Shown here: positions 1-64,000 of the stretch, one piece after another | Numbering within the stretch: position 1 is the stretch's first letter | Layout: each line of letters starts with the position of its first letter | DNA from: Marinobacter sp. LA51 | GTDB lineage: Bacteria; Pseudomonadota; Gammaproteobacteria; Pseudomonadales; Oleiphilaceae | Direction of reading: 5' to 3' | Assembly: GCF_030297175.1 (NCBI RefSeq) | Contig: NZ_AP028070.1 | Coordinates: forward strand, 3,472,001-3,536,000 | DNA length: 64,000 nt | Notes under the pieces: generated by a model | Database searches by the model: none | Told to the model about the DNA's origin: nothing | The model's input: the letters and a program-made list of their open reading frames with translations, nothing else | Program-made: the position numbers and the translations under genes

Positions 1-1348
1 CTGACGGCACCGCCGGTTTTTCACCCCGATCAATCATGTTCGCGGTGTGGTTAACGGCGGCCTGAGAAATGTATGTCTTGCCCGCGATCCGGGCCAGCGG
101 CTCCTGAACCCCTTCCATGTCGGCCACCGGAGTGTTGAACTGGCGCCGAATACGGGTAAAGCCACCAGCGGTACCCACCGAATAGGCGGCTGCGCCTGCG
201 GCACCGGACGGCAAGGTGATGCAGCGTCCGACGGACAGGCACTCAACCAGCATACGCCAACCCTGGCCTGCCATTTCCTGGCCACCGATGATGTATTCCA
301 GCGGGATGAATACGTCCTTGCCCTTGATAGGACCGTTCAGGAACGGCGTGCCGATCGGGCAATGCCGGCGGCCAATTTCCATGCCGTCGGTGTCACGGGG
401 AATCAGGGCACAGGTAATGCCATAATCCTTCTGCTCGCCCAGAAGACCATCCGGATCGAACATGCGGAACGCCAGACCCACCACCGTGGCAATGGGCGCC
501 AGGGTAATCCAGCGCTTCTCGAAATTGAGCTTGATGCCCACCACTTCCTTGCCATTGAACTCGCCCTTACAGACGATGCCGACATCCGGCAGCGACGTGG
601 CATCCGATCCGGCGCGAGGGCCGGTCAGGCCGAAGCACGGAATCTCACGGCCATCGGCCAGCCGCGGCAGGTAATGGTTCTTCTGTTCGTCGGTGCCGTA
701 CTTGAGCAGCAACTCGCCTGGGCCGAGGGAATTGGGCACCCCGACCGACACCATCAGCATTTCATTGGCGGCCAGTTTCTGCAGCACCGCAGTCTGGGCT
801 TTCGCAGAAAACTCAAGACCGCCGTATTCCTTCGGAATGATCATGCCGAAGAACTTCTCTTTCTTCAGGAAGTCCCACAGCTCCTTCGGCAAATCGGCGC
901 GCTCGACCGCCAGGTCCCAGGCATTGCACATGGAGATAGCCTGGGCGCACTGGTTGTCGACAAACGCCTGTTCCTCTTCACTCAATCCGGTGTGGCGGTT
1001 GATCAACAGGTTGTGCCAATCCGGCTGACCGGTGAACAGCTCGCCGTCCCAGCCGACGGTGCCCGCTTCCAGGGCGACCTTCTCAGTCTCTGACACTTTC
1101 GGCGCCACTTTCTTGAAGGTGGCGAAGACTTTCGGTGTCAGCCAGCTCTGCCGGAAGCCCGGCAGGCCTGCCGCAGCAGTGACACCTGCTCCGACAAACA
1201 AGATCAACGCCAGCCAACCGGAGGCGAAAATCCAGGAAAGCAGGCCGGTCACAACCATCACGCCAATAGCAGGCGTGGCACCAGATTCACGACGCATCAC
1301 GACCAGCAGGCCGGCCAACGCCACAACAAACAGAATGAAGGTCATCAT
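1..1348 (-). CDS. fadE: Acyl-CoA dehydrogenase FadE, 5' part (C-terminus outside window)
   Basis: FadE-type acyl-CoA dehydrogenase, which introduces the first double bond in fatty-acid beta-oxidation using FAD. The minus-strand frame is open for 449 codons from the ATG at 1348 and runs off the left edge, so a little under half of the usual ~815 residues is missing. The first ~50 residues are hydrophobic (membrane anchor, as in E. coli FadE). Further in come the family motifs SVGVPNSLGPGELL, EIPCFGLTGPRAGSDA and MAGQGWRMLVECLSVGR. The start has only a weak GAGAGAA ribosome site. Bases 1349-1473 separate it from rapA and should hold its promoter; I saw no clear operator there. Recognition rests on similarity to E. 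coli FadE and is strong. Confidence 0.95.
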   Translation of the reverse strand, partial: MMTFILFVVALAGLLVVMRRESGATPAIGVMVVTGLLSWIFASGWLALILFVGAGVTAAAGLPGFRQSWLTPKVFATFKKVAPKVSETEKVALEAGTVGWDGELFTGQPDWHNLLINRHTGLSEEEQAFVDNQCAQAISMCNAWDLAVERADLPKELWDFLKKEKFFGMIIPKEYGGLEFSAKAQTAVLQKLAANEMLMVSVGVPNSLGPGELLLKYGTDEQKNHYLPRLADGREIPCFGLTGPRAGSDATSLPDVGIVCKGEFNGKEVVGIKLNFEKRWITLAPIATVVGLAFRMFDPDGLLGEQKDYGITCALIPRDTDGMEIGRRHCPIGTPFLNGPIKGKDVFIPLEYIIGGQEMAGQGWRMLVECLSVGRCITLPSGAAGAAAYSVGTAGGFTRIRRQFNTPVADMEGVQEPLARIAGKTYISQAAVNHTANMIDRGEKPAVPS

Positions 1349-1473
1349 AGGTTCTCTCAGTCATCCATGGTTCGTAACATACTAAGACGAAAGTAGGTAC
1401 GCCCACACTACAACATCAGATGAGCGCTTAACAGCGGTCGCAAATCAGTATGTTATCCCTGCCTCATACCAAA

Positions 1474-4335
1474 TCAGGAGGTAACGATCACCCGAATCCC
1501 CTCAAGCGCCAGACTGGCGCTGCCTATGGCATCCCGGGCGGCATTAAGCTGAGTGCGAAAATAATCGATTTCCTCATCCCTGATCGCCGGATTTACCGCC
1601 TTCAACGCCTCCAATCGACGGATTTCGGGCTCAAAACTGGCCTCTACCCGCTCCAGAGCCTGCTTTTTCAACGGCTCGAGATGGGGCTCCGACAGGCGCT
1701 CCGCATGATCGACCATGGTTTCAACCTGCGGCCGGATCTGCGGCACGATGGCCTGGGCGGTCCGGCGCCGGATGTTGGAGCTGAGCTTGTTCAACTGCTC
1801 ATGGGGCAATGCTTTTGACAACTCTTTGCCATTCACATCCACCAGCAGGCGCAGGGGCGAGACCGGCAGATAGCGCGACAGCTGCAACGATTCTGGCGCC
1901 GGGCAGTGCACGGTATACAGCGCTTCCATCAGCAGCGTGCCGGCCGGCAATGCCTTGACCGAGAGGTTGGCCAGGGCGGCCTTGCCCAGGCCGGAACTGG
2001 TTACCGAGTCCATCACGCCGGTCACCATCGGGTGTTCCCAGCTCATGAACGCCAGGTCTTCGCGCTCCAGGGCCTGCTGCCGATCCCAGGTCACGGTGAT
2101 GCCTTCTTCCGGCAGCTCGGCCACGTGCCCGGCGTGATACTGCTCACCCGGACGCAAGACATCGGAATGATCGCTGTGATCCTCGACATCCACACCCAGA
2201 ATGTCGAACGCTTCCATCATGTAGTCACGGACCTGGGCGGAGTTCTCCTCCGCGTCGATATCGTCGATGAGCTGATCGGCAACGTCCCGGCGGCACGAAT
2301 TCAGCTCAATCAGGGCATCACGGCCGTTCTGCAGCAACGTGCGCAGGCGCGCGGCTTCTTCGGCCGTGGCCGCCACCAGGCCATCCAGCTGGGCAGTGTC
2401 ACCGTCCAGGGCTTGCTGCCACTGGCTCTGCACCTTCTCCTGCACGGCTACGCCAACGGCGCAACTTTCGGCAAAGGCATTCAGACCCTCGTGGAACCAG
2501 CGGTACTGCACTTCCTGGGCGGTACCCTGAAGGTAGGGAATGTGAATATCGACGGTGTCGGTCTGGCCAATACGGTCCAGACGACCGATGCGCTGCTCCA
2601 GCAGGTCCGGGTTGGCCGGCACGTCGAACAGCACCAGGTGGTGCGCGAACTGGAAATTACGGCCCTCACTACCGATCTCGGAACAGATCAGCGCCTGGGC
2701 GCCCTGCTCGGTATCGGCGAAATAGGCTGCCGCCCGGTCCCGCTCAATCAGGTTCAGGTGTTCATGGAAGGCCGCACTGCGGATGCCTGCGCGCAGCTGC
2801 AGGTAATGCTCGAGCGCTATGGCGGTCTCGGCCCGGGCACAGATCACGACCACCTTGGCCGGACGCAGGCCCGCCAGTGTCTTCTCTAGCCAGGCCACGC
2901 GGGGGTCGTCAGCCAACCACTGGTCTTCTTCCACGGCCTGTTCCGGCGCCAATCCATCCTGGCCCCAGGCCTGGCCCTGATACATCTCCGGGCACGGCAG
3001 CGGTGCCGGCAAAGGGCGACGATCCGGGAAGCCCTGGATCGCGGCCCGGGTGTTGCGAAACAGCACCCGACCGGTGCCATGACGGTCCAGCAGCGCATCG
3101 ATGATGGCCTGATGCGGCTGGTCACCGGCCAACAGCTGATCCAGCTCATCCCCGAGCCAGGCCTGAAGCGCAGCACGGTCATCCGCGGTCATCTCCGAGC
3201 CTTCGTCCCGCAGGCGCCGGACCACGGCATTAATGGCCTCGTACTGCTGCTCTTCCTGCTTGAACGTCTCGAGGTCGTGGAAGCGCGCCGGATCCAGCAG
3301 CCGCAATCGGGCAAAGTGGCTGGCCACGCCGACCTGTTCCGGGGTCGCGGTCAGCAACAACAAGCCACGACTGGCGGCGGAGAGTTCCTCAACCACCTGG
3401 TACTCGGTGCTGGTTTCCTCCGGGCTCCAGGCCAGGTGATGAGCCTCATCGACAATCATCAGGTCCCAGCCCGCAGCCACCGCGTCTTTCTGCGCCTGCT
3501 CGTTGCTGGCCAGGAAATCCAGACTGCACAGCACCAGCTGCTCGGTCTCGAACGGATTCACGGCCTCTTCTTCCCCGAAGATGTGACTCATCAGGGCATC
3601 AACGTCGTCCTGATCGTCCTTCAGCGCGTCGTAGCGCTCCTGGTCAATCAGCGAGAAGCGCAGGTTGAACCGGCGCAGCATTTCCACCAACCACTGGTGC
3701 AGCAGCGAATCCGGCACCACCGCCAGTGCCCGCTTGGCTCGGTTGGTGTGCAGTTGGTAGTGCAGGATCAGGCCGGCCTCAATGGTTTTACCCAGGCCAA
3801 CTTCATCCGCCAGCAACACCCGGGGCGCGTGTCGCTTGGCCACTTCGTGAGCGATGTAGATCTGGTGTGGCAGGTGCTGAGTCCGGGCGCCGATCAGGCC
3901 CTGGGCCGGGGAGGCACGAAGCCGCTCCTGGTGCTGAACCGTGGCCATGCGAAGGCGAAACGCGCCGTTGCGATCGAACTGGCCGGCAAACAGGCGCTGG
4001 TGAGGCGCCGAAAAGTTCACCGAGCTGCTCAGCTTAACTTCCGAAATTTGCTGGATGTTTTCACCGTCATCGGCGTGGTACATCAATACACCACCGATAT
4101 CTTCAACGGCCTGCACGACATAGTGTTCGCCGTCGTAGGTCTCGATCTCCTCGCCCATTTGGTAAATGATCCGGGACAGGGGCGCATTGTCGATGGCGTA
4201 GGTGCGCTCCTCGTCGGCGGCCGGGAAGCCCAGGGTGACCCGACGGCCTGAGATATCGGTGACGATCCCCAATCCCAGAGCGGTATCACTGTGGCTGACC
4301 CAACGCTGACCGATGACAAATTCCGACGTATCCAA
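1474..4335 (-). CDS. rapA: RNA polymerase-associated SWI2/SNF2 ATPase RapA
   Basis: RapA (HepA) binds RNA polymerase and helps recycle it after transcription. The 953-residue length is close to the E. coli protein (968). The N-terminus (about 1-110) matches the tandem Tudor-like region (FVIGQRWVSHSDTALGLG). The SNF2 core follows: Walker A LADEVGLGKTIEAG near residue 180, DEAHH box VDEAHHLAWS near 285, LLTATPEQ, and the C-terminal helicase lobe with GSEGRNFQFAHHLV and EQRIGRLDRIGQ. The C-terminal 350 residues are the RapA-specific part. The ATG has a good GGAGG site upstream. It lies 18 bp downstream of cysZ on the same strand and may be co-transcribed with it. Confidence 0.97.
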   Translation of the reverse strand: MDTSEFVIGQRWVSHSDTALGLGIVTDISGRRVTLGFPAADEERTYAIDNAPLSRIIYQMGEEIETYDGEHYVVQAVEDIGGVLMYHADDGENIQQISEVKLSSSVNFSAPHQRLFAGQFDRNGAFRLRMATVQHQERLRASPAQGLIGARTQHLPHQIYIAHEVAKRHAPRVLLADEVGLGKTIEAGLILHYQLHTNRAKRALAVVPDSLLHQWLVEMLRRFNLRFSLIDQERYDALKDDQDDVDALMSHIFGEEEAVNPFETEQLVLCSLDFLASNEQAQKDAVAAGWDLMIVDEAHHLAWSPEETSTEYQVVEELSAASRGLLLLTATPEQVGVASHFARLRLLDPARFHDLETFKQEEQQYEAINAVVRRLRDEGSEMTADDRAALQAWLGDELDQLLAGDQPHQAIIDALLDRHGTGRVLFRNTRAAIQGFPDRRPLPAPLPCPEMYQGQAWGQDGLAPEQAVEEDQWLADDPRVAWLEKTLAGLRPAKVVVICARAETAIALEHYLQLRAGIRSAAFHEHLNLIERDRAAAYFADTEQGAQALICSEIGSEGRNFQFAHHLVLFDVPANPDLLEQRIGRLDRIGQTDTVDIHIPYLQGTAQEVQYRWFHEGLNAFAESCAVGVAVQEKVQSQWQQALDGDTAQLDGLVAATAEEAARLRTLLQNGRDALIELNSCRRDVADQLIDDIDAEENSAQVRDYMMEAFDILGVDVEDHSDHSDVLRPGEQYHAGHVAELPEEGITVTWDRQQALEREDLAFMSWEHPMVTGVMDSVTSSGLGKAALANLSVKALPAGTLLMEALYTVHCPAPESLQLSRYLPVSPLRLLVDVNGKELSKALPHEQLNKLSSNIRRRTAQAIVPQIRPQVETMVDHAERLSEPHLEPLKKQALERVEASFEPEIRRLEALKAVNPAIRDEEIDYFRTQLNAARDAIGSASLALEGIRVIVTS

Positions 4336-4353
4336 GAAACCTCCAAACAGAAA

Positions 4354-5103
4354 TTAGTGTCGGGTAGCGCCGTTTTCGCGCACCCAGTAGGCCGTGGCAC
4401 CGCATACCGCCGCGGGCACGACCACAAGATTAAGAACCGGCACCATGGCCGCCAGGGCAACCGGCAAACCAAAACCGAACGCCGACAACCGGGTATCACC
4501 CAGTAGGCCCCGCAACGCCTTGAAGCTGACTTTGTGGTTGTCGGCCGGATAATCGACGTACTGCAACGCCATCATCCAGCTGTTGAACAGGAACCACAGC
4601 ACGGCTGCCACCAGGTTCACCACCGGGATCAGGCCAATGATCAATAACCCAAGGGCCCGGGGCAGGTAGTACAGGATTTTCTGCACCTCGCGCAGCAGCA
4701 CTCGCGGGATGTCCTTGACGATGGCAGCCCAGCTGTCTTCGGTGGTCACTTCCTGACCGGTGAGGTGTTTTTCGGTGAGTTCGGCCAGGTAGCCGTAAAA
4801 AGGCGCCCCGATCAGGTTGGCCACGATCACAAAACCGTAGGCCAGCATCAGCAGGATGACCGCGCCATAGAGCAGCCAGAACAACCAATCCAGCGCCTGC
4901 AACCAGGCCCAGTCAGGCAGCCAGCCCATAGCAACGGCAATCAGTCCGGCGAACATTTCGGCCATGAAATAGAACAGCAGCCCAAACAGCAGGACGTTAA
5001 TAACCAGGGGGATGATGACAAACAGGCGCAGGCCGGGCTGTCGAATCAGCCGGAAGCCTTCTCCCAGATAGCCCAGTCCTCGAAAAAAATTACCCTTGAG
5101 CAT
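4354..5103 (-). CDS. cysZ: Sulfate transport protein CysZ
   Basis: CysZ-family inner-membrane protein that takes up sulfate for cysteine synthesis. It has 249 residues (E. coli CysZ 253). The N-terminus GLGYLGEGFRLIRQPGLRLF is the family signature. Hydrophobic segments lie at about residues 25-50, 65-95, 140-170 and 205-235. The motif NLIGAPFYGYLAELTEKHLTG after the second segment is also typical, and the loop before the last segment keeps the KVSFKALRG pattern. It is divergent from the VanZ-like gene, and 5104-5200 should contain both promoters. No cys regulatory site could be recognised by eye. Confidence 0.93.
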   Translation of the reverse strand: MLKGNFFRGLGYLGEGFRLIRQPGLRLFVIIPLVINVLLFGLLFYFMAEMFAGLIAVAMGWLPDWAWLQALDWLFWLLYGAVILLMLAYGFVIVANLIGAPFYGYLAELTEKHLTGQEVTTEDSWAAIVKDIPRVLLREVQKILYYLPRALGLLIIGLIPVVNLVAAVLWFLFNSWMMALQYVDYPADNHKVSFKALRGLLGDTRLSAFGFGLPVALAAMVPVLNLVVVPAAVCGATAYWVRENGATRH

Positions 5104-5200
5104 TCCGGTAGGCCCTCCGCTTCAATGACAGTGACGGGGCGCAAAGCATATCATGTTGCCACCATTCCCACAGCCCGAGGCCGCCTACGGAAATTCCCCC

Positions 5201-5605
5201 ATGGCAGATTTGAAACACCACGTTCTGACCCTTCTTCGCTGCCAGCTGCTATGGCGAATTGCCTTGCTCATTTCCGTGGCGGCCATCCTGTTTCTGGCCA
5301 CCACGGCGAACCCCTACCCCGTGCCGGCCTCGGCCAGCGACAAGGTTAACCATCTGATTGCCTTCCTCGAGCTGACCCTGCTTACACGCTTGTCCTGGCC
5401 CGAAGCCAAGGCCCTGTGGTTCGCCCCGGCACTGTTGCTGTTTGGCCTGGCGATCGAAGGTATCCAGGCCGGCCTACCCTACCGGGAGTTTTCATTAGCG
5501 GACCTTGCCGCTGACGGCGTCGGTATCGCGCTCGGATTGTTGCCCTGGCCGGGCCTACGACGAGCCGAAAACCGAGATTTGAGAGATTCGCCCGAATCCT
5601 TGTGA
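5201..5605 (+). CDS. VanZ-like small membrane protein
   Basis: Small integral membrane protein of the VanZ-like family, function unknown in this context. The chosen ATG at 5201 gives 134 residues. An earlier in-frame ATG at 5153 would add 16 poorly conserved-looking residues; neither start has a convincing ribosome site. Four hydrophobic segments fit the family (about residues 15-35, 48-65, 70-88, 100-120). The conserved SDKVNHLIAFLELTLL and SLADLAADGVGIALG motifs are present. The stop codon at 5603-5605 lies inside the GacA-type palindrome that controls the downstream sRNA, so this coding end and that regulatory site are physically fused. Confidence 0.85.
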   Translation: MADLKHHVLTLLRCQLLWRIALLISVAAILFLATTANPYPVPASASDKVNHLIAFLELTLLTRLSWPEAKALWFAPALLLFGLAIEGIQAGLPYREFSLADLAADGVGIALGLLPWPGLRRAENRDLRDSPESL

Positions 5606-5618
5606 GATATTTCTTACA
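5601..5618 (+). promoter_or_regulatory. GacA upstream activating sequence for the Rsm-type sRNA
   Basis: The 18-mer TGTGAGATATTTCTTACA matches the known GacA binding consensus TGTAAGN6CTTACA with one mismatch. It lies about 170-190 bp upstream of the inferred sRNA start, the distance known for rsmY and rsmZ in Pseudomonas. The right half also forms a perfect inverted repeat, CTTACATGTATGTAAG (5613-5628), which could extend the site. GacA binding is inferred, not shown. Confidence 0.8.
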
Positions 5619-5776
5619 TGTATGTAAGACGATACAGCGAAATCACGTACGCAGCCTGGAAATCCGCCAGCCAAGAGGGCGCCAACTAATTGAATACCGG
5701 TAATTTAATTCCACAGCACCAAATTCGTATCAAATGCATACAGACTCGCGTCACAAGTCTGTAAAGCTGGAATTGC

Positions 5777-5782
5777 TATAGT
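5777..5782 (+). promoter_or_regulatory. Candidate -10 element of the sRNA promoter
   Basis: TATAGT is followed seven bases later by the probable transcription start near 5789. No good -35 hexamer is seen 16-18 bp upstream, as expected for a promoter that depends on an activator. The 5619-5760 stretch between the GacA site and this promoter is AT-rich and carries no reading frame of note. Confidence 0.6.
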
Positions 5783-5788
5783 GTTTAC

Positions 5789-6027
5789 ATCAAGGATGTG
5801 AAGGATAAGGACGACGCATTGGACGCACCCCCGCAAGGATTGCAGGGAGAGGCAGGGACACATGGACGCCTCGCTTAAAGGGTATATTCGGAACGCCGGC
5901 TAGGACGCCAGCACCAGGGAGCGGCACAGGGACTCGCAACAAGGTTGTTGCCCTTTGCGCAAGGAAGCGCCGACTTGTTTCGACAAAGCATTGAAAAGGG
6001 TAGCCCGAGGGTTGCCCTTTATTTTTT
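5789..6027 (+). ncRNA. CsrB/RsmZ-family sRNA that sequesters CsrA/RsmA
   Basis: No gene is credible here, but the plus strand holds 13 GGA motifs between about 5794 and 5966. Several sit in small hairpin loops: GCAAGGATTGC (5833-5843), GGCTAGGACGCC (5898-5909) and GCGCAAGGAAGCGC (5957-5970). This is the signature of RNAs that titrate the translational regulator CsrA/RsmA. A strong rho-independent terminator ends it, and a GacA box sits about 180 bp upstream. Length is about 235-240 nt, between Pseudomonas RsmZ (~120) and E. coli CsrB (~370). The precise 5' end is inferred from the -10 element. It should be produced when the GacS/GacA two-component system is active and raise expression of RsmA-repressed genes, which in many relatives include T6SS genes. 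Confidence 0.87.
5995..6027 (+). terminator. Rho-independent terminator of the sRNA
   Basis: An 11-bp stem (AAAGGGTAGCC with GGTTGCCCTTT, two G-U pairs) closes a CGAG loop and is followed by ATTTTTT. The opposite strand also ends in a T-run (TTTTC), so it may also serve the convergent methyltransferase gene. Confidence 0.9.
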
Positions 6028-6038
6028 CCTCGCCAGAA

Positions 6039-6692
6039 TCATTGCTGCGCCACGTAAATCCGCACCCGGTTGAACTCTTCAAACTCATTCAGATCCGGCC
6101 AGGTTCGCGCCTCCACGATAGTCTGTTGCTCATAGCAATTGTCACCCAGATCCCTGACCCTTGAATCCGCCAGCAGAACCGTTGGCACCGCACTTCGAAA
6201 GATTTGTAGCAATGGTCGATTGTCAGGATCGTACAGCACGTCTGCTGCGGTCATCACATCAATACCATCGGGCCGGGCTTGCCAGTCGTTGCACAAGGTC
6301 ACCGACACTTCGTTCAAATCCGCATTCGCTGCCACTGCATCCAGGGAAGCCGGATCGAGATCACAGGCGATCACCTCTCGAGCACCGGCGAGGGCGGCAG
6401 CGATCGCGACGATGCCGGAGCCCGAACCGAAATCCAGCAGCCGCTTATCTGCCACCCAGCCGGGGTTATCCAGTATCCAGCTTGCCAGAACCTGACCACT
6501 GGCCCAGCAAAACGACCAATACGCCGGTTCTGCCACCACCGCCTGGGCTTCATCGTGGCTGAGCGGGCCATCCAGCACCGACGGATCAAAAAGATGCAGC
6601 GGAATCCTTGAACACCCGGCCGGCCGCGACACCGCCACCCGGCCCCGGCTCAGGGTTTTTCGCAAATGTTGATCAAGACACTCGGGGGACAT
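6039..6692 (-). CDS. Class I SAM-dependent methyltransferase (ETFB-lysine/PrmA-like)
   Basis: A 217-residue Rossmann-fold methyltransferase. The SAM site is LLDFGSGSGIVAIAAALAGA (about residues 84-103), followed by the acidic strand VIACDLDPASLDAVAANA. The later motif VMTAADVLYDPDNRPLL stands where the lysine methyltransferase 20 family has its (D/E)xxY-type motif. The front part PAYWSFCWASGQVLASWIL is typical of the electron-transfer-flavoprotein-beta lysine methyltransferase and Nnt1-like group. The substrate is probably a protein lysine, but it is not determined by the sequence. The ATG has GGAG 6 bp upstream. It is divergent from mnmH and convergent with the sRNA. Confidence 0.85.
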   Translation of the reverse strand: MSPECLDQHLRKTLSRGRVAVSRPAGCSRIPLHLFDPSVLDGPLSHDEAQAVVAEPAYWSFCWASGQVLASWILDNPGWVADKRLLDFGSGSGIVAIAAALAGAREVIACDLDPASLDAVAANADLNEVSVTLCNDWQARPDGIDVMTAADVLYDPDNRPLLQIFRSAVPTVLLADSRVRDLGDNCYEQQTIVEARTWPDLNEFEEFNRVRIYVAQQ

Positions 6693-6828
6693 CCGCGCTC
6701 CGCACTGATTGGTTACTTGGGCTCGCTATTGTACCCAGCTCTCGGGGGTGGCACAGCGCTCCGCGAGCAGAAAAACGCCAGTTCGGCTATACTGGCGCCT
6801 CATTTTTCGCAACCGGTTACACCCTGAA

Positions 6829-7932
6829 ATGGCAACCAGACCCGACACCGACGACTACCTGTCACTGTTCCTGAACGATGTCCCGCTGATGGACGTCCGG
6901 GCACCGGTAGAGTTCGCCAGAGGCAGTTTTCCTACCGCCGAAAATGCCCCGCTGATGAATGATGACGAACGCCACCAAGTGGGCATCTGCTACAAGGAGC
7001 AGGGGCAAGACAAGGCGATCGAACTGGGGCACCAGCTGGTCGACGGCGACATCAAGGCCGAGCGGATTGAGGCCTGGAAGCAATTCGTCAGACAACATCC
7101 GGAAGGCTACCTGTTCTGTTTTCGCGGCGGTTTGCGCTCGCGCCTGACCCAACAGTGGATCAAGGATTCAGGCATTGACTACCCACTGGTTCAGGGTGGC
7201 TACAAGGCGCTGCGGCATTTTCTCATCGACAGCCTGGAGCAGCGCCTTGCAGCCGGGGAATTCCAGGTTCTGAGTGGCCGGACCGGTACCGGCAAAACCC
7301 GCGTTCTGCAGCAACTGCCCAATCCGGTGGATCTCGAAGGCCTGGCCAATCATCGCGGTTCGAGTTTTGGTCGCCAGGTTACCCCGCAGCCGTCACAGAT
7401 CGATTTTGAAAACCGCCTCGCGATTGCCATGCTGAAGGCCCATCACTTCCAGACCGGCTCCGTGCAGCTGGAAGACGAGAGCCGCCTGGTAGGGCGCTGT
7501 GCGTTGCCGGAGACTCTGCGCGAGCGGATTTCAGAGGCGCCCCTGCTGGTACTGGAACGCTCACTGGAAGAACGCACCGCCATCATCCGCGAGGACTACG
7601 TCGAGGGCATGTGTGCCGACTACCTTGCCCGCGACGGCGAGGAAAATGGCTGGCTGAATTTCCAGGAGTATCTGCTTAGCGCCCTTGACCGCATTCGCAA
7701 ACGCCTCGGCGGTGAACGCCATAAACAGCTCAGAAGGGTGATGGAAGACGCCCTGACCCTTCAGCAGCGCCAAAACGACCTGCGCGGCCACGATACCTGG
7801 ATTCAGGCACTGCTACAGGACTACTACGACCCCATGTACGACTACCAGTTGAGCAAGAAACAAGGTCAGATTCTTGTCCGAGGAGGCCCGAAAACCATTA
7901 TTGAGTGGGCCAATTCTGGCGCAACTGCGTAA
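6829..7932 (+). CDS. mnmH: tRNA 2-selenouridine synthase (MnmH/SelU/YbbB)
   Basis: Converts 2-thiouridine to 2-selenouridine (via a geranylated intermediate) at the wobble position of certain tRNAs, using selenophosphate. From the ATG at 6829 it has 367 residues (E. coli YbbB 364); the frame is open upstream to 6709 but that part is not family-like. The N-terminal rhodanese domain (about 1-125) carries the catalytic cysteine in YLFCFRGGLRSRL. The C-terminal domain starts with the P-loop LSGRTGTGKTRVLQQL and continues with NHRGSSFG and QIDFENRLA. A selenophosphate synthetase gene (selD) would be expected elsewhere in the genome. Confidence 0.95.
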   Translation: MATRPDTDDYLSLFLNDVPLMDVRAPVEFARGSFPTAENAPLMNDDERHQVGICYKEQGQDKAIELGHQLVDGDIKAERIEAWKQFVRQHPEGYLFCFRGGLRSRLTQQWIKDSGIDYPLVQGGYKALRHFLIDSLEQRLAAGEFQVLSGRTGTGKTRVLQQLPNPVDLEGLANHRGSSFGRQVTPQPSQIDFENRLAIAMLKAHHFQTGSVQLEDESRLVGRCALPETLRERISEAPLLVLERSLEERTAIIREDYVEGMCADYLARDGEENGWLNFQEYLLSALDRIRKRLGGERHKQLRRVMEDALTLQQRQNDLRGHDTWIQALLQDYYDPMYDYQLSKKQGQILVRGGPKTIIEWANSGATA

Positions 7933-8140
7933 ACCCGGCGCTACCCCAAGTTTCTATCGGGTTCCTATCGGGATCTTCTGAAGGTTCATTCAAGGCACTA
8001 TCAAAATCCTGCCAAAATCCTGCGGGCAGGCCGGTAAAACATTTGTCTGCTATAAACAATGCAGAAAACTCATTTTTTTCATAAACCTATTTCCCTTACC
8101 CTTGGGACAATCTCAAAACTAACGAACAAGGAGTCCCCCT

Positions 8141-8974
8141 ATGGAAGACCTCTTCGGATCTGAAGGCAGTGCTTCAGAGCTGATCGAACAGGCCATTTCC
8201 CTGACAATGACCTACGCACCCAAAGTCCTTTTGGCCATCGTTACGCTGTTCATTGGTCTGTGGCTGATCAACCGCTTTGTCAGCGTGCTCGACGTCAAGC
8301 TTGGCAAGAAAGACCCAACCCTGAACAAGTTCCTGTGTGGCCTGATCAGTGCCGTCCTCAAGATTCTTCTGCTCATTTCCGTGGCCTCTATGGTGGGCAT
8401 TGCTACCACCTCCTTCGTCGCCATTATTGGTGCCGCCGGCCTGGCTATTGGTTTTGCCCTGCAGGGCAGCCTCTCCAACTTCGCAGGCGGTGTACTGATC
8501 CTGATCTTCAAGCCGTTCAAGGTGGGCGACACCATCGAAGCTCAGGGATTCCTGGGTGCCGTTGACGAGATCAGCATTCTATACACCATCGTTAATACCT
8601 TTGATAACCGTCGCATCGTGATACCCAATGGCAGCCTTTCCAATGCCACCCTGGTGAACGTCAGCATCTATGAGAATCGCCGCTGCGACATGACCTTCGG
8701 CATCGGTTATAACGACGATATCGACAAGGCCAAAACGATCCTCAAGCGCCTGATGGAAGAAGATGATCGCAGTCTCACCGATCCGGCTCCCCGTATTTGC
8801 GTCGGTGGGCTCGGCGACAATTCCGTCGATCTGATGTTCCGGGTCTGGGTACCTACTGATGACCTGTGGCCGTACTACTGGGACATGCAGGAAAAAGTGA
8901 AGAAAGCCTTTGACGCCGAAGGCATCACCATTCCGTTCCCGCAGCGAGACGTGCACATGTACAAGGCCGAGTGA
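8141..8974 (+). CDS. mscS: Small-conductance mechanosensitive channel (MscS family)
   Basis: Heptameric inner-membrane channel that releases solutes on hypo-osmotic shock. It has 277 residues (E. coli MscS 286). TM1 is at about residues 25-45 and TM2 at about 65-85. The pore helix TM3 (about 95-125) has the small-residue pattern AAGLAIGFALQGSLSNFAGG and leads into FKPFKVGDTIE, the start of the beta domain. The C-terminal alpha/beta domain ends in GITIPFPQRDVHMY. The ATG has a strong AAGGAG site. It stands alone between mnmH and the deacylase. The 208 bp upstream contain a TATAAAC -10-like hexamer near 8050 and no other clear element. Confidence 0.96.
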   Translation: MEDLFGSEGSASELIEQAISLTMTYAPKVLLAIVTLFIGLWLINRFVSVLDVKLGKKDPTLNKFLCGLISAVLKILLLISVASMVGIATTSFVAIIGAAGLAIGFALQGSLSNFAGGVLILIFKPFKVGDTIEAQGFLGAVDEISILYTIVNTFDNRRIVIPNGSLSNATLVNVSIYENRRCDMTFGIGYNDDIDKAKTILKRLMEEDDRSLTDPAPRICVGGLGDNSVDLMFRVWVPTDDLWPYYWDMQEKVKKAFDAEGITIPFPQRDVHMYKAE

Positions 8975-9156
8975 TCAGCAAGAGCAATCGGCAAACACCG
9001 TTGCGCTTTGATACATCCGGTAACTCGCAAACCGCGGATCCTCGACTAAGATGACGGTTAATGGTGGAGTTTACGGGCTCCACCAGGCCGTCCGGGCCCG
9101 TCACAGAGATCACAACGGCCCCGAAACGCTGTCATTGCTGGTAGGAGGCTGTCACT

Positions 9157-9711
9157 ATGCCCGCACAGCAGTTGAAGGACTTTCTCGATGAGGCCGCCGT
9201 GGAGTACATGTGCCTCTCCCACCCCCCCGCGTTTACCGCCCAGGAACTGGCGCACCACGTAAAAATAGCCGGCGACCGTGTTGTGAAAACGGTCATCATC
9301 GAGCTGGACGGCAAGATGGCCATGCTGGTCATGCCCGCGACCTGGCGCATTCGCTGGGATCGCTTATCCCGAATCCTCGACACCGACTTCATTGATCTGG
9401 CTGACGAAAAAGAGTTCAAGGATCGCTTCCCAAACTGTGAAGTGGGGGCCATGCCACCCTTCGGCAAACTGTTCGGCATGTCGGTATACTGCAGTGAGGC
9501 GATGACCGAACAACCGGAGCTGGCCTTTGCTGCCGGCAGTCACACCGAATCGGTACACATGAAAACGTCCGACTTCCTCACTCTGGTCCAGCCGATGGTC
9601 TTAAATCAGGGCTTTAACAAGCCTGGAACCAAGAAACCCGCCTGGCTGGCGAAAGGTCGGCGCCACCCTGAAGATCTGCGACCCAGTGAACCCACTGTGG
9701 CCGGCTACTAA
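9157..9711 (+). CDS. YbaK/ProX-type aminoacyl-tRNA deacylase domain protein
   Basis: A 184-residue single-domain protein of the YbaK/EbsC family, whose members hydrolyse mischarged aminoacyl-tRNAs in trans. The first 150 residues show the fold: ELAHHVKIAGDRVVKTVIIEL with the conserved lysine that contacts the substrate, then GAMPPFGKLFGMSVYCSE and FAAGSHTESVHMKTSDFLTLV. The C-terminal 25-30 residues are rich in Pro, Lys and Arg and probably form a disordered tail. GGAGG lies 9 bp upstream of the ATG. Substrate (Cys-tRNAPro, Ala-tRNAPro or other) cannot be told from sequence. Confidence 0.88.
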   Translation: MPAQQLKDFLDEAAVEYMCLSHPPAFTAQELAHHVKIAGDRVVKTVIIELDGKMAMLVMPATWRIRWDRLSRILDTDFIDLADEKEFKDRFPNCEVGAMPPFGKLFGMSVYCSEAMTEQPELAFAAGSHTESVHMKTSDFLTLVQPMVLNQGFNKPGTKKPAWLAKGRRHPEDLRPSEPTVAGY

Positions 9712-9792
9712 AGCCACACGACTGATACCCCTCGGGTCGCTTGTCTGAGCTGTGCCATCGCGTAAACTGATGGCTTCAGACAGGAACCCAAT

Positions 9793-11088
9793 ATGACGCA
9801 CGCATTTGACATAGTGGTGGTTGGCGCCGGCATGGTCGGCGCCGCCCTCGCCACCGGCCTGGGCCAACAAGGTTTCCGGATCGGTTTGATCGACCGCCTG
9901 GAAGCCCCGGCCTTTGACCCAGACGCAGCGCCCGACATTCGGGTGTCGGCGCTCAGTGCCGGCAGCCAACGCTATCTCGACAACCTGGATGCGTGGGACC
10001 AGATCGCCAGCATGCGCAGCACGCCCTACCGTCGACTCGCCGTCTGGGACGAAACCCGCCACCCGCTCAGCAAGTTGATGCCCCGCCAACTAACCCGCGT
10101 CGAATTTGACGCTGCCAGCCTGGGCGGCAGCCACTTGGGCCACATTGTCGAAAATTCGGTGACCCAGCGGGCGCTCTGGCAAACAGCGCAAGCGCAGGAC
10201 AACGTCACTGCACTGACCGGATTGAGCGTAGTCGCGCTGGAGCAGGGCGACACCACCGTCACCTTGATTCTGGATGACGGCCAGCAGTTAGAGGCACAAC
10301 TGGTCGTGGGGGCCGACGGCGCACAATCGAAAATCCGGGAACTGGCCGGTATTGGCATTAACCGCAATCAGTATGCGCAGCAGGCCATGGTGATGTCGGT
10401 GCGCTACCAGGGTCCGGTGGATGACATTACCTGGCAGGGTTTCTGCCCGAGCGGCCCCAGAGCCTTCCTGCCATTGCACAGCGCCGGAGCAGACCATCCG
10501 GGCGAAAGCTGGGCGTCACTGGTCTGGTACGATTCCCCCGAGGAACTGGCACGCCTCAAGGCGCTGCCAGGGGAGCAATTACTGCGGGACATCCAGGCGG
10601 CGTTTCCACCGGAACTGCCCCAGCTCACACACCTCGAGGCCAGAGCAAGTTTTCCCATTGCGCGCCAGCACGCCAAACGCTACTTTTCGGGCCGGGTGGT
10701 ACTGGCCGGCGATGCCGCCCACACCATCAACCCCCTGGCGGGCCAGGGCGTGAATCTTGGTTTTCAGGATGCCCAGTGCCTGCAGGATATGCTCAAGGAA
10801 GCCCGCCGCGCCGACGCGGACCTGGCCGATCCGGCCTGGTTGCAGCAGTATGAAGCTCAGCGGCGTCCGGCCAACCGGCGGATGATGATGACCATGGACC
10901 TGTTCTATCATCTGTTCAGCAATCGCGTGCCACCGCTGCACCTGCTGCGCAACCTGGGTCTCGGCGCCGCCCGCGCCCTACCCTTCGCCCGCAATCAGGT
11001 GGCGCGCTATGCTATGGGCATTGATGAACGGTTACCGCCCGGGCTCAGCCAGCTGATCGACCGGGTTCCCGGCCTGCGTCAGCTCTGA
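9793..11088 (+). CDS. ubiF: UbiF-like ubiquinone-biosynthesis FAD monooxygenase
   Basis: Aromatic-ring hydroxylase of the UbiH/COQ6 family, acting in ubiquinone synthesis. The 431 residues contain the FAD dinucleotide motif IVVVGAGMVGAALATGL (residues 6-22), the VVGADGAQSKIR motif near 180, and GDAAHTINPLAGQGVNLG near 307. It matches UbiF better than UbiH or UbiI: PDIRVSALSAGS, PYRRLAVWDE, GHIVENSVTQRALW, GPRAFLPL, ASLVWYDSPEE and MDLFYHLFSNRVPPLHLLRN all resemble E. coli UbiF. UbiF adds the C6 hydroxyl in the step that Coq7 performs in other bacteria. It is followed 60 bp downstream by the HIT protein gene. Confidence 0.87.
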   Translation: MTHAFDIVVVGAGMVGAALATGLGQQGFRIGLIDRLEAPAFDPDAAPDIRVSALSAGSQRYLDNLDAWDQIASMRSTPYRRLAVWDETRHPLSKLMPRQLTRVEFDAASLGGSHLGHIVENSVTQRALWQTAQAQDNVTALTGLSVVALEQGDTTVTLILDDGQQLEAQLVVGADGAQSKIRELAGIGINRNQYAQQAMVMSVRYQGPVDDITWQGFCPSGPRAFLPLHSAGADHPGESWASLVWYDSPEELARLKALPGEQLLRDIQAAFPPELPQLTHLEARASFPIARQHAKRYFSGRVVLAGDAAHTINPLAGQGVNLGFQDAQCLQDMLKEARRADADLADPAWLQQYEAQRRPANRRMMMTMDLFYHLFSNRVPPLHLLRNLGLGAARALPFARNQVARYAMGIDERLPPGLSQLIDRVPGLRQL

Positions 11089-11148
11089 GACCGGAAACAC
11101 AGCACTATTCACGCTCACGAGCAAACCCAGCATCATTCAGGAGCCACC

Positions 11149-11514
11149 ATGTCAGAAACGCTGTTTACCAAGATCATCAATCGGGAAATTCCGGCGGATA
11201 TCGTCTACGAAGATGACATCAGCCTGGCGTTCCGGGACATCAACCCCCAGGCACCCGTGCACCTGCTGGTGATCCCTAAGAAAGCCATCGCCACCATCAA
11301 CGACATCGGTGAAGACGACCGCGAACTGGTCGGCCACCTCTATTGGGTCGCTGGCAAACTGGCTAAAGAGATGGGGTTCGCCGAAGACGGCTATCGTACG
11401 GTGATGAACTGCGGAGAGAATTCAGGGCAGACGGTGTTTCACATCCATCTGCACCTGCTGGCTGGCAAACCCATGGGCTGGCCGCCCTACACCGACCGGA
11501 TGAAGCAGGCGTAG
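11149..11514 (+). CDS. hinT: HIT-family purine nucleoside phosphoramidase (HinT-like)
   Basis: Histidine-triad protein of 121 residues that hydrolyses adenosine phosphoramidates and probably AMP-lysine. The start TLFTKIINREIPADIVYEDD is typical. The catalytic triad HIHLHLL is at about residues 102-108, preceded by NCGENSGQTVFH. AGGAG is 7 bp upstream of the ATG. It is on the same strand as ubiF. Its 3' end faces phoU with only 27 bp between them, so the two genes must share or overlap their termination zone. Confidence 0.94.
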   Translation: MSETLFTKIINREIPADIVYEDDISLAFRDINPQAPVHLLVIPKKAIATINDIGEDDRELVGHLYWVAGKLAKEMGFAEDGYRTVMNCGENSGQTVFHIHLHLLAGKPMGWPPYTDRMKQA

Positions 11515-11541
11515 TCAGAAATAACAGGGACTGGGTGGGGC

Positions 11542-12264
11542 TTAGCGCCCCACCACCCGCTCGGCTTCTTCGACCGAGGTGTGACGGACGTCCTCGCCCT
11601 TCACCATGAAGATCACGTTCTCAGCGATGTTGCAGGCGTGATCGCCAACCCGCTCCAACGCGCGCAGCACCCACATCACTGACATGCAGCGAGAGATGTT
11701 GCGAGTGTCTTCCATCATGAACGTCAGCAGAGTGCGGGCCGCAGCCTGATACTCTTCGTCCACCCGTTTGTCTTCTTTCATGATCCGCAGCGCCTGCTCG
11801 GAATCGAGACGGGCAAAAGCATCCAGCGCGTCGTTCAGCATGGTCAATACGTGGGAGCTGATGTGGCGCACTTCCACGTAGCCACGCGGGGCCTGACCTT
11901 CCTCTGACAGCTTGATGGCCAGTTTGGCGATCTTCTTGGCCTCGTCACCAACGCGCTCCAGGTCTGCCACCATCTTGATGACGGAAATCACCAGGCGCAG
12001 ATCCCGCGCGGTCGGCTGGCGACGCGCGATGATCAGGGTGGCTTCCTCATCAATGGCCACTTCCATCTGGTCGACCCGCTTATCCTTGGCCCGAATCTCT
12101 TCGGCCAGGTGACCATCGCTGTCCATCAGAGCCTGAATGGCATTTTCGACCTGGGATTCGACCATTCCGCCCATTTTCAGGAACTCGGTTTTGAGCTCCA
12201 TCAGTTCGTCATTGAACTTGTGGGAAATATGATCCCCGTAAACATCGTCCTTCTTTGTAGGCAT
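11542..12264 (-). CDS. phoU: Phosphate-signalling protein PhoU
   Basis: Negative regulator that links the Pst transporter to the PhoR/PhoB two-component system. Two PhoU helical repeats are visible (about residues 20-110 and 120-215), each with the ExxxD metal-site pattern (VADLERVGDEAKKIAKLA and LRALERVGDHACNIAE). The ATG at 12264 is preferred over the TTG five codons upstream because GGAG lies 9 bp in front of it; this gives 240 residues. It is last in the pst operon, 33 bp after pstB. Confidence 0.95.
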   Translation of the reverse strand: MPTKKDDVYGDHISHKFNDELMELKTEFLKMGGMVESQVENAIQALMDSDGHLAEEIRAKDKRVDQMEVAIDEEATLIIARRQPTARDLRLVISVIKMVADLERVGDEAKKIAKLAIKLSEEGQAPRGYVEVRHISSHVLTMLNDALDAFARLDSEQALRIMKEDKRVDEEYQAAARTLLTFMMEDTRNISRCMSVMWVLRALERVGDHACNIAENVIFMVKGEDVRHTSVEEAERVVGR

Positions 12265-12297
12265 ACGCTTGTTCTCCAATGTTCCTCTGCGCCGGGA

Positions 12298-13185
12298 TCA
12301 GCCGAAGCGACCGGTAATGTAGGATTCAGTCAGTTCGTGTTCCGGCGACGTAAATACTTTGTTGGTCTCGTTCACTTCCACCAGGTGCCCAAGGTGGAAG
12401 TAAGCCGTGCGATGGGAAACCCGGGCGGCCTGCTGCATGGAGTGAGTTACGATCACAATGGTGTAACTCTCGGACAGCTCGGCAATCAGTTCTTCAACTT
12501 TTGCAGTGGCGATCGGATCCAGCGCTGAGCAGGGCTCATCCATCAACACCACCTCCGGGTTCACGGCAATGGCGCGGGCAATGCACAAGCGCTGCTGCTG
12601 ACCACCGGACATGCCGGTGGCATTAGCCTCCAGCCGATCCTTTACCTCTTCCCAAAGACCCGCCTTGCGCAGGCTGCTTTCGACGATTTCATCGAGGTCG
12701 GCCTTACGGTTGGCAAGGCCATGAATACGGGGGCCGTAGGCGACGTTGTCATAGATCGATTTCGGGAACGGATTGGGCTTCTGGAAAACCATGCCCACCC
12801 GGGCGCGCAGCTCCACCACGTCTCGTTTGGAGTCGTAGATATCCTGACCGTCCAGCTCCAAAGAGCCCTTGACCTTACAGATGTCGATACTGTCGTTCAT
12901 CCGGTTCAGGCAACGCAGGAACGTGGATTTGCCGCAGCCTGACGGCCCGATAAACGCCATGACCTGGTTCCGGGCAATGTCCAGGCTAATCTTCTTGATG
13001 GCCCGGCTTTCACCATAGAACACTTCAACATCGCGCAAGGAGAACTTGGCGTTGTCTGCGAACGGCTTGCCGACGGTCTTGCCTTCCTCAATTACAGTAT
13101 CAGCGGGCTGACTCTCTGCCACCGGTGCGACTGACTCATCCTCTGAGGGCACTTCATTGGCGATACTTTGGTTCATGCTATTCAT
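12298..13185 (-). CDS. pstB: Phosphate ABC transporter ATP-binding protein PstB
   Basis: ATPase of the high-affinity phosphate importer. From the ATG at 13185 it has 295 residues, about 35-40 more than E. coli PstB. The extra part is an acidic, low-complexity N-terminus (about residues 1-42) not seen in most homologues. Core motifs: Walker [20 protein letters not shown]-loop [12 protein letters not shown], signature [16 protein letters not shown], Walker [14 protein letters not shown], switch [12 protein letters not shown]. The ribosome site AAGGAG overlaps the pstA stop codon, so translation is probably coupled. An open frame upstream to 13230 lies within pstA and was not used. Confidence 0.97.
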
Positions 13186-13196
13186 CTCAATTCTCC

Positions 13197-14471
13197 TTAC
13201 CACCGGCGTTCGAGGCGTTTGCGCAGCCAAATGGCCAATGCATTCATACTGATCAGGAAGGCCAACAGCACCATAATGGCGGCTGACGCGCGTTCAATGA
13301 AAGCCAATTCAGGGCTGCCGGCCCACAGGAACACCTGCACCGGCAAAACCGTTGCAGAGTCGAAAAATCCACCGGGCACGTCGACGATAAAGGCCACCAT
13401 GCCAATGAGGAGTAGCGGCGCTGTTTCACCCAGGGCCTGGGCCATACCGATGATGGAACCGGTAAGCATGCCAGGCATGGCCAGCGGCAGCACGTGGTGC
13501 AGCACCACCTGCATTTTCGAGGCGCCAACGCCTTCCGCAGCTTCCCGGATGGAGGGTGGCACACTCTTGATCGCGGCCCGGCTGGAAATAATGATGGTGG
13601 GCAGGGTCATGAGTGTCAGAACCAGCCCGCCGACCACCGGCACCGAGCGCGGCATTCCGAACAGGTTAATAAACACCGCCAGACCGAGCAGACCGAAGAT
13701 AATCGACGGTACCGCCGCCAGGTTGTTGATGTTCACCTCAATGAAATCGGTGAATTTGTTCTGGGGCGCAAACTCCTCCAGATAGATGGCCGCGGCAACA
13801 CCAATCGGGAACGACAGGATCAGAGTGACAAACATCGTCAACAGGGAGCCGACAATGGCACCCAGGATGCCGGCCTTGGACGGATCCCGGGAATCACCAC
13901 CGCTGAAAAAGGTGTCGTTGAACGAGGTGTCGATTGCGCCGCGCTCAAGCAAGGTCTCAACCCAGGCTTTCTGCTGGTCGTTGAGCTTGATTGAATAGGC
14001 GGCATCGCCGGCGTGCTTTACATACACGTCCACGTCGGTGTGGGACAAGAAGGTCATGGTCCGGGTAGTGTTCAGCCAGTCCGGATTGGCCTTCAGGTCG
14101 TCCCTCAGGGTCACCGAAGCGTACGGGTTGATCAGCCCGCGAACATCCTCACGATCCTCCTCGGTGGCGCCTGGAATCTCCTTGATCAGCGCCTGGACCA
14201 GCGGTTCGACAAAGTCTGCCATCTTGAGCTGGCGACTGTCGGTCGGATCGTCCAGGTACATCATGTCCCCATCCAGGTTCACCTCCATGGTGATGGTGGT
14301 TTTCATGAAGCCGGTGTAGCCCTTACCGATGATATCGGTAAACAGGATCACCAGCGCCGACAGGGCGACACCAATGGCGAGGATGCCGTAGGCGCGGAAT
14401 CGACGCTCCTTGCGATACCGGCGTTTGAGCGACTGGCGGACAATCTCCGCCTGTGAACGTTGGTCAGTCAT
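13197..14471 (-). CDS. pstA: Phosphate ABC transporter permease PstA (long form)
   Basis: Inner-membrane permease of the phosphate importer. At 424 residues it is about 130 longer than E. coli PstA. The extra length lies between the first TM (about residues 28-50) and the permease core: a hydrophilic, probably periplasmic domain at about 55-190 with [20 protein letters not shown]. The core then has TMs at about 208-232, 255-285, 290-312 and 340-405, and the cytoplasmic loop [20 protein letters not shown] (EAA motif) that docks on PstB. It overlaps the end of pstC by 8 bp. Similar long forms are known in Pseudomonas and Vibrio relatives. Confidence 0.95.
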
Positions 14472-15852
14472 ACTGTTCCCGATATTTACGCACGATTTTC
14501 AGGGCTATTACGTTGAGCAGCAGGGTGGACAGGAAGAGCATGGCGCCCAGTGCAAAGGCCGCCAGGGTCTTGGCACTGTCGAATTCCTGATCCCCGGTCA
14601 GCAGGGTCACAATCTGCACGGTCACGGTGGTAACGGTTTCAAGCGGGTTGGCGGTCAGGTTTGCGGCCAGGCCAGCGGCCATCACCACGATCATGGTTTC
14701 GCCAATCGCCCGGGACACCGCCAGCAGCACGCCGCCCATGATTCCCGGCAAGGCAGCCGGGAAGATGACCTTTTTCATGGTCTCGGACTGGGTCGCACCC
14801 AGGGCCAGCGAACCGTCACGAAGCGTTTGCGGCACCGCGTTGATCACGTCGTCCGACAGCGAAGATACAAAGGGAATGATCATGATGCCCATGACACCGC
14901 CGGCGGCCAGTGCACTCTGGGACGAGGCTTCAATGCCAAGGGAGGCGGCAAGATCGCTGATGAATGGCGCCACTGTCAGCGCGGCAAAAAAGCCGTAAAC
15001 CACGGTCGGAATACCCGCCAGCATTTCCAGCAACGGTTTCACTACGCCGCGAACATTCTTGTTGGCATATTCCGACAGGTAAATAGCAGAGAGCAGACCA
15101 ACCGGTACCGCCACCACCATGGCGATGGCTGAGATCAGCAGGGTACCGGTGAACAGCGGAATCATGCCAAAGGCGCCCTCGGCGGCCACCTGATCCGCTC
15201 GCAGGGCGGTCTGGGGGCTCCACTGGGAACCAAAGATAAACTCGGTGAACGGAACCTTGCCGAAGAACCGGAAGGTTTCGAAGGCCACCGAGAAAATAAT
15301 GCCTACCGTGGTCAGAATAGCCAGGGCCGCACAGGCGAAGAACAGCCATTTCAGAATGGACTCAACCTGGGACCGGGCATTCAGCCGTGGCCGAATCCGC
15401 AACCAGCCCAGGAACCCGGCAAGCACCGAGACCGAAACGACAAGCGCCGACATCAGCAACCGGCTTTGCGCCCGGAGTGCCTCCAGGCGTTCCGCCGCTT
15501 CCGCGATCGGCGCTTCTACAAAGCCCGCTGGCAGGGCGCCACTGGCGACGTTGCTTATTTTACTGAGCAGCAGGCTGGCCTGGCCTTCAGTTTCGGGAAT
15601 CAGCTCCGGCGGCAGGCCGCCAACAATAATGAGCTGAATCACCTTACCCTGAAAAGCAGCCCAACAGCCCAGCACGATCAGGGCGGGGATACCGCTCCAC
15701 AGCGCGGCCCGCGCGCCATAATAGAACGGCAGGGATTTCAGATGCCGAATGCCGCCCAGTGGCGCAGCCAGTGACCGTGACCGGGCATATCCCAGACCAT
15801 AAGCCACAACGGCGAACACAAGGGTGAGCAATAACAAATTAGCCGGTTGCAT
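14464..15852 (-). CDS. pstC: Phosphate ABC transporter permease PstC (long form)
   Basis: Second permease subunit of the phosphate importer, 462 residues (E. coli PstC 319). The N-terminal addition includes two TMs (about 5-20 and 45-68) and a hydrophilic segment at about 75-130. The core follows, with TMs from about 135 and 175, and the permease block EGAFGMIPLFTGTLLISAIA. The EAA-type loop is VINAVPQTLRDGSLALGATQ and is followed by AIGETMIVVMAAGLAAN. It lies 142 bp downstream of pstS. That gap holds a strong hairpin described separately. Confidence 0.95.
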   Translation of the reverse strand: MQPANLLLLTLVFAVVAYGLGYARSRSLAAPLGGIRHLKSLPFYYGARAALWSGIPALIVLGCWAAFQGKVIQLIIVGGLPPELIPETEGQASLLLSKISNVASGALPAGFVEAPIAEAAERLEALRAQSRLLMSALVVSVSVLAGFLGWLRIRPRLNARSQVESILKWLFFACAALAILTTVGIIFSVAFETFRFFGKVPFTEFIFGSQWSPQTALRADQVAAEGAFGMIPLFTGTLLISAIAMVVAVPVGLLSAIYLSEYANKNVRGVVKPLLEMLAGIPTVVYGFFAALTVAPFISDLAASLGIEASSQSALAAGGVMGIMIIPFVSSLSDDVINAVPQTLRDGSLALGATQSETMKKVIFPAALPGIMGGVLLAVSRAIGETMIVVMAAGLAANLTANPLETVTTVTVQIVTLLTGDQEFDSAKTLAAFALGAMLFLSTLLLNVIALKIVRKYREQYD

Positions 15853-15939
15853 GAAAAATCCTGTCTACGACCTCAAGTAGGGGCCTAGTTTACAGATTGG
15901 AACAGCGCGTTACACCAGATGGTCATCCTGAACGTGCGA

Positions 15940-15972
15940 AAGGGTGCGGGCCCTTTTAGGACCCGCACCCTT
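15940..15972 (-). promoter_or_regulatory. Stem-loop between pstS and pstC
   Basis: A perfect 11-bp stem (15940-15950 with 15962-15972, AAGGGTGCGGG and its complement) closes an 11-nt loop. There is no T-run after it on the minus strand. It therefore looks like an mRNA-stabilising or attenuating structure, not a full terminator. It would let pstS be made in excess over pstCAB, as needed for a binding protein. The effect is inferred. Confidence 0.75.
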
Positions 15973-15994
15973 GCTTAATCCCGATTCCTTCGGG

Positions 15995-17038
15995 TTACTT
16001 CAGTTCTTCCATCGCCAGGTTGGGCATATTCTCTGACTTGTCCATCAGGTTCATCAGCTGGTCCCGCGGCGGGACAATCAGACCGACGTCCTTCAGGTAG
16101 CCGTTCTGGCCCATGGCGGCGTTGCTGGTAAATTCGCTAACGTATTCCTCGATACCTGGAAGCACGCCAACGTGCGCCTTCTTCACATAGAAGAACAGGG
16201 AGCGAGCTACCGGATACTTGTCAGCCGCAATGTCTTCGGCGGTCGGAACCATGCCGTTCAAGGTGGCGGCCTGCAGACGATCTGCATTCTCTTCCAGGAA
16301 ACTGTAACCAAACACACCGTACATGTCGGTATCACCGATCAGTTTTTGCACGATCAGGTTGTCGTTCTCACCAGCTTCAATGAAGGCGCCGTCTTCACGC
16401 ACGCTTTCACAGATAGCTCCGTGCTCATCTTTGCCCAGGTTTGCCGCTTCCGGCAGTTCGTCGCATCCAGCAGCCAGTGCCAGCTCGTTAAACGAGTCAC
16501 GGGTACCGGAGGTCGGCGGCGGGCCCATTACACGAATCGGCTTGTTCGGCAGGCTGGAATCAACATCGCTCCAGTTTTTGTTCGGGTTGGCTACCCACTT
16601 ACCATCGACCGGCACCTTGGAACCCAGGGCCAGGAACAGCTGTTCCAGAGTGATGTCCAGATTCTCGGCATCTTTGGAGCTGGCGATAACAATACCGTCA
16701 GAACCAATACGGAATTCGGTGATGTCAGTCACGCCATTCTTCTGGCAAAGCTCATATTCGGAAGTCTTCATGCGACGCGAAGCGTTGGTAATGTCCGGGT
16801 GCTGGGTACCGATGCCCTGACAAAACAGCTTCATGCCGCCACCGGAACCGGTTGATTCCAGCTTCGGGGTTTTAAAATCAGTCTTGGTACCGAAGCGCTC
16901 TGCAACAACCGTCGCAAATGGATAAACAGTAGAAGAACCGACGATGCTGATGGTGTCACGAGCCATGGCAGGTGCGGACATCGCGGCTACAGAGCCAGCC
17001 AGTGCGAAAGTTGCGAGTGTTTTGTTCAGTTTAATCAC
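15995..17038 (-). CDS. pstS: Periplasmic phosphate-binding protein PstS
   Basis: Substrate-binding protein of the phosphate importer. The GTG at 17038, with TTGGAG 9 bp upstream, is chosen as start. It gives 347 residues and a normal signal peptide (KLNKTLATFALAGSVAAMSA, cleavage after AMA at about residue 25). The mature protein begins RDTISIVGSSTVYPFATVVA, with the phosphate-contacting SSTVYP motif. STGSGGGMKLFC and PPTSGTRDSFNELAL follow. The frame is open upstream to 17428 but that part overlaps the divergent gene and is not PstS-like. It resembles the long PstS/SphX-type proteins of marine bacteria. Confidence 0.96.
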   Translation of the reverse strand: MIKLNKTLATFALAGSVAAMSAPAMARDTISIVGSSTVYPFATVVAERFGTKTDFKTPKLESTGSGGGMKLFCQGIGTQHPDITNASRRMKTSEYELCQKNGVTDITEFRIGSDGIVIASSKDAENLDITLEQLFLALGSKVPVDGKWVANPNKNWSDVDSSLPNKPIRVMGPPPTSGTRDSFNELALAAGCDELPEAANLGKDEHGAICESVREDGAFIEAGENDNLIVQKLIGDTDMYGVFGYSFLEENADRLQAATLNGMVPTAEDIAADKYPVARSLFFYVKKAHVGVLPGIEEYVSEFTSNAAMGQNGYLKDVGLIVPPRDQLMNLMDKSENMPNLAMEELK

Positions 17039-17111
17039 GTTGAGTCTCCAAGATCGGTTGCACAATTTGTATGAATGAACTTTGCCGATGAGTGAAGAGT
17101 AATGAAGCTCT

Positions 17112-17129
17112 ATGACAACTTTGTTACAG
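17112..17129 (-). promoter_or_regulatory. Pho box upstream of pstS
   Basis: On the minus strand CTGTAACAAAGTTGTCAT fits the PhoB consensus of two CTGTCAT-type 7-mers separated by 4 bp (5/7 and 6/7 matches). It lies 74 bp upstream of the pstS start. The sequence CATTACT just downstream is a plausible -10. It predicts induction of the pst operon under phosphate starvation. It also lies 106 bp upstream of the divergent thioesterase gene. Confidence 0.82.
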
Positions 17130-17234
17130 ATACGGAAATATAGTTGGAAAAGTGCAAATCTGCTTGCAGCCCTAGCTAACGCCGCTAACATGCGGGATAT
17201 AACAATTCGAGACTTAACACCAAGGCAGACTTTC

Positions 17235-17639
17235 ATGACGGCTTTAGACGATGACAAACCCACCCCTCGCGGTGAGTTAACCCTCCAGATCGTACCCCTT
17301 CCCTCTGACACCAACCCCAACGGCGACGTGTTCGCGGGCTGGCTGGTCAAACAGATGGATATCGCTGCCGCCACAATGGCCGGCCGCATTTCCCAGGGCC
17401 GGAACGCGACCGTGGCGATGGACCGCATGGAATTTCTGTCACCGCTGCGCGTGGGCTCGCAGGTGGGCTGCTACTGTGACGTGGTGGAGATTGGCCGCAG
17501 CTCCATGAAGCTCCGGGTGGAAGTATGGACCCGGGACCGCACTGCCAAGCACCCGCGCAAGGTCACTGAGGGTATGTTCGTTTACGTGGCCATTGACGAG
17601 CACGGCCGCATCCGGGAAGTGCCTGAACAAAACCGCTGA
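17235..17639 (+). CDS. yciA: YciA-type acyl-CoA thioesterase
   Basis: Hot-dog-fold thioesterase that hydrolyses acyl-CoA esters. From the ATG at 17235 it has 134 residues (E. coli YciA 132). The active-site pattern is TNPNGDVFAGWLVKQMDIAA. The hot-dog strand region follows (VAMDRMEFLSPLRVGSQVG), with KVTEGMFVYVAIDEHGR near the end. The frame is open back to 17112 but the extra residues (which read through the Pho box) are unlike the family. It is divergent from pstS and convergent with the MFS gene. Substrate range is not predictable from sequence. Confidence 0.9.
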   Translation: MTALDDDKPTPRGELTLQIVPLPSDTNPNGDVFAGWLVKQMDIAAATMAGRISQGRNATVAMDRMEFLSPLRVGSQVGCYCDVVEIGRSSMKLRVEVWTRDRTAKHPRKVTEGMFVYVAIDEHGRIREVPEQNR

Positions 17640-17663
17640 TCCGAGCTTAATCGTTACTCAGGC

Positions 17664-18854
17664 TCAGCCGGCCAGTTTCCGGGCGCGGCGCTCTGGCGCG
17701 GTCAGTGCGAGCAACCCGAAAACTGGCCCGGGTAGCAGTAGGCACACCACCCAAACGCCCTGGAATTCCCACAGCCAACTGGTCAGCCAGATCGCGGGCA
17801 GAGTCACGCCAAAGCCAATGGCGTTCATGACCGCCAGCGATGACCCCACGAAGGCTTGTGGCGCCCGAGCCGCTGCCAGCGCCGAGAACTGGGGCGAATC
17901 AGCCACCACCGCAACACCCCACACCATCAATAACAGTGCCAGCAGGGTTGGGGAAAATCCGGATAAAAACGGGTAAATCAGACAAACCAGCCCGGATGTA
18001 GCCAGTGCCGTCCGTGCCACCCATTCACTACCCCGTCGCCGACTCAACCAGCCACCGACAATACAGCCGGCCGCGCCCGAGGCGATGATGGCAAAGGCGA
18101 ACCAGGGCACGAAATCATCTCCCATGCCCAAGCGCGCCAACTCGCGCCCGGCCAACAAGGGCACCAGCACCCAGAAGGCATAGAGTTCCCACATATGACC
18201 GACATACCCACCGACAGCCGCCCGAAACTTGGGTGCTCGCAGAGCAGCCAGGCCCTGCCTGAGGGGCACGCGCCCAGCGCCCTTGGGCAGATGGGGCCCT
18301 TCACCCAACAGAAGTACCAGGGCACCGCCGGCCAGCGCCAGGGCGGAGGCCCCGAATAACGGCCACTGCCAGGGCATACCCAAAGTGGCTCCGCGCATCA
18401 GATGCGGCAACGCGGTGCCAAGTGTGAGCATGCCCACCAGCCACGCCAGTGCCACACCGGCATGCTTTGGTGTCCATGCAATGACCATTTTCATGCCCAA
18501 AGGGTAAATACCCGCCAGACAAAGCCCGGTCGCAAATCGCAATAAAAGGTCTAGTGGAGGGTGCGAAGCCACCAAGATGAAGCCGCCATTGACCAATGCC
18601 CCGAGCAGGCTGGACACCGCAAAGATATGACTGGCCCCAAACCGGTCGGCCAGACCAGTGACCGCGAGCGTTAAAGTGCCGGCAATAAAGCCCGCCTGCA
18701 CCGCCAGGGTCAACAACCCGAGATCGGTCTCACTGAGCCCCAGTTCTTGCGACAGCGACAGCCAGACACCATTCACACTGAACCAGAGCGAAGTTCCGAA
18801 CAACTGGGCCAGCACAATCACGGCCAAGGGGTAACGACGAAGCAGTGCAATCAT
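17664..18854 (-). CDS. Major facilitator superfamily transporter
   Basis: A 396-residue membrane protein with about 12 hydrophobic segments in two halves, the MFS layout. The first half has the loop-2/3 pattern TGLADRFGASHIFAV (a degenerate G-x-x-x-D-R-x-G motif) and YPLGMKMVIAWTPKHAG. The second half begins near residue 210 (GGYVGHMWELYAFWVLVPLL). Proteins with GHMWELYAFW resemble the CynX/NimT-like and uncharacterised MFS groups. Substrate is unknown. It starts at the ATG at 18854 with a weak ribosome site and stands alone between the thioesterase and uppP genes. Confidence 0.88.
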   Translation of the reverse strand: MIALLRRYPLAVIVLAQLFGTSLWFSVNGVWLSLSQELGLSETDLGLLTLAVQAGFIAGTLTLAVTGLADRFGASHIFAVSSLLGALVNGGFILVASHPPLDLLLRFATGLCLAGIYPLGMKMVIAWTPKHAGVALAWLVGMLTLGTALPHLMRGATLGMPWQWPLFGASALALAGGALVLLLGEGPHLPKGAGRVPLRQGLAALRAPKFRAAVGGYVGHMWELYAFWVLVPLLAGRELARLGMGDDFVPWFAFAIIASGAAGCIVGGWLSRRRGSEWVARTALATSGLVCLIYPFLSGFSPTLLALLLMVWGVAVVADSPQFSALAAARAPQAFVGSSLAVMNAIGFGVTLPAIWLTSWLWEFQGVWVVCLLLPGPVFGLLALTAPERRARKLAG

Positions 18855-19050
18855 AGAGTCCGATCTTTAACATTGGCCGGCGAGCGCCAGCCTTTGGTCC
18901 TGGAAAACCCGACCATACCCTACTTTGCGTGCTGAGTGCTCGCGCCTGGCTCTTCCAGGCTCGCCGGGCTGGACTGTTCAGCCTCGGGGTGCCCTGCTAC
19001 TATCCGTGCCTGCTTGTAACACCGCCCCAGCCAGACAACGGATTTGCCAT

Positions 19051-19848
19051 ATGGATGCTTTTCAGGCCCTCTTTCTCGGCCTTTTACAAGGACTGACCGA
19101 ATTCCTGCCGATCTCCAGTTCCGCTCACCTGATCCTGACACCCGCATTTTTTGGCTGGACCGATCAGGGCGTGGGGTTTGATCTGTCGGTGCACTTGGGG
19201 ACTCTGCTGGCGGTGGTGCTCTACTTCCGACACGATGTATTCGGCATAGCCCGGGATGGTTTGCTGTCGGTAACCCGACGCAAGCTGGTTGGTCAGGGTG
19301 CGCTGGCATTTTATCTAGTGATAGGCACCATCCCGGCCGGTTTGGCAGGATTGGCGTTGCTGGACATGATCGACAATGAATTACGGGCCGTGGAAGTGAT
19401 CTTCACCACCACGCTGGTGTTTGGCCTGCTGCTGGGTATCGCCGACTGGCTTCCTAAACGACAGCGCACCCTGGATCAACTGAACTGGAAAGACGCCGTT
19501 GTGGTCGGCATCGCCCAGGCCATGGCGCTGGTACCCGGCACCTCCCGCTCGGGCGTCACCATCACCGCCGGCCTGTTCCTGGGCATGACCCGTCACACTG
19601 CCTCAAGGTTCTCCTTCCTGCTGGCCATACCCATTATCGTGCTGGCGTCGGCAGTTAAACTGCTGGAGGTGGCCACCTCGGATGTCATTGTCGACTGGAG
19701 CGGCTTCCTGCTTGGCGGCGTGACGTCCTTTATCATGGCCATCACCGCCATCCATTTCTTCCTGAAGTGGCTGAACACCGTGGGCATGTGGCCCTATGTG
19801 ATCTATCGAATTGTTCTGGCGGGTGTGATTTACGCGGTCTTGATGTGA
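19051..19848 (+). CDS. uppP: Undecaprenyl-diphosphate phosphatase UppP (BacA)
   Basis: Inner-membrane enzyme that recycles undecaprenyl diphosphate for cell-wall synthesis and can give bacitracin resistance. From the ATG at 19051 it has 265 residues, the usual size. The catalytic motif near the start is LLQGLTEFLPISSSAHLIL, with the glutamates at about 15-21. The second motif is PGTSRSGVTITAGLFLGM near residue 160. About eight hydrophobic segments fill the rest. The upstream open frame back to 18925 is not family-like. It ends 24 bp before the left arm of repeat element copy 1. Confidence 0.96.
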   Translation: MDAFQALFLGLLQGLTEFLPISSSAHLILTPAFFGWTDQGVGFDLSVHLGTLLAVVLYFRHDVFGIARDGLLSVTRRKLVGQGALAFYLVIGTIPAGLAGLALLDMIDNELRAVEVIFTTTLVFGLLLGIADWLPKRQRTLDQLNWKDAVVVGIAQAMALVPGTSRSGVTITAGLFLGMTRHTASRFSFLLAIPIIVLASAVKLLEVATSDVIVDWSGFLLGGVTSFIMAITAIHFFLKWLNTVGMWPYVIYRIVLAGVIYAVLM

Positions 19849-19872
19849 GGTCTTGAGCCCGACCTTGGGGAA

Positions 19873-19982
19873 GCAGGCATCGGGTAAAGCTTCCCAAAAC
19901 CCGCTCAAGCACGTCCATGTGACGCTTGAGCTCCGCCATCCATGGCTCCGCACAGTTTTGGGAAGCTTTACCCGACGCCTGC
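19873..19982 (+). repeat. Structured intergenic repeat, copy 1
   Basis: A 28-bp arm (19873-19900) and its complement (19955-19982, one mismatch) enclose a 54-bp core at 19901-19954. The core contains two inner hairpins: GCTCAAGC...GCTTGAGC and one around GCCATCCATGGC. The core is identical to copy 3 and closely similar to copy 2; the arms are not shared beyond the CCAAAAC/GTTTTGG next to the core. It lies between the convergent uppP and uvrD genes. A three-way-junction fold in RNA, or a cruciform in DNA, is expected. Confidence 0.9.
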
Positions 19983-20004
19983 GCGATCTCCGAATAGCCC
20001 GAAA

Positions 20005-22170
20005 CTAGCAGGCTTCCAAAGGCGCATACGCCAGCACCAACCACTTGGCACCGTCGTCAAAGTTCACCTGCACCCGGGTATGGTGCCCGCTTCCTTCCGA
20101 ATTCATCACCACACCCTCGCCAAACTTCGGGTGCCGCACCCGCTGGCCCAGACTGAATCCGGACTGCTGGGCGGAATCCTGGCTGAACATGCTTTGGTTC
20201 GGGCGTTCCAGCATCGCCGGGCGCGTAACCGTATTGCGCAACCGGACTTCCTGCAGACAATCGCCAGGGATTTCTCGCACGAATCGGGACAGCGCGTTGA
20301 ACTTCTCCTGGCCGTACAAGCGGCGGGATTCCGCGTAAGTGAGCACCAGCTTTTGCATGGCCCGGGTGATACCGACATAGGCCAAGCGGCGCTCTTCTTC
20401 CATGCGTCCCGGCTCTTCCAGCGACATGCCATGGGGAAACAGGCCCTCCTCAACGCCAGCCAGGAACACCATCGGAAATTCCAGGCCCTTGGCGGAGTGC
20501 AGCGTCATCAGCTGAACACTGTCCTCATGGTCTTCGGCCTGGGCCTCACCCGCATCCAGGGCGGCTTGGGCAATAAACTCGGCCATTGGGTCGACACCGT
20601 CTTCTACCTCGTAATCTGACAGCGCGTTGACCAGTTCTTCCAGGTTCTCCACCCGGGCCTGACCTTTCTCGCCCTTCTCGCTGGCGTGGTAATTCTTCAG
20701 GCCGCTATCTTCAATGGTCTGCTTCATCAGGCCATGCAGGCTGGCATCGCCCACCATGCCGGACAGACCTTCAATGATCGCGATGAAAGACTGCAAACCG
20801 GTTTTGGCACGGCCTTTAACCTGCCCGGCTTCGAGTAGGCGTTCCGCTGACTCCCAGAGCGAAATGCTCTGTTCAGTCGCGTATTCTCGCAGCTCGGCCA
20901 GGCTCTTGGCACCAATGCCCCGGGGAGGCAGGTTCACCACCCGCTCAAATGCGGCATCATCACGGCGATACTGCACTAGGCGCAGGTAGGCCAGCGCGTT
21001 ACGGATTTCCTGGCGGTCGTAGAACCGGAGGCCACCGTATACCCGGTACGGAATACCCTGGCGCATCAGCGCTTCTTCCAGCACACGTGACTGGGCGTTG
21101 GAGCGATAGAGAATGGCCGACTCGCTGCGCAGGTTGCCGTCCTGGACCCAGGCCGAGATGCTATCGGCAATGTAGTTAGCTTCATCCTGCTCGTTGAAAG
21201 CGGCATACAGGCTGATGGGCTCGCCGTCCGGGCCGTCGGTCCACAATTCCTTGCCCAGCCGGCCCTGGTTGTTGGCGATCACCGCGTTGGCCGCCTTCAG
21301 GATCATCTGTGTGGATCGGTAATTCTGCTCCAGCCGCACCAAACGGGCATTGGGGAAATCGCGCTGGTACTGCTGGATGTTCTCAACCTTGGCGCCGCGC
21401 CAGCCATAGATGGACTGATCGTCATCGCCAACGACCGTCAGCGGAACCTGTTGGCTAGCCAGCACCTGCAGCCAGGCGTACTGGATGGTGTTGGTGTCCT
21501 GGAACTCGTCCACCAGAATATGCTGGAACCGCTTCTGGTAATGGGTGAGTAATTCCGGCCGGTGCAGCCAGAGTTCGTGGGAGCGCAGCAGCAGTTCCCC
21601 AAAATCCACCAGGCCGCCCTGCTGGCACAGGGTTTCGTACTGGCGATAGATCTTCAGCATCGTTGAGGTGAAGTGATCGCCCGGATTTTCCTGGATGTGA
21701 TCCGCCCGCAAGCCTTCATCTTTCTGGCTGTTGATAAACCATTGCGCCTGCTTGGGCGGCCACTTGCTCTCATCAATCTGGTTTTCCCGCATTACCCGCT
21801 TGACCATCCGCAGCTGGTCGTCACTGTCCAACACCTGGAAGTTCTCCGGCAATCCTGCGTCCTGCCAGTGCGAACGCAGCAATCGGTGAGCAATGCCGTG
21901 GAAGGTGCCAAACCAGAGGCCGCGAGCCGGAATGTCCATCATCTGTTCGATGCGGTAACGCATTTCCTTGGAAGCCTTGTTGGTAAAGGTCACCGCCAGG
22001 ATGCCCGTCGGCGGGACCCGGTCCACCGTCATCAACCACGCAATTCGATGCACCAGCACCCGGGTCTTGCCACTGCCGGCACCGGCCAGCACCAGCAAGT
22101 GATCATTCTGGGCGGTGACGGCCTCGCGCTGGGCATCATTGAGAGGGTCGATTATGTGAGAGACATCCAT
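20005..22170 (-). CDS. uvrD: DNA helicase II UvrD
   Basis: Superfamily 1A 3'-5' helicase of nucleotide excision and mismatch repair. The 721 residues align over the whole length with E. coli UvrD (720). Walker A is LAGAGSGKTRVLVHRIAWL at residue ~29. Other motifs: TFTNKASKEM, ILVDEFQDTNTIQYAW, VGDDDQSIYGWRGAKVENIQ, LEQNYRST, LHSAKGLEFPMVF, RRLAYVGITRAMQKL. The C-terminal Tudor-like domain is SLGQRVRHPKFGEGVVMN. A candidate LexA site lies just upstream, in agreement with SOS control of uvrD in E. coli. Confidence 0.98.
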   Translation of the reverse strand: MDVSHIIDPLNDAQREAVTAQNDHLLVLAGAGSGKTRVLVHRIAWLMTVDRVPPTGILAVTFTNKASKEMRYRIEQMMDIPARGLWFGTFHGIAHRLLRSHWQDAGLPENFQVLDSDDQLRMVKRVMRENQIDESKWPPKQAQWFINSQKDEGLRADHIQENPGDHFTSTMLKIYRQYETLCQQGGLVDFGELLLRSHELWLHRPELLTHYQKRFQHILVDEFQDTNTIQYAWLQVLASQQVPLTVVGDDDQSIYGWRGAKVENIQQYQRDFPNARLVRLEQNYRSTQMILKAANAVIANNQGRLGKELWTDGPDGEPISLYAAFNEQDEANYIADSISAWVQDGNLRSESAILYRSNAQSRVLEEALMRQGIPYRVYGGLRFYDRQEIRNALAYLRLVQYRRDDAAFERVVNLPPRGIGAKSLAELREYATEQSISLWESAERLLEAGQVKGRAKTGLQSFIAIIEGLSGMVGDASLHGLMKQTIEDSGLKNYHASEKGEKGQARVENLEELVNALSDYEVEDGVDPMAEFIAQAALDAGEAQAEDHEDSVQLMTLHSAKGLEFPMVFLAGVEEGLFPHGMSLEEPGRMEEERRLAYVGITRAMQKLVLTYAESRRLYGQEKFNALSRFVREIPGDCLQEVRLRNTVTRPAMLERPNQSMFSQDSAQQSGFSLGQRVRHPKFGEGVVMNSEGSGHHTRVQVNFDDGAKWLVLAYAPLEAC

Positions 22171-22186
22171 AGGAAAACGTTCGCTA

Positions 22187-22202
22187 CTGGTTAAATAAAC
22201 AG
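22187..22202 (-). promoter_or_regulatory. Candidate LexA box in the uvrD promoter
   Basis: On the minus strand CTGTTTATTTAACCAG fits the gammaproteobacterial LexA site CTGT-N8-ACAG with one mismatch. It sits 16 bp upstream of the uvrD start. A -10-like TATACT (22210-22215) lies just in front of it, so a bound repressor would cover the transcription start. Binding is inferred. Confidence 0.6.
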
Positions 22203-22273
22203 GAGTGGAAGTATAACAGGAGAAAAAAGGGATTTCCGCGGGCCTGGGTTGGCCCTCTTAGTTCCGGGGAATC

Positions 22274-22381
22274 GCACAAGAGCGGGGCGCCTTTCAGGAC
22301 ACGCTACAAGCACATCCATGTGCGCTTGGGTGGGGCCATCCATGGCCCCGCACAGTCCTGAAAGGCGCCCCGCCCTCGTGC
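22274..22381 (+). repeat. Structured intergenic repeat, copy 2
   Basis: The left arm (22274-22300) pairs with the right arm (22355-22381), including 19 perfect pairs nearest the core (GCGGGGCGCCTTTCAGGAC). They enclose a 54-bp core at 22301-22354 that keeps the CCATCCATGG and CCGCACA blocks of copies 1 and 3. The arm sequence differs from the other copies, yet pairing is kept. It sits between gabD and uvrD, both leftward, so it is downstream of gabD and upstream of the uvrD promoter. The rest of 22171-22408 is the uvrD leader and a short spacer. Confidence 0.88.
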
Positions 22382-22408
22382 TGTTCTACTTCGGAGGCAG
22401 CTCTTTAA

Positions 22409-23860
22409 TTAAAAACCGCGCGGTACCGTCTGCGCTTCGACAAACTCAAACAGACCTTCCAGACCACCTTCGCGACCAGTGCCTGAGGCCTTCATACCGC
22501 CAAATGGCGCTTCCGGCGTAGGCCCGGTTCCGGTATTCCAGCCGCAGTGGCCAAAACGCAGGCCGGCAGCCACGCGCTGGGCGCGATCGGCGTCACCGGT
22601 GAACACGTAAGAGGCCAGACCGAACTCGGTGTCGTTACCGGCCTCAATAACTTCCTCTTCCGTGCGGAACAGTGCCATCGGCACCAGCGGCCCAAAGGTT
22701 TCCTCGCGGTAACAGCACATATCCCGGGTGACGTCGGTAATGACCGTCGGCGGGAAGAACAGGCCATCACCCAGATCGCCCGGCTGCTTGCCGGCCACCA
22801 GGCTGGCGCCCTGCTCGAGCGCGTCTTCCAGGTGCCGCTTCACTTTGTCGAAACCGGCCTTGTTGATCAGCGGGCCAAGATCTACATCACCGTTGATGCC
22901 ATCACCCACGGTCATCTTGTTAACGCGCTCGGCGAGTTTTTCACCGAAGGCGTCAGCCACCTTTTCATGCACAAAGATACGGTTAGCGCAGACACAGGTC
23001 TGGCCACCACCGCGGAACTTGTTGGCAATCAGGTTATCGGCGGCGGCATCCAGGTCAGCGTCGTCGAAGACGATGAACGGCGCGTTACCGCCCAGTTCCA
23101 GCGCAAGTTTCTTGACCTGCTCGGCGGTGTCGACGATCAGTTTCCGGCCAACTTCGGTGGAACCGGTGAAGCTCAACATCGGCACATCCGGACTCTCACA
23201 CAGCACCTTGCCGATCACGCTGGCCTTGCCCATCACCAGGTTGACCATGCCATCAGGCATGTCGGTGTGCTGGTCCATCAAGGAGAACAGGGCAATCATA
23301 GTCAGCGGGGTCTCGCTGGCCGGCTTGATCACCGACGGGCAACCGGCCGCCAGTGCGGCTGACAGTTTCTTCGCGATCATGCCGATCGGGAAGTTCCACG
23401 GAGTAATCAGTCCGGTCACACCCACTGGGCGGTAGTGAACCGTCCAGGTGCAGTCTTTCGGCTTTTCCGGAATGGTGTGGGCGTCCAGCGCCTGAATGTG
23501 CTTGGAGCAGTAATCAAAGAATCCCGCTGCGTAATCCACTTCACCCTGGGCTTCGTGCAACGGCTTGCCGTGTTCCATGCACAGAATCCGGCCGACCTCT
23601 TCCTTGTTCGCCTTCAGCGCATCCCGGATGTCTTCCAGCCACTTGCGGCGGGTTTCGATGGAGTAGGGGCTGGTCAGGCGCAAAGCCGACTTGCCGGCAG
23701 CAACGGCATCTTCCACCTCGGACTCGGACATGGAGGCAACTTTTGCGATCACATCGCCCGTCGCCGGGTTGTAAACATCAAAGGTGTTGCCCTGAGCATT
23801 ATCTGTCCAGCGACCGCCGATATAGCCATTGAGCTTTTCCAGCAGTGGTGACTCGATCAT
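22409..23860 (-). CDS. gabD: NAD(P)-dependent succinate-semialdehyde dehydrogenase (GabD type)
   Basis: Aldehyde dehydrogenase that oxidises succinate semialdehyde (or glutarate semialdehyde) to the acid. From the ATG at 23860, with GAGGAG 6 bp upstream, it has 483 residues (E. coli GabD 482). The cofactor region is VTGLITPWNFPIGMIAKKLS, with FTGSTEVGRKL downstream. The catalytic glutamate is in LALELGGNAPFIVF and the catalytic cysteine in FRGGGQTCVCANRIFV. The C-terminal pattern is APFGGMKASGTGREGG. No GABA transaminase gene is next to it, so its role may be in general amine or nicotinate catabolism. An upstream frame to 23887 was not used. Confidence 0.92.
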   Translation of the reverse strand: MIESPLLEKLNGYIGGRWTDNAQGNTFDVYNPATGDVIAKVASMSESEVEDAVAAGKSALRLTSPYSIETRRKWLEDIRDALKANKEEVGRILCMEHGKPLHEAQGEVDYAAGFFDYCSKHIQALDAHTIPEKPKDCTWTVHYRPVGVTGLITPWNFPIGMIAKKLSAALAAGCPSVIKPASETPLTMIALFSLMDQHTDMPDGMVNLVMGKASVIGKVLCESPDVPMLSFTGSTEVGRKLIVDTAEQVKKLALELGGNAPFIVFDDADLDAAADNLIANKFRGGGQTCVCANRIFVHEKVADAFGEKLAERVNKMTVGDGINGDVDLGPLINKAGFDKVKRHLEDALEQGASLVAGKQPGDLGDGLFFPPTVITDVTRDMCCYREETFGPLVPMALFRTEEEVIEAGNDTEFGLASYVFTGDADRAQRVAAGLRFGHCGWNTGTGPTPEAPFGGMKASGTGREGGLEGLFEFVEAQTVPRGF

Positions 23861-24032
23861 CTTGGCTCCTCTCCTGTCAGTAGCCATATCCCCTGCGGGA
23901 CACAGTTGCGTAGGTTCAATATGTCTTCCATAGTGGATGCTGAATCACTGGCTGTAAAGTCGATGGCCGGGCTTTTGATCGCGCCCTGACGCACCCATGC
24001 TCAGGGGCTTGTAGAACCAAGGAGATCGGATA

Positions 24033-25046
24033 ATGAAAGCGTTTTTCCATCCCGCTCAGGATCAGCATATTCCGCAGACCTACTTTACTCGCGGGCAGAT
24101 GCGTCAGCCTCAGGAAGTGCCCGATCGCACCGGCCAGATGCTGGAAGGCCTGAAAGAGATGGGGATTCCGGTTCTGCAGCCGGCCGATCAGGGTGCTGGC
24201 CCGATCTCCAAGGTGCACGACCTCGGCTACCTGCGCTTTCTGGAATCGGCACACCGGCGCTGGATGAAGATGGATGACTGGGGAGAGGAAGTGATCTCCA
24301 ACATCTTTGTGCGGTCACCGAACCACCTGACCGGCATTTTGGCCGAAGCCGCCCGCTACCAGGCCGACGGCAGCTGCCCGATTGGCGCCAACACCTGGCA
24401 CGCCGCCTACTGGTCCGCGCAAACCGCACTCGGCGCCGCTGACGCCCTGATTGCCGGAGAGCGCACCGCCTACGCGGTATGTCGCCCGCCGGGACACCAC
24501 GCCCGTAAGGACGCCGCCGGCGGCTTCTGCTATCTGAACAATGCCGCCATTGCCGCTGAGCACCTGAAGCCCCGGTTCCCGCGCATCGCCATCCTCGATA
24601 CGGACATGCACCACGGCCAGGGTATCCAGGAGATTTTCTATGATCGCAGTGACGTGCTGTACATCTCGATCCACGGCGATCCGACCAATTTCTACCCGGT
24701 GGTGACCGGCTTTGAAAACGAACGGGGTGAAGGCGACGGCTTCGGTTACAACATCAACATGCCCATGCCTCACGGCGCTTCGGAAGACGATTTCTTCGAC
24801 AAACTGGACGAGTCACTGGCGGCGCTCAAGCTGTACCAGCCCGACGTGCTGGTGCTCGCTCTGGGCTTCGATATCTACCAGAACGACCCGCAAGCGAAAG
24901 TTTCGGTTACGTCAGAAGGCTTTTGCCGGCTCAGCACCCACATCCGCCAGCTGGGATTACCAACGCTGGTGGTGCAGGAAGGCGGCTATGACCTGGAAAC
25001 GCTGAACGAAAACGTCCAGCAGTTCTTCAAGGGCCTGGCCGGCTAA
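24033..25046 (+). CDS. Histone deacetylase-like amidohydrolase (acetylpolyamine amidohydrolase type)
   Basis: Zinc-dependent deacetylase of the arginase/HDAC fold, 337 residues. The active site is seen in VCRPPGHHARKDAAGGFCYL (tandem His) and AILDTDMHHGQGIQEIFY (the Asp-x-His zinc ligands). The third ligand is likely in LALGFDIYQNDP. Length and the N-terminal FHPAQDQHIPQTYFTRG fit the acetylpolyamine amidohydrolase AphA group better than the acetoin-utilisation AcuC group. The likely reaction is removal of acetyl groups from acetylated polyamines. AAGGAG lies 10 bp upstream of the ATG. It is divergent from gabD (172 bp between) and convergent with thiI. Confidence 0.88.
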   Translation: MKAFFHPAQDQHIPQTYFTRGQMRQPQEVPDRTGQMLEGLKEMGIPVLQPADQGAGPISKVHDLGYLRFLESAHRRWMKMDDWGEEVISNIFVRSPNHLTGILAEAARYQADGSCPIGANTWHAAYWSAQTALGAADALIAGERTAYAVCRPPGHHARKDAAGGFCYLNNAAIAAEHLKPRFPRIAILDTDMHHGQGIQEIFYDRSDVLYISIHGDPTNFYPVVTGFENERGEGDGFGYNINMPMPHGASEDDFFDKLDESLAALKLYQPDVLVLALGFDIYQNDPQAKVSVTSEGFCRLSTHIRQLGLPTLVVQEGGYDLETLNENVQQFFKGLAG

Positions 25047-25096
25047 CCGTACCAGGCTGAGGGAGGGAGCTCAGCTTCAAGTGCTGAGTTAAGACC

Positions 25097-26551
25097 TCAG
25101 GAGGCGGGCGCGTACACTTTGATGTTGGCGTGCCCTTCAGCCTTCAGATGGCCGGCGTGCATCCGGCTCATGGCTCCGCGATCGCAGTACAACAGGTACT
25201 GGCGGTCGCCGGGCAATTCCGCAATCTTCTGATTCAGTTCGTAAAACGGAATCTGCATGACCTCGTTATTGGTCAGCTTCAGCGGTGACTGCTCGCCCTC
25301 GAATGGGTGACGGACGTCGATGATCACATCCTCCACGCCCGGCGTTTCCACCAGCTCGACATCTTCTGGCGTGGTGGTGGTATCCAGCAGGCGGCTGATG
25401 GCCGTTTCTTCACGGGCCTCGACCGCACTGGCCAGAACCGCCGCGTCCATCTCTTCCTCATCTGCTTCGACTTTGTGCAACTTGGCGCGAGTCGCCGGCT
25501 TCTGGGAGATGACCCCACAGTACTCTGGCATGTTGCGAGCGAATGACTCGGTACCAATCTCGCGGGCAATGTTGATGATGGCCTCCTTGTCCATGGATAC
25601 TAACGGGCGCAGCACCACCTCATCACTGGCACGATCCACCACGTTGAGGTTACTCAGGGTCTGACTCGACACCTGGGCCACCGCATCCCCGGTCACCAGG
25701 CCGATGGCGTTGTTCTTTTTCGCAATCTCAGCGGCCGCCTTCAGCATCTGGCGCTTCAGCACGACACCCCAATGGCGGTGATTGACCGAACGCATGATTT
25801 CCGCAATCACGCCATCAAAGGGCACCGAAATAAACTTGGCACTGTGGGACGCGCCATACTGCTCCCACAGGTAGTGCACCACCTGGCGTACACCCACCTC
25901 GTGGGCAGTACCGCCGAGATTGAAGAACAGAAAGTGACTGCGAAGGCCTCGACGCATCATCAGGTAGGCGGCTACCGAGGAGTCGTAACCGCCGGAAATC
26001 AACGTCATCACAGTTTCAACGCTGCCCAGGGGATAGCCGCCGAGCCCACGGTGTTTCCGGTGGGCGATGTGAAAGTGGTCATCCTGCACCTCGATCCGCA
26101 CTTCCACGTCGGGCGATTTCAGGTTCACACCTGCGGCCTCGGAGGCCTGCATCAGGGCCGAGCCGACAATTTGCTCCAATTCATTAGAGCGGAATTTGTG
26201 CTCACCGTGCCGACGAACCCGAACCCCAAAAGTCTGCCCTTTCAACCGTTCAGCAAAGGCCTCTACCGCCTTTTCGGCGATGTCATCGAGATCCACAAAC
26301 GGGAACACGCCGACTTCCTGGATGGTAGAGATACCAGGGATGCGCAGCACTGCGTCCAATACCAACCCGGACAACCCGCGATCATCGGGAACCTCTACCG
26401 TTACACGATCCCAAGTACCCTGGACAACAATGGTGCTATCCAACTGAACCAGTAGCTTTCGGATGTTCTGCCGCAGGTGCCGCATCTGCTGTCGGCGGAC
26501 CGGCTTGCTCTTGATGGCGACTTCGGGGGCGGGACGAATAAGTAATTTCAT
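25097..26551 (-). CDS. thiI: tRNA 4-thiouridine sulfurtransferase ThiI
   Basis: Introduces sulfur at U8 of tRNA and supplies sulfur for thiazole synthesis. It has 484 residues (E. coli 482). An N-terminal ferredoxin-like part and a THUMP domain occupy about 1-165. The PP-loop SGGYDSSVAAYLMMRRGLRS is near residue 183. The C-terminal rhodanese domain (from about 400) carries the catalytic cysteine in YLLYCDRGAMSRMHAGHL. The partner cysteine of the E. coli Cys344-Cys456 disulfide is present in NMPEYCGVISQKP. The ATG at 26551 has no clear ribosome site. It is divergent from ppnN. Confidence 0.96.
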   Translation of the reverse strand: MKLLIRPAPEVAIKSKPVRRQQMRHLRQNIRKLLVQLDSTIVVQGTWDRVTVEVPDDRGLSGLVLDAVLRIPGISTIQEVGVFPFVDLDDIAEKAVEAFAERLKGQTFGVRVRRHGEHKFRSNELEQIVGSALMQASEAAGVNLKSPDVEVRIEVQDDHFHIAHRKHRGLGGYPLGSVETVMTLISGGYDSSVAAYLMMRRGLRSHFLFFNLGGTAHEVGVRQVVHYLWEQYGASHSAKFISVPFDGVIAEIMRSVNHRHWGVVLKRQMLKAAAEIAKKNNAIGLVTGDAVAQVSSQTLSNLNVVDRASDEVVLRPLVSMDKEAIINIAREIGTESFARNMPEYCGVISQKPATRAKLHKVEADEEEMDAAVLASAVEAREETAISRLLDTTTTPEDVELVETPGVEDVIIDVRHPFEGEQSPLKLTNNEVMQIPFYELNQKIAELPGDRQYLLYCDRGAMSRMHAGHLKAEGHANIKVYAPAS

Positions 26552-26699
26552 AATCAGAATATTGTCGAGTGGCGTATAAGGCGGAAAGCACTTAGTCTAC
26601 CTTTTAATGACCATGCCTCAAAATCAGGCATAGCCGAGACACCGGCCCGATAGGCATCCATCCCCGCCCGGCCGGAAACATTCAGGAGTTGTTTCGTTC

Positions 26700-28082
26700 A
26701 TGCAAGAACCCACCATCAATGCTCTGGTATCACCAGAAGGCAGCCTTGAAATCCTCTCCAACCATGAGGTGAATCGCCTCAAGGACCGAAGCGAGGGCGG
26801 CCTGTACCGATTGTTCCGCCAATGTGCCCTGGCGGTCCTCAACACCGGCGTAGAGACCGACGACTGTAAGGCCCTGATGGAAGCCCACGCTGACTTTGAC
26901 GTGCACTTGGTCCCGCAACCGCGGGGATTGAAACTGGAACTGGTTAACGCGCCAGCCCACGCCTTTGTCGACGGAGAAATGCTCCGGGCCATCCGAGAGC
27001 ATCTGTTCTCGGTACTGAGGGACATCATCTATTCCCACTCCATCCCCCAGTCCGCCAGTGGTTTCCGCCGCGACGATCCCGAGGACCTGACCAACCTGGT
27101 CTTCCACGTTCTGCGTAATGCCCGGGTTCTGGAATCCGGACGCCAGCCAGACCTGGTCGTGTGCTGGGGTGGCCACTCCATCAGCCACGAGGAGTACCAG
27201 TACAGCAAGGAAGTGGGCCATCAACTCGGCCTGCGGGCACTGAGCATCATTACCGGCTGCGGCCCCGGCGCCATGAAAGGCCCGATGAAGGGCGCCACCA
27301 TTGCCCACGCCAAGCAGCGGGTGAAAAACGGGCGCTACATCGGCATCACCGAACCCGGCATCATCGGTGCCGAGGCGCCGAACCCGATCGTAAACGAACT
27401 GGTGATCATGCCCGACATCGAGAAACGGCTTGAAGCCTTTATTCGCTGCGGCCACGGGGTGATCGTGTTCCCAGGTGGCGTTGGTACTGCCGAAGAGATT
27501 CTGTACCTGCTCGGCATTCTGCTGCACCCGGACAATGCCGACCTGCCGTTCCCGGTGGTCTTTACCGGCAAGCAGGAAAATGCGGAATACTTCGAAATGA
27601 TCGACAAGTTCATTCGGAACGCCCTGGGCGACGAAGCGGCCAAGAAGTACGAAATCATCATTGATGATCCGGTCCGGGTAGCTCAGACCATGAAAAAAGG
27701 CATGAAGGATGTGGAAACCTTCCGGCGGGCCATGCAGGACGCGTATTACTTCAACTGGATGCTGAAAATCGACCCGGTATTCCAGCTACCGTTCCACCCC
27801 AATCACGAGAACATGCGGAGTCTGGAATTGCATCGCGACCAGCCCGTGCACTTGATTGCGGCCAATCTGCGCAAGGCCTTCAGCGGTATTGTGGCTGGCA
27901 ACGTCAAAGAGGACGGGATTCGCCAAGTGCAGGCCAAGGGGCCCTTCGAAATTTCCGGCGACCCGACCCTGATCAAACCCCTGGAAGCGATGTTGGATCA
28001 GTTTGTGGCGCAGAACCGGATGAAACTACCCGGCTCCTCGGCTTATGGGCCTAGCTATCGCATCGTCAGTGGGGCGGCCTAG
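26700..28082 (+). CDS. ppnN: Pyrimidine/purine nucleotide 5'-monophosphate nucleosidase PpnN (YgdH)
   Basis: Cleaves nucleoside 5'-monophosphates to base and ribose 5-phosphate; in E. coli it is activated by (p)ppGpp. It has 460 residues (E. coli 454). The central LOG/lysine-decarboxylase-like domain has the family site ITGCGPGAMKGPMKGATIAH and the PGGVGTAEEILYLLGIL motif. Flanking PpnN-specific parts match too: GLYRLFRQCALAVLNTG at the front, and NLRKAFSGIVAGNVKEDGIR and NRMKLPGSSAYGPSY at the end. AGGAG is 13 bp upstream of the ATG. It is a single gene, convergent with the cytochrome c gene. Confidence 0.95.
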   Translation: MQEPTINALVSPEGSLEILSNHEVNRLKDRSEGGLYRLFRQCALAVLNTGVETDDCKALMEAHADFDVHLVPQPRGLKLELVNAPAHAFVDGEMLRAIREHLFSVLRDIIYSHSIPQSASGFRRDDPEDLTNLVFHVLRNARVLESGRQPDLVVCWGGHSISHEEYQYSKEVGHQLGLRALSIITGCGPGAMKGPMKGATIAHAKQRVKNGRYIGITEPGIIGAEAPNPIVNELVIMPDIEKRLEAFIRCGHGVIVFPGGVGTAEEILYLLGILLHPDNADLPFPVVFTGKQENAEYFEMIDKFIRNALGDEAAKKYEIIIDDPVRVAQTMKKGMKDVETFRRAMQDAYYFNWMLKIDPVFQLPFHPNHENMRSLELHRDQPVHLIAANLRKAFSGIVAGNVKEDGIRQVQAKGPFEISGDPTLIKPLEAMLDQFVAQNRMKLPGSSAYGPSYRIVSGAA

Positions 28083-28123
28083 GCCGCCACACTGACCTTT
28101 CAACTGCCTTCGGAGGCGCGGCC

Positions 28124-28459
28124 TTACTTGCCGCCATCTGCCGGCAGGCTGGCGAAATAGGCAGCCAGGTTAGCAATATCGGTGTCACTTAGGGCAGCCG
28201 CCTGGCCCTGCATAATGGCCGCCTGGCCACCGGTGCGCTGTTTGTTCTTATAGGCTTTGATGGCAGAAACCAGGTATTGCTCATTCTGACCCGCCAAGTT
28301 CGGGTATGTCGGGATCTGGGCAATGCCATTCTGGCCATGGCAGGCAGCACATACGGCGGCCTTGGCCTTACCTGCAGCAGCGTCAGCCGCAGTGGCGAAG
28401 CCCGGAATGGCAGCACTGAGCGCAAAAATTCCCGCCACGGCGTAGTGTTTCAGTTCCAT
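28124..28459 (-). CDS. Small class I periplasmic cytochrome c
   Basis: Soluble electron carrier of 111 residues. A signal peptide is visible (about 1-24, [18 protein letters not shown]). The haem site CAACH is in [19 protein letters not shown] at about residue 37. The axial methionine is probably the one in [20 protein letters not shown]. This arrangement is like cytochrome c553/c4 half-domain proteins. The neighbours give no hint of a dedicated partner. A moderate AGAGGGT ribosome site lies 9 bp before the ATG at 28459. Confidence 0.9.
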
Positions 28460-28621
28460 TGTCTTTACCCTCTCTTCATCGTTTTTGGTATTTGCCCACC
28501 GGTAGTGGATACTGGTTTTAAAACCTGCTGTGTTCTTATAACACAGAGCACGGCCCAGCCAAACGCGTTAGAACAATAGCTTTTGCGCCCAGATGATTCT
28601 CGAACACCGGAGACTCCCTCA

Positions 28622-29725
28622 ATGTCCATAGCAGTTCAGGAACTTGAATGCCTGGAAGGCCGAATTGGCCTGCTGACACTGAATGCCCCCGCCTCACTCA
28701 ATTCGCTCACAGAGGCCATGGTCAATGACCTCCAGTGCGCTCTGGACGGCTGGGCGGAGGACGACCAGATCTGCCTGGTGGTGCTTCAGGGCGAAGGGGA
28801 GCGGGCATTTTGCGCCGGTGGCAATATCCGCAATCTGTACAGCGCTCTCCAAGGCGCTGGCGAACCCGATGCACCGGCACGCTTTTTCGCCAATGAGTAC
28901 CGACTAATCGACAGCCTGCACCGGTTTCCGAAACCTGTGGTGGGCGTGGCCCACGGCGCGGTCATGGGTGGTGGTCTCGGACTGTTGTCCGCCTGCCGCT
29001 ACCGGCTGGCGACGCCGGACGTGACCATGGCGATGCCGGAAATCTCGATTGGACTGTTCCCCGACGTCGGCGCCAGCTGGTTTCTGAACCGCCTGCCGGG
29101 CCGGATCGGTCTGTTCATGGGCCTGACCGGGGCCCGATTGAACATCACCGACAGCATTCGAATTGGCCTTGCCGATATGGTGTTGCTGCCGGAAGACCGG
29201 GATCTCATGATTGGCACCTTGCAGGACCAACGCTGGACCGGCCAGGCAGCCGCAGATGACAACCGGCTGTTCCGGCTATTAAGCCAGATGCATGCTCCGG
29301 ACTACCGCAGCCTTCAGCGCAGCAATCTGGAGCAGCACGAACAGCACATCGCCCGGCTGAGTGCAGGTGATGAACTGCCGGAGATTGTCGACCAACTGCT
29401 GTCAGCGGAAATTGACAGCGAATGGTGGAATGCCTGCATGAGCAACCTGCGGGGAGGCTGCCCGGTTACGGCCTGGCTGGTTTGGAGCCAACTCCAGAAA
29501 GCCCAGCAGATGTCATTCAAGGATGTATTGCGCATGGAATTGGCGATGGCGATGGAATGCACTCGGCGCCCGGATCTGCCGGAAGGCATCCGGGCGCGAT
29601 TAGTGGACAAGGATCAACGACCAACCTGGTCGTACAACTCAGTTAGCGACGTTCCCGCAGAGGTAGTGGAGGCACACTTCCAGCCGGAATGGGACGACCA
29701 GACCGACCCCATGCAGCTCGGCTGA
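28622..29725 (+). CDS. 3-hydroxyisobutyryl-CoA hydrolase / enoyl-CoA hydratase family protein
   Basis: Crotonase-fold enzyme of 367 residues. The length, the oxyanion-hole motifs RAFCAGGNIRNLYSAL and HGAVMGGGLGLLSACRYRLA, and the block MPEISIGLFPDVGASWFLNR are those of 3-hydroxyisobutyryl-CoA hydrolase, a valine-degradation enzyme. The long C-terminal part (from about 200) with QMSFKDVLRMELAMAMECTR also fits. No other valine-pathway genes are adjacent, so an ordinary enoyl-CoA hydratase role cannot be excluded. The ATG at 28622 has GGAG 8-9 bp upstream; the earlier in-frame start at 28583 is unlikely. Confidence 0.85.
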   Translation: MSIAVQELECLEGRIGLLTLNAPASLNSLTEAMVNDLQCALDGWAEDDQICLVVLQGEGERAFCAGGNIRNLYSALQGAGEPDAPARFFANEYRLIDSLHRFPKPVVGVAHGAVMGGGLGLLSACRYRLATPDVTMAMPEISIGLFPDVGASWFLNRLPGRIGLFMGLTGARLNITDSIRIGLADMVLLPEDRDLMIGTLQDQRWTGQAAADDNRLFRLLSQMHAPDYRSLQRSNLEQHEQHIARLSAGDELPEIVDQLLSAEIDSEWWNACMSNLRGGCPVTAWLVWSQLQKAQQMSFKDVLRMELAMAMECTRRPDLPEGIRARLVDKDQRPTWSYNSVSDVPAEVVEAHFQPEWDDQTDPMQLG

Positions 29726-29728
29726 GGC

Positions 29729-30424
29729 TCAGTGCCTGGCGCCCGCCTGGACCAGCAGCATATCGAGATCCTGGCTGTTGTTGGCCCGGGCCACATCCAG
29801 CGCAGTGCGGCCTTCCGGCGACCGGTAATTCACATCCGCGCCTGCGGCCAACAACATTTCTGCGGTCAGCAAATCGCCACTGGCAACAATTTTCATCAGC
29901 AACGACTCACCGCCCTGACTGACATTAACGTTCGCCCCCGCCGCCAGCAGTACCTTCACCACGGACAAATGGCCCTGCTCAGCGGCACGCATGACCGGAG
30001 TATAGCCATCGGCGTTGCTGGCATTGACCTGGGCTCCGGCCGATAACAGCAGTTGTACCAGACGCCGACTCCCCTGCGCCGACGCCACCATCAACGGCGT
30101 CTGGGCACCCGCCGCGGCCAGATCCGGCGCTGCCCCCTCAGACAGCAGGTACCAGGCAATCCGATCCTGTTTGGCTGCAACCGCAGCCATCAGTGGCGAG
30201 CCGTTTTCGGTCAGCGTATTGAGTGATTCACCCGCTTCAGTCAGTGCCACCACCCGATCCAGATTTCCGGAGGCGGTCGCCGCCATCAACGGCGTGGCGG
30301 CAATGGTGGAGGTTTCATGGGTCAGGTTGGTCGGTTCCATGGGGGTGGCGCAGCCGGACAGCCAAGCCAGGATCACAACACAGGACAACATCAGACAGCG
30401 AGAGTAGCCGGTTCCCTTGGCCAT
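29729..30424 (-). CDS. Ankyrin-repeat lipoprotein
   Basis: A 231-residue protein starting with a lipoprotein signal: hydrophobic stretch CLMLSCVVILAWLSGC, with LSGC as lipobox and Cys at about residue 25. The rest is about five ankyrin repeats, for example TPLMVASAQGSRRLVQLLLS and TPVMRAAEQGHLSVVKVLLA. It should therefore be anchored to a membrane, facing the periplasm, and bind another protein. The partner is unknown. The ATG at 30424 is used; a TTG five codons upstream is possible. It is convergent with the hydrolase gene, with 3 bp between the two stops. Confidence 0.85.
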   Translation of the reverse strand: MAKGTGYSRCLMLSCVVILAWLSGCATPMEPTNLTHETSTIAATPLMAATASGNLDRVVALTEAGESLNTLTENGSPLMAAVAAKQDRIAWYLLSEGAAPDLAAAGAQTPLMVASAQGSRRLVQLLLSAGAQVNASNADGYTPVMRAAEQGHLSVVKVLLAAGANVNVSQGGESLLMKIVASGDLLTAEMLLAAGADVNYRSPEGRTALDVARANNSQDLDMLLVQAGARH

Positions 30425-30495
30425 AAAAAACGGTCTCAATCGGTTTGGAGTGAGCCTATTCTGGGCAGCAGCGCAGCAGAATTAAATCGAGCGGG

Positions 30496-32649
30496 TCACA
30501 ACTCCGGGCCGTTTTGAAGAAGTTGACGAACCAACGCCCGCAGTCGATCTTCTCCATCGCGCTGCCCCAGACACAGGCCTTGCCCCTGCAGTGTTTGCCA
30601 GCTCTGCTGTTGCAGAACTGCGGCAACCCAAAGCAACAACTCGTCTTGAGCTTGCAACCAGGAGAGCACGCCCGGCACGGCCCAGGTCTTACGCAGCACG
30701 GGCAACGAGAGCAGAAAGCCACGATGACCGTGGGCAAAACTGTGCAGGTCCCGCCGATCATCGTCACTGAGGCGACTGGCGGCCGGCAATTGAGCACTCA
30801 GGGCTGCCGCCAGCCGGGCATTCAGCGCCGGCCAGGCCAACGGCAACAGGGTTGGCCAGTGTTCGGCCAGGCGTTGCTGCAGGCGTGAAACCAGCTCTTG
30901 CCCACCGGCACTGCACCCGGCCAGCATCTGTAATGGGTACTCTCCACTGCTAGCCTCCTGGTTCAGGCCCAGGCGCACGGGGACCAAATCGCAGGCACGC
31001 CAGAACTGCAGCAATTCCTCACTGCCACCAAAGCTGGTGCCCACCGTATCCAGGTTTTCCTGCACGGCAGCCTGCCTGGCCGCGGCCACCAATCGGCAGC
31101 CAACACCCAGCCGGCGGGCATGATCAGCCACGGCAATCCGGGTAATTCGCAGACATTGCTGACTGGCTGCTTCCGGGAACCCGCTGTGACTGGCCAGCGA
31201 TTGCGGCAACAGGTGACCACGAAGTCGTCGCTGACCGAGAGTTATCTGTTCCGCCAGTTCAGGGCTGATGCCACCCTCAATAACACCCCAGAGAATACCC
31301 ACGGTGGTGTCGCCCACCCGGGCGCGCCAACTGCGCACAGTTGTCGCATCCAGCCATTGCCGGAGATCCGCGGGCGTGGTGCGGTAGTGCGCGTCCACCA
31401 ACAACCCGAACGCCTCCGACAACTGCTGATCGTCCAACTGCCGGGGCTCAAAGGGTTCGATAAGGACATCGGCTGCGTCCACGGTCTCGGGCGCCAGCTC
31501 AGGACTGTCAGCCGCCAGCAGGAACAGGCGGGAGATTAAGGGCTCCAGGGCATCGGTGGCGGACCAGCGAATGGGCGCACTGAGAGTCAGCGCTTGCCAG
31601 TGCGGTGTTTCCCGATCCAGAACCTGCCGAAACCGAATAGCAAAACCACGGCCTGCACCCTCATAGCCATGCACGGTGGACGAAAAAGCCACCCGCGGCC
31701 AACCCAACAGAATCTGCTTCAATAGCGCCGCCGGCAGGGCTGCCGCCTCATCCACCAGCACCACCTCGGCTTCCGGCTTCTCCGCCAGAAGATCCCGAAC
31801 AGTCAGGAACCGCAGGCTGCCACCCGCACGGGTTTCCAGCGCGGATTCTGAGGCGGTGAGGATATCGTCACCAAGACTGTGCTGGGCGTGACGAAACAGC
31901 GTTGCCACATTATCCCGGGAAGGCGCAGTCACCAGAATCTGGCGCCGGCCCTGGCGCAGCAATTCTGCCGCGGCCATCCCGAGGGCTGCGGATTTACCAC
32001 GGCCCCGGTCCGCCGTGACAACCACCGGCCGGCGACGCCGACCCAGACCGAACCGCACCAGCCGATCAATCAGGTCACGCTGATCATCGGTCGTCTGCAC
32101 CGAAAATGGCTGATCTGGTTCCACGAGCACGGGCAGATCAACTGACGCCGACTGGCCGGATTTGACCCGAATTACCTCAGAGTCAGCCGCCAGCAAATCC
32201 GCCATTCGCGCGGCAAACGGGTGCTCGGGAAGGTCATCCAGACCGGTTCGGGCGTAATCTGGATCGGGGAAATTCGACCACTGATCCAACGGCGGCATCA
32301 GCCAGAACAGCAGGCCACCGGCCCGCAGCGTTCCGGATAGAGCAGCAAAGGCATCGGGCGGATTGCCGTGCCAGCCATCCCAGACCACCACCGAAGTCTC
32401 ACGGCCCAGCCACTGCCGAATTTGCTTGGGTGCGATGGGCGTTAACGCCTCATCAGGCCGGTCCGCGTCCGGCCCCACCCAGACACCAGCCGCTGTTGCC
32501 AGCGCTGGCAACAGCGTCGCCAGCCAGCTCAGGGCATGAGCGCGCTCACCCTCAATCAACACAAGACGGCGCTCGCCACGCAGCCTCAGCCCACGCTGGA
32601 ATAACTGCCAGGCGTTGAGTTCTTCAGCCGTGAGCACACCCGGAGTCAT
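30496..32649 (-). CDS. tmcA: tRNA(Met) cytidine acetyltransferase TmcA
   Basis: Makes N4-acetylcytidine at the wobble position of elongator tRNA-Met, using acetyl-CoA and ATP/GTP. It has 717 residues (E. coli 671). The order of domains is right: an N-terminal DUF1726 part (about 1-170), the helicase-like ATPase with P-loop VVTADRGRGKSAALGMAAAE and Walker B EVVLVDEAAALPAALLKQIL, then a GNAT domain (ITRIAVADHARRLGVGCRLV). A C-terminal tRNA-binding tail ends it. The ATG at 32649 shares its A with the stop codon of the DUF2237 gene, so the two are translationally coupled. Confidence 0.95.
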   Translation of the reverse strand: MTPGVLTAEELNAWQLFQRGLRLRGERRLVLIEGERAHALSWLATLLPALATAAGVWVGPDADRPDEALTPIAPKQIRQWLGRETSVVVWDGWHGNPPDAFAALSGTLRAGGLLFWLMPPLDQWSNFPDPDYARTGLDDLPEHPFAARMADLLAADSEVIRVKSGQSASVDLPVLVEPDQPFSVQTTDDQRDLIDRLVRFGLGRRRRPVVVTADRGRGKSAALGMAAAELLRQGRRQILVTAPSRDNVATLFRHAQHSLGDDILTASESALETRAGGSLRFLTVRDLLAEKPEAEVVLVDEAAALPAALLKQILLGWPRVAFSSTVHGYEGAGRGFAIRFRQVLDRETPHWQALTLSAPIRWSATDALEPLISRLFLLAADSPELAPETVDAADVLIEPFEPRQLDDQQLSEAFGLLVDAHYRTTPADLRQWLDATTVRSWRARVGDTTVGILWGVIEGGISPELAEQITLGQRRLRGHLLPQSLASHSGFPEAASQQCLRITRIAVADHARRLGVGCRLVAAARQAAVQENLDTVGTSFGGSEELLQFWRACDLVPVRLGLNQEASSGEYPLQMLAGCSAGGQELVSRLQQRLAEHWPTLLPLAWPALNARLAAALSAQLPAASRLSDDDRRDLHSFAHGHRGFLLSLPVLRKTWAVPGVLSWLQAQDELLLWVAAVLQQQSWQTLQGQGLCLGQRDGEDRLRALVRQLLQNGPEL

Positions 32650-33026
32650 TAGCTGAGATCCACCGAATGACGTTTCAGGTCGTTCAGTTCGCACATTTCC
32701 AGAGTGGCCTGATGAGTCGCCCGCAACCGCACGCGCGGGGCAGCTCCGGCCTCAAAAGCTTCCTGCCAGCGCGCCGCGCACAGGCACCAGCTGTCACCTT
32801 GCCGTAGGCCCGGAAATCCAAATTCCGGCCGGGGTGTGCTCAGATCGTTGCCCTTGGCTTTTGAGAATTCCAGAAACTCATCGGTCACCACCACGCACAC
32901 GGTGTGAAAGCCCAGGTCGTCCGGCCCGGTGTTGCAGCAGCCGTCCCGGTAGAACCCTGTTTGCGGATCAGTGCCGCAGGTTTCCAGATTTTCGCCCAGT
33001 ACGTTGACGGATTCGGATATTTGCAT
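32649..33026 (-). CDS. DUF2237 family protein
   Basis: A 125-residue protein of unknown function. The DUF2237 signature is clear: NLETCGTDPQTGFYRDGCC, GNDLSTPRPEFGFPGLRQGD, WCLCAARWQEAFEAG and ATHQATLEMCELNDLKRHS. It has six conserved cysteines and no signal peptide. The ATG at 33026 has GAGG 9 bp upstream. An open frame back to 33110 reads through repeat copy 3 and was not used. It is coupled to tmcA. Homologues are often about 120 residues, so it appears complete. Confidence 0.88.
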   Translation of the reverse strand: MQISESVNVLGENLETCGTDPQTGFYRDGCCNTGPDDLGFHTVCVVVTDEFLEFSKAKGNDLSTPRPEFGFPGLRQGDSWCLCAARWQEAFEAGAAPRVRLRATHQATLEMCELNDLKRHSVDLS

Positions 33027-33065
33027 GGATTTGTCCTCTATCTCCAGAAGTGAGCAGGCTTTTGG

Positions 33066-33151
33066 TTTGGCTTTCCAAAACTGTGCGGAGCCATGGATGG
33101 CGGAGCTCAAGCGTCACATGGACGTGCTTGAGCGGGTTTTGGAAAGCCAAA
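33066..33151 (-). repeat. Structured intergenic repeat, copy 3 (inverted)
   Basis: The arms 33066-33081 and 33136-33151 (TTTGGCTTTCCAAAAC and its complement) are perfectly paired. They flank a 54-bp core at 33082-33135 that is the exact reverse complement of the copy 1 core. Unlike the others, this copy sits between two divergent genes (DUF2237 and the helicase at 33262), 40 bp upstream of the former's start codon. A role only as terminator is therefore unlikely. The rest of 33027-33261 holds no clear promoter hexamers. Confidence 0.9.
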
Positions 33152-33261
33152 TCAAAGGGCTGCGACAGGTCCCGGAGTTGTAGTTAAATGACTTTGAATA
33201 GGTTTTTTCAATTATGCGGGACGGGTACCCGCTCTACCAGTTGGCCAGTACAATACGCCCT

Positions 33262-35532
33262 ATGCCAACCAAACCCCAACACGCCGCCCTCGATCTGCCA
33301 GATTTTCTCACCGACGAGCAACGGGCGATCATCACCGCCGGTTACGAGCACTCCGTCATCACCGCCGTAGCCGGCAGCGGCAAGACCTCTACCCTCGCCT
33401 GGCGCATTCGCTACCTGCTGCAGCAAGGCCACGACCCGGATCGCATGCTGGTGCTGATGTTCAACCGCAGTGCGCGGGTGGATTTCGGGCGCAAACTCCA
33501 GGAGGTCTGCCACCAGAGCGGGCTGGCACTGCCGGAGATTCGCACCTATCACGCCATGGGGTTGCGGCTGTACAAACGGTTCGTCCACGAAGGCTACCTG
33601 CCGGGCTTTTCAGACAAGATCCTGACCGAACAGGAGATCAGCTTTCAGGCCTGGCAACTGACCCGCCGCCTGGCGCCCGAGGACCTGGCCGGCGAGATCC
33701 GCCGCAACAAGAAGGATTTCGTGGAAACCGCCACCGGCTTCATTGATCTGGTGAAAACGACCTTGTCGCCAGCGGAAATCGTGTTCGAAGAGCTTGGGTA
33801 CGCCGACAAGCACCGTTACCTGATCGACCTGTTCCACAGCTTCGAGCAATGGCGCAAAAGCCAGAGCCGCATCGGCTACGCCGACATGCTCTACGAGCCG
33901 GTGATGGCGATTCACCAGAATCCGCCACTGCAGCGGTTGGTGGGTAACAAGATGGACCTGATCCTGGTCGACGAGTACCAGGACACCAACGAAATCCAGC
34001 ATTTGCTGCTGCGCTATGTAGCCGGTGACCGAGCCCGGGTCACCGTGGTTGGCGATCCGGACCAGACCATCTACGAATTCCGGGGTGCCAAGCCGGAATT
34101 CATCCTGAAACGGTTCAGCGACGAATTCGAGAGCCCGCTGGAGCAGACGCTCAGCTACACCTTCCGTTACGGCCACCGGGTGGCTCTGCTGGCCAACCAT
34201 CTGATCTGCCACAACACCGGTCGCAAAGATGTGCTGTGCCACTCGCATCCCTCGACACCCGCCACTGAAGTGGAGCTGCACCGGGTCGACAGTGACAGCG
34301 ACGCCGTGGTCCGGATTCTGCAGCAGACACCCGAGGCCAACCTCAGCGACACCGCCATCCTGTTCCGGGTCTGGAGCCAGAGCGTGCCGATTGAGCTGAA
34401 ACTGCTGGCCCGGCAGATTCCCTACCGCATCGATGCCGGCAAGGGCGCCCTGTTCAGCCGGGAGGTTCAGGCCATCATCTCCGTGCTGATGGTAGTGACC
34501 GGCCGATTGAGCAACCTGCCCGACACCGACCGGCTAGAGGTAGCACGACAGTTACTGCGTTTCCCGCACGTGGGCCTGAAAGAACCGGAACTGGAACAGC
34601 TGGCCCGCTTCCTGTCCGGCTTCGCCAACGACTGGCACGAACGCCTGCTGGCCATGGACTTCGATGCCTTGTCGCCCATGGCCGGGCGCAAGCTGCGCAA
34701 GCTGGGCGAGGTGTTGAGCCAGCTGCGCGGATATAAGGGCCCGGTAGCGGGGCTGATCAGTGTGTATGCTGAGCACACCGACCTATATGAAGGCATTCGA
34801 AGCCTGGCGTTGACTCACGAGAGCGCCGAAGAGCGGATCGACACCGTGCATGGTTTTCGCGAGTACCTGAAAAGCCTCGATGTGGATGCCAATGGTGCCC
34901 TGGATCATCTGAAAACGCTGAAACAGCAGGCGGGCGAGAACCCGCAGGGCGGTGTTCTGCTCTCCACCATCCACCGCACCAAGGGCCTCGAGTGGCCACG
35001 GGTGATCATCCCCGGCCTTCAGGAAAAGTACCTGCCCTACAGCCCCAGGGCCGAAGACGACGCCCGGGCGATCCTCGAAAGCGAACGGCGCCTGCTGTAC
35101 GTGGCGATGACCCGTTCCCGCCAGCAGTTACACCTGCTCAGCCGACCGGTGAGTGCCCAACCCCACCTGGAGGGCGATCAGGGTCCCAGCCGATTTGTTG
35201 AAGAATTCTGCTTCGATCTGGCCCACGAACTCGGGCGCCTACTTGATGAAGGCAACCACAATACGGACACCGCCATCGAACTGGCGGCTCCGATTACACC
35301 CGTGAGTCTGCGCTACGCCGAACGAGAGGGAATTTCCCTGAACGGGTCTGAAGTAACCCAGACCGACTCCACAAGCGTGCTCTGGCACCGGCAACGCCTG
35401 AGCCACGCCATCTTCGGTGCCGGCAGCGTGGTCAGCGAAGACGAAAGCGCGTTCGAGGTACGCTTCGACAACGGCGACACCCTGAACTTCAGCAAGAAAA
35501 GTGCGCACCTGTATTTCACCCCTCTAGCCTGA
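33262..35532 (+). CDS. UvrD/PcrA-like superfamily 1 DNA helicase
   Basis: Second UvrD-type helicase of the window, 756 residues from the ATG at 33262. Motif Ia/Walker A is ITAVAGSGKTSTLAWRIRYL near residue 45. Walker B is LILVDEYQDTNEIQHLLLRY. Motif III is VGDPDQTIYEFRGAKPEFIL, and motifs V/VI are STIHRTKGLEWPRVIIPGL and RRLLYVAMTRSRQQLHLL. The C-terminus (HAIFGAGSVVSEDESAFEV) resembles the Tudor-like RNA-polymerase-binding domain of PcrA/UvrD. It differs strongly from uvrD at 20005, so it is a paralogue with its own role, perhaps clearing stalled transcription or recombination intermediates. No good ribosome site is seen. Confidence 0.87.
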   Translation: MPTKPQHAALDLPDFLTDEQRAIITAGYEHSVITAVAGSGKTSTLAWRIRYLLQQGHDPDRMLVLMFNRSARVDFGRKLQEVCHQSGLALPEIRTYHAMGLRLYKRFVHEGYLPGFSDKILTEQEISFQAWQLTRRLAPEDLAGEIRRNKKDFVETATGFIDLVKTTLSPAEIVFEELGYADKHRYLIDLFHSFEQWRKSQSRIGYADMLYEPVMAIHQNPPLQRLVGNKMDLILVDEYQDTNEIQHLLLRYVAGDRARVTVVGDPDQTIYEFRGAKPEFILKRFSDEFESPLEQTLSYTFRYGHRVALLANHLICHNTGRKDVLCHSHPSTPATEVELHRVDSDSDAVVRILQQTPEANLSDTAILFRVWSQSVPIELKLLARQIPYRIDAGKGALFSREVQAIISVLMVVTGRLSNLPDTDRLEVARQLLRFPHVGLKEPELEQLARFLSGFANDWHERLLAMDFDALSPMAGRKLRKLGEVLSQLRGYKGPVAGLISVYAEHTDLYEGIRSLALTHESAEERIDTVHGFREYLKSLDVDANGALDHLKTLKQQAGENPQGGVLLSTIHRTKGLEWPRVIIPGLQEKYLPYSPRAEDDARAILESERRLLYVAMTRSRQQLHLLSRPVSAQPHLEGDQGPSRFVEEFCFDLAHELGRLLDEGNHNTDTAIELAAPITPVSLRYAEREGISLNGSEVTQTDSTSVLWHRQRLSHAIFGAGSVVSEDESAFEVRFDNGDTLNFSKKSAHLYFTPLA

Positions 35533-35687
35533 CCTGACCAGAACATCTAACCAATTTCTTACGTAAAATTAATGGCTTACGAGCAATATCCGGCGCTCAA
35601 ATACTAAAATCTGCGGCAGCTTTATGCCAAACTGCGCCCGCTTCGCACCTGCGAACTCAACTCAAAAAGTCGGACAGGAGGTTCTGC

Positions 35688-36827
35688 ATGAGCATCATGC
35701 GATCATGTGCCATGGCTGCGGTTGCCGCGACGTTGGTCACGCCAGCTATAGCCGAAGAGCGCCGGGACACGATTTACATTAACCCGTTTGCGGGGTTTCA
35801 GTATTTTGATGACAAACGAGCCCTGGATGAGAGCGCCACTTACGGTTTTGGCGTGGAATACCGCTTCCTGCCGAACTGGGCGATTGAGGGCGTGTACTCT
35901 CGGGCCAATGCCGACCACAAATACGGTAGCGGCGATTTCGATTTTGAAGAAGTTCGTGTGGACGGCACCTACTACTTTGCCGGCCCGGAAGAAAAGTGGA
36001 ACCCATACGTATCGCTCGGTGCCGGGCATGCCGATTTCGGTAACGACTCATCCCGCATGGGCACCTCCGGCAGCAACCATGATGAAACACGCGTGAACGT
36101 GGGCACCGGTGTGCGATACAACGTCACAGACAGGTTCTCGCTGCGCGGGGATCTGCGTGAATTCCACGGTATCGACGAAAGCACATTCGACACCCAAGTT
36201 TCCCTGGGCTTCAGCCTTGCGTTCGCCCGAACCACGACATCCCCCTCTTCTGCTCCGGCTCCTGCCCCGGTTCCCGCGAAGCCGGCAGATAGCGACAACG
36301 ATGGCGTGATCGATAGCCGTGACCAGTGCCCTGGCACCAAGGCTGGCGTAACCGTGAACACTGCCGGATGTGAGCTGGACGCTGACAACGATGGTGTCGT
36401 CAACAGTGCCGACCAGTGCCCGAACACCACGGCAGGAGCGGATGTCGATGCGACCGGTTGCGAAGGTGTGACTGAAACCATCGAAACCTTCGAGGTAGAG
36501 GTACAGTTTCCGACCAACAGCTCCGTTATTGGCAGCCAATACGATGACGAAATTCGTCGCGTAGCCGATTTCGTGAAGGCTCATCCGGAAACAGTGGTCG
36601 AAATTGGTGGCCACAGTGACGACCGTGGTGATGCGGACTACAACCAGACGCTGTCCAAGCGCCGTGCCCAAGCCGTTGCCAAGCGTCTTACCGACGCCTT
36701 CGGCATTGATCCCGAGCGCGTTACCGCAGTGGGCTACGGCGAAACTGAACCCGTAGCGAGCAACACCACCGCCGAAGGGCGCGCAGCCAATCGCCGCGTA
36801 GAGGCCCGCATACAGGTACAGCGTTAA
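35688..36827 (+). CDS. OmpA-family outer-membrane protein with TSP3 repeats (paralogue 1)
   Basis: A 379-residue porin-like protein. Signal peptide MSIMRSCAMAAVAATLVTPA (cleavage near AIA-EER). An eight-strand beta-barrel domain of the OmpA_membrane type spans about 25-180 and ends SLGFSLAFA. A Pro/Ala hinge follows, then two thrombospondin-3-type calcium repeats (DSDNDGVIDSRDQCP and DADNDGVVNSADQCP). The C-terminal peptidoglycan-binding OmpA domain is at about 260-379, with VEIGGHSDDRGDADYNQTLS and ANRRVEARI. The ATG has AGGAGG 7 bp upstream. It is followed by its own terminator and a paralogue 269 bp on. Confidence 0.92.
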   Translation: MSIMRSCAMAAVAATLVTPAIAEERRDTIYINPFAGFQYFDDKRALDESATYGFGVEYRFLPNWAIEGVYSRANADHKYGSGDFDFEEVRVDGTYYFAGPEEKWNPYVSLGAGHADFGNDSSRMGTSGSNHDETRVNVGTGVRYNVTDRFSLRGDLREFHGIDESTFDTQVSLGFSLAFARTTTSPSSAPAPAPVPAKPADSDNDGVIDSRDQCPGTKAGVTVNTAGCELDADNDGVVNSADQCPNTTAGADVDATGCEGVTETIETFEVEVQFPTNSSVIGSQYDDEIRRVADFVKAHPETVVEIGGHSDDRGDADYNQTLSKRRAQAVAKRLTDAFGIDPERVTAVGYGETEPVASNTTAEGRAANRRVEARIQVQR

Positions 36828-36848
36828 TGCGCTAACACCTCAGCAAAC

Positions 36849-36881
36849 AAAAAGCGCCCACTGCCGTGGGCGCTTTTTTTT
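36849..36881 (+). terminator. Rho-independent terminator after OmpA paralogue 1
   Basis: A 13-bp perfect stem (AAAAAGCGCCCAC with GTGGGCGCTTTTT, loop TGCC) is followed by more T residues. It separates the two paralogues, so each is probably transcribed from its own promoter. The following 36882-37096 is the leader of paralogue 2. Nothing else was recognised in it. Confidence 0.92.
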
Positions 36882-37096
36882 GGCTTTTCCCTGGCGCTCT
36901 TTGATTATTCAGCCTTGCCTCAAGCTTTATCCGCCTGGCCTAAAACGACTGGAACCAAATGGCCTCCCGTTTCGTGCTAGTAGGGATATAACCCTCAGTG
37001 CCAGTTACCTTTTTTGCTGTACTGACCCGAATTCCGGATCGCCCGGCTTTTCCGCACTCGCGGCTCTTTACTACCCACCCTAACAGGAGACTCTGC

Positions 37097-38287
37097 ATGA
37101 GCATCATGCGATCATGTGCTATGGCTGCCGTCGCGGCTACCTTGGCATCACCGGCAATGGCTGAAGAACGCCAGGCTACCACCTACATCAATCCGTTTGC
37201 CGCCTACCAGATCTTCGACAATGAGCGTGAGCTCAGCGAGACCGGTACGTTTGGCGTGGGTGCTGAATACCGCTTTACCCCGAACTGGGCTGTGGAAGCG
37301 CTGTTCTCCCGGGCCGATGCCGATCGCGAGGGTGCGCTGGGTTCTTCCGATTTCGAAGAAATCCGCATGGACGCCATCTACTACTTCGCCGGGCCTGAAG
37401 AAGCCTGGAACCCGTACCTGTCAGCCGGTGCCGGTCATGCCGATTTCGGTACCAACGCAGCAGCGCCACGAACCGCGGGCAGCAACCACGATGAAACCCG
37501 GTTCAACGTGGGCGCCGGTGTGCGTTACAACATCACCGACATCGTGTCCCTGCGCGCCGACCTGCGGGAATTCCACGGCGTTGAAGACAGCACCTTTGAC
37601 ACCCAGATCTCCCTGGGCCTGAGCCTGGCGTTCGTACACGCCACGCCCCCGCCGCCCGACGCTGACAACGACGGCGTTATCGACAGCGCAGACCAGTGCC
37701 CCAACACGCCTGCCGGCGCCAAAGTGAACCGTACCGGCTGCCAGCTTGATGGCGACCAGGACGGCGTTGTCGATGCCCGTGACGCCTGCCCCAACACCCC
37801 CCGCGGTGCAAAAGTGGATGGTCGCGGCTGTGAACTCGACAGCGACAACGACGGCGTTGTGAACAGCATCGACGAATGCCCGAACACCGCTGCCGGCGCC
37901 AAGGTAGATGCCAAAGGCTGCGAAGGTATCACCAAGACCATCGAAACCTTCGAAATCGAAGTACAGTTCCCGCTCAACAGCGCCGAAATCGGTGATTCGT
38001 ACGATGACGAAATTCGCCGGGTTGCGGACTTCCTGAAAGCCAACCCCGAAACCATCGTTGAGATTGCCGGCCATTCCGACAGCACCGGCGCTGCGGACTA
38101 CAACCTGAACCTGTCGCAGCTGCGCGCCGAAGCCGTCGCCGCACGCCTGACCGATGCCCTCGGGGTTAACCCGGCACGCGTCAGCGCGACAGGTTATGGC
38201 GAAACACAGCCCATCGCCTCCAACGACACGGCCGAAGGCCGCGCGACTAACCGCCGGGTTGAGGCTCGTATCAAAATTAAGCAGTGA
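37097..38287 (+). CDS. OmpA-family outer-membrane protein with TSP3 repeats (paralogue 2)
   Basis: A 396-residue paralogue of the preceding gene with the same design: signal peptide MSIMRSCAMAAVAATLASPA, beta-barrel domain to about residue 180 (SLGLSLAFVHA), TSP3 repeats, and the OmpA domain with EIAGHSDSTGAADYNLNLSQ and ATNRRVEARI. It has three TSP3 repeats where paralogue 1 has two; the extra one is DGDQDGVVDARDACP. The hinge is also shorter. AGGAG lies 7 bp upstream of the ATG at 37097. The open frame back to 36998 is leader sequence. The pair arose by tandem duplication. Confidence 0.92.
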   Translation: MSIMRSCAMAAVAATLASPAMAEERQATTYINPFAAYQIFDNERELSETGTFGVGAEYRFTPNWAVEALFSRADADREGALGSSDFEEIRMDAIYYFAGPEEAWNPYLSAGAGHADFGTNAAAPRTAGSNHDETRFNVGAGVRYNITDIVSLRADLREFHGVEDSTFDTQISLGLSLAFVHATPPPPDADNDGVIDSADQCPNTPAGAKVNRTGCQLDGDQDGVVDARDACPNTPRGAKVDGRGCELDSDNDGVVNSIDECPNTAAGAKVDAKGCEGITKTIETFEIEVQFPLNSAEIGDSYDDEIRRVADFLKANPETIVEIAGHSDSTGAADYNLNLSQLRAEAVAARLTDALGVNPARVSATGYGETQPIASNDTAEGRATNRRVEARIKIKQ

Positions 38288-38312
38288 TACGCCGAATACT
38301 GCTGCAGTAACG

Positions 38313-38341
38313 AAAAAGGCGCCCTCATGGGCGCCTTTTTT
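38313..38341. terminator. Bidirectional rho-independent terminator
   Basis: A 12-bp stem AAAAAGGCGCCC / GGGCGCCTTTTT with loop TCAT. It has A and T runs on both sides, so it can end transcription from OmpA paralogue 2 and from the convergent DUF4124 gene. Confidence 0.9.
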
Positions 38342-38350
38342 GTGAGCGGC

Positions 38351-38800
38351 TCAGCCGCACGCTTGCTTAACCTTGTCTCGGAAATCTTTCCGGAGCTGCT
38401 CGTTCTCCTCTTCGGTGACATAAACCCGGTCACCGTTTTCGTCCAAATCGTAGAACGTGGAGATCCGTTCCATGTTCTTTAGCTGAGCCCGCATCTTGGC
38501 GCATAAATCCGCCTTCTTAGCTGCCTGCTCTGCTGCTTTCGCCTGATCCACCTGACGCGCTTCCCGGTCCTTTTGCTGTTCCGAGAGGAAATCCTGCATG
38601 CGCTGCTGACGCTCCTGAGCCGAGGCGTCGTTGCTGACCGGTGGCGGAGCTACTTTAACCTTCTTAGGCGCGACTTCAGCCGGCGGCTGATCACCAAAGT
38701 GAGTGCGGCCTTCTGCATCGACCCAGCGATAAACGCCGGCGCTGACTGACATGGAGAAAACCATCGACAAAACGAAGAGCGACTTGAGCAAAACGATCAT
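38351..38800 (-). CDS. DUF4124 domain-containing secreted protein
   Basis: A 149-residue protein with a signal peptide (about 1-22, SLFVLSMVFSMSVSAG) followed at once by the DUF4124 motif VYRWVDAEGRTHFGDQPP. The middle (about 55-95) is rich in Gln, Lys and Ala and likely forms a coiled coil. The end is acidic, with two cysteines (DLCAKMRAQLKN and KVKQACG) that could form a disulfide. DUF4124 proteins are periplasmic or envelope proteins of unknown function. It stands alone; 38801-38909 shows nothing further. Confidence 0.87.
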   Translation of the reverse strand: MIVLLKSLFVLSMVFSMSVSAGVYRWVDAEGRTHFGDQPPAEVAPKKVKVAPPPVSNDASAQERQQRMQDFLSEQQKDREARQVDQAKAAEQAAKKADLCAKMRAQLKNMERISTFYDLDENGDRVYVTEEENEQLRKDFRDKVKQACG

Positions 38801-38909
38801 CCCTACCGGTTGTTAGTTTCCGCGGCCCGTCTGACACCGCAGAATTCAGCTACTGATCCTGCACTTTAGAGTAAAACAGATCACGCGATAACGCCTCAGA
38901 TTGAGGAAC

Positions 38910-39968
38910 TCAGGTCGCGTAACGAACCCTTTCTTCCATTAAATTCGGTCGTGAAACCGTGTCGATAATAGTGACGTCGGTATGCATCCGATCGACTTTT
39001 TTCTTGAAAGTATCCATGTCCATGTCACGCCAATAACGTTCTGGGCGACCAGCCTCACGGTCGTGTTCTGCCGTCACTGGATCCATGTCGCGGTATTTTT
39101 CGAGCAAAGGAAAATCCGGAAGTGGCCTGGTGACGTCCATGTAATTCTGGATGAAATCCCAATAGGCATAGCACATGTTTGGGTGCCCGTGAGACCCCAG
39201 AATGTCGCCGACAGTAACGTCCAGTTTGCTATAGCGATGAGACAGTACCAGATCAAACAAACTGCCATGGCGGTCTACTCGTGCGCAGCACCAGGCGTCG
39301 AATTCATAGAAGGGATGTTCAATAACATCGGGTGGCTTGCGTGGCATCAACGGCAGTTTGCGGGGGTACTGCCAAACCTTGACCATGCCGGTTCGGCGGT
39401 TGAACTCCCATTCTGGGCCGCGGCCTGCTTTGAGAAGCCATCTGGGAAACAGGCGAAACGCGAGGTCTGAAACTAACCACAATATTGGTCCCCCAAAAAA
39501 CAGCACCAATTCTATCTCGGTTGTACCTTGCACGAACGCCACCCAGGACTCTCCAGTGCTTCGTACTAGTGGAGATAACATCAAAAAAGCGAGCAATGAA
39601 ATTGGAGTAACTAGGTAAAACCAGAGTTTTCCCAGAACGTTCATCATGTCGAAGAATCTCGTCCTCAAAGCCATATGAGCATGGCGCAAACACTCATGGT
39701 CATTCTCGGACTGAAGCCCAATCTTCTTCGCCATATCCTCCCGCTTTTCCAACTTTCGGAGTTTTTTTGGTGAAGAGCTGGAGAACAAGCTTGGTGGCAC
39801 AACATCCCTGGTGCTGCCCCACGGGAGACGCAGACTGGCAGATCTGCTCAGCTTGGAGCGGTTCAGCTCGTCGTGCTGATCCTTCTGGAGAGGCAACATA
39901 TCTGGGCGATAGGTGGCGACTCCGTAATAGTTTCCATCATATGTATCGTTGACGTTCACATCAGCCAT
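38910..39968 (-). CDS. Candidate T6SS immunity/accessory protein (DUF6708-like)
   Basis: A 352-residue protein encoded directly after the large effector; its ATG overlaps the effector stop by 8 bp (ATGGCTGA), so they are translated together. Two hydrophobic segments (about residues 117-140 and 152-172) are followed by a soluble domain with PEWEFNRRTGMVKVWQYPRK, PFYEFDAWCCARVDRHGS and MCYAYWDFIQNYMDVTRPLP. These blocks resemble the DUF6708 family that recurs at T6SS loci (recalled, not searched). In V. cholerae the effector VasX is followed by membrane immunity protein TsiV2. By position and topology this is the best immunity candidate, but a co-effector or chaperone role is possible. Part of the gene is only about 42% G+C. 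Confidence 0.7.
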   Translation of the reverse strand: MADVNVNDTYDGNYYGVATYRPDMLPLQKDQHDELNRSKLSRSASLRLPWGSTRDVVPPSLFSSSSPKKLRKLEKREDMAKKIGLQSENDHECLRHAHMALRTRFFDMMNVLGKLWFYLVTPISLLAFLMLSPLVRSTGESWVAFVQGTTEIELVLFFGGPILWLVSDLAFRLFPRWLLKAGRGPEWEFNRRTGMVKVWQYPRKLPLMPRKPPDVIEHPFYEFDAWCCARVDRHGSLFDLVLSHRYSKLDVTVGDILGSHGHPNMCYAYWDFIQNYMDVTRPLPDFPLLEKYRDMDPVTAEHDREAGRPERYWRDMDMDTFKKKVDRMHTDVTIIDTVSRPNLMEERVRYAT

Positions 39969-42900
39969 TTTCCTGGACCCTTTCGCTATACCAGAAGGAC
40001 TGATCTCTCGTGGCGAAATCAGGCACAGTATGTTCGCTGTTTTTCGCATTGTATGTTAATGGGTCCTCAGGTGGCGGTGCAGGAAAAACCATCTGCTTCT
40101 CCCCCAGCGTTTTTGGCGCCTTAACCTGAATTTTTGCAGACCAACGGTAGGTTTTGGTTTCCCACCGGTTTGGTTGCCAGAAATAGCTGGATTCAATCTC
40201 CTGCCGCCTGTTCTGGGGTGCATTCAGGTACAAATGAACGCCCGCATCGAAAGGCTCTGTCAAAAGGATGAGTTCCTTGACGGCCTCCCCCGTCAATCGA
40301 TTTGTCCGAGCATCGGCGCTACGCCCTTTTGCAACCGCAATAGTTTCCGCTAGCTGGAGTTTGGGAATAATGTCGACAATACCATTGGCACTGAAAAGTC
40401 CTGGTATTGCACTTTCCACTACCAGCCGCTCCGTCGAGGCTGCTAGAGCATTGATCCTTTTGCTATCACTCTCCTCCAGCTCCCCTAACTGGGCGGCGCG
40501 ACGTAAAGGGTTGTACTCAAGCCTGACCGAGACACCCATCAGAAGACTTACTAGGCGATAATAGGCCTCTGCAGGCTTCTTAAGGAATGGTTTTTCGTCC
40601 AGTTGCCCGAAGGGCCCATGACGCATCCAGATTTCCAAAGGTTCGTCACTGAACATAAACACCATAACCAATCCGGAAACAGCCAGCGCGGCGCCGACAG
40701 CCAACCACGCGCCAGGTCCCAGCACAAGAAAAGTACCCGCCTTGCCTACCAAGCTAGCAAAGCCGAAGGCCAGACCGCTTCCAGCGAGAAGCCCATGCCC
40801 CGTCGCCGCTCTGTAGTTTCCCATCCGATACTCATATCGAGAGTCCAGCCCACAATCCAATGCCATTAAAAAGCCAGCCGCAACACCGAGGCCAGCTCTA
40901 ATTGTCAGGTTCGCGCCAAACAATCGAGTGAATACCTCACCCGACTTTCCTGGCAGCTGTAAAGACAAGACTTTGGATGGCCCAAGAGCCCATCGTTCAC
41001 GAATTGCTGCGGTCGTTGCTGCGAGGTCAAAAGCCGCACTTGCATAGCCTGCAAAAACAACTTCCCTGCCCTTGACTCGCTCTTCGCTAGAAGACGCAGC
41101 CCAAACACTCCCCGCATTATAAATCTCCAACATCCCCACAAATACCGGAAAAACTGGCTTATTCAACACTCGATATAGCCTGCCAGACCTTTTGCTGTCG
41201 ATTTCCGCCTGGTCGATTCGATTGGCAGCATCATTTGCCGCCTCGACATCACTTACGTAATTGGCTTTGCGAGCAACGGCGTCGCGCTGTGTCCGTAGAT
41301 CGCGATCAAAGTCTTTGAGGCCTTGTTCTGCTTTTGCCACTTCTGCTCTGGCCTCATTCAGTCGCCGTGCGGTAGGGGTGTCAGGATTCACGCCGCCCAG
41401 GTCTTCAATATCCGTTAGCTTGTGCACCGAATCCCGATATCGAGATTCAGCTGCTGCGATCTTCTGGACCATCTGGGCGATTTTTTCGGTTTTGGGTAAC
41501 ACAAGCACGTAGGCGTCTTCTGCAACATCGGAGGCAATGCCTGCGGCCTGTGCTCGACTGCTATTTGTCGACGCCTCTGCCTTCTTTTGACCAGACGACT
41601 GCGCACCTTCAACACTGAAGACATCACCAAACAACCGGATGGCATCTGAGCCCCGTTTTGCGCTTGGTCGCCGTGTACTGATTTCAAAAACGAAGTAATC
41701 CTTTTGCAAGGCTTTGGACAAACGCATTAGCTCCATCTTGCCAAGCAGGCCAGGGAGAGAGCGCCTTAGCTGTTCCAGGGAATTGGAGTACAACTTCATC
41801 TGCCCCAGAATGGCTTTCTTGTTCAGGCTGTCCCTCTGACGAGCCAAGGATTCACGTTGGTTATCCAACCGGTTCAATTTGTCCTGAATATCACTGAGCT
41901 GTTGCGCCTTTGCATGGAGGTTGTTGATATTTCGTTCCCGCGCCCACCTCTGGTTCTCCAATGTCGCTTTTTCGAGCCGCAGTTCTTCTAGTTCGTCTTT
42001 GATCTCTTTGAGCTGGGTGTTTCTTGCAAATATGGCCTGACTGGCATGGTGAATAGACACCCACATGTTGCCATGTACGCCCATCAGCACCTGGCCACCG
42101 TAGCGAAGATGGGATGTCAGCAGCGTTTCATAGGCGCCGGCTTCGGCCTCAGCGGTCAACTCAAACCCATCTATTGTTTTTAATTCATCGAACTCGGGCG
42201 GACCTTTATCACTCATTGCAGCGAGTTCGGTACCACGGAAACTTCCGTTGCCATGATTGGCGTCCGGCTCTGAGGGTAGCTCGTAGGGCTTTTCCTGATC
42301 CTCTGAAGAAAACCAGGGAAAGAGCAGCGAATACAAAACTCGGCTGTGTTTGCCCTCACATAATCCCTCCAGCCACCGTTTACCTCTGCCATCAACGGAA
42401 TCCTCAACACTCGCGTCCAGAGCGTCACACTCCTCCGGCTCCGTCACCAGATCCATAATCAGCGAAGATACAAATTTGAACGCCCCGGCGTAGTCATAGC
42501 TGTAGTGGGTGAACAGATCGGTCAACACATGTTGAGTTCGCTCGTCGGACAAGCGACAGAGCAAGTCGGTGTGAAGTTGGTCCAGGTAGTCGCGGGCCAT
42601 TCTGCGCTCCGATAATGCGATGGAGCGTTCGAACTCTCTCCGCCCAGAACCGAACACTTCGGACATATGTTTGTGAAGCGCGTTGGCTTTGCCCCCAATG
42701 AATTCAGGCTCAAAAACAGAGTTAACCAGTAGTGCAGAGTCAAAATAGGGTCTGGCTTTCGCACGGCGCGTCGTGGCGTTCGCAAACCAGGCGGCAACTT
42801 GGCGTCGCCGGTTGTTGTAACGGAGCTGGTAGAGAGGGTCATCAAGGCGAATCACGCCAATGGCACGCGTTCTCGCGCTTTCGGTGCAGTCGTTCGTCGC

Positions 42901-44007
42901 CGGTTCAGTGTCATACCAAGTGAAGGGCTCTTTCTCTTCAGCGAAGCACTGCTGGGCATTTGCACTTTCCACTTCCTGGACTGTCTGGTGAAGGCAGTTC
43001 GCCAATGCCGTCATCTCCGGTCGTTCATCTTCTGCAATCGGGTCGTCAGGATCTGGGTCTTCCTGTCGCTGATGTATGGACAGAGCCGAATTCATAGCCG
43101 ATTTTGGATAGCTGCTCTGCGTATCCAACAGATACTGTTCAGGGCGATCAAATCCCCATTCAACGGCAGGCTTTCTCGGGCGCTGTGGCAAAAGTTCGCG
43201 AGCCAAAAAAGCTGTGGTGTTGCCGTTGCTGATCAGCAGGGTTTCAACATTCTCTTTGCTGTCTGGGGTAAATCGCATGTCGATTCGATTACACCGGTGA
43301 CGCCGATCAGCACCTGAGCGTTCGAGGTGGTTGACGCGCTCCCCCGGCCACTGGGACTCACTGTACGCCGCTTCCAGTGTGAACCAGCTGCCATCGACAC
43401 AGGCCGGGGCCCATATTTCACTTAACCCTGCCCCAGTAACGTCTCGATAGGCGGGGTTCAGTTTGTCATTGTCGTTTCGGTTCCGGTGCTGGTGCAGCGG
43501 AACATCGTGATAGGTGGTGACACCGGCTTCGTCGATTCTTACCTCAAGCTCACGCCATAGGACGCCTTCGAGGAACAAGTACAAAAAACCGGCGCGTGAC
43601 ATGACATGGTGAACAGGATTGTTGCCTTTAACCTCAACACCTGAAATAAGTGTGGCGGGAACGATTGGCAATATAACGTGGCGTTGCCGTTCCATTTGCC
43701 GGTCAACAGCACCAGTCTGCTTCAAAAAAGGCACGCGGATGGGGGCACCTTCTTCAGCATCAATCTCAAGCCAGACGTTCCGCTCCGGCTGCCCTTTCCA
43801 AGGCCAGACATGGAGGACCGAATCCTCAAGTTCCTCAATCTTTACCTGATTCTCCAACCACTCCTGTTGTTCATAATTGCTCTCGTCAAAGATTCGGAAC
43901 GACTGCCCCACAGGATGATCCTTTCCGATCACCTCGATGATCAAGGATTCGCCTTCGCATGCGGGGCCGCAGCTTCCTGCTGCTTTGCTAGATGTAGCTT
44001 CGGACAT
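39961..44007 (-). CDS. Large T6SS MIX effector, VasX-like, predicted membrane-acting
   Basis: A 1348-residue protein in the position of a VgrG cargo effector. The N-terminus has the three parts of the MIX motif: ILPIVPA (112-118), SRAGFLYLF (137-145, fits hRxGhhYhh) and AAYSESQW (213-220). MIX marks T6SS effectors, and VasX belongs to one MIX clade. The middle is soluble, with a long coiled coil at about 660-735. Four hydrophobic stretches near the C-terminus (about 983-1001, 1033-1051, 1070-1089, 1090-1118) suggest membrane insertion, as in pore-forming VasX, and a 230-residue tail follows. No nuclease, lipase or peptidase motif was seen. The family is recognised by motif and context only, so the toxic activity is inferred. 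Confidence 0.75.
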   Translation of the reverse strand: MSEATSSKAAGSCGPACEGESLIIEVIGKDHPVGQSFRIFDESNYEQQEWLENQVKIEELEDSVLHVWPWKGQPERNVWLEIDAEEGAPIRVPFLKQTGAVDRQMERQRHVILPIVPATLISGVEVKGNNPVHHVMSRAGFLYLFLEGVLWRELEVRIDEAGVTTYHDVPLHQHRNRNDNDKLNPAYRDVTGAGLSEIWAPACVDGSWFTLEAAYSESQWPGERVNHLERSGADRRHRCNRIDMRFTPDSKENVETLLISNGNTTAFLARELLPQRPRKPAVEWGFDRPEQYLLDTQSSYPKSAMNSALSIHQRQEDPDPDDPIAEDERPEMTALANCLHQTVQEVESANAQQCFAEEKEPFTWYDTEPATNDCTESARTRAIGVIRLDDPLYQLRYNNRRRQVAAWFANATTRRAKARPYFDSALLVNSVFEPEFIGGKANALHKHMSEVFGSGRREFERSIALSERRMARDYLDQLHTDLLCRLSDERTQHVLTDLFTHYSYDYAGAFKFVSSLIMDLVTEPEECDALDASVEDSVDGRGKRWLEGLCEGKHSRVLYSLLFPWFSSEDQEKPYELPSEPDANHGNGSFRGTELAAMSDKGPPEFDELKTIDGFELTAEAEAGAYETLLTSHLRYGGQVLMGVHGNMWVSIHHASQAIFARNTQLKEIKDELEELRLEKATLENQRWARERNINNLHAKAQQLSDIQDKLNRLDNQRESLARQRDSLNKKAILGQMKLYSNSLEQLRRSLPGLLGKMELMRLSKALQKDYFVFEISTRRPSAKRGSDAIRLFGDVFSVEGAQSSGQKKAEASTNSSRAQAAGIASDVAEDAYVLVLPKTEKIAQMVQKIAAAESRYRDSVHKLTDIEDLGGVNPDTPTARRLNEARAEVAKAEQGLKDFDRDLRTQRDAVARKANYVSDVEAANDAANRIDQAEIDSKRSGRLYRVLNKPVFPVFVGMLEIYNAGSVWAASSSEERVKGREVVFAGYASAAFDLAATTAAIRERWALGPSKVLSLQLPGKSGEVFTRLFGANLTIRAGLGVAAGFLMALDCGLDSRYEYRMGNYRAATGHGLLAGSGLAFGFASLVGKAGTFLVLGPGAWLAVGAALAVSGLVMVFMFSDEPLEIWMRHGPFGQLDEKPFLKKPAEAYYRLVSLLMGVSVRLEYNPLRRAAQLGELEESDSKRINALAASTERLVVESAIPGLFSANGIVDIIPKLQLAETIAVAKGRSADARTNRLTGEAVKELILLTEPFDAGVHLYLNAPQNRRQEIESSYFWQPNRWETKTYRWSAKIQVKAPKTLGEKQMVFPAPPPEDPLTYNAKNSEHTVPDFATRDQSFWYSERVQENG

Positions 44008-44045
44008 CCTTGTATTTCCCTTCCCTTAGAACGATAGATTCATGG

Positions 44046-44600
44046 CTAGACGCTGACTGCATTCAATGCCGACCATTGTTGTTCGTTCAGTGCTGGCACT
44101 GGCGACATGGCAATGGGTTCTGGGTTTTCCGTGGTCATCCAGCGCTGTTCCCCGGGCTTTCCATGCCAGTAGATCACCCGCTCTATAACCTCTGCATCAG
44201 CGTTTGTTTTGGGTTCAAGCCGGTCCCAGATCAAAGGATCGTAAAAGCGAAGAAGCCCCTGACGATGGCCACCAATATTTACGGTTAAGCGTTCCCTTAA
44301 CCATCTGGCTACTGCATTAAGTCCCTGCGGTGATTCAAGAATCAGTCCGCTAAGACGACCTTGTTTCAGAGCTTTTAGGGCCCAGCGATATTCCTCACTT
44401 TCCTGTCCGGCTTCCAAAAGCACCGGACCCTCTTCGACATAAGTTTGCCATTCTGTGTCTGCAAACAGGTACAGCCACGAAGGGGCTTCCGCTGTCTGGT
44501 ACAGCTCCTGAAGTAAGGGCGTCTTATGCTGAGATTCGAGCACAAGAAACCGCGTTCTATTCATCTTTTCAGGTGTTTTAACCATGAAGTGCGCTCTCAT
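44046..44600 (-). CDS. DUF4123 T6SS effector adaptor/chaperone (VasW/Tap-like)
   Basis: A 184-residue protein with the DUF4123 pattern: an early strand FLVLESQHKTPLLQELYQ, WLYLFADTEWQTYVEEGPVL, and GLILESPQGLNAVARWLRER followed by LLRFYDPLIWDRL. DUF4123 proteins (VasW, Tap-1/TEC) load a specific effector onto its VgrG. It lies 3 bp after vgrG and 38 bp before the MIX effector, the usual arrangement. AGGTG is 8 bp upstream of the ATG at 44600. It should be cytoplasmic and not secreted. Confidence 0.9.
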   Translation of the reverse strand: MRAHFMVKTPEKMNRTRFLVLESQHKTPLLQELYQTAEAPSWLYLFADTEWQTYVEEGPVLLEAGQESEEYRWALKALKQGRLSGLILESPQGLNAVARWLRERLTVNIGGHRQGLLRFYDPLIWDRLEPKTNADAEVIERVIYWHGKPGEQRWMTTENPEPIAMSPVPALNEQQWSALNAVSV

Positions 44601-44603
44601 TAT

Positions 44604-46727
44604 TTACACCTGCTGAGCTTTCCCGCAGGGGCAATTGCTGAGAGGGCAGGAACCATCAGGCTGTTCCTGGCATTTCTGAACAACCGCAGACCTGTTCATT
44701 CTCGCCTGTTTCAGGCGATGAGCTACCACTGGCTTTGGCTCGGCATTCATTCGCTGACCAACATCATCCAGCTGCACAGGCGGCACCGCCTCACCATCCC
44801 TTTCAATCAACCCGGGCATTTCCGGCACCTTCGTTTTCTGTCCACTGCCCTTACCCGCCGCCCCACCGGCATTCATCTTGATCGCAGCTCCTCCCAGGGC
44901 GACACCGCTGGGGTCGATCTTTACAAAGCTACCGCCGGCCTTGAGGGTGAGTTCTGCGCCGGCTTCGATCACAGCTTTCTGCCCGGCCTTGATGTGCAGT
45001 TCGGTGCCAGCTTCATTCAACCAGGCCGCCCCCGCTTTCAGGCGCAGTGTGCCTGCCACCGAGAAACTGTGGTCCTTGCCCGTCTGCATTCGCTTCTCGC
45101 CATCGATCGTGCGATGCGCATTACCTTTGATGTGGCTGAAGCGATGGTTTTCCACAGTCAAATGACTGTCGTTCTTGATCACTTCGGTTCGATTGTGTTC
45201 GGTGAGCAGGTCCAGATCTTTCTGGGCGTGGACGTAGATCTGTTCCTTGTCCGCTTCGTCCTCGAAGCGTAATTCGTTGCTGCCCTCGCCCTTGTGAGTC
45301 TGGGTTTTCAGGGTGGTGCGGGTTTTGTGCTCAGGTAATGCGTACGGTGGTTTGTTGGTGGCGTGGTATGTGCGCCCGGTGATGATCGGCTGGTCCGGGT
45401 CGCCATCCAGAAAGGACACTATCACTTCATGGCCGATGCGGGGCAGCGCTACGAAACCATATTGCCCGCCGGCCCAACCCTGGCTAACCCGCAGCCAGGC
45501 GCCGCTGTGTTCATCATTTTGGCTGTAGCAATCCCACGGGAAGCGCACCTTCACCCGGCCGTGTTCGTCGCAGTGGATTTCTTCTCCTTCGGGCCCGGTG
45601 ACGATGGCGATCTGCGGCCCGTCCATGATGGGGCGATGAACACACTGCGGCCGCCAGGTGAGGTTCGCGGGGATGGCGCTGAAGCTGTTGTGGTAGGTAG
45701 TTGGTTCCGACCCGCCCTCTTCCTCTAAAGCCTGAGGCTGTTGGCCCTGATGAGTAACGGCAGTGAGCAGCCAGTCCCGGTTCAGATTCGGTTGGTCATG
45801 ATCGGTGAGTTCAACCTTGGCGCCCGGTGCGAAGTCCGGGCGATTGCTCTCGCCCTGGGCGGTGCTGGCGTCGTTTCGAAGCGCGTCCAGTTTTGCCTGG
45901 GTAAAAGGCTGGCCACTGGCATCGGCCTTGAATCGGCCCGGGTAGTCGAAGTGCTGGTAGTCGTCACGATGGTTGGGGGCGCTGGCGCCTTGCTCATGCA
46001 TCAGGGCATAGGCGGGGTTCTTGAAGGTGTAGTCTTTGAGCGCCACCGAAGCAGCCCTAACCCGCTCCTGGTAGCGGAACTTGAACACCGACAGTTGCCG
46101 GTGACTGCCACCCGCAGAGGCGTCATATCCGACCGGCGTCAGAACCGGTGCGTCGCCGTGATGATCAGCAACGATCAGCCCAGCCGATGCACTGCCGTCC
46201 ACCGCGCCATGCTGATAGCGGAAATGCCAGCCTTCCTCAGCCGCCAGTCGCTCCAGAAACGCCAGATCGCTTTCCCGGTGCTGAACGCAGTATTTCCGCT
46301 CCGCCGGCTCGCGCTTTAGTTCAAACACCGACTCCACAATGCCCCGCTCTTCCAGCAGTGTGCGCAAAATGGCGTCGGGACGTTGCTTCTGGAAAATCCG
46401 GCTGTTGTGCATCAATCCCAACCGCCACAACGGCGGCTGAATGACCAATTCATAGCGGGTTCGGCGATAGCCAGAGTCGCCGCGAGCAAATTCGCTGACC
46501 ACACCGGTAAAGCGACGCAGCGGTTCCCCATCCTGCCAGATCAACAGTTCGACAGGCTGCTCGAGCACATCCGCGGCGCCAATAGCGGGATCGATACTGG
46601 CCAGCTGTAAGCGGCCATGAAACAACTCGGAAAGGGCTTCGGTCAGCGCAAAGCCGACTACAGAAAAAACGTCTGAGGGAAACTCACCGACACGGACGGT
46701 GAACTGCAATCCATTTGCCTGAGGCAT
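44604..46727 (-). CDS. tssI: T6SS spike protein VgrG (TssI)
   Basis: Trimeric spike tip of the secretion needle. From the ATG at 46727 it has 707 residues (two earlier in-frame starts, to 46769, are possible). The gp27-like part covers about 1-370 and includes [20 protein letters not shown] and [20 protein letters not shown] sequence. The gp5-like OB fold and triplex repeat region follow ([40 protein letters not shown]). After the beta-prism an unusual tail of about 75 residues ends in a cysteine cluster ([18 protein letters not shown]). There is no catalytic C-terminal domain, so it probably carries its effector non-covalently through the DUF4123 adaptor. Confidence 0.95.
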
Positions 46728-46790
46728 GCCTTCAATCCTTTGAAGCATTCTGAATTTCCGGGCTCCCACATGTCTTGGGCAGAACCGATA

Positions 46791-46821
46791 CTTCCGGGGT
46801 GACCTCCTGTCATCCCGGAAG
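46791..46821 (-). promoter_or_regulatory. Stem-loop between tssM and vgrG
   Basis: A 13-bp stem (46791-46803 with 46809-46821, one G-T pair) closes a 5-nt loop in the only sizeable gap of the T6SS cluster. No T-run follows on the minus strand. It may attenuate transcription or be an RNA-processing or stability element that sets vgrG-module expression apart from the structural genes. Function is inferred. Confidence 0.7.
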
Positions 46822-46831
46822 TGGGGCCAGT

Positions 46832-49800
46832 CTAATACAAGCTGCGGGGCAGTCGGTACCCTGCAAGTAGTTGTTGTGTGAACGGGTTGGTATTACTGGC
46901 GGCATGAAGTCGATATTTCATTTCGCCATCGTCTACCTGGAAGCGTACGTCCACAGCACTATTGCTGACACCGGTGATATCTGCCTGATCGAGCAGGCGA
47001 AACAGTGCCCAGGGGCCGTTTTCCGAAATACTCCTGGGTGATCGGTTCACCTGGATCGGCACCAGGGTTATCCGGCTCTCCACGCTATCACGAAGGGTAT
47101 TTGGCCAGACCAGGGGAACGCTCTGGCGGGGACCATGGCTGAATTCCACCAGTTGACCGTCCAGGTTGACCACACTGCGACGCTTGTTCGCCGACAGGTT
47201 CAAAGGTTCAAGGGCGAACTCAACGTCCAGAGAGCCGCCCCGGGTGAAGTAGGCCCTGCGGATCCGATCAGCCTTCTCCAGCGAGTTGAGAACATCACGG
47301 CGCACCAAACTGGCGCGACGGGCGTCGCCCACCTGTTCGGGATGTTCATCCAGGAACAGCTTGAGATTGTCCCGGTAGAAGGTATCCAGCACCCCTTCAG
47401 GTCCAAAGAAACGCTCAAAATCCTGCAGGGCAACGTCGCGACCGGAGCTTGCACTGAATGGATAATGGCGGGCGAGGTTCTGCTGGAACGGCTGGTACAC
47501 CTCCCGGTACCACTCCCGCTCAAGCTGCGCCACAGCCTGGTCCAACAGAACCCGCCAGCTCTCATTTGCCAACTTGCCGAGCATGCGATTCAGTGGCTCA
47601 GGCTGGTTGTCGGCCATACGTTGAAGAGTAAAGATGGGGTCTGCCCCCTGCAGTCCCAGGCGGGCACGTGCAGCGGCAAGAGCGGCTTTGCCCTGGTCTG
47701 GCGATTCCTGAATATTGCGCATGTATTCATGGAGATCGCCAACCACGAGCATGATCTGGTCCAGCCCGGTTGGCTCTTCACCAATTTTGCGAGTGAGTTC
47801 ATTCAGGTCGGCAAACTGACGGTCAATTTCCACCAGCATCTGGAAATGAGGGGATTGTTCCAACAGGGTTCTCGCCGCGGCCTCGTCGCCCTCTTTCGCG
47901 GGCAACAGACGGGTGTTCTGCCGGACTTGCCCAAGCAGCTGAGCTAATGGTTTATGCCCGCTGGTCAGGCTTTCCAAAATCCGCACACCGTGATTCAGAT
48001 CTTCCAAACGGTGCAGGTCCAGACGGCTGAGCGCCTGCCGCCAGGCGCCGACATAGTGCTCAGCGTAGAGGGTTTGCAGACCTTTCTGGAGCTCCGCCTC
48101 GTCCGCCTTGCTGAAATCGACATTATCACGGCGCCCCAGCACCCAGGCATCGATCAAGGCCAACTCTGTCACTGAACCGGATTCCCTCAGGAACCATTGC
48201 TCCAAACCGTTTCTGGTTAGCAGGGCCGGAATCATCAGCGGGTCGCGCTGGTCAGATTCGGAGTGGTTCGTTGGCTCGCCATACTCATCCACCTGTCTGA
48301 AGACCGCACTGAAAGCGGGGCCGGAGGTCCGAGCCAGATCGACCGGCGCGCGGTATTCCCGCTCGGCTTTCTCCTGCAGGTCGTGATAAACCCGGGTGGG
48401 CGTAGCAACTTGCCCCAACTCATGCTGAGCCCATTGCACGCTGCTACGAAAAGGCGCCAGTGCCATCGTGGCTGTAGCATCACCGGCCCGGGACAGAGCG
48501 CCCAGATCGGTATGCTCCATGGCGTAGCTGAGGTGCTCCAGCAGGCTTCGCTGCTGGTCTTTCTGGCCGGGGAAGCTGCGCTGCCAGTACTCACGCATAT
48601 AACGAATGACCAGATCGCTGCGTCTGCCGCTGGCGTCGTAGAGCATTCGGAGCACCCGTAAGTGATCAAGGCGCTCAGCGTGATCGTCGGATACCTGCCC
48701 CATTTCACCCATGACACCAAACATCAACGCCGGCAGGTATTGGTAGGCAAGCATATCAAGATAGGCGGTCTCCACCGCAGGTCCAACCCGGTGCCCCTGG
48801 TAGAGGCCCATATCGGTCACCACCGGCCACTCCTCATGATGGTCCCCGAAAGCAAGTGTGGCTTTGCGCAGTTCGCTCAAGGGTTCCAGCAGATTGCGGC
48901 CAGTGGCGTCCGGCTCAAATCCGACCGGTTGCCAGTTGTCGAGGAAGCTCCGTACCCGGCTTTCTACCTGATCAGCAGCACCGGCGTTTTTCTGAAAGTA
49001 GTGCTGCCAGCCCGCTGTCATCCCTACCCCAGCGCTGATGGCCAAGACAGCTGCCGCGGCAACTGCGTGCTGACGTCGACGAATGACTCGGTGATTATCA
49101 CCGGCAAGACCCGCTTCCCGGTAGATGATGTTCGGGAACAGGGAGTGGGCGAACAAGCTGGCACTCTGTCCCGTGCGTTGTGCCGGTTGAATCGGCGTAG
49201 CCATGCCATAGTTGGTTGCCGCCGCCGACACGAAGGCATCTTCCGGGACACCTTCCTGAACCACAGACGTGAAGTAGGTACCCCGAACCAGCGCCGGTGT
49301 TGAAAACGCATCGGAGGACAGCAGCTCGGCCAGAAACCCTTCCAGGGTCGGCTTCAAACCAGCGAGTTGGCGGGTAAAGGAATACACCGCAGCCTTGTCT
49401 TCAGCATCGTGAAGATCCGCGAGCACATCGGGCAAGCGCTGAGAAAGCCGGTTGCTCAGTGCTGCAAAACGTTCGGCGAATTCGCTCAGCCAGTCGTCGT
49501 TGTCCAGCCGGTCGCCCAGCGCAAAGGTAAAGCCGAGTGCCTGTTCCTTTTCTTCCTTGCTCAGCCCCTTCACCAGGGGGCCAAAACCATAAAGCAGGTC
49601 CATCTTGGTGAAGCAGACATAAACCGGCAGCCGGGACCCTAGCTGCTCCATCAATTCTCGCAATCGCGTTCGCAGCAAGATGGCCTGCGCCTTGCGCCTG
49701 GATTCACTGGTGACGCTGAGACTCGCCACATCCACGGTCAAAACCACCCCATTCAGCGGTCTTTGCGGGCGGTTGCGTTCTAACCAGTAGATAAAATGCT

Positions 49801-50416
49801 GCCAGAGCCGGTGAGGAAGCTCTGACCCGGCGCCATCATCATAGCCCTGACTCAACAATTCACCGTCAGGATCAATCAGCACGCCGTCATCGCCAATCCA
49901 CCAGTCAAAACCAATGGGGTTGTGATCTGCGCGGCTGTTCCGGGTCACGTTAGTCAGCGTGTAGGTTTGCCCCGAGCGTTGAATCAGACTGCTCTTGCCG
50001 GCGTCTTCCAAACCCATCACCAGGTACCAGGGCAGACGATAAACGCCTTTGCGACCGGGTAAATTGTTCTTCAATGAGGCAAGCTGACGGTCCAGCAGCC
50101 GTTGCTGCCGGCGCTCATAGGGCAAGATGGGGTCTTCGAGTTCCTGCTCGGCTTCGGCCTTGGCGCCGTCCACTTTGCGCAGTCTACTGGCTAGCATGAA
50201 GCCCCAGACCATTGCGACCATCAGAATGACGCCCAGCGTTACCAGTGCCCGCATCTGCCACGCGGCCAGAGGGTACTCGCCATTCATGGGCCAGCTCGGC
50301 CCCAGCCACCAGGTGGCCACCAGCAACGCAATCACCCCCAGGGCCAGGGCCAATCGCGCGGCGCTCCGAAGGTAAGGCAACAGCCTGCTGCCAATGAGTA
50401 AAACCTTTCTCCACAT
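46832..50416 (-). CDS. tssM: T6SS membrane-complex protein TssM (IcmF/VasK)
   Basis: Large inner-membrane component that, with TssJ and TssL, forms the channel for the needle. It has 1194 residues. Two N-terminal TMs (about 20-42 and 52-75) are followed by a cytoplasmic NTPase-like domain with intact P-loop [16 protein letters not shown] and [19 protein letters not shown] third TM lies at about 440-462 ([20 protein letters not shown]), and the rest is periplasmic and binds TssJ. The C-terminus [14 protein letters not shown] fits the DUF1215/IcmF-C region. The ATG at 50416 is used because AGGA is 8 bp upstream; another ATG lies three codons earlier. Confidence 0.95.
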
Positions 50417-50456
50417 GGTTTCCATTCCTGCAATAACTCCCTGATGTTTCTATTGA

Positions 50457-51884
50457 TCAGGCCAGCCGATCAAGCTGCCGAATCAGAGTTGGCTCCCACT
50501 CATTGAGCGCCAACTCCTGAACCTGCGAATGCAGGTCTGCAATTTGCTGCGTCGCCAGAGCGCCGAGGCCCGCTTCTTTGAGCACCTGGGCATTGGTCAG
50601 ACGCCAGTAAAACCGATCGCGCGGCTCTCTGGCCTCCGCCAGCCCCTCATCCATTAACTGCATGGCCGCAGGAAGTGAGTTTTTCGACACCAGTTCCCGG
50701 GCCTGATCAAAGGCCAGTTCCCACGGATTTGCGCCGGCCTCCTTACCGGCACTTCCCGATGGTGCGGCCCAGAGCCAATCAGCTGCCTCGTCCCCCAGGA
50801 AGGGTGTGCCATCGTTGAATGTCAGTTCAGTCAGTTTCGGCAGCCGCTCGACAAAGGCCTTCACGTCCTCACGAATAGCCTGTGCGCAGGCATCGTGACC
50901 CAGTGCGCTAGCCGTGCGGGCACTGAACCAGTGGCCATCAAGCCAGAACGGGCTTACCGACAGGCTCTGCTCAATCCGTTGCCACAAGTCGGCATCGGGA
51001 GCTTTATCCAGGCATTCCCGATACTCGGCCACCCGGTCCGGGCTGACCGCTGCCAAGTCCGTTCGCACCTCATCCCGGGTCGGCGGCACGCTGACAATTC
51101 CGTGCCAGATGGCGTATCGCCGCACCCGATACCCGAGAGCACTGTGCGGCGTACTATTAGTAAGCAAGTCCGCGACCTTGAGCAGACTTTGCCGGGTCGC
51201 CCGTTCATTGCCGGAATCCAGGCTCAGCGCCCCCAGACTTGGTACGGCGGCCTGAACCGGCCTTTCGGCACTTGCAAGCGCCGGTGTTTCGGTGTGCGAC
51301 GACTGAGAACCGGCGGGTGCGGATTCACTCGCTTTTGGCAATTGTTCAACGGCCCGCCGGAGATCACCGATGGGGTCTTGGGGCAATTGCAGATCTACAG
51401 CTCGGGCAAGCAGCTGCTCAATCAGTTCCAGGCAGAATTCACGGCCATCGCCAACACTGCTATCAAACGACAGTGCCGCGGCATGATTGCCACTTCGCTG
51501 CAGCATCTGGGAAAACATCATGGTGCGCGCCCGTTTTCCCCGATCTCCCGGGTAGGGCCAGGCCTTGCCCCACCAGTTCTCCAGGACCTGTTGCAGCAGG
51601 TACAGGGATAGCGCAAATCGTTCGCCATCACCGCCCCGCTGCAGTCCCAACATCAGGAAACCAAGGACGCGCAGATCCTTGCTTCGATCCGACAGGATCT
51701 TGAGCGCCTCGCCTTCTACCTTCTGCCAGTCAATTTCGGTGTGGGCCAGGGACCCCATTTTCATTATTTCGTTTTCCAGAAACTCCAGGGCCACGTCGTC
51801 TTCGAGTTTGGGTCCCATTGCCAGGTCACCGCTCAGCGGTGCCAGCACTTGTTCCGCATACGGATGTTGTACAACGGCCTGCAT
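50457..51884 (-). CDS. tssA: T6SS protein TssA (ImpA domain, VasJ-like)
   Basis: A 475-residue TssA protein, which primes sheath assembly or caps the sheath. The ImpA N-terminal domain is at about residues 12-140 (PLSGDLAMGPKLEDD, LMLGLQRGGDGERFALSLYL, WWGKAWPYPGDRGKRARTMM). A linker rich in Ala/Ser is at 175-220, and a C-terminal VasJ-like helical domain spans about 225-475. The same layout is seen in V. cholerae VasJ. It is 33 bp downstream of vasI and 40 bp upstream of tssM. Confidence 0.92.
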   Translation of the reverse strand: MQAVVQHPYAEQVLAPLSGDLAMGPKLEDDVALEFLENEIMKMGSLAHTEIDWQKVEGEALKILSDRSKDLRVLGFLMLGLQRGGDGERFALSLYLLQQVLENWWGKAWPYPGDRGKRARTMMFSQMLQRSGNHAAALSFDSSVGDGREFCLELIEQLLARAVDLQLPQDPIGDLRRAVEQLPKASESAPAGSQSSHTETPALASAERPVQAAVPSLGALSLDSGNERATRQSLLKVADLLTNSTPHSALGYRVRRYAIWHGIVSVPPTRDEVRTDLAAVSPDRVAEYRECLDKAPDADLWQRIEQSLSVSPFWLDGHWFSARTASALGHDACAQAIREDVKAFVERLPKLTELTFNDGTPFLGDEAADWLWAAPSGSAGKEAGANPWELAFDQARELVSKNSLPAAMQLMDEGLAEAREPRDRFYWRLTNAQVLKEAGLGALATQQIADLHSQVQELALNEWEPTLIRQLDRLA

Positions 51885-51917
51885 CTTCAGCTCCCTCTAC
51901 CTGCCAAGCACATGTCT

Positions 51918-52538
51918 CTACCAGCCACACGCCGAGCGGAGCGGTTGAATAGCGTCACTGAAACCGGACAGGTCGAACACCAGGCCATCCAGTTCGGACG
52001 TGTTGGCCGTCAGGGTGATGTCCGCTACCGACGCCATGGCCTTGATCGATCGAATTGCAGGTAGGCCGCGGCCGCCACTCACCAGGTAGCCGCCACCGCG
52101 AACACGCCAGTCGGCTTGCCCGCTGCCTAAATCCAGCGTTATCCGCTCGGCATTCAACGCACTCGGCAGCATCAGCGCCAGCTCGGTAATGTTGTTGTGG
52201 CACTGCAACACCAGCAAGGGCCTTGGCGGCTGCGTGCCCAGGGCACCAACGGTTACCAGGTGCCCGGCAGCATCACCGGTATTGCGATACACCACTGCTT
52301 GTCGCTCCCCAGCCTGTGCAAACGCCTGGCGCCAACGCTCAGGCTGATAGCCCCGGGGTAAACGTGCTTCGCGAGCAGTCTCGGTGGGCATGCCAAAGAG
52401 ATCGTCATAGCAGGCAAGGCGCTCCAAGCGGTTGGTCTCCTGGGCACAGCCGCGAGCGCCCTCCATCAGATTCGCCATCGCTGGCGCCGGCACCAAACCG
52501 GCGAACAACGCCGCGATACAGACCGTGAAAAGTCTCAT
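51918..52538 (-). CDS. vasI: T6SS-associated VasI/TagO-like exported protein
   Basis: A 206-residue protein with a signal peptide (LFTVCIAALFAGLVPAPAMA, residues 3-22) and the VasI/TagO pattern: EGARGCAQETNRLERLACYD near the mature start and CHNNITELALML later on. Function in secretion is poorly known; it is probably periplasmic. The ATG at 52538 overlaps the vasH stop in an ATGA, showing translational coupling. An upstream open frame (to 52565) lies inside vasH and was not used. Confidence 0.85.
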   Translation of the reverse strand: MRLFTVCIAALFAGLVPAPAMANLMEGARGCAQETNRLERLACYDDLFGMPTETAREARLPRGYQPERWRQAFAQAGERQAVVYRNTGDAAGHLVTVGALGTQPPRPLLVLQCHNNITELALMLPSALNAERITLDLGSGQADWRVRGGGYLVSGGRGLPAIRSIKAMASVADITLTANTSELDGLVFDLSGFSDAIQPLRSACGW

Positions 52539-54109
52539 AGGTCGACAACCTGATACTTCAGACACTTGTGCGCCAGGGTGCGCTTGGGTAAACCGAGACT
52601 CTCGGCCGCCTGGGCGCGATTCCCGCCATACTGTTCCAAACGTTGACGAATAATAGCGGCCTCAAATGCCTGGGCGGCCGCCTTAAGATCGCGAATGTCC
52701 TCAGTATCGGGGCCACTGGGCCGGGTTTTGGGCGCAACCTCGGCGCTGACCTGGGCGCTGCCCTCACCAAACAGATCCTCCAGACGCAGCACCTCCGGCT
52801 GGATGTCGTCTCCGGCGGGGGTTTGCAGGCACGCCAGCTCGATGATGTTGCGCAGTTCCCGAACATTGCCCGGGAAGTCGTACTCCTGCAGCTTTTGCAG
52901 GGCATGACTGCTGATGCCCACCGGGCCGGAACCCTCGCGACTGGAATACAACCGGATGAAATGACGGCTCAGGGCTTCCAGATCCTCAGGTCGCTCCCGC
53001 AGAGGACTCACCCGCAGCGGAAACTGACTCAGCCGGTAAAACAAGTCCCGGCGGAAACGACCGTCTTCGATCCCGCGCTGCAATGGCTGATGCGTTGCCG
53101 CCACCAGCCGAAAATCTGAATGCTGTTCGGCCTGGGCGCCAAGTGGACGGAACGTTCGATTCTCCAGAACCCGCAGCAACTTTGACTGCAGCGCCAAGGG
53201 CATATCGCCGATTTCATCCAGAAACAGCGTGCCTCCGTCTGCCTGCGCCAGAAGCCCATCCTTGGCTTGATCGGCACCGGAAAAGGCGCCCTTGGTGTGC
53301 CCGAAAAGCTCGTTTTCAAGCAACGTATCCGGGATGGCCGCACAGTTAACGACCACCAGCGGTCCTTTGGCTCGCTCCGAAAGATTGTGGATGCCACGGG
53401 CCACTACATCCTTGCCACACCCGGTTTCGCCCTGCACCAACACCGAAAGCTGGCTGCCTGCCGCCCGGACTATCTGGGCTCTGAGCTGATTCATCGCCAC
53501 GGAGTTGCCTACCAACTCCTGTGCCAGCCGTTCACAACTCCGGCGCAAGCTGTCAGCGCCGCTCAGAGTATCTAGCGACCGCTTGAGCATTCGCCGCTGC
53601 CAGACCTGATCGCGGCTTTGTAACTGGCTTACCCATTGATGGGTGAGCACCGTCGTCAAGCCGTTGTAAAGTGGCTGGGCAACGATCCCTTTCCACTCTG
53701 GTTCATCCCGACACAGCACCAGTACACCGAGGGTACGGCCATCTGCTCCAACCAACGGCTCGATCCACAGCGACCGGGGGCGATCACTGGCATCAAACAA
53801 CGCCTGAAACCCCGGATGGTCCAGCCGGTAACTGGCAGCCCGGGATAACTCTCGTGCCTGCCCGGAGCGCAGAACATGGCTGAAGGGGTGACTGAAATCG
53901 GCACAGTCAAACTCGCCCAATTCCGCCAGCTCCGCGCAGTGCAGGGTGCGGCCGCTTAGATCCAGTTCCAGCGCCCAGCACCGGGTCAGGCCGAAGACTC
54001 TCGTGAGTTGAGCGGTGGCTGTCTCCAGCAGCGTCGGCAAAGTGCTCTGCCTGATCAGTGCCACCGCAAGATCAATGCCGGTGTGCAGCTCCGTCTGCAT
54101 CCGTCCCAT
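52535..54109 (-). CDS. vasH: Sigma-54-dependent T6SS activator VasH
   Basis: Bacterial enhancer-binding protein of 524 residues that activates RpoN-dependent T6SS promoters (in V. cholerae, hcp operons). A GAF-like sensory domain covers about 10-170. The AAA+ domain (about 205-435) has Walker A QGETGCGKDVVARGIH and Walker B DGGTLFLDEIGDMPLALQSK. The sigma-54 contact loop reads GAFSGA instead of the usual GAFTGA. The C-terminus is a Fis-type helix-turn-helix (NRAQAAESLGLPKRTLAHK). The ATG at 54109 lies 18 bp after clpV. Confidence 0.94.
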   Translation of the reverse strand: MGRMQTELHTGIDLAVALIRQSTLPTLLETATAQLTRVFGLTRCWALELDLSGRTLHCAELAELGEFDCADFSHPFSHVLRSGQARELSRAASYRLDHPGFQALFDASDRPRSLWIEPLVGADGRTLGVLVLCRDEPEWKGIVAQPLYNGLTTVLTHQWVSQLQSRDQVWQRRMLKRSLDTLSGADSLRRSCERLAQELVGNSVAMNQLRAQIVRAAGSQLSVLVQGETGCGKDVVARGIHNLSERAKGPLVVVNCAAIPDTLLENELFGHTKGAFSGADQAKDGLLAQADGGTLFLDEIGDMPLALQSKLLRVLENRTFRPLGAQAEQHSDFRLVAATHQPLQRGIEDGRFRRDLFYRLSQFPLRVSPLRERPEDLEALSRHFIRLYSSREGSGPVGISSHALQKLQEYDFPGNVRELRNIIELACLQTPAGDDIQPEVLRLEDLFGEGSAQVSAEVAPKTRPSGPDTEDIRDLKAAAQAFEAAIIRQRLEQYGGNRAQAAESLGLPKRTLAHKCLKYQVVDL

Positions 54110-54127
54110 GATTCTGTTCCCTAGTCG

Positions 54128-56752
54128 CTACTCGACGGTTCCTGAAAAACAGTTGTCGGTAACGCTCAGCGTTACCTTGCCAACCGGCTCCCGGGCTGCC
54201 AGCTTTTCCAGCAATGCCAGTGACACCGGTGGCAACAACTCGCCCTCAATGATCGACTCCAGCATCCGGGCGCCGTTCTCACTCCGCGTCGCCCTGGCGC
54301 GGATGACCTCAACCAGTCCGGCCTCCAACACAACTTCGGTTTGGTAGCGGGCACGGATCTGTGCCGCGAGCCGCTCGAGCTTGTCATCGACAATGCGATT
54401 GAGGGTGTCGTCGTTGAGGGGCAGGTAAGGCACCACTTCCATACGGGCCAGCAATGCGGGTTTAAAGAAGCCGGCCAGCTCCGGATAGAGCGCCTGCTCA
54501 ATCTGTGCCGGTTCGTCCGCATGCTTCACAATGGTTTGATAGCCTAGGTTCGAGGTCAGGAAAAACACCACGTTCTTGCAGTCGATAAGCCGACCTTCGC
54601 CATCGGCCAGCTCACCCTTATCAAAGGCCTGGTAAAACAGGTTAAGAACCTCCGGGTGCGCCTTTTCCACTTCATCCAGCAAGACCACGGAATAAGGTTT
54701 CTGACGGATGGCCTCGGTCAGGATGCCGCCTTCGCCAAAGCCGACGTAGCCAGGGGGCGAGCCAATCAACCGGGATACGGTGTGCTTCTCCTGATACTCC
54801 GACATGTTGATGGTGGTAAGGAACTGACGTCCGCCGTAGAGCAACTCGGACAGCTGCACCACGGTTTCGGTCTTGCCCACGCCACTTGGGCCCACCAGCA
54901 GGAACGCGCCCATCGGCCGCCCGGGTCGACGAAGGTCTGCACGCGCCGTCAACAGGTGCTGGTGCAGGCAATCTATGGCTGTATCCTGACCCTTGATGTG
55001 AGCCTGCAGATAGTCCGGCAGTAGGGTGATTTTGTGCAGTTCGTCGGTGGTCATCCGGTTCACCGGGATACCAGTCCAATCGGCGATGACTTCTGCCACC
55101 TGGCGGGCATCGACACGGGGATGCACCAGAGGCTCGTCCGCCTGCAAGGTCGCCAATTCCTGCTCAATGGCTGCAGCCTGTTGACTCAAATCGGAACCCG
55201 ATTCAGCGCTGTCCTGGTCGTTCGCCAAGGTCTCCGCTTCTGAATTCGACAACAGCCGCCGGCGGATGTCGATTAGTTGGGTCACCAGCTGCCGTTGGAC
55301 TTCCCAGCGTTGCTCAAGCTCCTCCGCGTCAGCTCGCAAGGTCTGGAGCTGGGACTCAAGCTCTGCCTCCCGGTCGGCATCTACCTGCTGCCCCAGGCTG
55401 CGCTCCCGGGCCAGGAGTTCCTGCTCCATTGTGAGCTGGTGCAGCTCGCTGCGGGCATGACTGAGCCTGCGGGGTGGCGTACTCAGGTTCAGACTGATGC
55501 GGGCGCAGGCGGTATCCAGCACGTCGATGGCTTTGTCAGGCAATTGACGCCCTGCCAGATAACGCGCAGACATCTCAGCGGCGGCCTTCAAGGCGCTGTC
55601 GGCAATCAGAACCCGGTGAGCGTCCTCATACACAGAGCGCAGACCGCGCAGGATGTGAATGGCCTGCTCCGGTGAAGGCTCATTCAGTGCCACGGGCTGG
55701 AAACGACGACTGAGCGCTGGATCCTTCTCGAAGTATTTTTTGTACTCGCGCCAGGTGGTTGCGGCAATTGTCCGCAATTCCCCGCGGGCCAGTGCCGGCT
55801 TGAGCAGGTTAGCGGCGTCTGAACCACCTTCACTGTTACCGGCACCGATCAGCGTATGCGCCTCGTCGATGAACAGAATGATCGGCGTGGCCGAGGCTTT
55901 AACGGCCTCAATCACGCCTTTCAGGCGTTTTTCGAACTCACCCTTCACCGAAGCACCCGCCTGAAGGGCGCCCATATCGAGGGTCCAGAGCGCGACACTG
56001 GCCAGTCGCTCGGGCACATCGCCGTTTACGATACGCAGGGCCAGGCCCTCGACCACCGCACTTTTACCAACCCCGGCGTCACCAACCACAATCGGGTTGT
56101 TTTTTCGGCGTCGGCACAGGATATCGATCATCTGGTCGATTTCAGCGTCCCGACACACCACCGGGTCTAGCTTGCTGTCTCGAGCCAACTGCGTGAAATC
56201 GGTGGCGAAACGGGTCAGCGCTTCCAGATCAGTCGCTGGCATTACGGGCGCTGCTGTGTCACCAACCGATTCCGGCTGCTCTGATGAACCTTCAGTCAGT
56301 GCATCGAACTGGCGCCGTAATTGTTCCCGATTGATGTCACTCAGCGCACGGCTCACCGACGGCACCAGGTAACGGTCGGCGTTCAGCAACAGAGCCGCGA
56401 ACACCGCTCCGGATCTAAGCTCAGAATGGCCCAGTTCGGCCGAGGCCAATAGCCAGGCATCTTGAAGCAGTTCAATCAGCAGCGGCGAAAACGCGGGGTA
56501 CGGCTCCGCAGACTGGCGCTCCCCCATCAGACTGTCACCGATCAACGGCAGCAATTGTTGATGGTCCACGCCCGTGCTTGCCAGAACCTGGCGCACATCA
56601 GAGAGTGGAGTTTCCAGCAGTTTGAACAGCAAGTGGGCGGGGGTGATCTCCGCTCCCTGACGACTGATACATAACGCCGCGGAGGCCTCCATGGCCACCC
56701 GGCAAGTCTCGTTCAGGCGCCCAATCAGCGCCGGCAGTTCTACCCGAATCAC
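54128..56752 (-). CDS. tssH: T6SS sheath-disassembly AAA+ ATPase ClpV (TssH)
   Basis: Hexameric unfoldase that recycles the contracted TssBC sheath. A GTG at 56752 with AAGGA 9 bp upstream starts the family-like sequence ([17 protein letters not shown]), giving 874 residues; open frame to 56797 precedes it. The N-domain is at about 1-160. NBD1 has [20 protein letters not shown] and [20 protein letters not shown], and a coiled-coil middle domain is near 400-520. NBD2 has [20 protein letters not shown] and [20 protein letters not shown]. Both ATPase sites are intact. Confidence 0.95.
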
Positions 56753-56762
56753 AGTGATATCC

Positions 56763-57590
56763 TTATTTAGGTAGTTGTTCCAGAACGCTGAGCACATCCT
56801 TGATGCGTTCGTTCAGCGCCATGTTGTAGAGCGAATACACACCAACCATTGCGGCAAAAAATAGACCCGCAATGCCCCAGAGCGACCAGCCCCGTCGCAG
56901 ACGATTGCGGGCCGGTGTCACATTCATCAACGCATCGGCCAGAGGTGCCTGCTCATCGTCCCCGGCCAGCTCCCGAAGCTGTTCGTAGAGCCCCCGCACA
57001 ATTCGCTGGTACTCTTCCCGACCGTTTTCCATGACCTTGTAACGCCCCTCAAAGCCAAGCGACAGGCACAGGTAAACGAACGCCAGCATGTCCCGGTAGC
57101 GATTAGGTTCCTGCTCCATGCGCCCCAGGATGGCGAATACCTTTTCCCCACCCCAGGTCTCGTTGTGAAACCGGGACAACAGCGAATGCTGCGACCAAAC
57201 GCTGTGTGCCCCCCAGTCAGTGCCCAGTACGGCTTCATCGATGAAGGCACAGAGGGTGTAGCGATAGGCTACGACGGTCCGGCGTTCATACCCCTGCTCG
57301 ATCAGCTCGCGGTCGATGGCAGTGATTTCATCCACAACTTGCTGATAAAGGTCTTCAACACCGCGAAACTCCGCCAGTCGGCGAACCCGGATAACCAGGC
57401 CCAGCAGTGGCGTTGCGGCATCCACCAGGCGATTGTCCTCCAGGCCGCGAAGCTGGAAACGCTCGTTGGCAAATCCAGAGGCGTCGCCCGGCCTATGTCG
57501 ACCGGTATCAGCAAACATCAGCTCGCTGATGTCACTGCTGTCAGCGTTATGACTGCTGTAGGGCGAATCGATAACCGATGCATCTGCCAT
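56763..57590 (-). CDS. tssL: T6SS membrane protein TssL (DotU/IcmH), short form
   Basis: Inner-membrane component of the TssJLM complex, 275 residues. The cytoplasmic DotU domain (about 55-235) has YRYTLCAFIDEAVLGTDWG, SLLSRFHNETWGGEKVFAIL and FVYLCLSLGFEGRYKV. One C-terminal TM (about 238-262, SLWGIAGLFFAAMVGVYSLY) ends it; there is no peptidoglycan-binding OmpA domain, so this is the short form. It lies 3 bp after tssK and 10 bp before clpV. Confidence 0.95.
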   Translation of the reverse strand: MADASVIDSPYSSHNADSSDISELMFADTGRHRPGDASGFANERFQLRGLEDNRLVDAATPLLGLVIRVRRLAEFRGVEDLYQQVVDEITAIDRELIEQGYERRTVVAYRYTLCAFIDEAVLGTDWGAHSVWSQHSLLSRFHNETWGGEKVFAILGRMEQEPNRYRDMLAFVYLCLSLGFEGRYKVMENGREEYQRIVRGLYEQLRELAGDDEQAPLADALMNVTPARNRLRRGWSLWGIAGLFFAAMVGVYSLYNMALNERIKDVLSVLEQLPK

Positions 57591-57593
57591 GTG

Positions 57594-58928
57594 TTAGCTC
57601 CTGATTGCCCAGAATTGCATTTCCAGACCCGGGAAACTGCCGGCCACGTGAAAGGCAAAACCACTGGCGTTGTCGAGCATTTGCCAAGCCTGGCTTTGGT
57701 CATCGAGCCGGAAATACACATAGCCGGCGTGGTACGGCAGCTGTCTGGGGGCCACCGGCAATGCCGCCAGTGGGATACCCGGCAGTTGCAGGCTGATGAG
57801 ATCTCGGATCTTTTCCACAGACGCCACTTTGCACTGCTGGGTGAACTGCTTGCGCAGATCGTCCAGCGGCATGTCGGCCTTGACCGCCAGGATGAACTCG
57901 GCATCACGCAACAGCTCGCCCTCCTGGACCGGGGCCACCGTGAGACCGTACTGACGCTCCTGAAGCTGAATCGCCAGCGCCCTGGGCTCGAGCACCGTAC
58001 TCAAGGATTGCCGGAGCACCTGCATAAGCGGCGCGAAGCAGATTTCCGGCAGATCGTGATCATAAGCGGCGTACCCGGCCGGCAAGCGGCTTTCATCGGT
58101 GAAGGTCACCAGTTCGCCGCACAATTCGAGCAATGCCTCGTACAAGCGCTCCGGATGCAGTTGGCGCAAGCGGGCCAGGTGCGCAAATCGCGGGTGTGCC
58201 CGGTTGAGCATCTGCAACAGCATGAAGTCCGCGACGTCGGCGACGCCGCCCTGCCCGGGTGCTCCAACTCGCCCGGCAATATTCTTGGCCCGCTCCAGCA
58301 TTAAGCCCGCCATCTCGCCGACAAATCGCTGCAACCGCGGCGCTGCCCGCACACTCAGCATGGTGGGCATAAAATTGGCGTCCATCACCAGGCTGCCGTC
58401 CGGCCGCTTTTCGAGGATCCGACCAATAGCCAGAGTCGCGTAGGCGCTGCGGTCCTCCCGCTCCAGCTTCAGAGTCGGCGCGACTCCCGCGACGTCAATG
58501 GCGTGGGCATCGCCATCAATCGAGTGCAGATCCCGTAATTCAGCACTCTGGGCGCGAAACCGGCCGGCGTTCGGGGCATCGGGCCACGCCACTTCGGCCA
58601 AAGCGTCGCTTGCCAAAGGCAAGGCCAGATAGACCACCTGATTGGCCACTGACGCGTCGGTGATTTCCAGGGGTTCTGGCATGACGTCTTCCTGCGGCAG
58701 ACTGAAGCGGGTGCCGTCGGGAAACAGGCCGGCCGCCCGAACCAGGCCAATCCGGCCAAAGCTCAGGTATTCGGCATTCAATTCCAGGTCACTGAATCCG
58801 TACAGGTAATCCGACACCGCCAGGGCCCGTTCATTGATCTGGTGTTCGAGATACCGTTGCTGCTGCTGGAAGTGCTGGGGCTTGATGAACAAGCCATCAC
58901 TCCATACCACTCGACTCGAGGTAGCCAT
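57594..58928 (-). CDS. tssK: T6SS baseplate protein TssK
   Basis: Trimeric baseplate protein that links the wedge complex to the TssJLM membrane complex, 444 residues, the normal size. The N-terminus VVWSDGLFIKPQHFQQQQRY is the family signature. Further blocks are RNSRGAP-free but typical in position: LMLERAKNIAGRVG near 210 and HPERLYEALLELCGELVTF near 265. The C-terminal half holds the receptor-like domain (PLAALPVAPRQLPYHAGYVY). Its ATG shares one base with the tssJ stop. Confidence 0.95.
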   Translation of the reverse strand: MATSSRVVWSDGLFIKPQHFQQQQRYLEHQINERALAVSDYLYGFSDLELNAEYLSFGRIGLVRAAGLFPDGTRFSLPQEDVMPEPLEITDASVANQVVYLALPLASDALAEVAWPDAPNAGRFRAQSAELRDLHSIDGDAHAIDVAGVAPTLKLEREDRSAYATLAIGRILEKRPDGSLVMDANFMPTMLSVRAAPRLQRFVGEMAGLMLERAKNIAGRVGAPGQGGVADVADFMLLQMLNRAHPRFAHLARLRQLHPERLYEALLELCGELVTFTDESRLPAGYAAYDHDLPEICFAPLMQVLRQSLSTVLEPRALAIQLQERQYGLTVAPVQEGELLRDAEFILAVKADMPLDDLRKQFTQQCKVASVEKIRDLISLQLPGIPLAALPVAPRQLPYHAGYVYFRLDDQSQAWQMLDNASGFAFHVAGSFPGLEMQFWAIRS

Positions 58929-59461
58929 CAGGTTTCATCCGAATGCTTGAGTTGGATTTCCCGCTCGCGCAGGTTAACCAGCAGGTGGTAGCGGCCACCG
59001 ATCGGATCGACCTTCACCACTTTCTTCCATTGCGACAGATTGGGGTAGGCGTAAAAAGCGATCACGCCGACGAATCGGGTGTCCTCGCTGATATCGAACG
59101 GCTCGACGAATTTGAACTGCCCCGGCACCAGCGAATAGTCGCTATGATCGACGTAGTTCTGGCCGAGGGAGTCTTCAAGATTGGTCAGCAGGGAATCGAA
59201 GTCCCCTGCCATCAGCAGCGAGCTGTCCCGCATCTCAATCACCTGAAAGGCGATGGGGGTAGGAGCCAGGGACTCGTTCGGATTCACATTCGGCTCGGCT
59301 ACCATGGTCAGATCAACCCGGCTGGGCTGATCCTCCGGATAACCAACCGGAATATCCGGATCCCAGAGTACTTTGGCGGTTTTGGTCACCGCGTTGTACG
59401 GAGTGCTACAGCCCGCAAGTACAAGCACGATCGTCAGCAAACTCCATTTGCAGTACTTCAT
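58928..59461 (-). CDS. tssJ: T6SS outer-membrane lipoprotein TssJ
   Basis: Lipoprotein that anchors the TssM periplasmic domain to the outer membrane. It has 177 residues. The signal sequence and lipobox are SLLTIVLVLAGC, with Cys at residue 18. The beta-sandwich part has LAPTPIAFQVIEMRDSSLL and RFVGVIAFYAYPNLSQWKKV, both characteristic. It overlaps the FHA gene by 4 bp (ATGA) and tssK by 1 bp. Confidence 0.93.
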   Translation of the reverse strand: MKYCKWSLLTIVLVLAGCSTPYNAVTKTAKVLWDPDIPVGYPEDQPSRVDLTMVAEPNVNPNESLAPTPIAFQVIEMRDSSLLMAGDFDSLLTNLEDSLGQNYVDHSDYSLVPGQFKFVEPFDISEDTRFVGVIAFYAYPNLSQWKKVVKVDPIGGRYHLLVNLREREIQLKHSDET

Positions 59462-60768
59462 GACAGCGTTTCCCTCTGTAATTGGCGCAAGTGTTGGTCG
59501 TAAGCCTGGTCAAACACCTCTTGGAACAGGCGTTCAAATCCCTGCTGACGACTGGATTTCAATTCACGGTAATAGTGCTGGTACATATCCCAGGCCCAGC
59601 GGCCTTCGTCTTCACTCTGGCGTAAGCCCCGGCGATAGCCGTGAAAACGACGGAGCAAGGCATCTGGCGAGAAGGCGTGAAGGATGGCCTCCAACGCTTC
59701 ACTGATAGCGGCGTGGGTCGCGACCTGATGGTGATGCAAACTCTCCAGGCTCTCCCGCACCGCGGCGGGCGCCGACAGGTGGACTGGGCTGCGCTGGCTG
59801 GCGAACAGGGTCTGAATAGTGTCCTGATAGTGCTCACCCAGACGCAGGGGATTATCTTCAATTGGTTGAAGCCGCGTGCGCAGGGCCTGATGTCGCCGAT
59901 CCTCGCCCTGGTGCAGCGCCAGCAGCCCTTCCACCGCTGCTTTCAGGGTTTGGCCAGCCTCCTCCAGGAACTGCTGCATGTCATCGCTGTCGGCAAAATC
60001 AAGATCGGTCTCCATGGCCCGCATCAAAGGCGTGCCACTTATGTAATTCCGACTCGGGTCAGCCGCCTCTTGGGCCTCTGCCACCTTGCTTGGATCAGAC
60101 ATCCTGTCTCCCCCTGTTTTTCTGATCGGGAGCCCCAGCGCTACATCGCGGTTTTCCCTGTGTTCGTCTGTTACCGCAGCTGTCCGGGCAGACAGGCCGG
60201 GCCCGTCCGCCAGCAGCGACGAATCGTCTGGATCTGCATCGGCAGCGCTTTGCCAGTGGCTGAGAGGGTCCCGCGCCCCAGCCGCCCCGGTGTCTGGCGA
60301 CAATTCCGCCAGCGGCTCACGATGGGCGGAGTCCGCCTTTGACGGACCCGCCGTTACCAGCGCCGCCGATGCGCCATTGAGCAACTGGTCGTGTTCGGTC
60401 TCTTGCTCGTCCATATCGGCTTCGCTGGAGGCTGCCGTTAGCTCGGCCCGTGCCCGGTACCGGCCGATGCTCACGCTATCACCGTGTTTTAGCCGGGCCC
60501 GGCGCCCACGCCCTACCGGCTCACTCGCGCTGTTGATGTAGGTGCGACCACTTCTGTCGATCAGGCAGAACTCACCGTCAACGAACCGTATCTCGGCATG
60601 GCCGGCAACAACGCCGGTGCGATGGGACGACAAACGCCAGGTGTCGTTGTCGGCGGTTCCGATGGAGCCACCCCCAACGTCGAAACAGTGCTCAAGTTTT
60701 GCACCGCCCCGTGTGTCCATCGGGTTAGTGACCGTCAGTCTCAATACGATTGCTGACCGCGTTTGCAT
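59458..60768 (-). CDS. tagH: T6SS FHA-domain protein (TagH/VasC-like)
   Basis: A 436-residue protein with an N-terminal forkhead-associated domain (about 25-100, with SSHRTGVVAGHAEIRFVDGE and LIDRSGRTYINS), which binds phosphothreonine. A disordered acidic linker (about 115-245) follows, then a conserved T6SS-specific C-terminal domain from about 250 (HQGEDRRHQALRTRLQPIED, GYRRGLRQSEDEGRWAWDMY, FERLFQEVFDQAYDQHL). FHA proteins act in threonine-phosphorylation control of T6SS assembly, usually with kinase PpkA; no kinase gene is in the window. It overlaps tssJ by 4 bp. Confidence 0.9.
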   Translation of the reverse strand: MQTRSAIVLRLTVTNPMDTRGGAKLEHCFDVGGGSIGTADNDTWRLSSHRTGVVAGHAEIRFVDGEFCLIDRSGRTYINSASEPVGRGRRARLKHGDSVSIGRYRARAELTAASSEADMDEQETEHDQLLNGASAALVTAGPSKADSAHREPLAELSPDTGAAGARDPLSHWQSAADADPDDSSLLADGPGLSARTAAVTDEHRENRDVALGLPIRKTGGDRMSDPSKVAEAQEAADPSRNYISGTPLMRAMETDLDFADSDDMQQFLEEAGQTLKAAVEGLLALHQGEDRRHQALRTRLQPIEDNPLRLGEHYQDTIQTLFASQRSPVHLSAPAAVRESLESLHHHQVATHAAISEALEAILHAFSPDALLRRFHGYRRGLRQSEDEGRWAWDMYQHYYRELKSSRQQGFERLFQEVFDQAYDQHLRQLQRETLS

Positions 60769-60792
60769 ACGTGTTGTCCCTGTGCAGCCGTT

Positions 60793-61809
60793 CTAACGGC
60801 GAATCTGAATGCGCACCGCGGGCCGGGTGCGGGCTTTTTCGGGGGTTACGAACGAGTTCCAGCCCATTCGGACGTCCTCCCCCAACTGCATGGGTCGGAC
60901 ATCCCGGGCACGCATCTGAAGCACCAAGTCATAGGCGAGTTGCTCGCGGGTAGTGAATTCCACCAGTTTCACCAGCCGGTCATGTTCTCGACCATTGGGC
61001 AGAAAATCCGCAAACCGTTCCTGACTGAGATTGCCAATGCGCAACAGGAATTTGCCGCCGCGATCACGCACCCGGGCTCCAATGAGCGTGGTGTTACCCA
61101 GCTCCGCGTTTACCCCACCCAGTTGGGTTTGCTGTTCCCGGGCAATATCCACCTTACGCAGCACCCACTGCTCGATGCTGACGTCGTCCAGATCAAAGCA
61201 GTGACCAACAATGCCACCGACCACCTCGGGCGATCGACTACGGCCCGCCATCAGCCCGGCGTACGCCAGCATTTTTGACCAGTTCACCGGCGTGGCATCC
61301 CGGAGGCGGCTATCGCCCAGGCCGGCGAGCGCAAAGATCAAGTCGGAGAAGCCATCCGAGGCCCCGGGCTGAAAACGTACGTAATAGCGGTATTTGCGCC
61401 AGGCACGATGAAACAGCGTCACCAGGCGATGATTAAAGAAATCGAGAAATTGGCAACGAACCCCGAGATTCTGGCCCGCCTCCCAGGCGAGATCGTCCAG
61501 GTAATAACCGGGGAGCGGCGACTGGGAACCGTGAAGTCCCAGAAAACTCACTTCCATCTGGTAGGGCGCGTGCTCATGTTCCGGCGACAGTGCCGATACC
61601 ACGTCACTACCCGGGAACCCCAGGCCCGCAGACGCGGAAAACCGAATCCGGCCCTGGCCGGGCTGGCTATCCTTGGCCCTTTCCAGGTCGTCGCCATGGT
61701 GCCGGTGAATCAGGTCCACCAGCTGAAAGAAATTGTAGCGCCGCGCGTTACCCAGAACGGGTTGCAGCTCGGCTACATCAGCGGCTGCTGACCTTGCTGT
61801 AACGTCCAT
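60793..61809 (-). CDS. tssG: T6SS baseplate protein TssG
   Basis: Baseplate wedge component of 338 residues. The family pattern is clear from the N-terminus: YNFFQLVDLIHRHHGDDLER, then QMEVSFLGLHGSQSPLPGYY and LGVRCQFLDFFNHRLVTLFH. The C-terminus LAYDLVLQMRARDVRPMQLG with WNSFVTP also fits. Its start at 61809 overlaps the end of tssF by 37 bp; AGGAA is 10 bp upstream. It is 24 bp before the FHA gene. Confidence 0.94.
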   Translation of the reverse strand: MDVTARSAAADVAELQPVLGNARRYNFFQLVDLIHRHHGDDLERAKDSQPGQGRIRFSASAGLGFPGSDVVSALSPEHEHAPYQMEVSFLGLHGSQSPLPGYYLDDLAWEAGQNLGVRCQFLDFFNHRLVTLFHRAWRKYRYYVRFQPGASDGFSDLIFALAGLGDSRLRDATPVNWSKMLAYAGLMAGRSRSPEVVGGIVGHCFDLDDVSIEQWVLRKVDIAREQQTQLGGVNAELGNTTLIGARVRDRGGKFLLRIGNLSQERFADFLPNGREHDRLVKLVEFTTREQLAYDLVLQMRARDVRPMQLGEDVRMGWNSFVTPEKARTRPAVRIQIRR

Positions 61810-63545
61810 GTGTACCGTTCCTGGTTTTCAGAATTCACCACTTCCAGTTGGTGAAACGCATTAATACTGGCGTAGAGCGAAAAAAACTGGCTCAGCACAG
61901 TGCCGAACAGGTATAAATCACCTTCCGAGGCGAATCCCCCCTGGTCCAGCCTCAGCACCGACCGAATCCCTCGAACCGGCAAGCCCCGTACCATCCGGTC
62001 CACCGGGGCGGTTTCGATGTCGAGAATGCCCGCCAGCCGTTTTTGCGAAACCCGCTCCGCCTGCCGGTCCATCAGGGCCCGGAAATCATAGACCCGGAGC
62101 ACGGTTCGCAGTGCGTCCACGTCCAACATCGACAGATAGTTCAGCGACAGGTTGGAGATCAGAGTCCACAACAGGCTGCCATCCAGGGTCGGACGCAGAG
62201 TGGCGGTGGGTCGGGTGACGTTGGTGAACGAAGCAAACGCCGGCGATGTTTCAGTGGCCATGCAGACGTCACCGATTGCCAATTGCTCCGGCAACTGCCG
62301 GTTGGTGCAAGTCAGCGTCAGCGAGACCGCTTCCTGACGGCTCAGACATTCGGACTCGTCACCGCGCACGAAGGCAATGTAGTGATCAAAACCATCGCCC
62401 CGGACGCTTTCCCGAGTCCGAAGTCGGTAATACAGTGCGGTCCGGCCACGGTCTCGCTCTACTTCGTGCTGAAAGCTCTCGAATGGCGTGTAGATCCGCG
62501 GTTCGCCCCGACCAGATCGGCCCTCCAGCCAACCCTCGACCTGGGCCACGGAAAACACTTCGAAATGTTCAGGGGATCGACTGGACGGCAAGATCCGGTA
62601 TTCCGTCTGACGCCCGCTCAGGTCAACCGGCTCACCCTCATGGCTGAACAGATTGACCGCGGGCGTACAGTACAGCTGCAGACTTTCCGCCCGGACTTTG
62701 GCATCCGGCGGCAAGATCCGGCTGAAGTGGAACTGCAGGCTGATCTCGTCCGCCTGCACCGCCGGCAGCCGCGCGGCAAGGCCACAAACATCCACAAACC
62801 GGAAAGCCTCCGGAAAACTCAGGTACTCCTGCAGGATGCGGTAACCCGGGTAGGCGTTCTTGGGGTACGGCAGCAGAGCCTCGTCACCGGCAAAGCCCAC
62901 TGGCTGCAGCAGTGAGGGCGGCAAGCTGTAACTGGCCTCCCCCACCTTCAGCTCGACGCGGGTCAGGTAATGGTTAAGCCACAGATACAGTGTTTCCGCG
63001 GTGTGATCGTCGCCGCCTAGGTAGAAGCGCAAGGTGTTCAGGCCCATGGCATTGAGCGGCTGGTCGGTATGTACGGCCAGGTCCAGCGTCACAGACGACA
63101 CTTCCCGGGAATGTTCAGCATGAGCTCCGGCCACGCTGACCGGAAACAACTCGACGTCGCGACAAGTCCGAAACCGGCATTGGGTCTGGCGGTTGGCCTC
63201 GCCCAGGGGCCGACTTTTTATCTCGGTAGCGCGGTCAATGCGCTGGCGTTCACTGATCGCATGAAGCTGCGGATCAAAGCGAATAATGGTGCAACTGGGC
63301 ACCGGCCGAAGGTAATTGGGCCACAACATGTTCAATAGCGAGTGGGTCAACTCCGGAAATTCGTCCTCAACCTTCTCGCGCAGTTTTCCGGTCAGGAAAG
63401 CGAAGCCTTCCAGCAGGCGCTCCACGTCCGGATCTGTGCTTTGCTCCGACAGAAACCGGGTCAATTGCGGGTGTGCATCCGCAAATTCCCGGCCCTGAAG
63501 CCGCAGAAAGCTCAGTTCGTCTCGGTAAAATCGGTTCAACTTCAT
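61773..63545 (-). CDS. tssF: T6SS baseplate protein TssF
   Basis: Largest baseplate wedge protein, 590 residues, full length for the family. The N-terminus FYRDELSFLRLQGREFADAH and the block RLLEGFAFLTGKLREKVEDE followed by FPELTHSLLNMLWPNYLRP are diagnostic. Later blocks are FPEAFRFVDVCGLAARLPAV and the C-terminal SQFFSLYASINAFHQLEVVN. It precedes tssG with overlap and follows tssE with 66 bp between. Confidence 0.95.
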   Translation of the reverse strand: MKLNRFYRDELSFLRLQGREFADAHPQLTRFLSEQSTDPDVERLLEGFAFLTGKLREKVEDEFPELTHSLLNMLWPNYLRPVPSCTIIRFDPQLHAISERQRIDRATEIKSRPLGEANRQTQCRFRTCRDVELFPVSVAGAHAEHSREVSSVTLDLAVHTDQPLNAMGLNTLRFYLGGDDHTAETLYLWLNHYLTRVELKVGEASYSLPPSLLQPVGFAGDEALLPYPKNAYPGYRILQEYLSFPEAFRFVDVCGLAARLPAVQADEISLQFHFSRILPPDAKVRAESLQLYCTPAVNLFSHEGEPVDLSGRQTEYRILPSSRSPEHFEVFSVAQVEGWLEGRSGRGEPRIYTPFESFQHEVERDRGRTALYYRLRTRESVRGDGFDHYIAFVRGDESECLSRQEAVSLTLTCTNRQLPEQLAIGDVCMATETSPAFASFTNVTRPTATLRPTLDGSLLWTLISNLSLNYLSMLDVDALRTVLRVYDFRALMDRQAERVSQKRLAGILDIETAPVDRMVRGLPVRGIRSVLRLDQGGFASEGDLYLFGTVLSQFFSLYASINAFHQLEVVNSENQERYTWTLQQGQQPLM

Positions 63546-63611
63546 AACACCACTGCACCAATCGAGGGCCCGAGGCGGCCGGATTCCGGCCTCCCCTAAC
63601 GTCCGTGTTCG

Positions 63612-64000
63612 TTACACCACCCGGTAGTAACGCTTGTCATCCAATAACAAATCGATGGTCGTCTTCTCGGCTTCAGACCCCACATTCAGGTACACCGTTA
63701 CCTGGAATCGCAGCTGCAATGGGTCGGATCCCTGAGGCAGGGTCACCACATCCACCCGCTTCACTCTGGGCTCGTATTTTTCAATACAGTTCCGGATAGC
63801 GCTGCGAACCTGAATACTGAGATCGTGGGTTCCCAAAGTGGCATCGTTGAAATCCAGCAACCCCAGATCAGGAACGGTGGCACTGTTGCCCGGATGGGCA
63901 TTCAGCAGCCGAACCAGATGCCGTTTGATGGATTCCACCACATGAGTGGCTTCCGCCATTCCCTGCCCGGCCGGTGCGCCGGCCTGCTCGAGTCGCTCGA
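63612..64000 (-). CDS. tssE: T6SS baseplate protein TssE (5' end outside window)
   Basis: gp25-like baseplate component. The frame has an ATG at 63959 that would give 115 residues, but it stays open to the edge and the residues before that ATG (ERLEQAGAPAGQG) look like the normal TssE N-terminus. So the true start probably lies beyond 64000. Family blocks: HLVRLLNAHPGNSATVPDLG and GLLDFNDATLGTHDL, then IRNCIEKYEPRVKRVDVV with the gp25 EPR motif. tssB and tssC are expected immediately to the right. Confidence 0.92.
   Translation of the reverse strand, partial: ERLEQAGAPAGQGMAEATHVVESIKRHLVRLLNAHPGNSATVPDLGLLDFNDATLGTHDLSIQVRSAIRNCIEKYEPRVKRVDVVTLPQGSDPLQLRFQVTVYLNVGSEAEKTTIDLLLDDKRYYRVV

Follow-up and report, generated by a model that had tools for sequence, protein, structure and literature searches.

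A dispersed family of strand-specific, TwoAYGGAY-like repeats with predicted CsrA/RsmA-binding loops in Marinobacter and related genera

The window, the 64-kb stretch of a Marinobacter genome analyzed here, contains three intergenic copies of a structured repeat. Copy 1 has on one side an ORF that ends at 19848 (+) and on the other an ORF that ends at 20005 (-); from the ORFs alone we read these as uppP and uvrD, respectively. Copy 2 is flanked by ORFs 20005-22170 (-) and 22409-23887 (-). Copy 3 is flanked by divergent ORFs, whose starts we place near 33027 (-) and 33259 (+). The parts of each copy are given below on the GGA strand, taken as the functional one. Whole elements rest on a covariance-model match and the fold, arms on the fold, and the loop motif CANGGAYG is from PMC7705225.

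19873-19982, minus strand: copy 1, whole element
19873-19900, minus strand: copy 1 stem P1, uppP-side arm, 28 nt, pairs with 19955-19982
19955-19982, minus strand: copy 1 stem P1, uvrD-side arm
19901-19954, minus strand: copy 1 core, 54 nt, the two hairpins of the three-way junction
19937-19944, minus strand: copy 1 hairpin P2 loop, CATGGATG, matches CANGGAYG
19912-19919, minus strand: copy 1 hairpin P3 loop, CATGGACG, matches CANGGAYG
22273-22382, minus strand: copy 2, whole element
22273-22300, minus strand: copy 2 stem P1, uvrD-side arm
22355-22382, minus strand: copy 2 stem P1, partner arm
22301-22354, minus strand: copy 2 core, 54 nt, of a different subfamily with a longer P2 stem
22337-22344, minus strand: copy 2 P2 loop, CATGGATG
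22313-22320, minus strand: copy 2 P3 loop, CATGGATG
33054-33163, plus strand: copy 3, whole element
33054-33081, plus strand: copy 3 stem P1, 5' arm
33136-33163, plus strand: copy 3 stem P1, 3' arm
33082-33135, plus strand: copy 3 core, 54 nt, identical to the copy 1 core
33092-33099, plus strand: copy 3 P2 loop, CATGGATG
33117-33124, plus strand: copy 3 P3 loop, CATGGACG

A family covariance model, built from 60 sequences that included window copy 2 and left out copies 1 and 3, gave exactly these three matches in the window at E < 1e-20. Up to E 1 there was one further match, at E 0.094. The original prediction of three copies, each with a core of exactly 54 bp and with identical cores in copies 1 and 3, was borne out. 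It had put the arms at 16-28 bp. The arms do pair, and they are 28 nt long; the copy 3 stem (33054-33081 with 33136-33163, one mismatch and two wobbles) is longer than was claimed. The difference of AAAAC/GTTTT against AGGAC/GTCCT beside the core is genuinely compensatory. RNA folding z-scores were -9.0, -11.1 and -8.4 for copies 1, 2 and 3, and none of the 200 dinucleotide shuffles made for each copy folded as well.

BLAST of the 3.77-Mb genome itself returned 36 rows. These correspond to 34 places, because in two of the rows one arm of copy 1 is simply aligned with the other, and the number is beyond chance. Fetched loci of the genus gave 220 distinct (non-redundant) copies on a common plan: a core of 52-59 nt within a stem of roughly 28 bp. 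The stem sequence varies from site to site, and its pairing is retained. On the GGA strand, this stem (P1) and two hairpins (P2 and P3) with CANGGAYG loops are predicted to form a three-way junction. At the score used, 216/220 copies had paired arms and 4 did not, and P1 reached at least 25 bp in most of the 216. Altogether 97.7% of cells were paired. Covariation was 0.695 compared with 0.163 when shuffled (0/500 shuffles reached 0.695) and at most 0.157 in a slid alignment. Core copies without paired arms, which would speak against a maintained structure, were thus limited to four, and arm changes between orthologues were mostly compensated (for example, 6.9 compensated vs 1.6 one-sided per pair in 103 pairs with 81-85% flank identity). 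Both results support the earlier claim that selection or a mechanism acts on the paired structure.

To see which strand is constrained, we counted wobbles in 6053 arm pairs. They numbered 164 on the GGA strand and 19 on the other, where the GGA strand has A-C mismatches. By site, GGA-strand wobbles were favored at 50 of 63 sites, opposite ones at 2 and neither at 11 (50/52 informative sites); the fixed 27-pair frame of this count gave wobble totals of 169:27. Outside the genus the asymmetry was 50 vs 3 in 50 copies. RNA folding energy was also lower on the GGA strand in 196/216 copies. From these sequence patterns, the element is strand-specific and probably acts in RNA form; single-stranded DNA may be the selected form instead. 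A three-way-junction RNA or a cruciform had been proposed. The three-way-junction RNA agrees with the predicted fold; a cruciform in which the two strands count alike is not supported, because the wobble asymmetry picks one strand. Counting wobbles in this way is a cheap general means of finding the selected strand of palindromic repeats.

The hairpin loops match CANGGAYG, the RsmA/CsrA consensus (PMC7705225), and are kept in most order-wide matches. Their form is A-N-GGA-Y, with N often T or C and also G or A. Among copies with two motifs, the GGA-to-GGA spacing was 21-22 nt in 353/373. This is inside the range of a CsrA dimer, which spans sites 10-63 nt apart with an optimum above 18 nt (PMC7652899). 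The model found 60 loci in other genera, half of which (30) come from a single genome; the core held two CANGGA in 46 of the 60, one in 13 and none in 1; this count used a fixed offset, and a few of the misses are positional. Two CANGGA occurred in only 8/900 background windows.

The covariance model matched 89/244 genomes of the order, which we take to be Pseudomonadales. The detected copy number ranged from 1 to at least 126 per genome. The plasmids, phages and viral contigs that we searched gave no match. We found csrA in 87/89 element-bearing genomes and also in 141/155 genomes without the element; the csrA-element association is weak. The two element-bearing genomes in which csrA was not found are G222 (88% complete) and G264 (57 copies). 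We rejected G264 as a natural csrA knock-out: its csrA neighborhood reads N, so the apparent absence is no evidence.

The original prediction recognized no named class among REP, REPIN, ERIC and attC. An Rfam scan of the window at the gathering cut-off was empty. The near class is Rfam TwoAYGGAY (RF01731, clan CL00106), with the window copies below its cut-off. Copy 1 scored 35.0 bits against a gathering cut-off of 43. On 18 loci from other genera, RF01731 passed in 2 (L278 at 47.7 and L257 at 45.1), listed 2 further at 42.0 and 33.2, and left 14 unlisted. The element and TwoAYGGAY share the long closing stem, two GGA-loop hairpins, their order and strand, and a full-length model match. They differ in the base before GGA, which in the element is Y (T or C) in many copies and also G or A, and the element core is shorter than the model. 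TwoAYGGAY RNA is predicted to bind CsrA (PMC4333381). The accessible part of the TwoAYGGAY literature does not describe it as high-copy, dispersed, flipping or doublet-forming.

The sponge sRNAs RsmY, RsmZ and CsrB carry at least two CANGGAYG-type sites. The element shares with them the CANGGAYG-type loops (motif from PMC7705225) and two or more sites per RNA. Unlike them, it has two loops only, lacks a promoter or terminator signal, and occurs in tens to more than 100 dispersed copies. We made simple counts of the sigma-70 consensus and of T-runs. On the 5' side of the GGA strand, sigma-70-like sites were not in excess (74/218 copies at or above threshold; shuffled 83), and neither were they in doublet spacers. 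A T-run followed the stem in 2/218 copies on the GGA strand and 13/218 on the other. On these counts we rejected a Csr/Rsm sponge sRNA gene with its own promoter and terminator, and also, from the 2/218 T-runs on the GGA strand, an intrinsic terminator.

Our preferred reading, in which we place about even confidence, is that the repeats are dispersed TwoAYGGAY-like structured RNA elements predicted to bind CsrA/RsmA. The GGA strand would be transcribed, and its RNA is modeled as a three-way junction of a P1 of about 28 bp and two CANGGAYG hairpins. One CsrA/RsmA dimer could then dock across both loops, and the dispersed copies would jointly provide docking or titration sites with a regulatory effect. 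Counted against this reading are the signal-less flanks, the lack of a clear orientation bias, antisense copies that pair about as well as sense ones, a near-perfect 28-bp stem that exceeds what CsrA binding should require, the weak csrA association and the window copy below the Rfam cut-off.

Some neighboring copies form back-to-back doublets, which we identified by a Marinobacter-type sequence pattern and by the model, in two overlapping sets. All 46/46 unique pattern pairs had a single arrangement, 113-284 bp centre to centre, as did 39/40 model-found doublets; the opposite exception is in G264. Outer ends carried TAGCCTG-N-TTNGGGG-like motifs in 51/96 cases vs 8/96 shuffled. Such doublets bring to mind REPIN/BIME, the RAYT-associated REP doublets, which share high copy number, intergenic location, inverted doublets and motif-bearing outer ends. 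The repeats could accordingly be REPIN-like miniature mobile DNA, the hairpins serving as the single-stranded DNA substrate of a dedicated transposase, the loops as its recognition sites, and the likeness to CsrA sites being coincidental. Copy number, the single arrangement and the outer-end motifs all favor this, as do an orientation largely independent of genes and differences in presence between species. However, the element's stem sequence varies by site and the constraint is on one strand of each member. Both doublet members are asymmetric on their own GGA strands (32:4 and 35:4), although one DNA strand would hold one GGA and one TCC fold. Singles also predominate: 287/379 copies by pattern, and by model 76/126 in named loci and 43/57 in G264, with doublet members at 92/379, 50/126 and 14/57. 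Their pairing is no worse than that of doublet members (Watson-Crick fraction 0.951 in each), whereas in REPINs doublets dominate and singlets decay (PMC3116915). Paralogues with identical cores do not share outer arms, and mobile replicons gave no match. We consider REPIN-like DNA possible but improbable. Integron attC sites have a variable stem sequence and a structure read from one strand. The element shares both features but lies between resident genes, with other loops and no cassettes seen; this comparison was made through the Rfam scan.

Selection for a long duplex, such as an RNase III site or protection of mRNA ends, would make the element a structured RNA or processing hairpin to which CsrA is irrelevant. 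It would fit the at least 25 bp of P1 in most paired copies and the enrichment in convergent gaps (46/183 classified copies vs 31/276 element-free gaps). Against it, 33 of the 183 copies are in divergent gaps, 42 are antisense in tandem gaps, the T-run of a terminator is missing and the CANGGAYG loops are kept in most order-wide matches, which makes it unlikely. In tandem gaps there was no clear orientation bias: 62 sense vs 42 antisense, p 0.06 with non-independent copies, and 23 each when counted by ortholog cluster. Watson-Crick pairing was about equal in antisense (0.934) and sense (0.940) copies. We rejected an mRNA-UTR model on the nearly gene-independent orientation and this equal pairing.

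Many copies sit at sites common to several species, where core type and core orientation vary, and presence of the element itself differs between species. Insertion of a mobile core into the loops of pre-existing hairpins had been proposed for this family. It finds some favor in 151 copy pairs with identical cores and non-homologous flanks, whose outer arms were unrelated (mean identity 0.39, maximum 0.71; random pairs 0.38). The occurrence of identical cores beside unrelated arms can be explained without movement: what is constrained in the core is its sequence, and in P1 it is mainly the pairing. Arms of different copies share their length, a GGG block and GCTTTCC near the core. At many orthologous sites they are recognizably homologous and drift by compensated steps. 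Core-less hairpins at L121, L100 and L091 have core remnants or are deletion-like. We saw no clean empty hairpin or young insertion at the three window sites (up to 29 other genomes each) or in fetched loci; sites without the element resembled plain intergenic DNA or deletion derivatives. Many 'absent' rows in the fetched-loci comparison are alignment artefacts and were kept out of the counts. The insertion model is therefore not supported, and we regard it as very improbable. One-armed L091 and L202 suggested arms captured from one flank by inverted duplication at insertion. We rejected this and read both as deletions, L091 because a flank found in other species is also missing and L202 by analogy with L091 only.

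Equally far-fetched is that template-switch (quasi-palindrome) correction keeps the arms alike with no selected function: it predicts the excess of compensated changes, but gives no reason for the 164:19 wobble preference, and several of the closest orthologues have one-sided arm changes only.

Among 89 copies of one subfamily, core identity was 0.944 inside a genome and 0.936 across genomes, a difference too small for concerted evolution to be the main cause of identical cores. One core position is lineage-fixed, C in 11/11 G000 and 5/5 G059 copies and A in 37/37 (G007, G010, G017 and G035), and mixed in G001, G002 and G019; therefore some homogenization or spread is possible.

The CsrA/RsmA reading and dispersal might also be combined. 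We tentatively consider, as a doubtful option, a self-spreading RNA family in which REPIN-like dispersal of CsrA-docking doublets yields mobile, copy-number-variable decoys that set CsrA/RsmA availability. The copy number, the strand-specific covariation, the core flips at orthologous sites and the back-to-back doublets are new here; in the accessible literature no TwoAYGGAY-like or CsrA-site repeats are described at high copy. Should the copies bind CsrA/RsmA, this global regulator would have dozens of docking sites in many Pseudomonadales genomes, and the Rfam cut-off misses those of the window. The detected copy number varies more than 100-fold between genera, and a model of the Csr system limited to two or three sponge RNAs would then leave part of it out.

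The host genome of the window is a single contig of 3.77 Mb, in which the window lies at 3472001-3536000. The three repeats of the original prediction are real. By a covariance model built from 60 Marinobacter copies (the model), they are the only copies in the window:

19873-19982, minus strand: copy 1, at site 1
22273-22382, minus strand: copy 2, at site 2
33054-33163, plus strand: copy 3, at site 3

Copy 1 as a BLAST query against its own genome gave 36 rows, 2 of which were its own arms. A weak model match at 47461-47566 (minus strand; 16.6 bits, E 0.094) is probably due to chance.

Each element has a closing stem, P1, of two arms around a core with hairpins P2 and P3. The core between the arms is 52-59 nt and splits into subfamilies. 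With a local score of 15 or more counted as pairing, the arms were self-complementary in 216 of 220 non-redundant copies from loci in the genus and not in the other 4. The stem was 26-29 bp in 183 of the 216 arm-paired copies. From 137 copies differing in core, put in random order, we took the first 60 and aligned them on a three-way-junction structure, in which 97.7% of cells were paired and 32 of 40 pairs showed changes on both sides. The covariation score was 0.695, compared with 0.163 for shuffled and at most 0.157 for slid alignments. Folding z values of copies 1, 2 and 3 were -9.0, -11.1 and -8.4. In long core variants, the P3 region is swapped for ~90 nt with several more hairpins, suggestive of an expanded version of the element:

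G000:C1 (in genome G000), near 2797171: long core variant
G000:C1, near 3646872: long core variant
L127 (locus of genome G014, site 2): long core variant

By eye, the stems in the genus of genome G264 (loci L406-L435) carry AAGGC at the end, GCCGGGT in mid-stem and TTTTC near the core; these conserved blocks recur at intervals of roughly one helical turn and are separated by variable sequence.

The two strands of a double-stranded DNA stem are equivalent except at wobbles, where a G-T pair read from one strand becomes A-C when read from its complement. We counted wobbles relative to the GGA strand, which reads GGA in both core loops. In 6053 arm pairs, 164 wobbles fell on the GGA strand and 19 on the other, besides 63 other mismatches. 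Among 63 sites, 50 were biased to the GGA strand and 2 to the other. Named loci gave 120 versus 11 in 3602 cells, in an alignment fitted to the model that includes a few opposite-strand hits, and 50 copies outside the genus gave 50 versus 3. Both members of doublets (two neighbouring elements back to back) were biased to their own GGA strand (32:4 and 35:4). From this asymmetry, the GGA strand is the strand whose fold is maintained. RNA as the selected form fits; single-stranded DNA is less likely.

By gene context, 218 copies lay in convergent (46), divergent (33), tandem GGA-sense (62) and tandem antisense (42) gaps, inside a predicted gene (15), far from genes (13) or at an edge (7); element-free gaps in the same loci were tandem (172), divergent (73) or convergent (31). 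Pairing was alike in every gene context (Watson-Crick 0.93-0.97). Simple scoring found no promoter-like consensus excess 5′ and no T-run 3′ of the GGA strand. The constraint is thus not obviously dependent on transcription of neighbouring genes, and this is what most weakens the case for RNA.

Among the 218 copies there were 39 clusters of orthologous sites. In many clusters the arms were recognisably homologous, changed, and the change compensated; in some they were not alignable by eye. Some close orthologues had one-sided arm changes only, as expected of stepwise compensation. Core orientation and subfamily vary at the same site between species (e.g. site 3, 18 genomes). Orientation was the same in 307 and opposite in 196 of 503 orthologous or neighbouring pairs. 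This tally takes in within-locus doublet partners, which account for at least 16 flips, and it counts related pairs repeatedly. At some sites, arms and near flanks change abruptly between nearly identical outer flanks (G007 versus G017). Loci L223 (G007) and L244 (G017) have identical cores and wholly different arms, orientation and ~20-40 nt of near flank, which looks like a cassette replaced along with its own flanks.

Among 151 identical-core pairs from unrelated sites, outer-arm identity was 0.39, versus 0.38 in random pairs, and the inner 10 nt of the arms were 0.80 identical. Outer-arm identity reached 0.76 or more, with flanks that were not homologous, in 64 of 26565 pairs, behind which may lie the weak arm consensus. 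We read identical cores with differing arms as a core constrained in sequence within a stem constrained mainly to pair; the basis for this is the near-equal core identity within (0.944) and between genomes (0.936).

Both loops on the GGA strand are CANGGAYG. This is the RsmA consensus of P. aeruginosa, and that of E. coli CsrA is RUACARGGAUGU (both from PMC7705225). The Marinobacter regular expression already demands part of the motif, so intact-loop counts from that set are not independent evidence. Outside the genus, the core had two CANGGA in 46 of 60 loci, one in 13 and none in 1; these loci, 30 of them from one genome, were found by the model, which contains but does not demand the loops. 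A pyrimidine followed GGA in 101 of 105 cases there. Where both motifs were present, GGA-to-GGA spacing was 21-22 nt in 353 of 373 copies; a CsrA dimer spans sites 10-63 nt apart, with an optimum above 18 (PMC7652899). CsrA (PF02599) was present in 228 of 244 genomes: 87 of 89 with the element, versus 141 of 155 without. Of the two exceptions, one genome has a completeness of 88%; the other carries 57 copies, and its csrA place, known from a relative, reads N. On these counts, the association is compatible with a CsrA link and hardly evidence for it. Comparison of sequences demonstrates the structure, strand and motif of the element; for CsrA binding and function, we find the case evenly balanced.

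All 46 unique neighbouring pairs found by sequence pattern (within 600 bp, de-duplicated from 445 hits in overlapping loci) had diverging GGA strands, with centres 113-284 bp apart and none tandem or converging. Model hits, which overlap in part with these pairs, diverged in 25/25 pairs from named loci, 8/8 pairs among the rows listed for the counted genomes and 6/7 from G264, where the seventh converged. A TAGCCYG-like sequence ~20 nt beyond the stem was present on the outside of 37/92 doublet members, on the inside of 6/92 and in 39/287 single copies. A looser motif occurred at 51/96 doublet outer ends, versus 8/96 shuffled. Divergent doublets with motif-bearing outer ends resemble REPINs, the paired REP elements tied to RAYT transposases, as described in PMC3116915. 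Unlike those REPINs, most elements are single (only 50/126 and 14/57 in pairs by the model), and single elements are no less well paired than those in doublets (0.951 each).

A TTTGG-like motif lies outside the stem in the TCC-strand 5′ flank, 38-39 nt from the junction and mostly on one side. Other repeats occur near the elements. A palindromic repeat, TAGGTCGGATTAGCGAAGCGTAATCCGAC, in inverted pairs, adjoins or separates elements, lying in flanks and doublet spacers of loci L221, L246, L225 and L402. A third, hairpin repeat, GGGGTCAGATGAAAGCTTTCATCTGACCCC or a near variant, occurs in the same intergenic regions:

L087 (site 1, G059): GGGGTCAGATGAAAGCTTTCATCTGACCCC-like hairpin, followed by a T-run
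L091 (site 1, G002): GGGGTCAGATGAAAGCTTTCATCTGACCCC-like hairpin, followed by a T-run
L215, spacer: GGGGTCAGATGAAAGCTTTCATCTGACCCC-like hairpin

Within the genus, a 62-nt core query matched 35 of 37 genomes, its own included; it matched none of 21 genomes of other families. Across the order, 89 of 244 genomes and 48 of 112 genera had model matches at E <= 1e-4. Copies ranged from 1 to at least 126 in 15 chosen positive genomes; at most 150 candidates were scored per genome, so high counts are lower bounds. Among the matches listed for named records, the core occurred in Parahaliea, Pseudohaliea, Haliea, Microbulbifer and Alloalcanivorax, as did model matches. The plasmids and phages searched gave no match, nor did viral contigs searched with two exact element patterns.

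An Rfam scan of the window at gathering thresholds gave no match. Once the threshold was relaxed, TwoAYGGAY (RF01731) gave a full-length match of 35.0 bits, against a cut-off of 43, to copy 1 on the minus strand; models of unrelated microRNA hairpins likewise matched this long stem. Other genera supplied 18 loci for the same scan, of which two exceeded the cut-off (47.7 and 45.1), two were below (42.0 and 33.2) and 14 were unlisted. The TwoAYGGAY listing is reportedly by Weinberg and colleagues. In PMC2864571, TwoAYGGAY is graded a probable RNA from human gut, gamma-Proteobacteria and Clostridiales; PMC4333381 gives CsrA binding as its predicted property. Because the window copy is under the cut-off, we use the name TwoAYGGAY-like for the family rather than placing it within TwoAYGGAY. 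Our verdict, drawn from genome sequences, is that these repeats are a widespread, high-copy family of strand-specific, TwoAYGGAY-like elements, probably RNA, with two CsrA-type loops.
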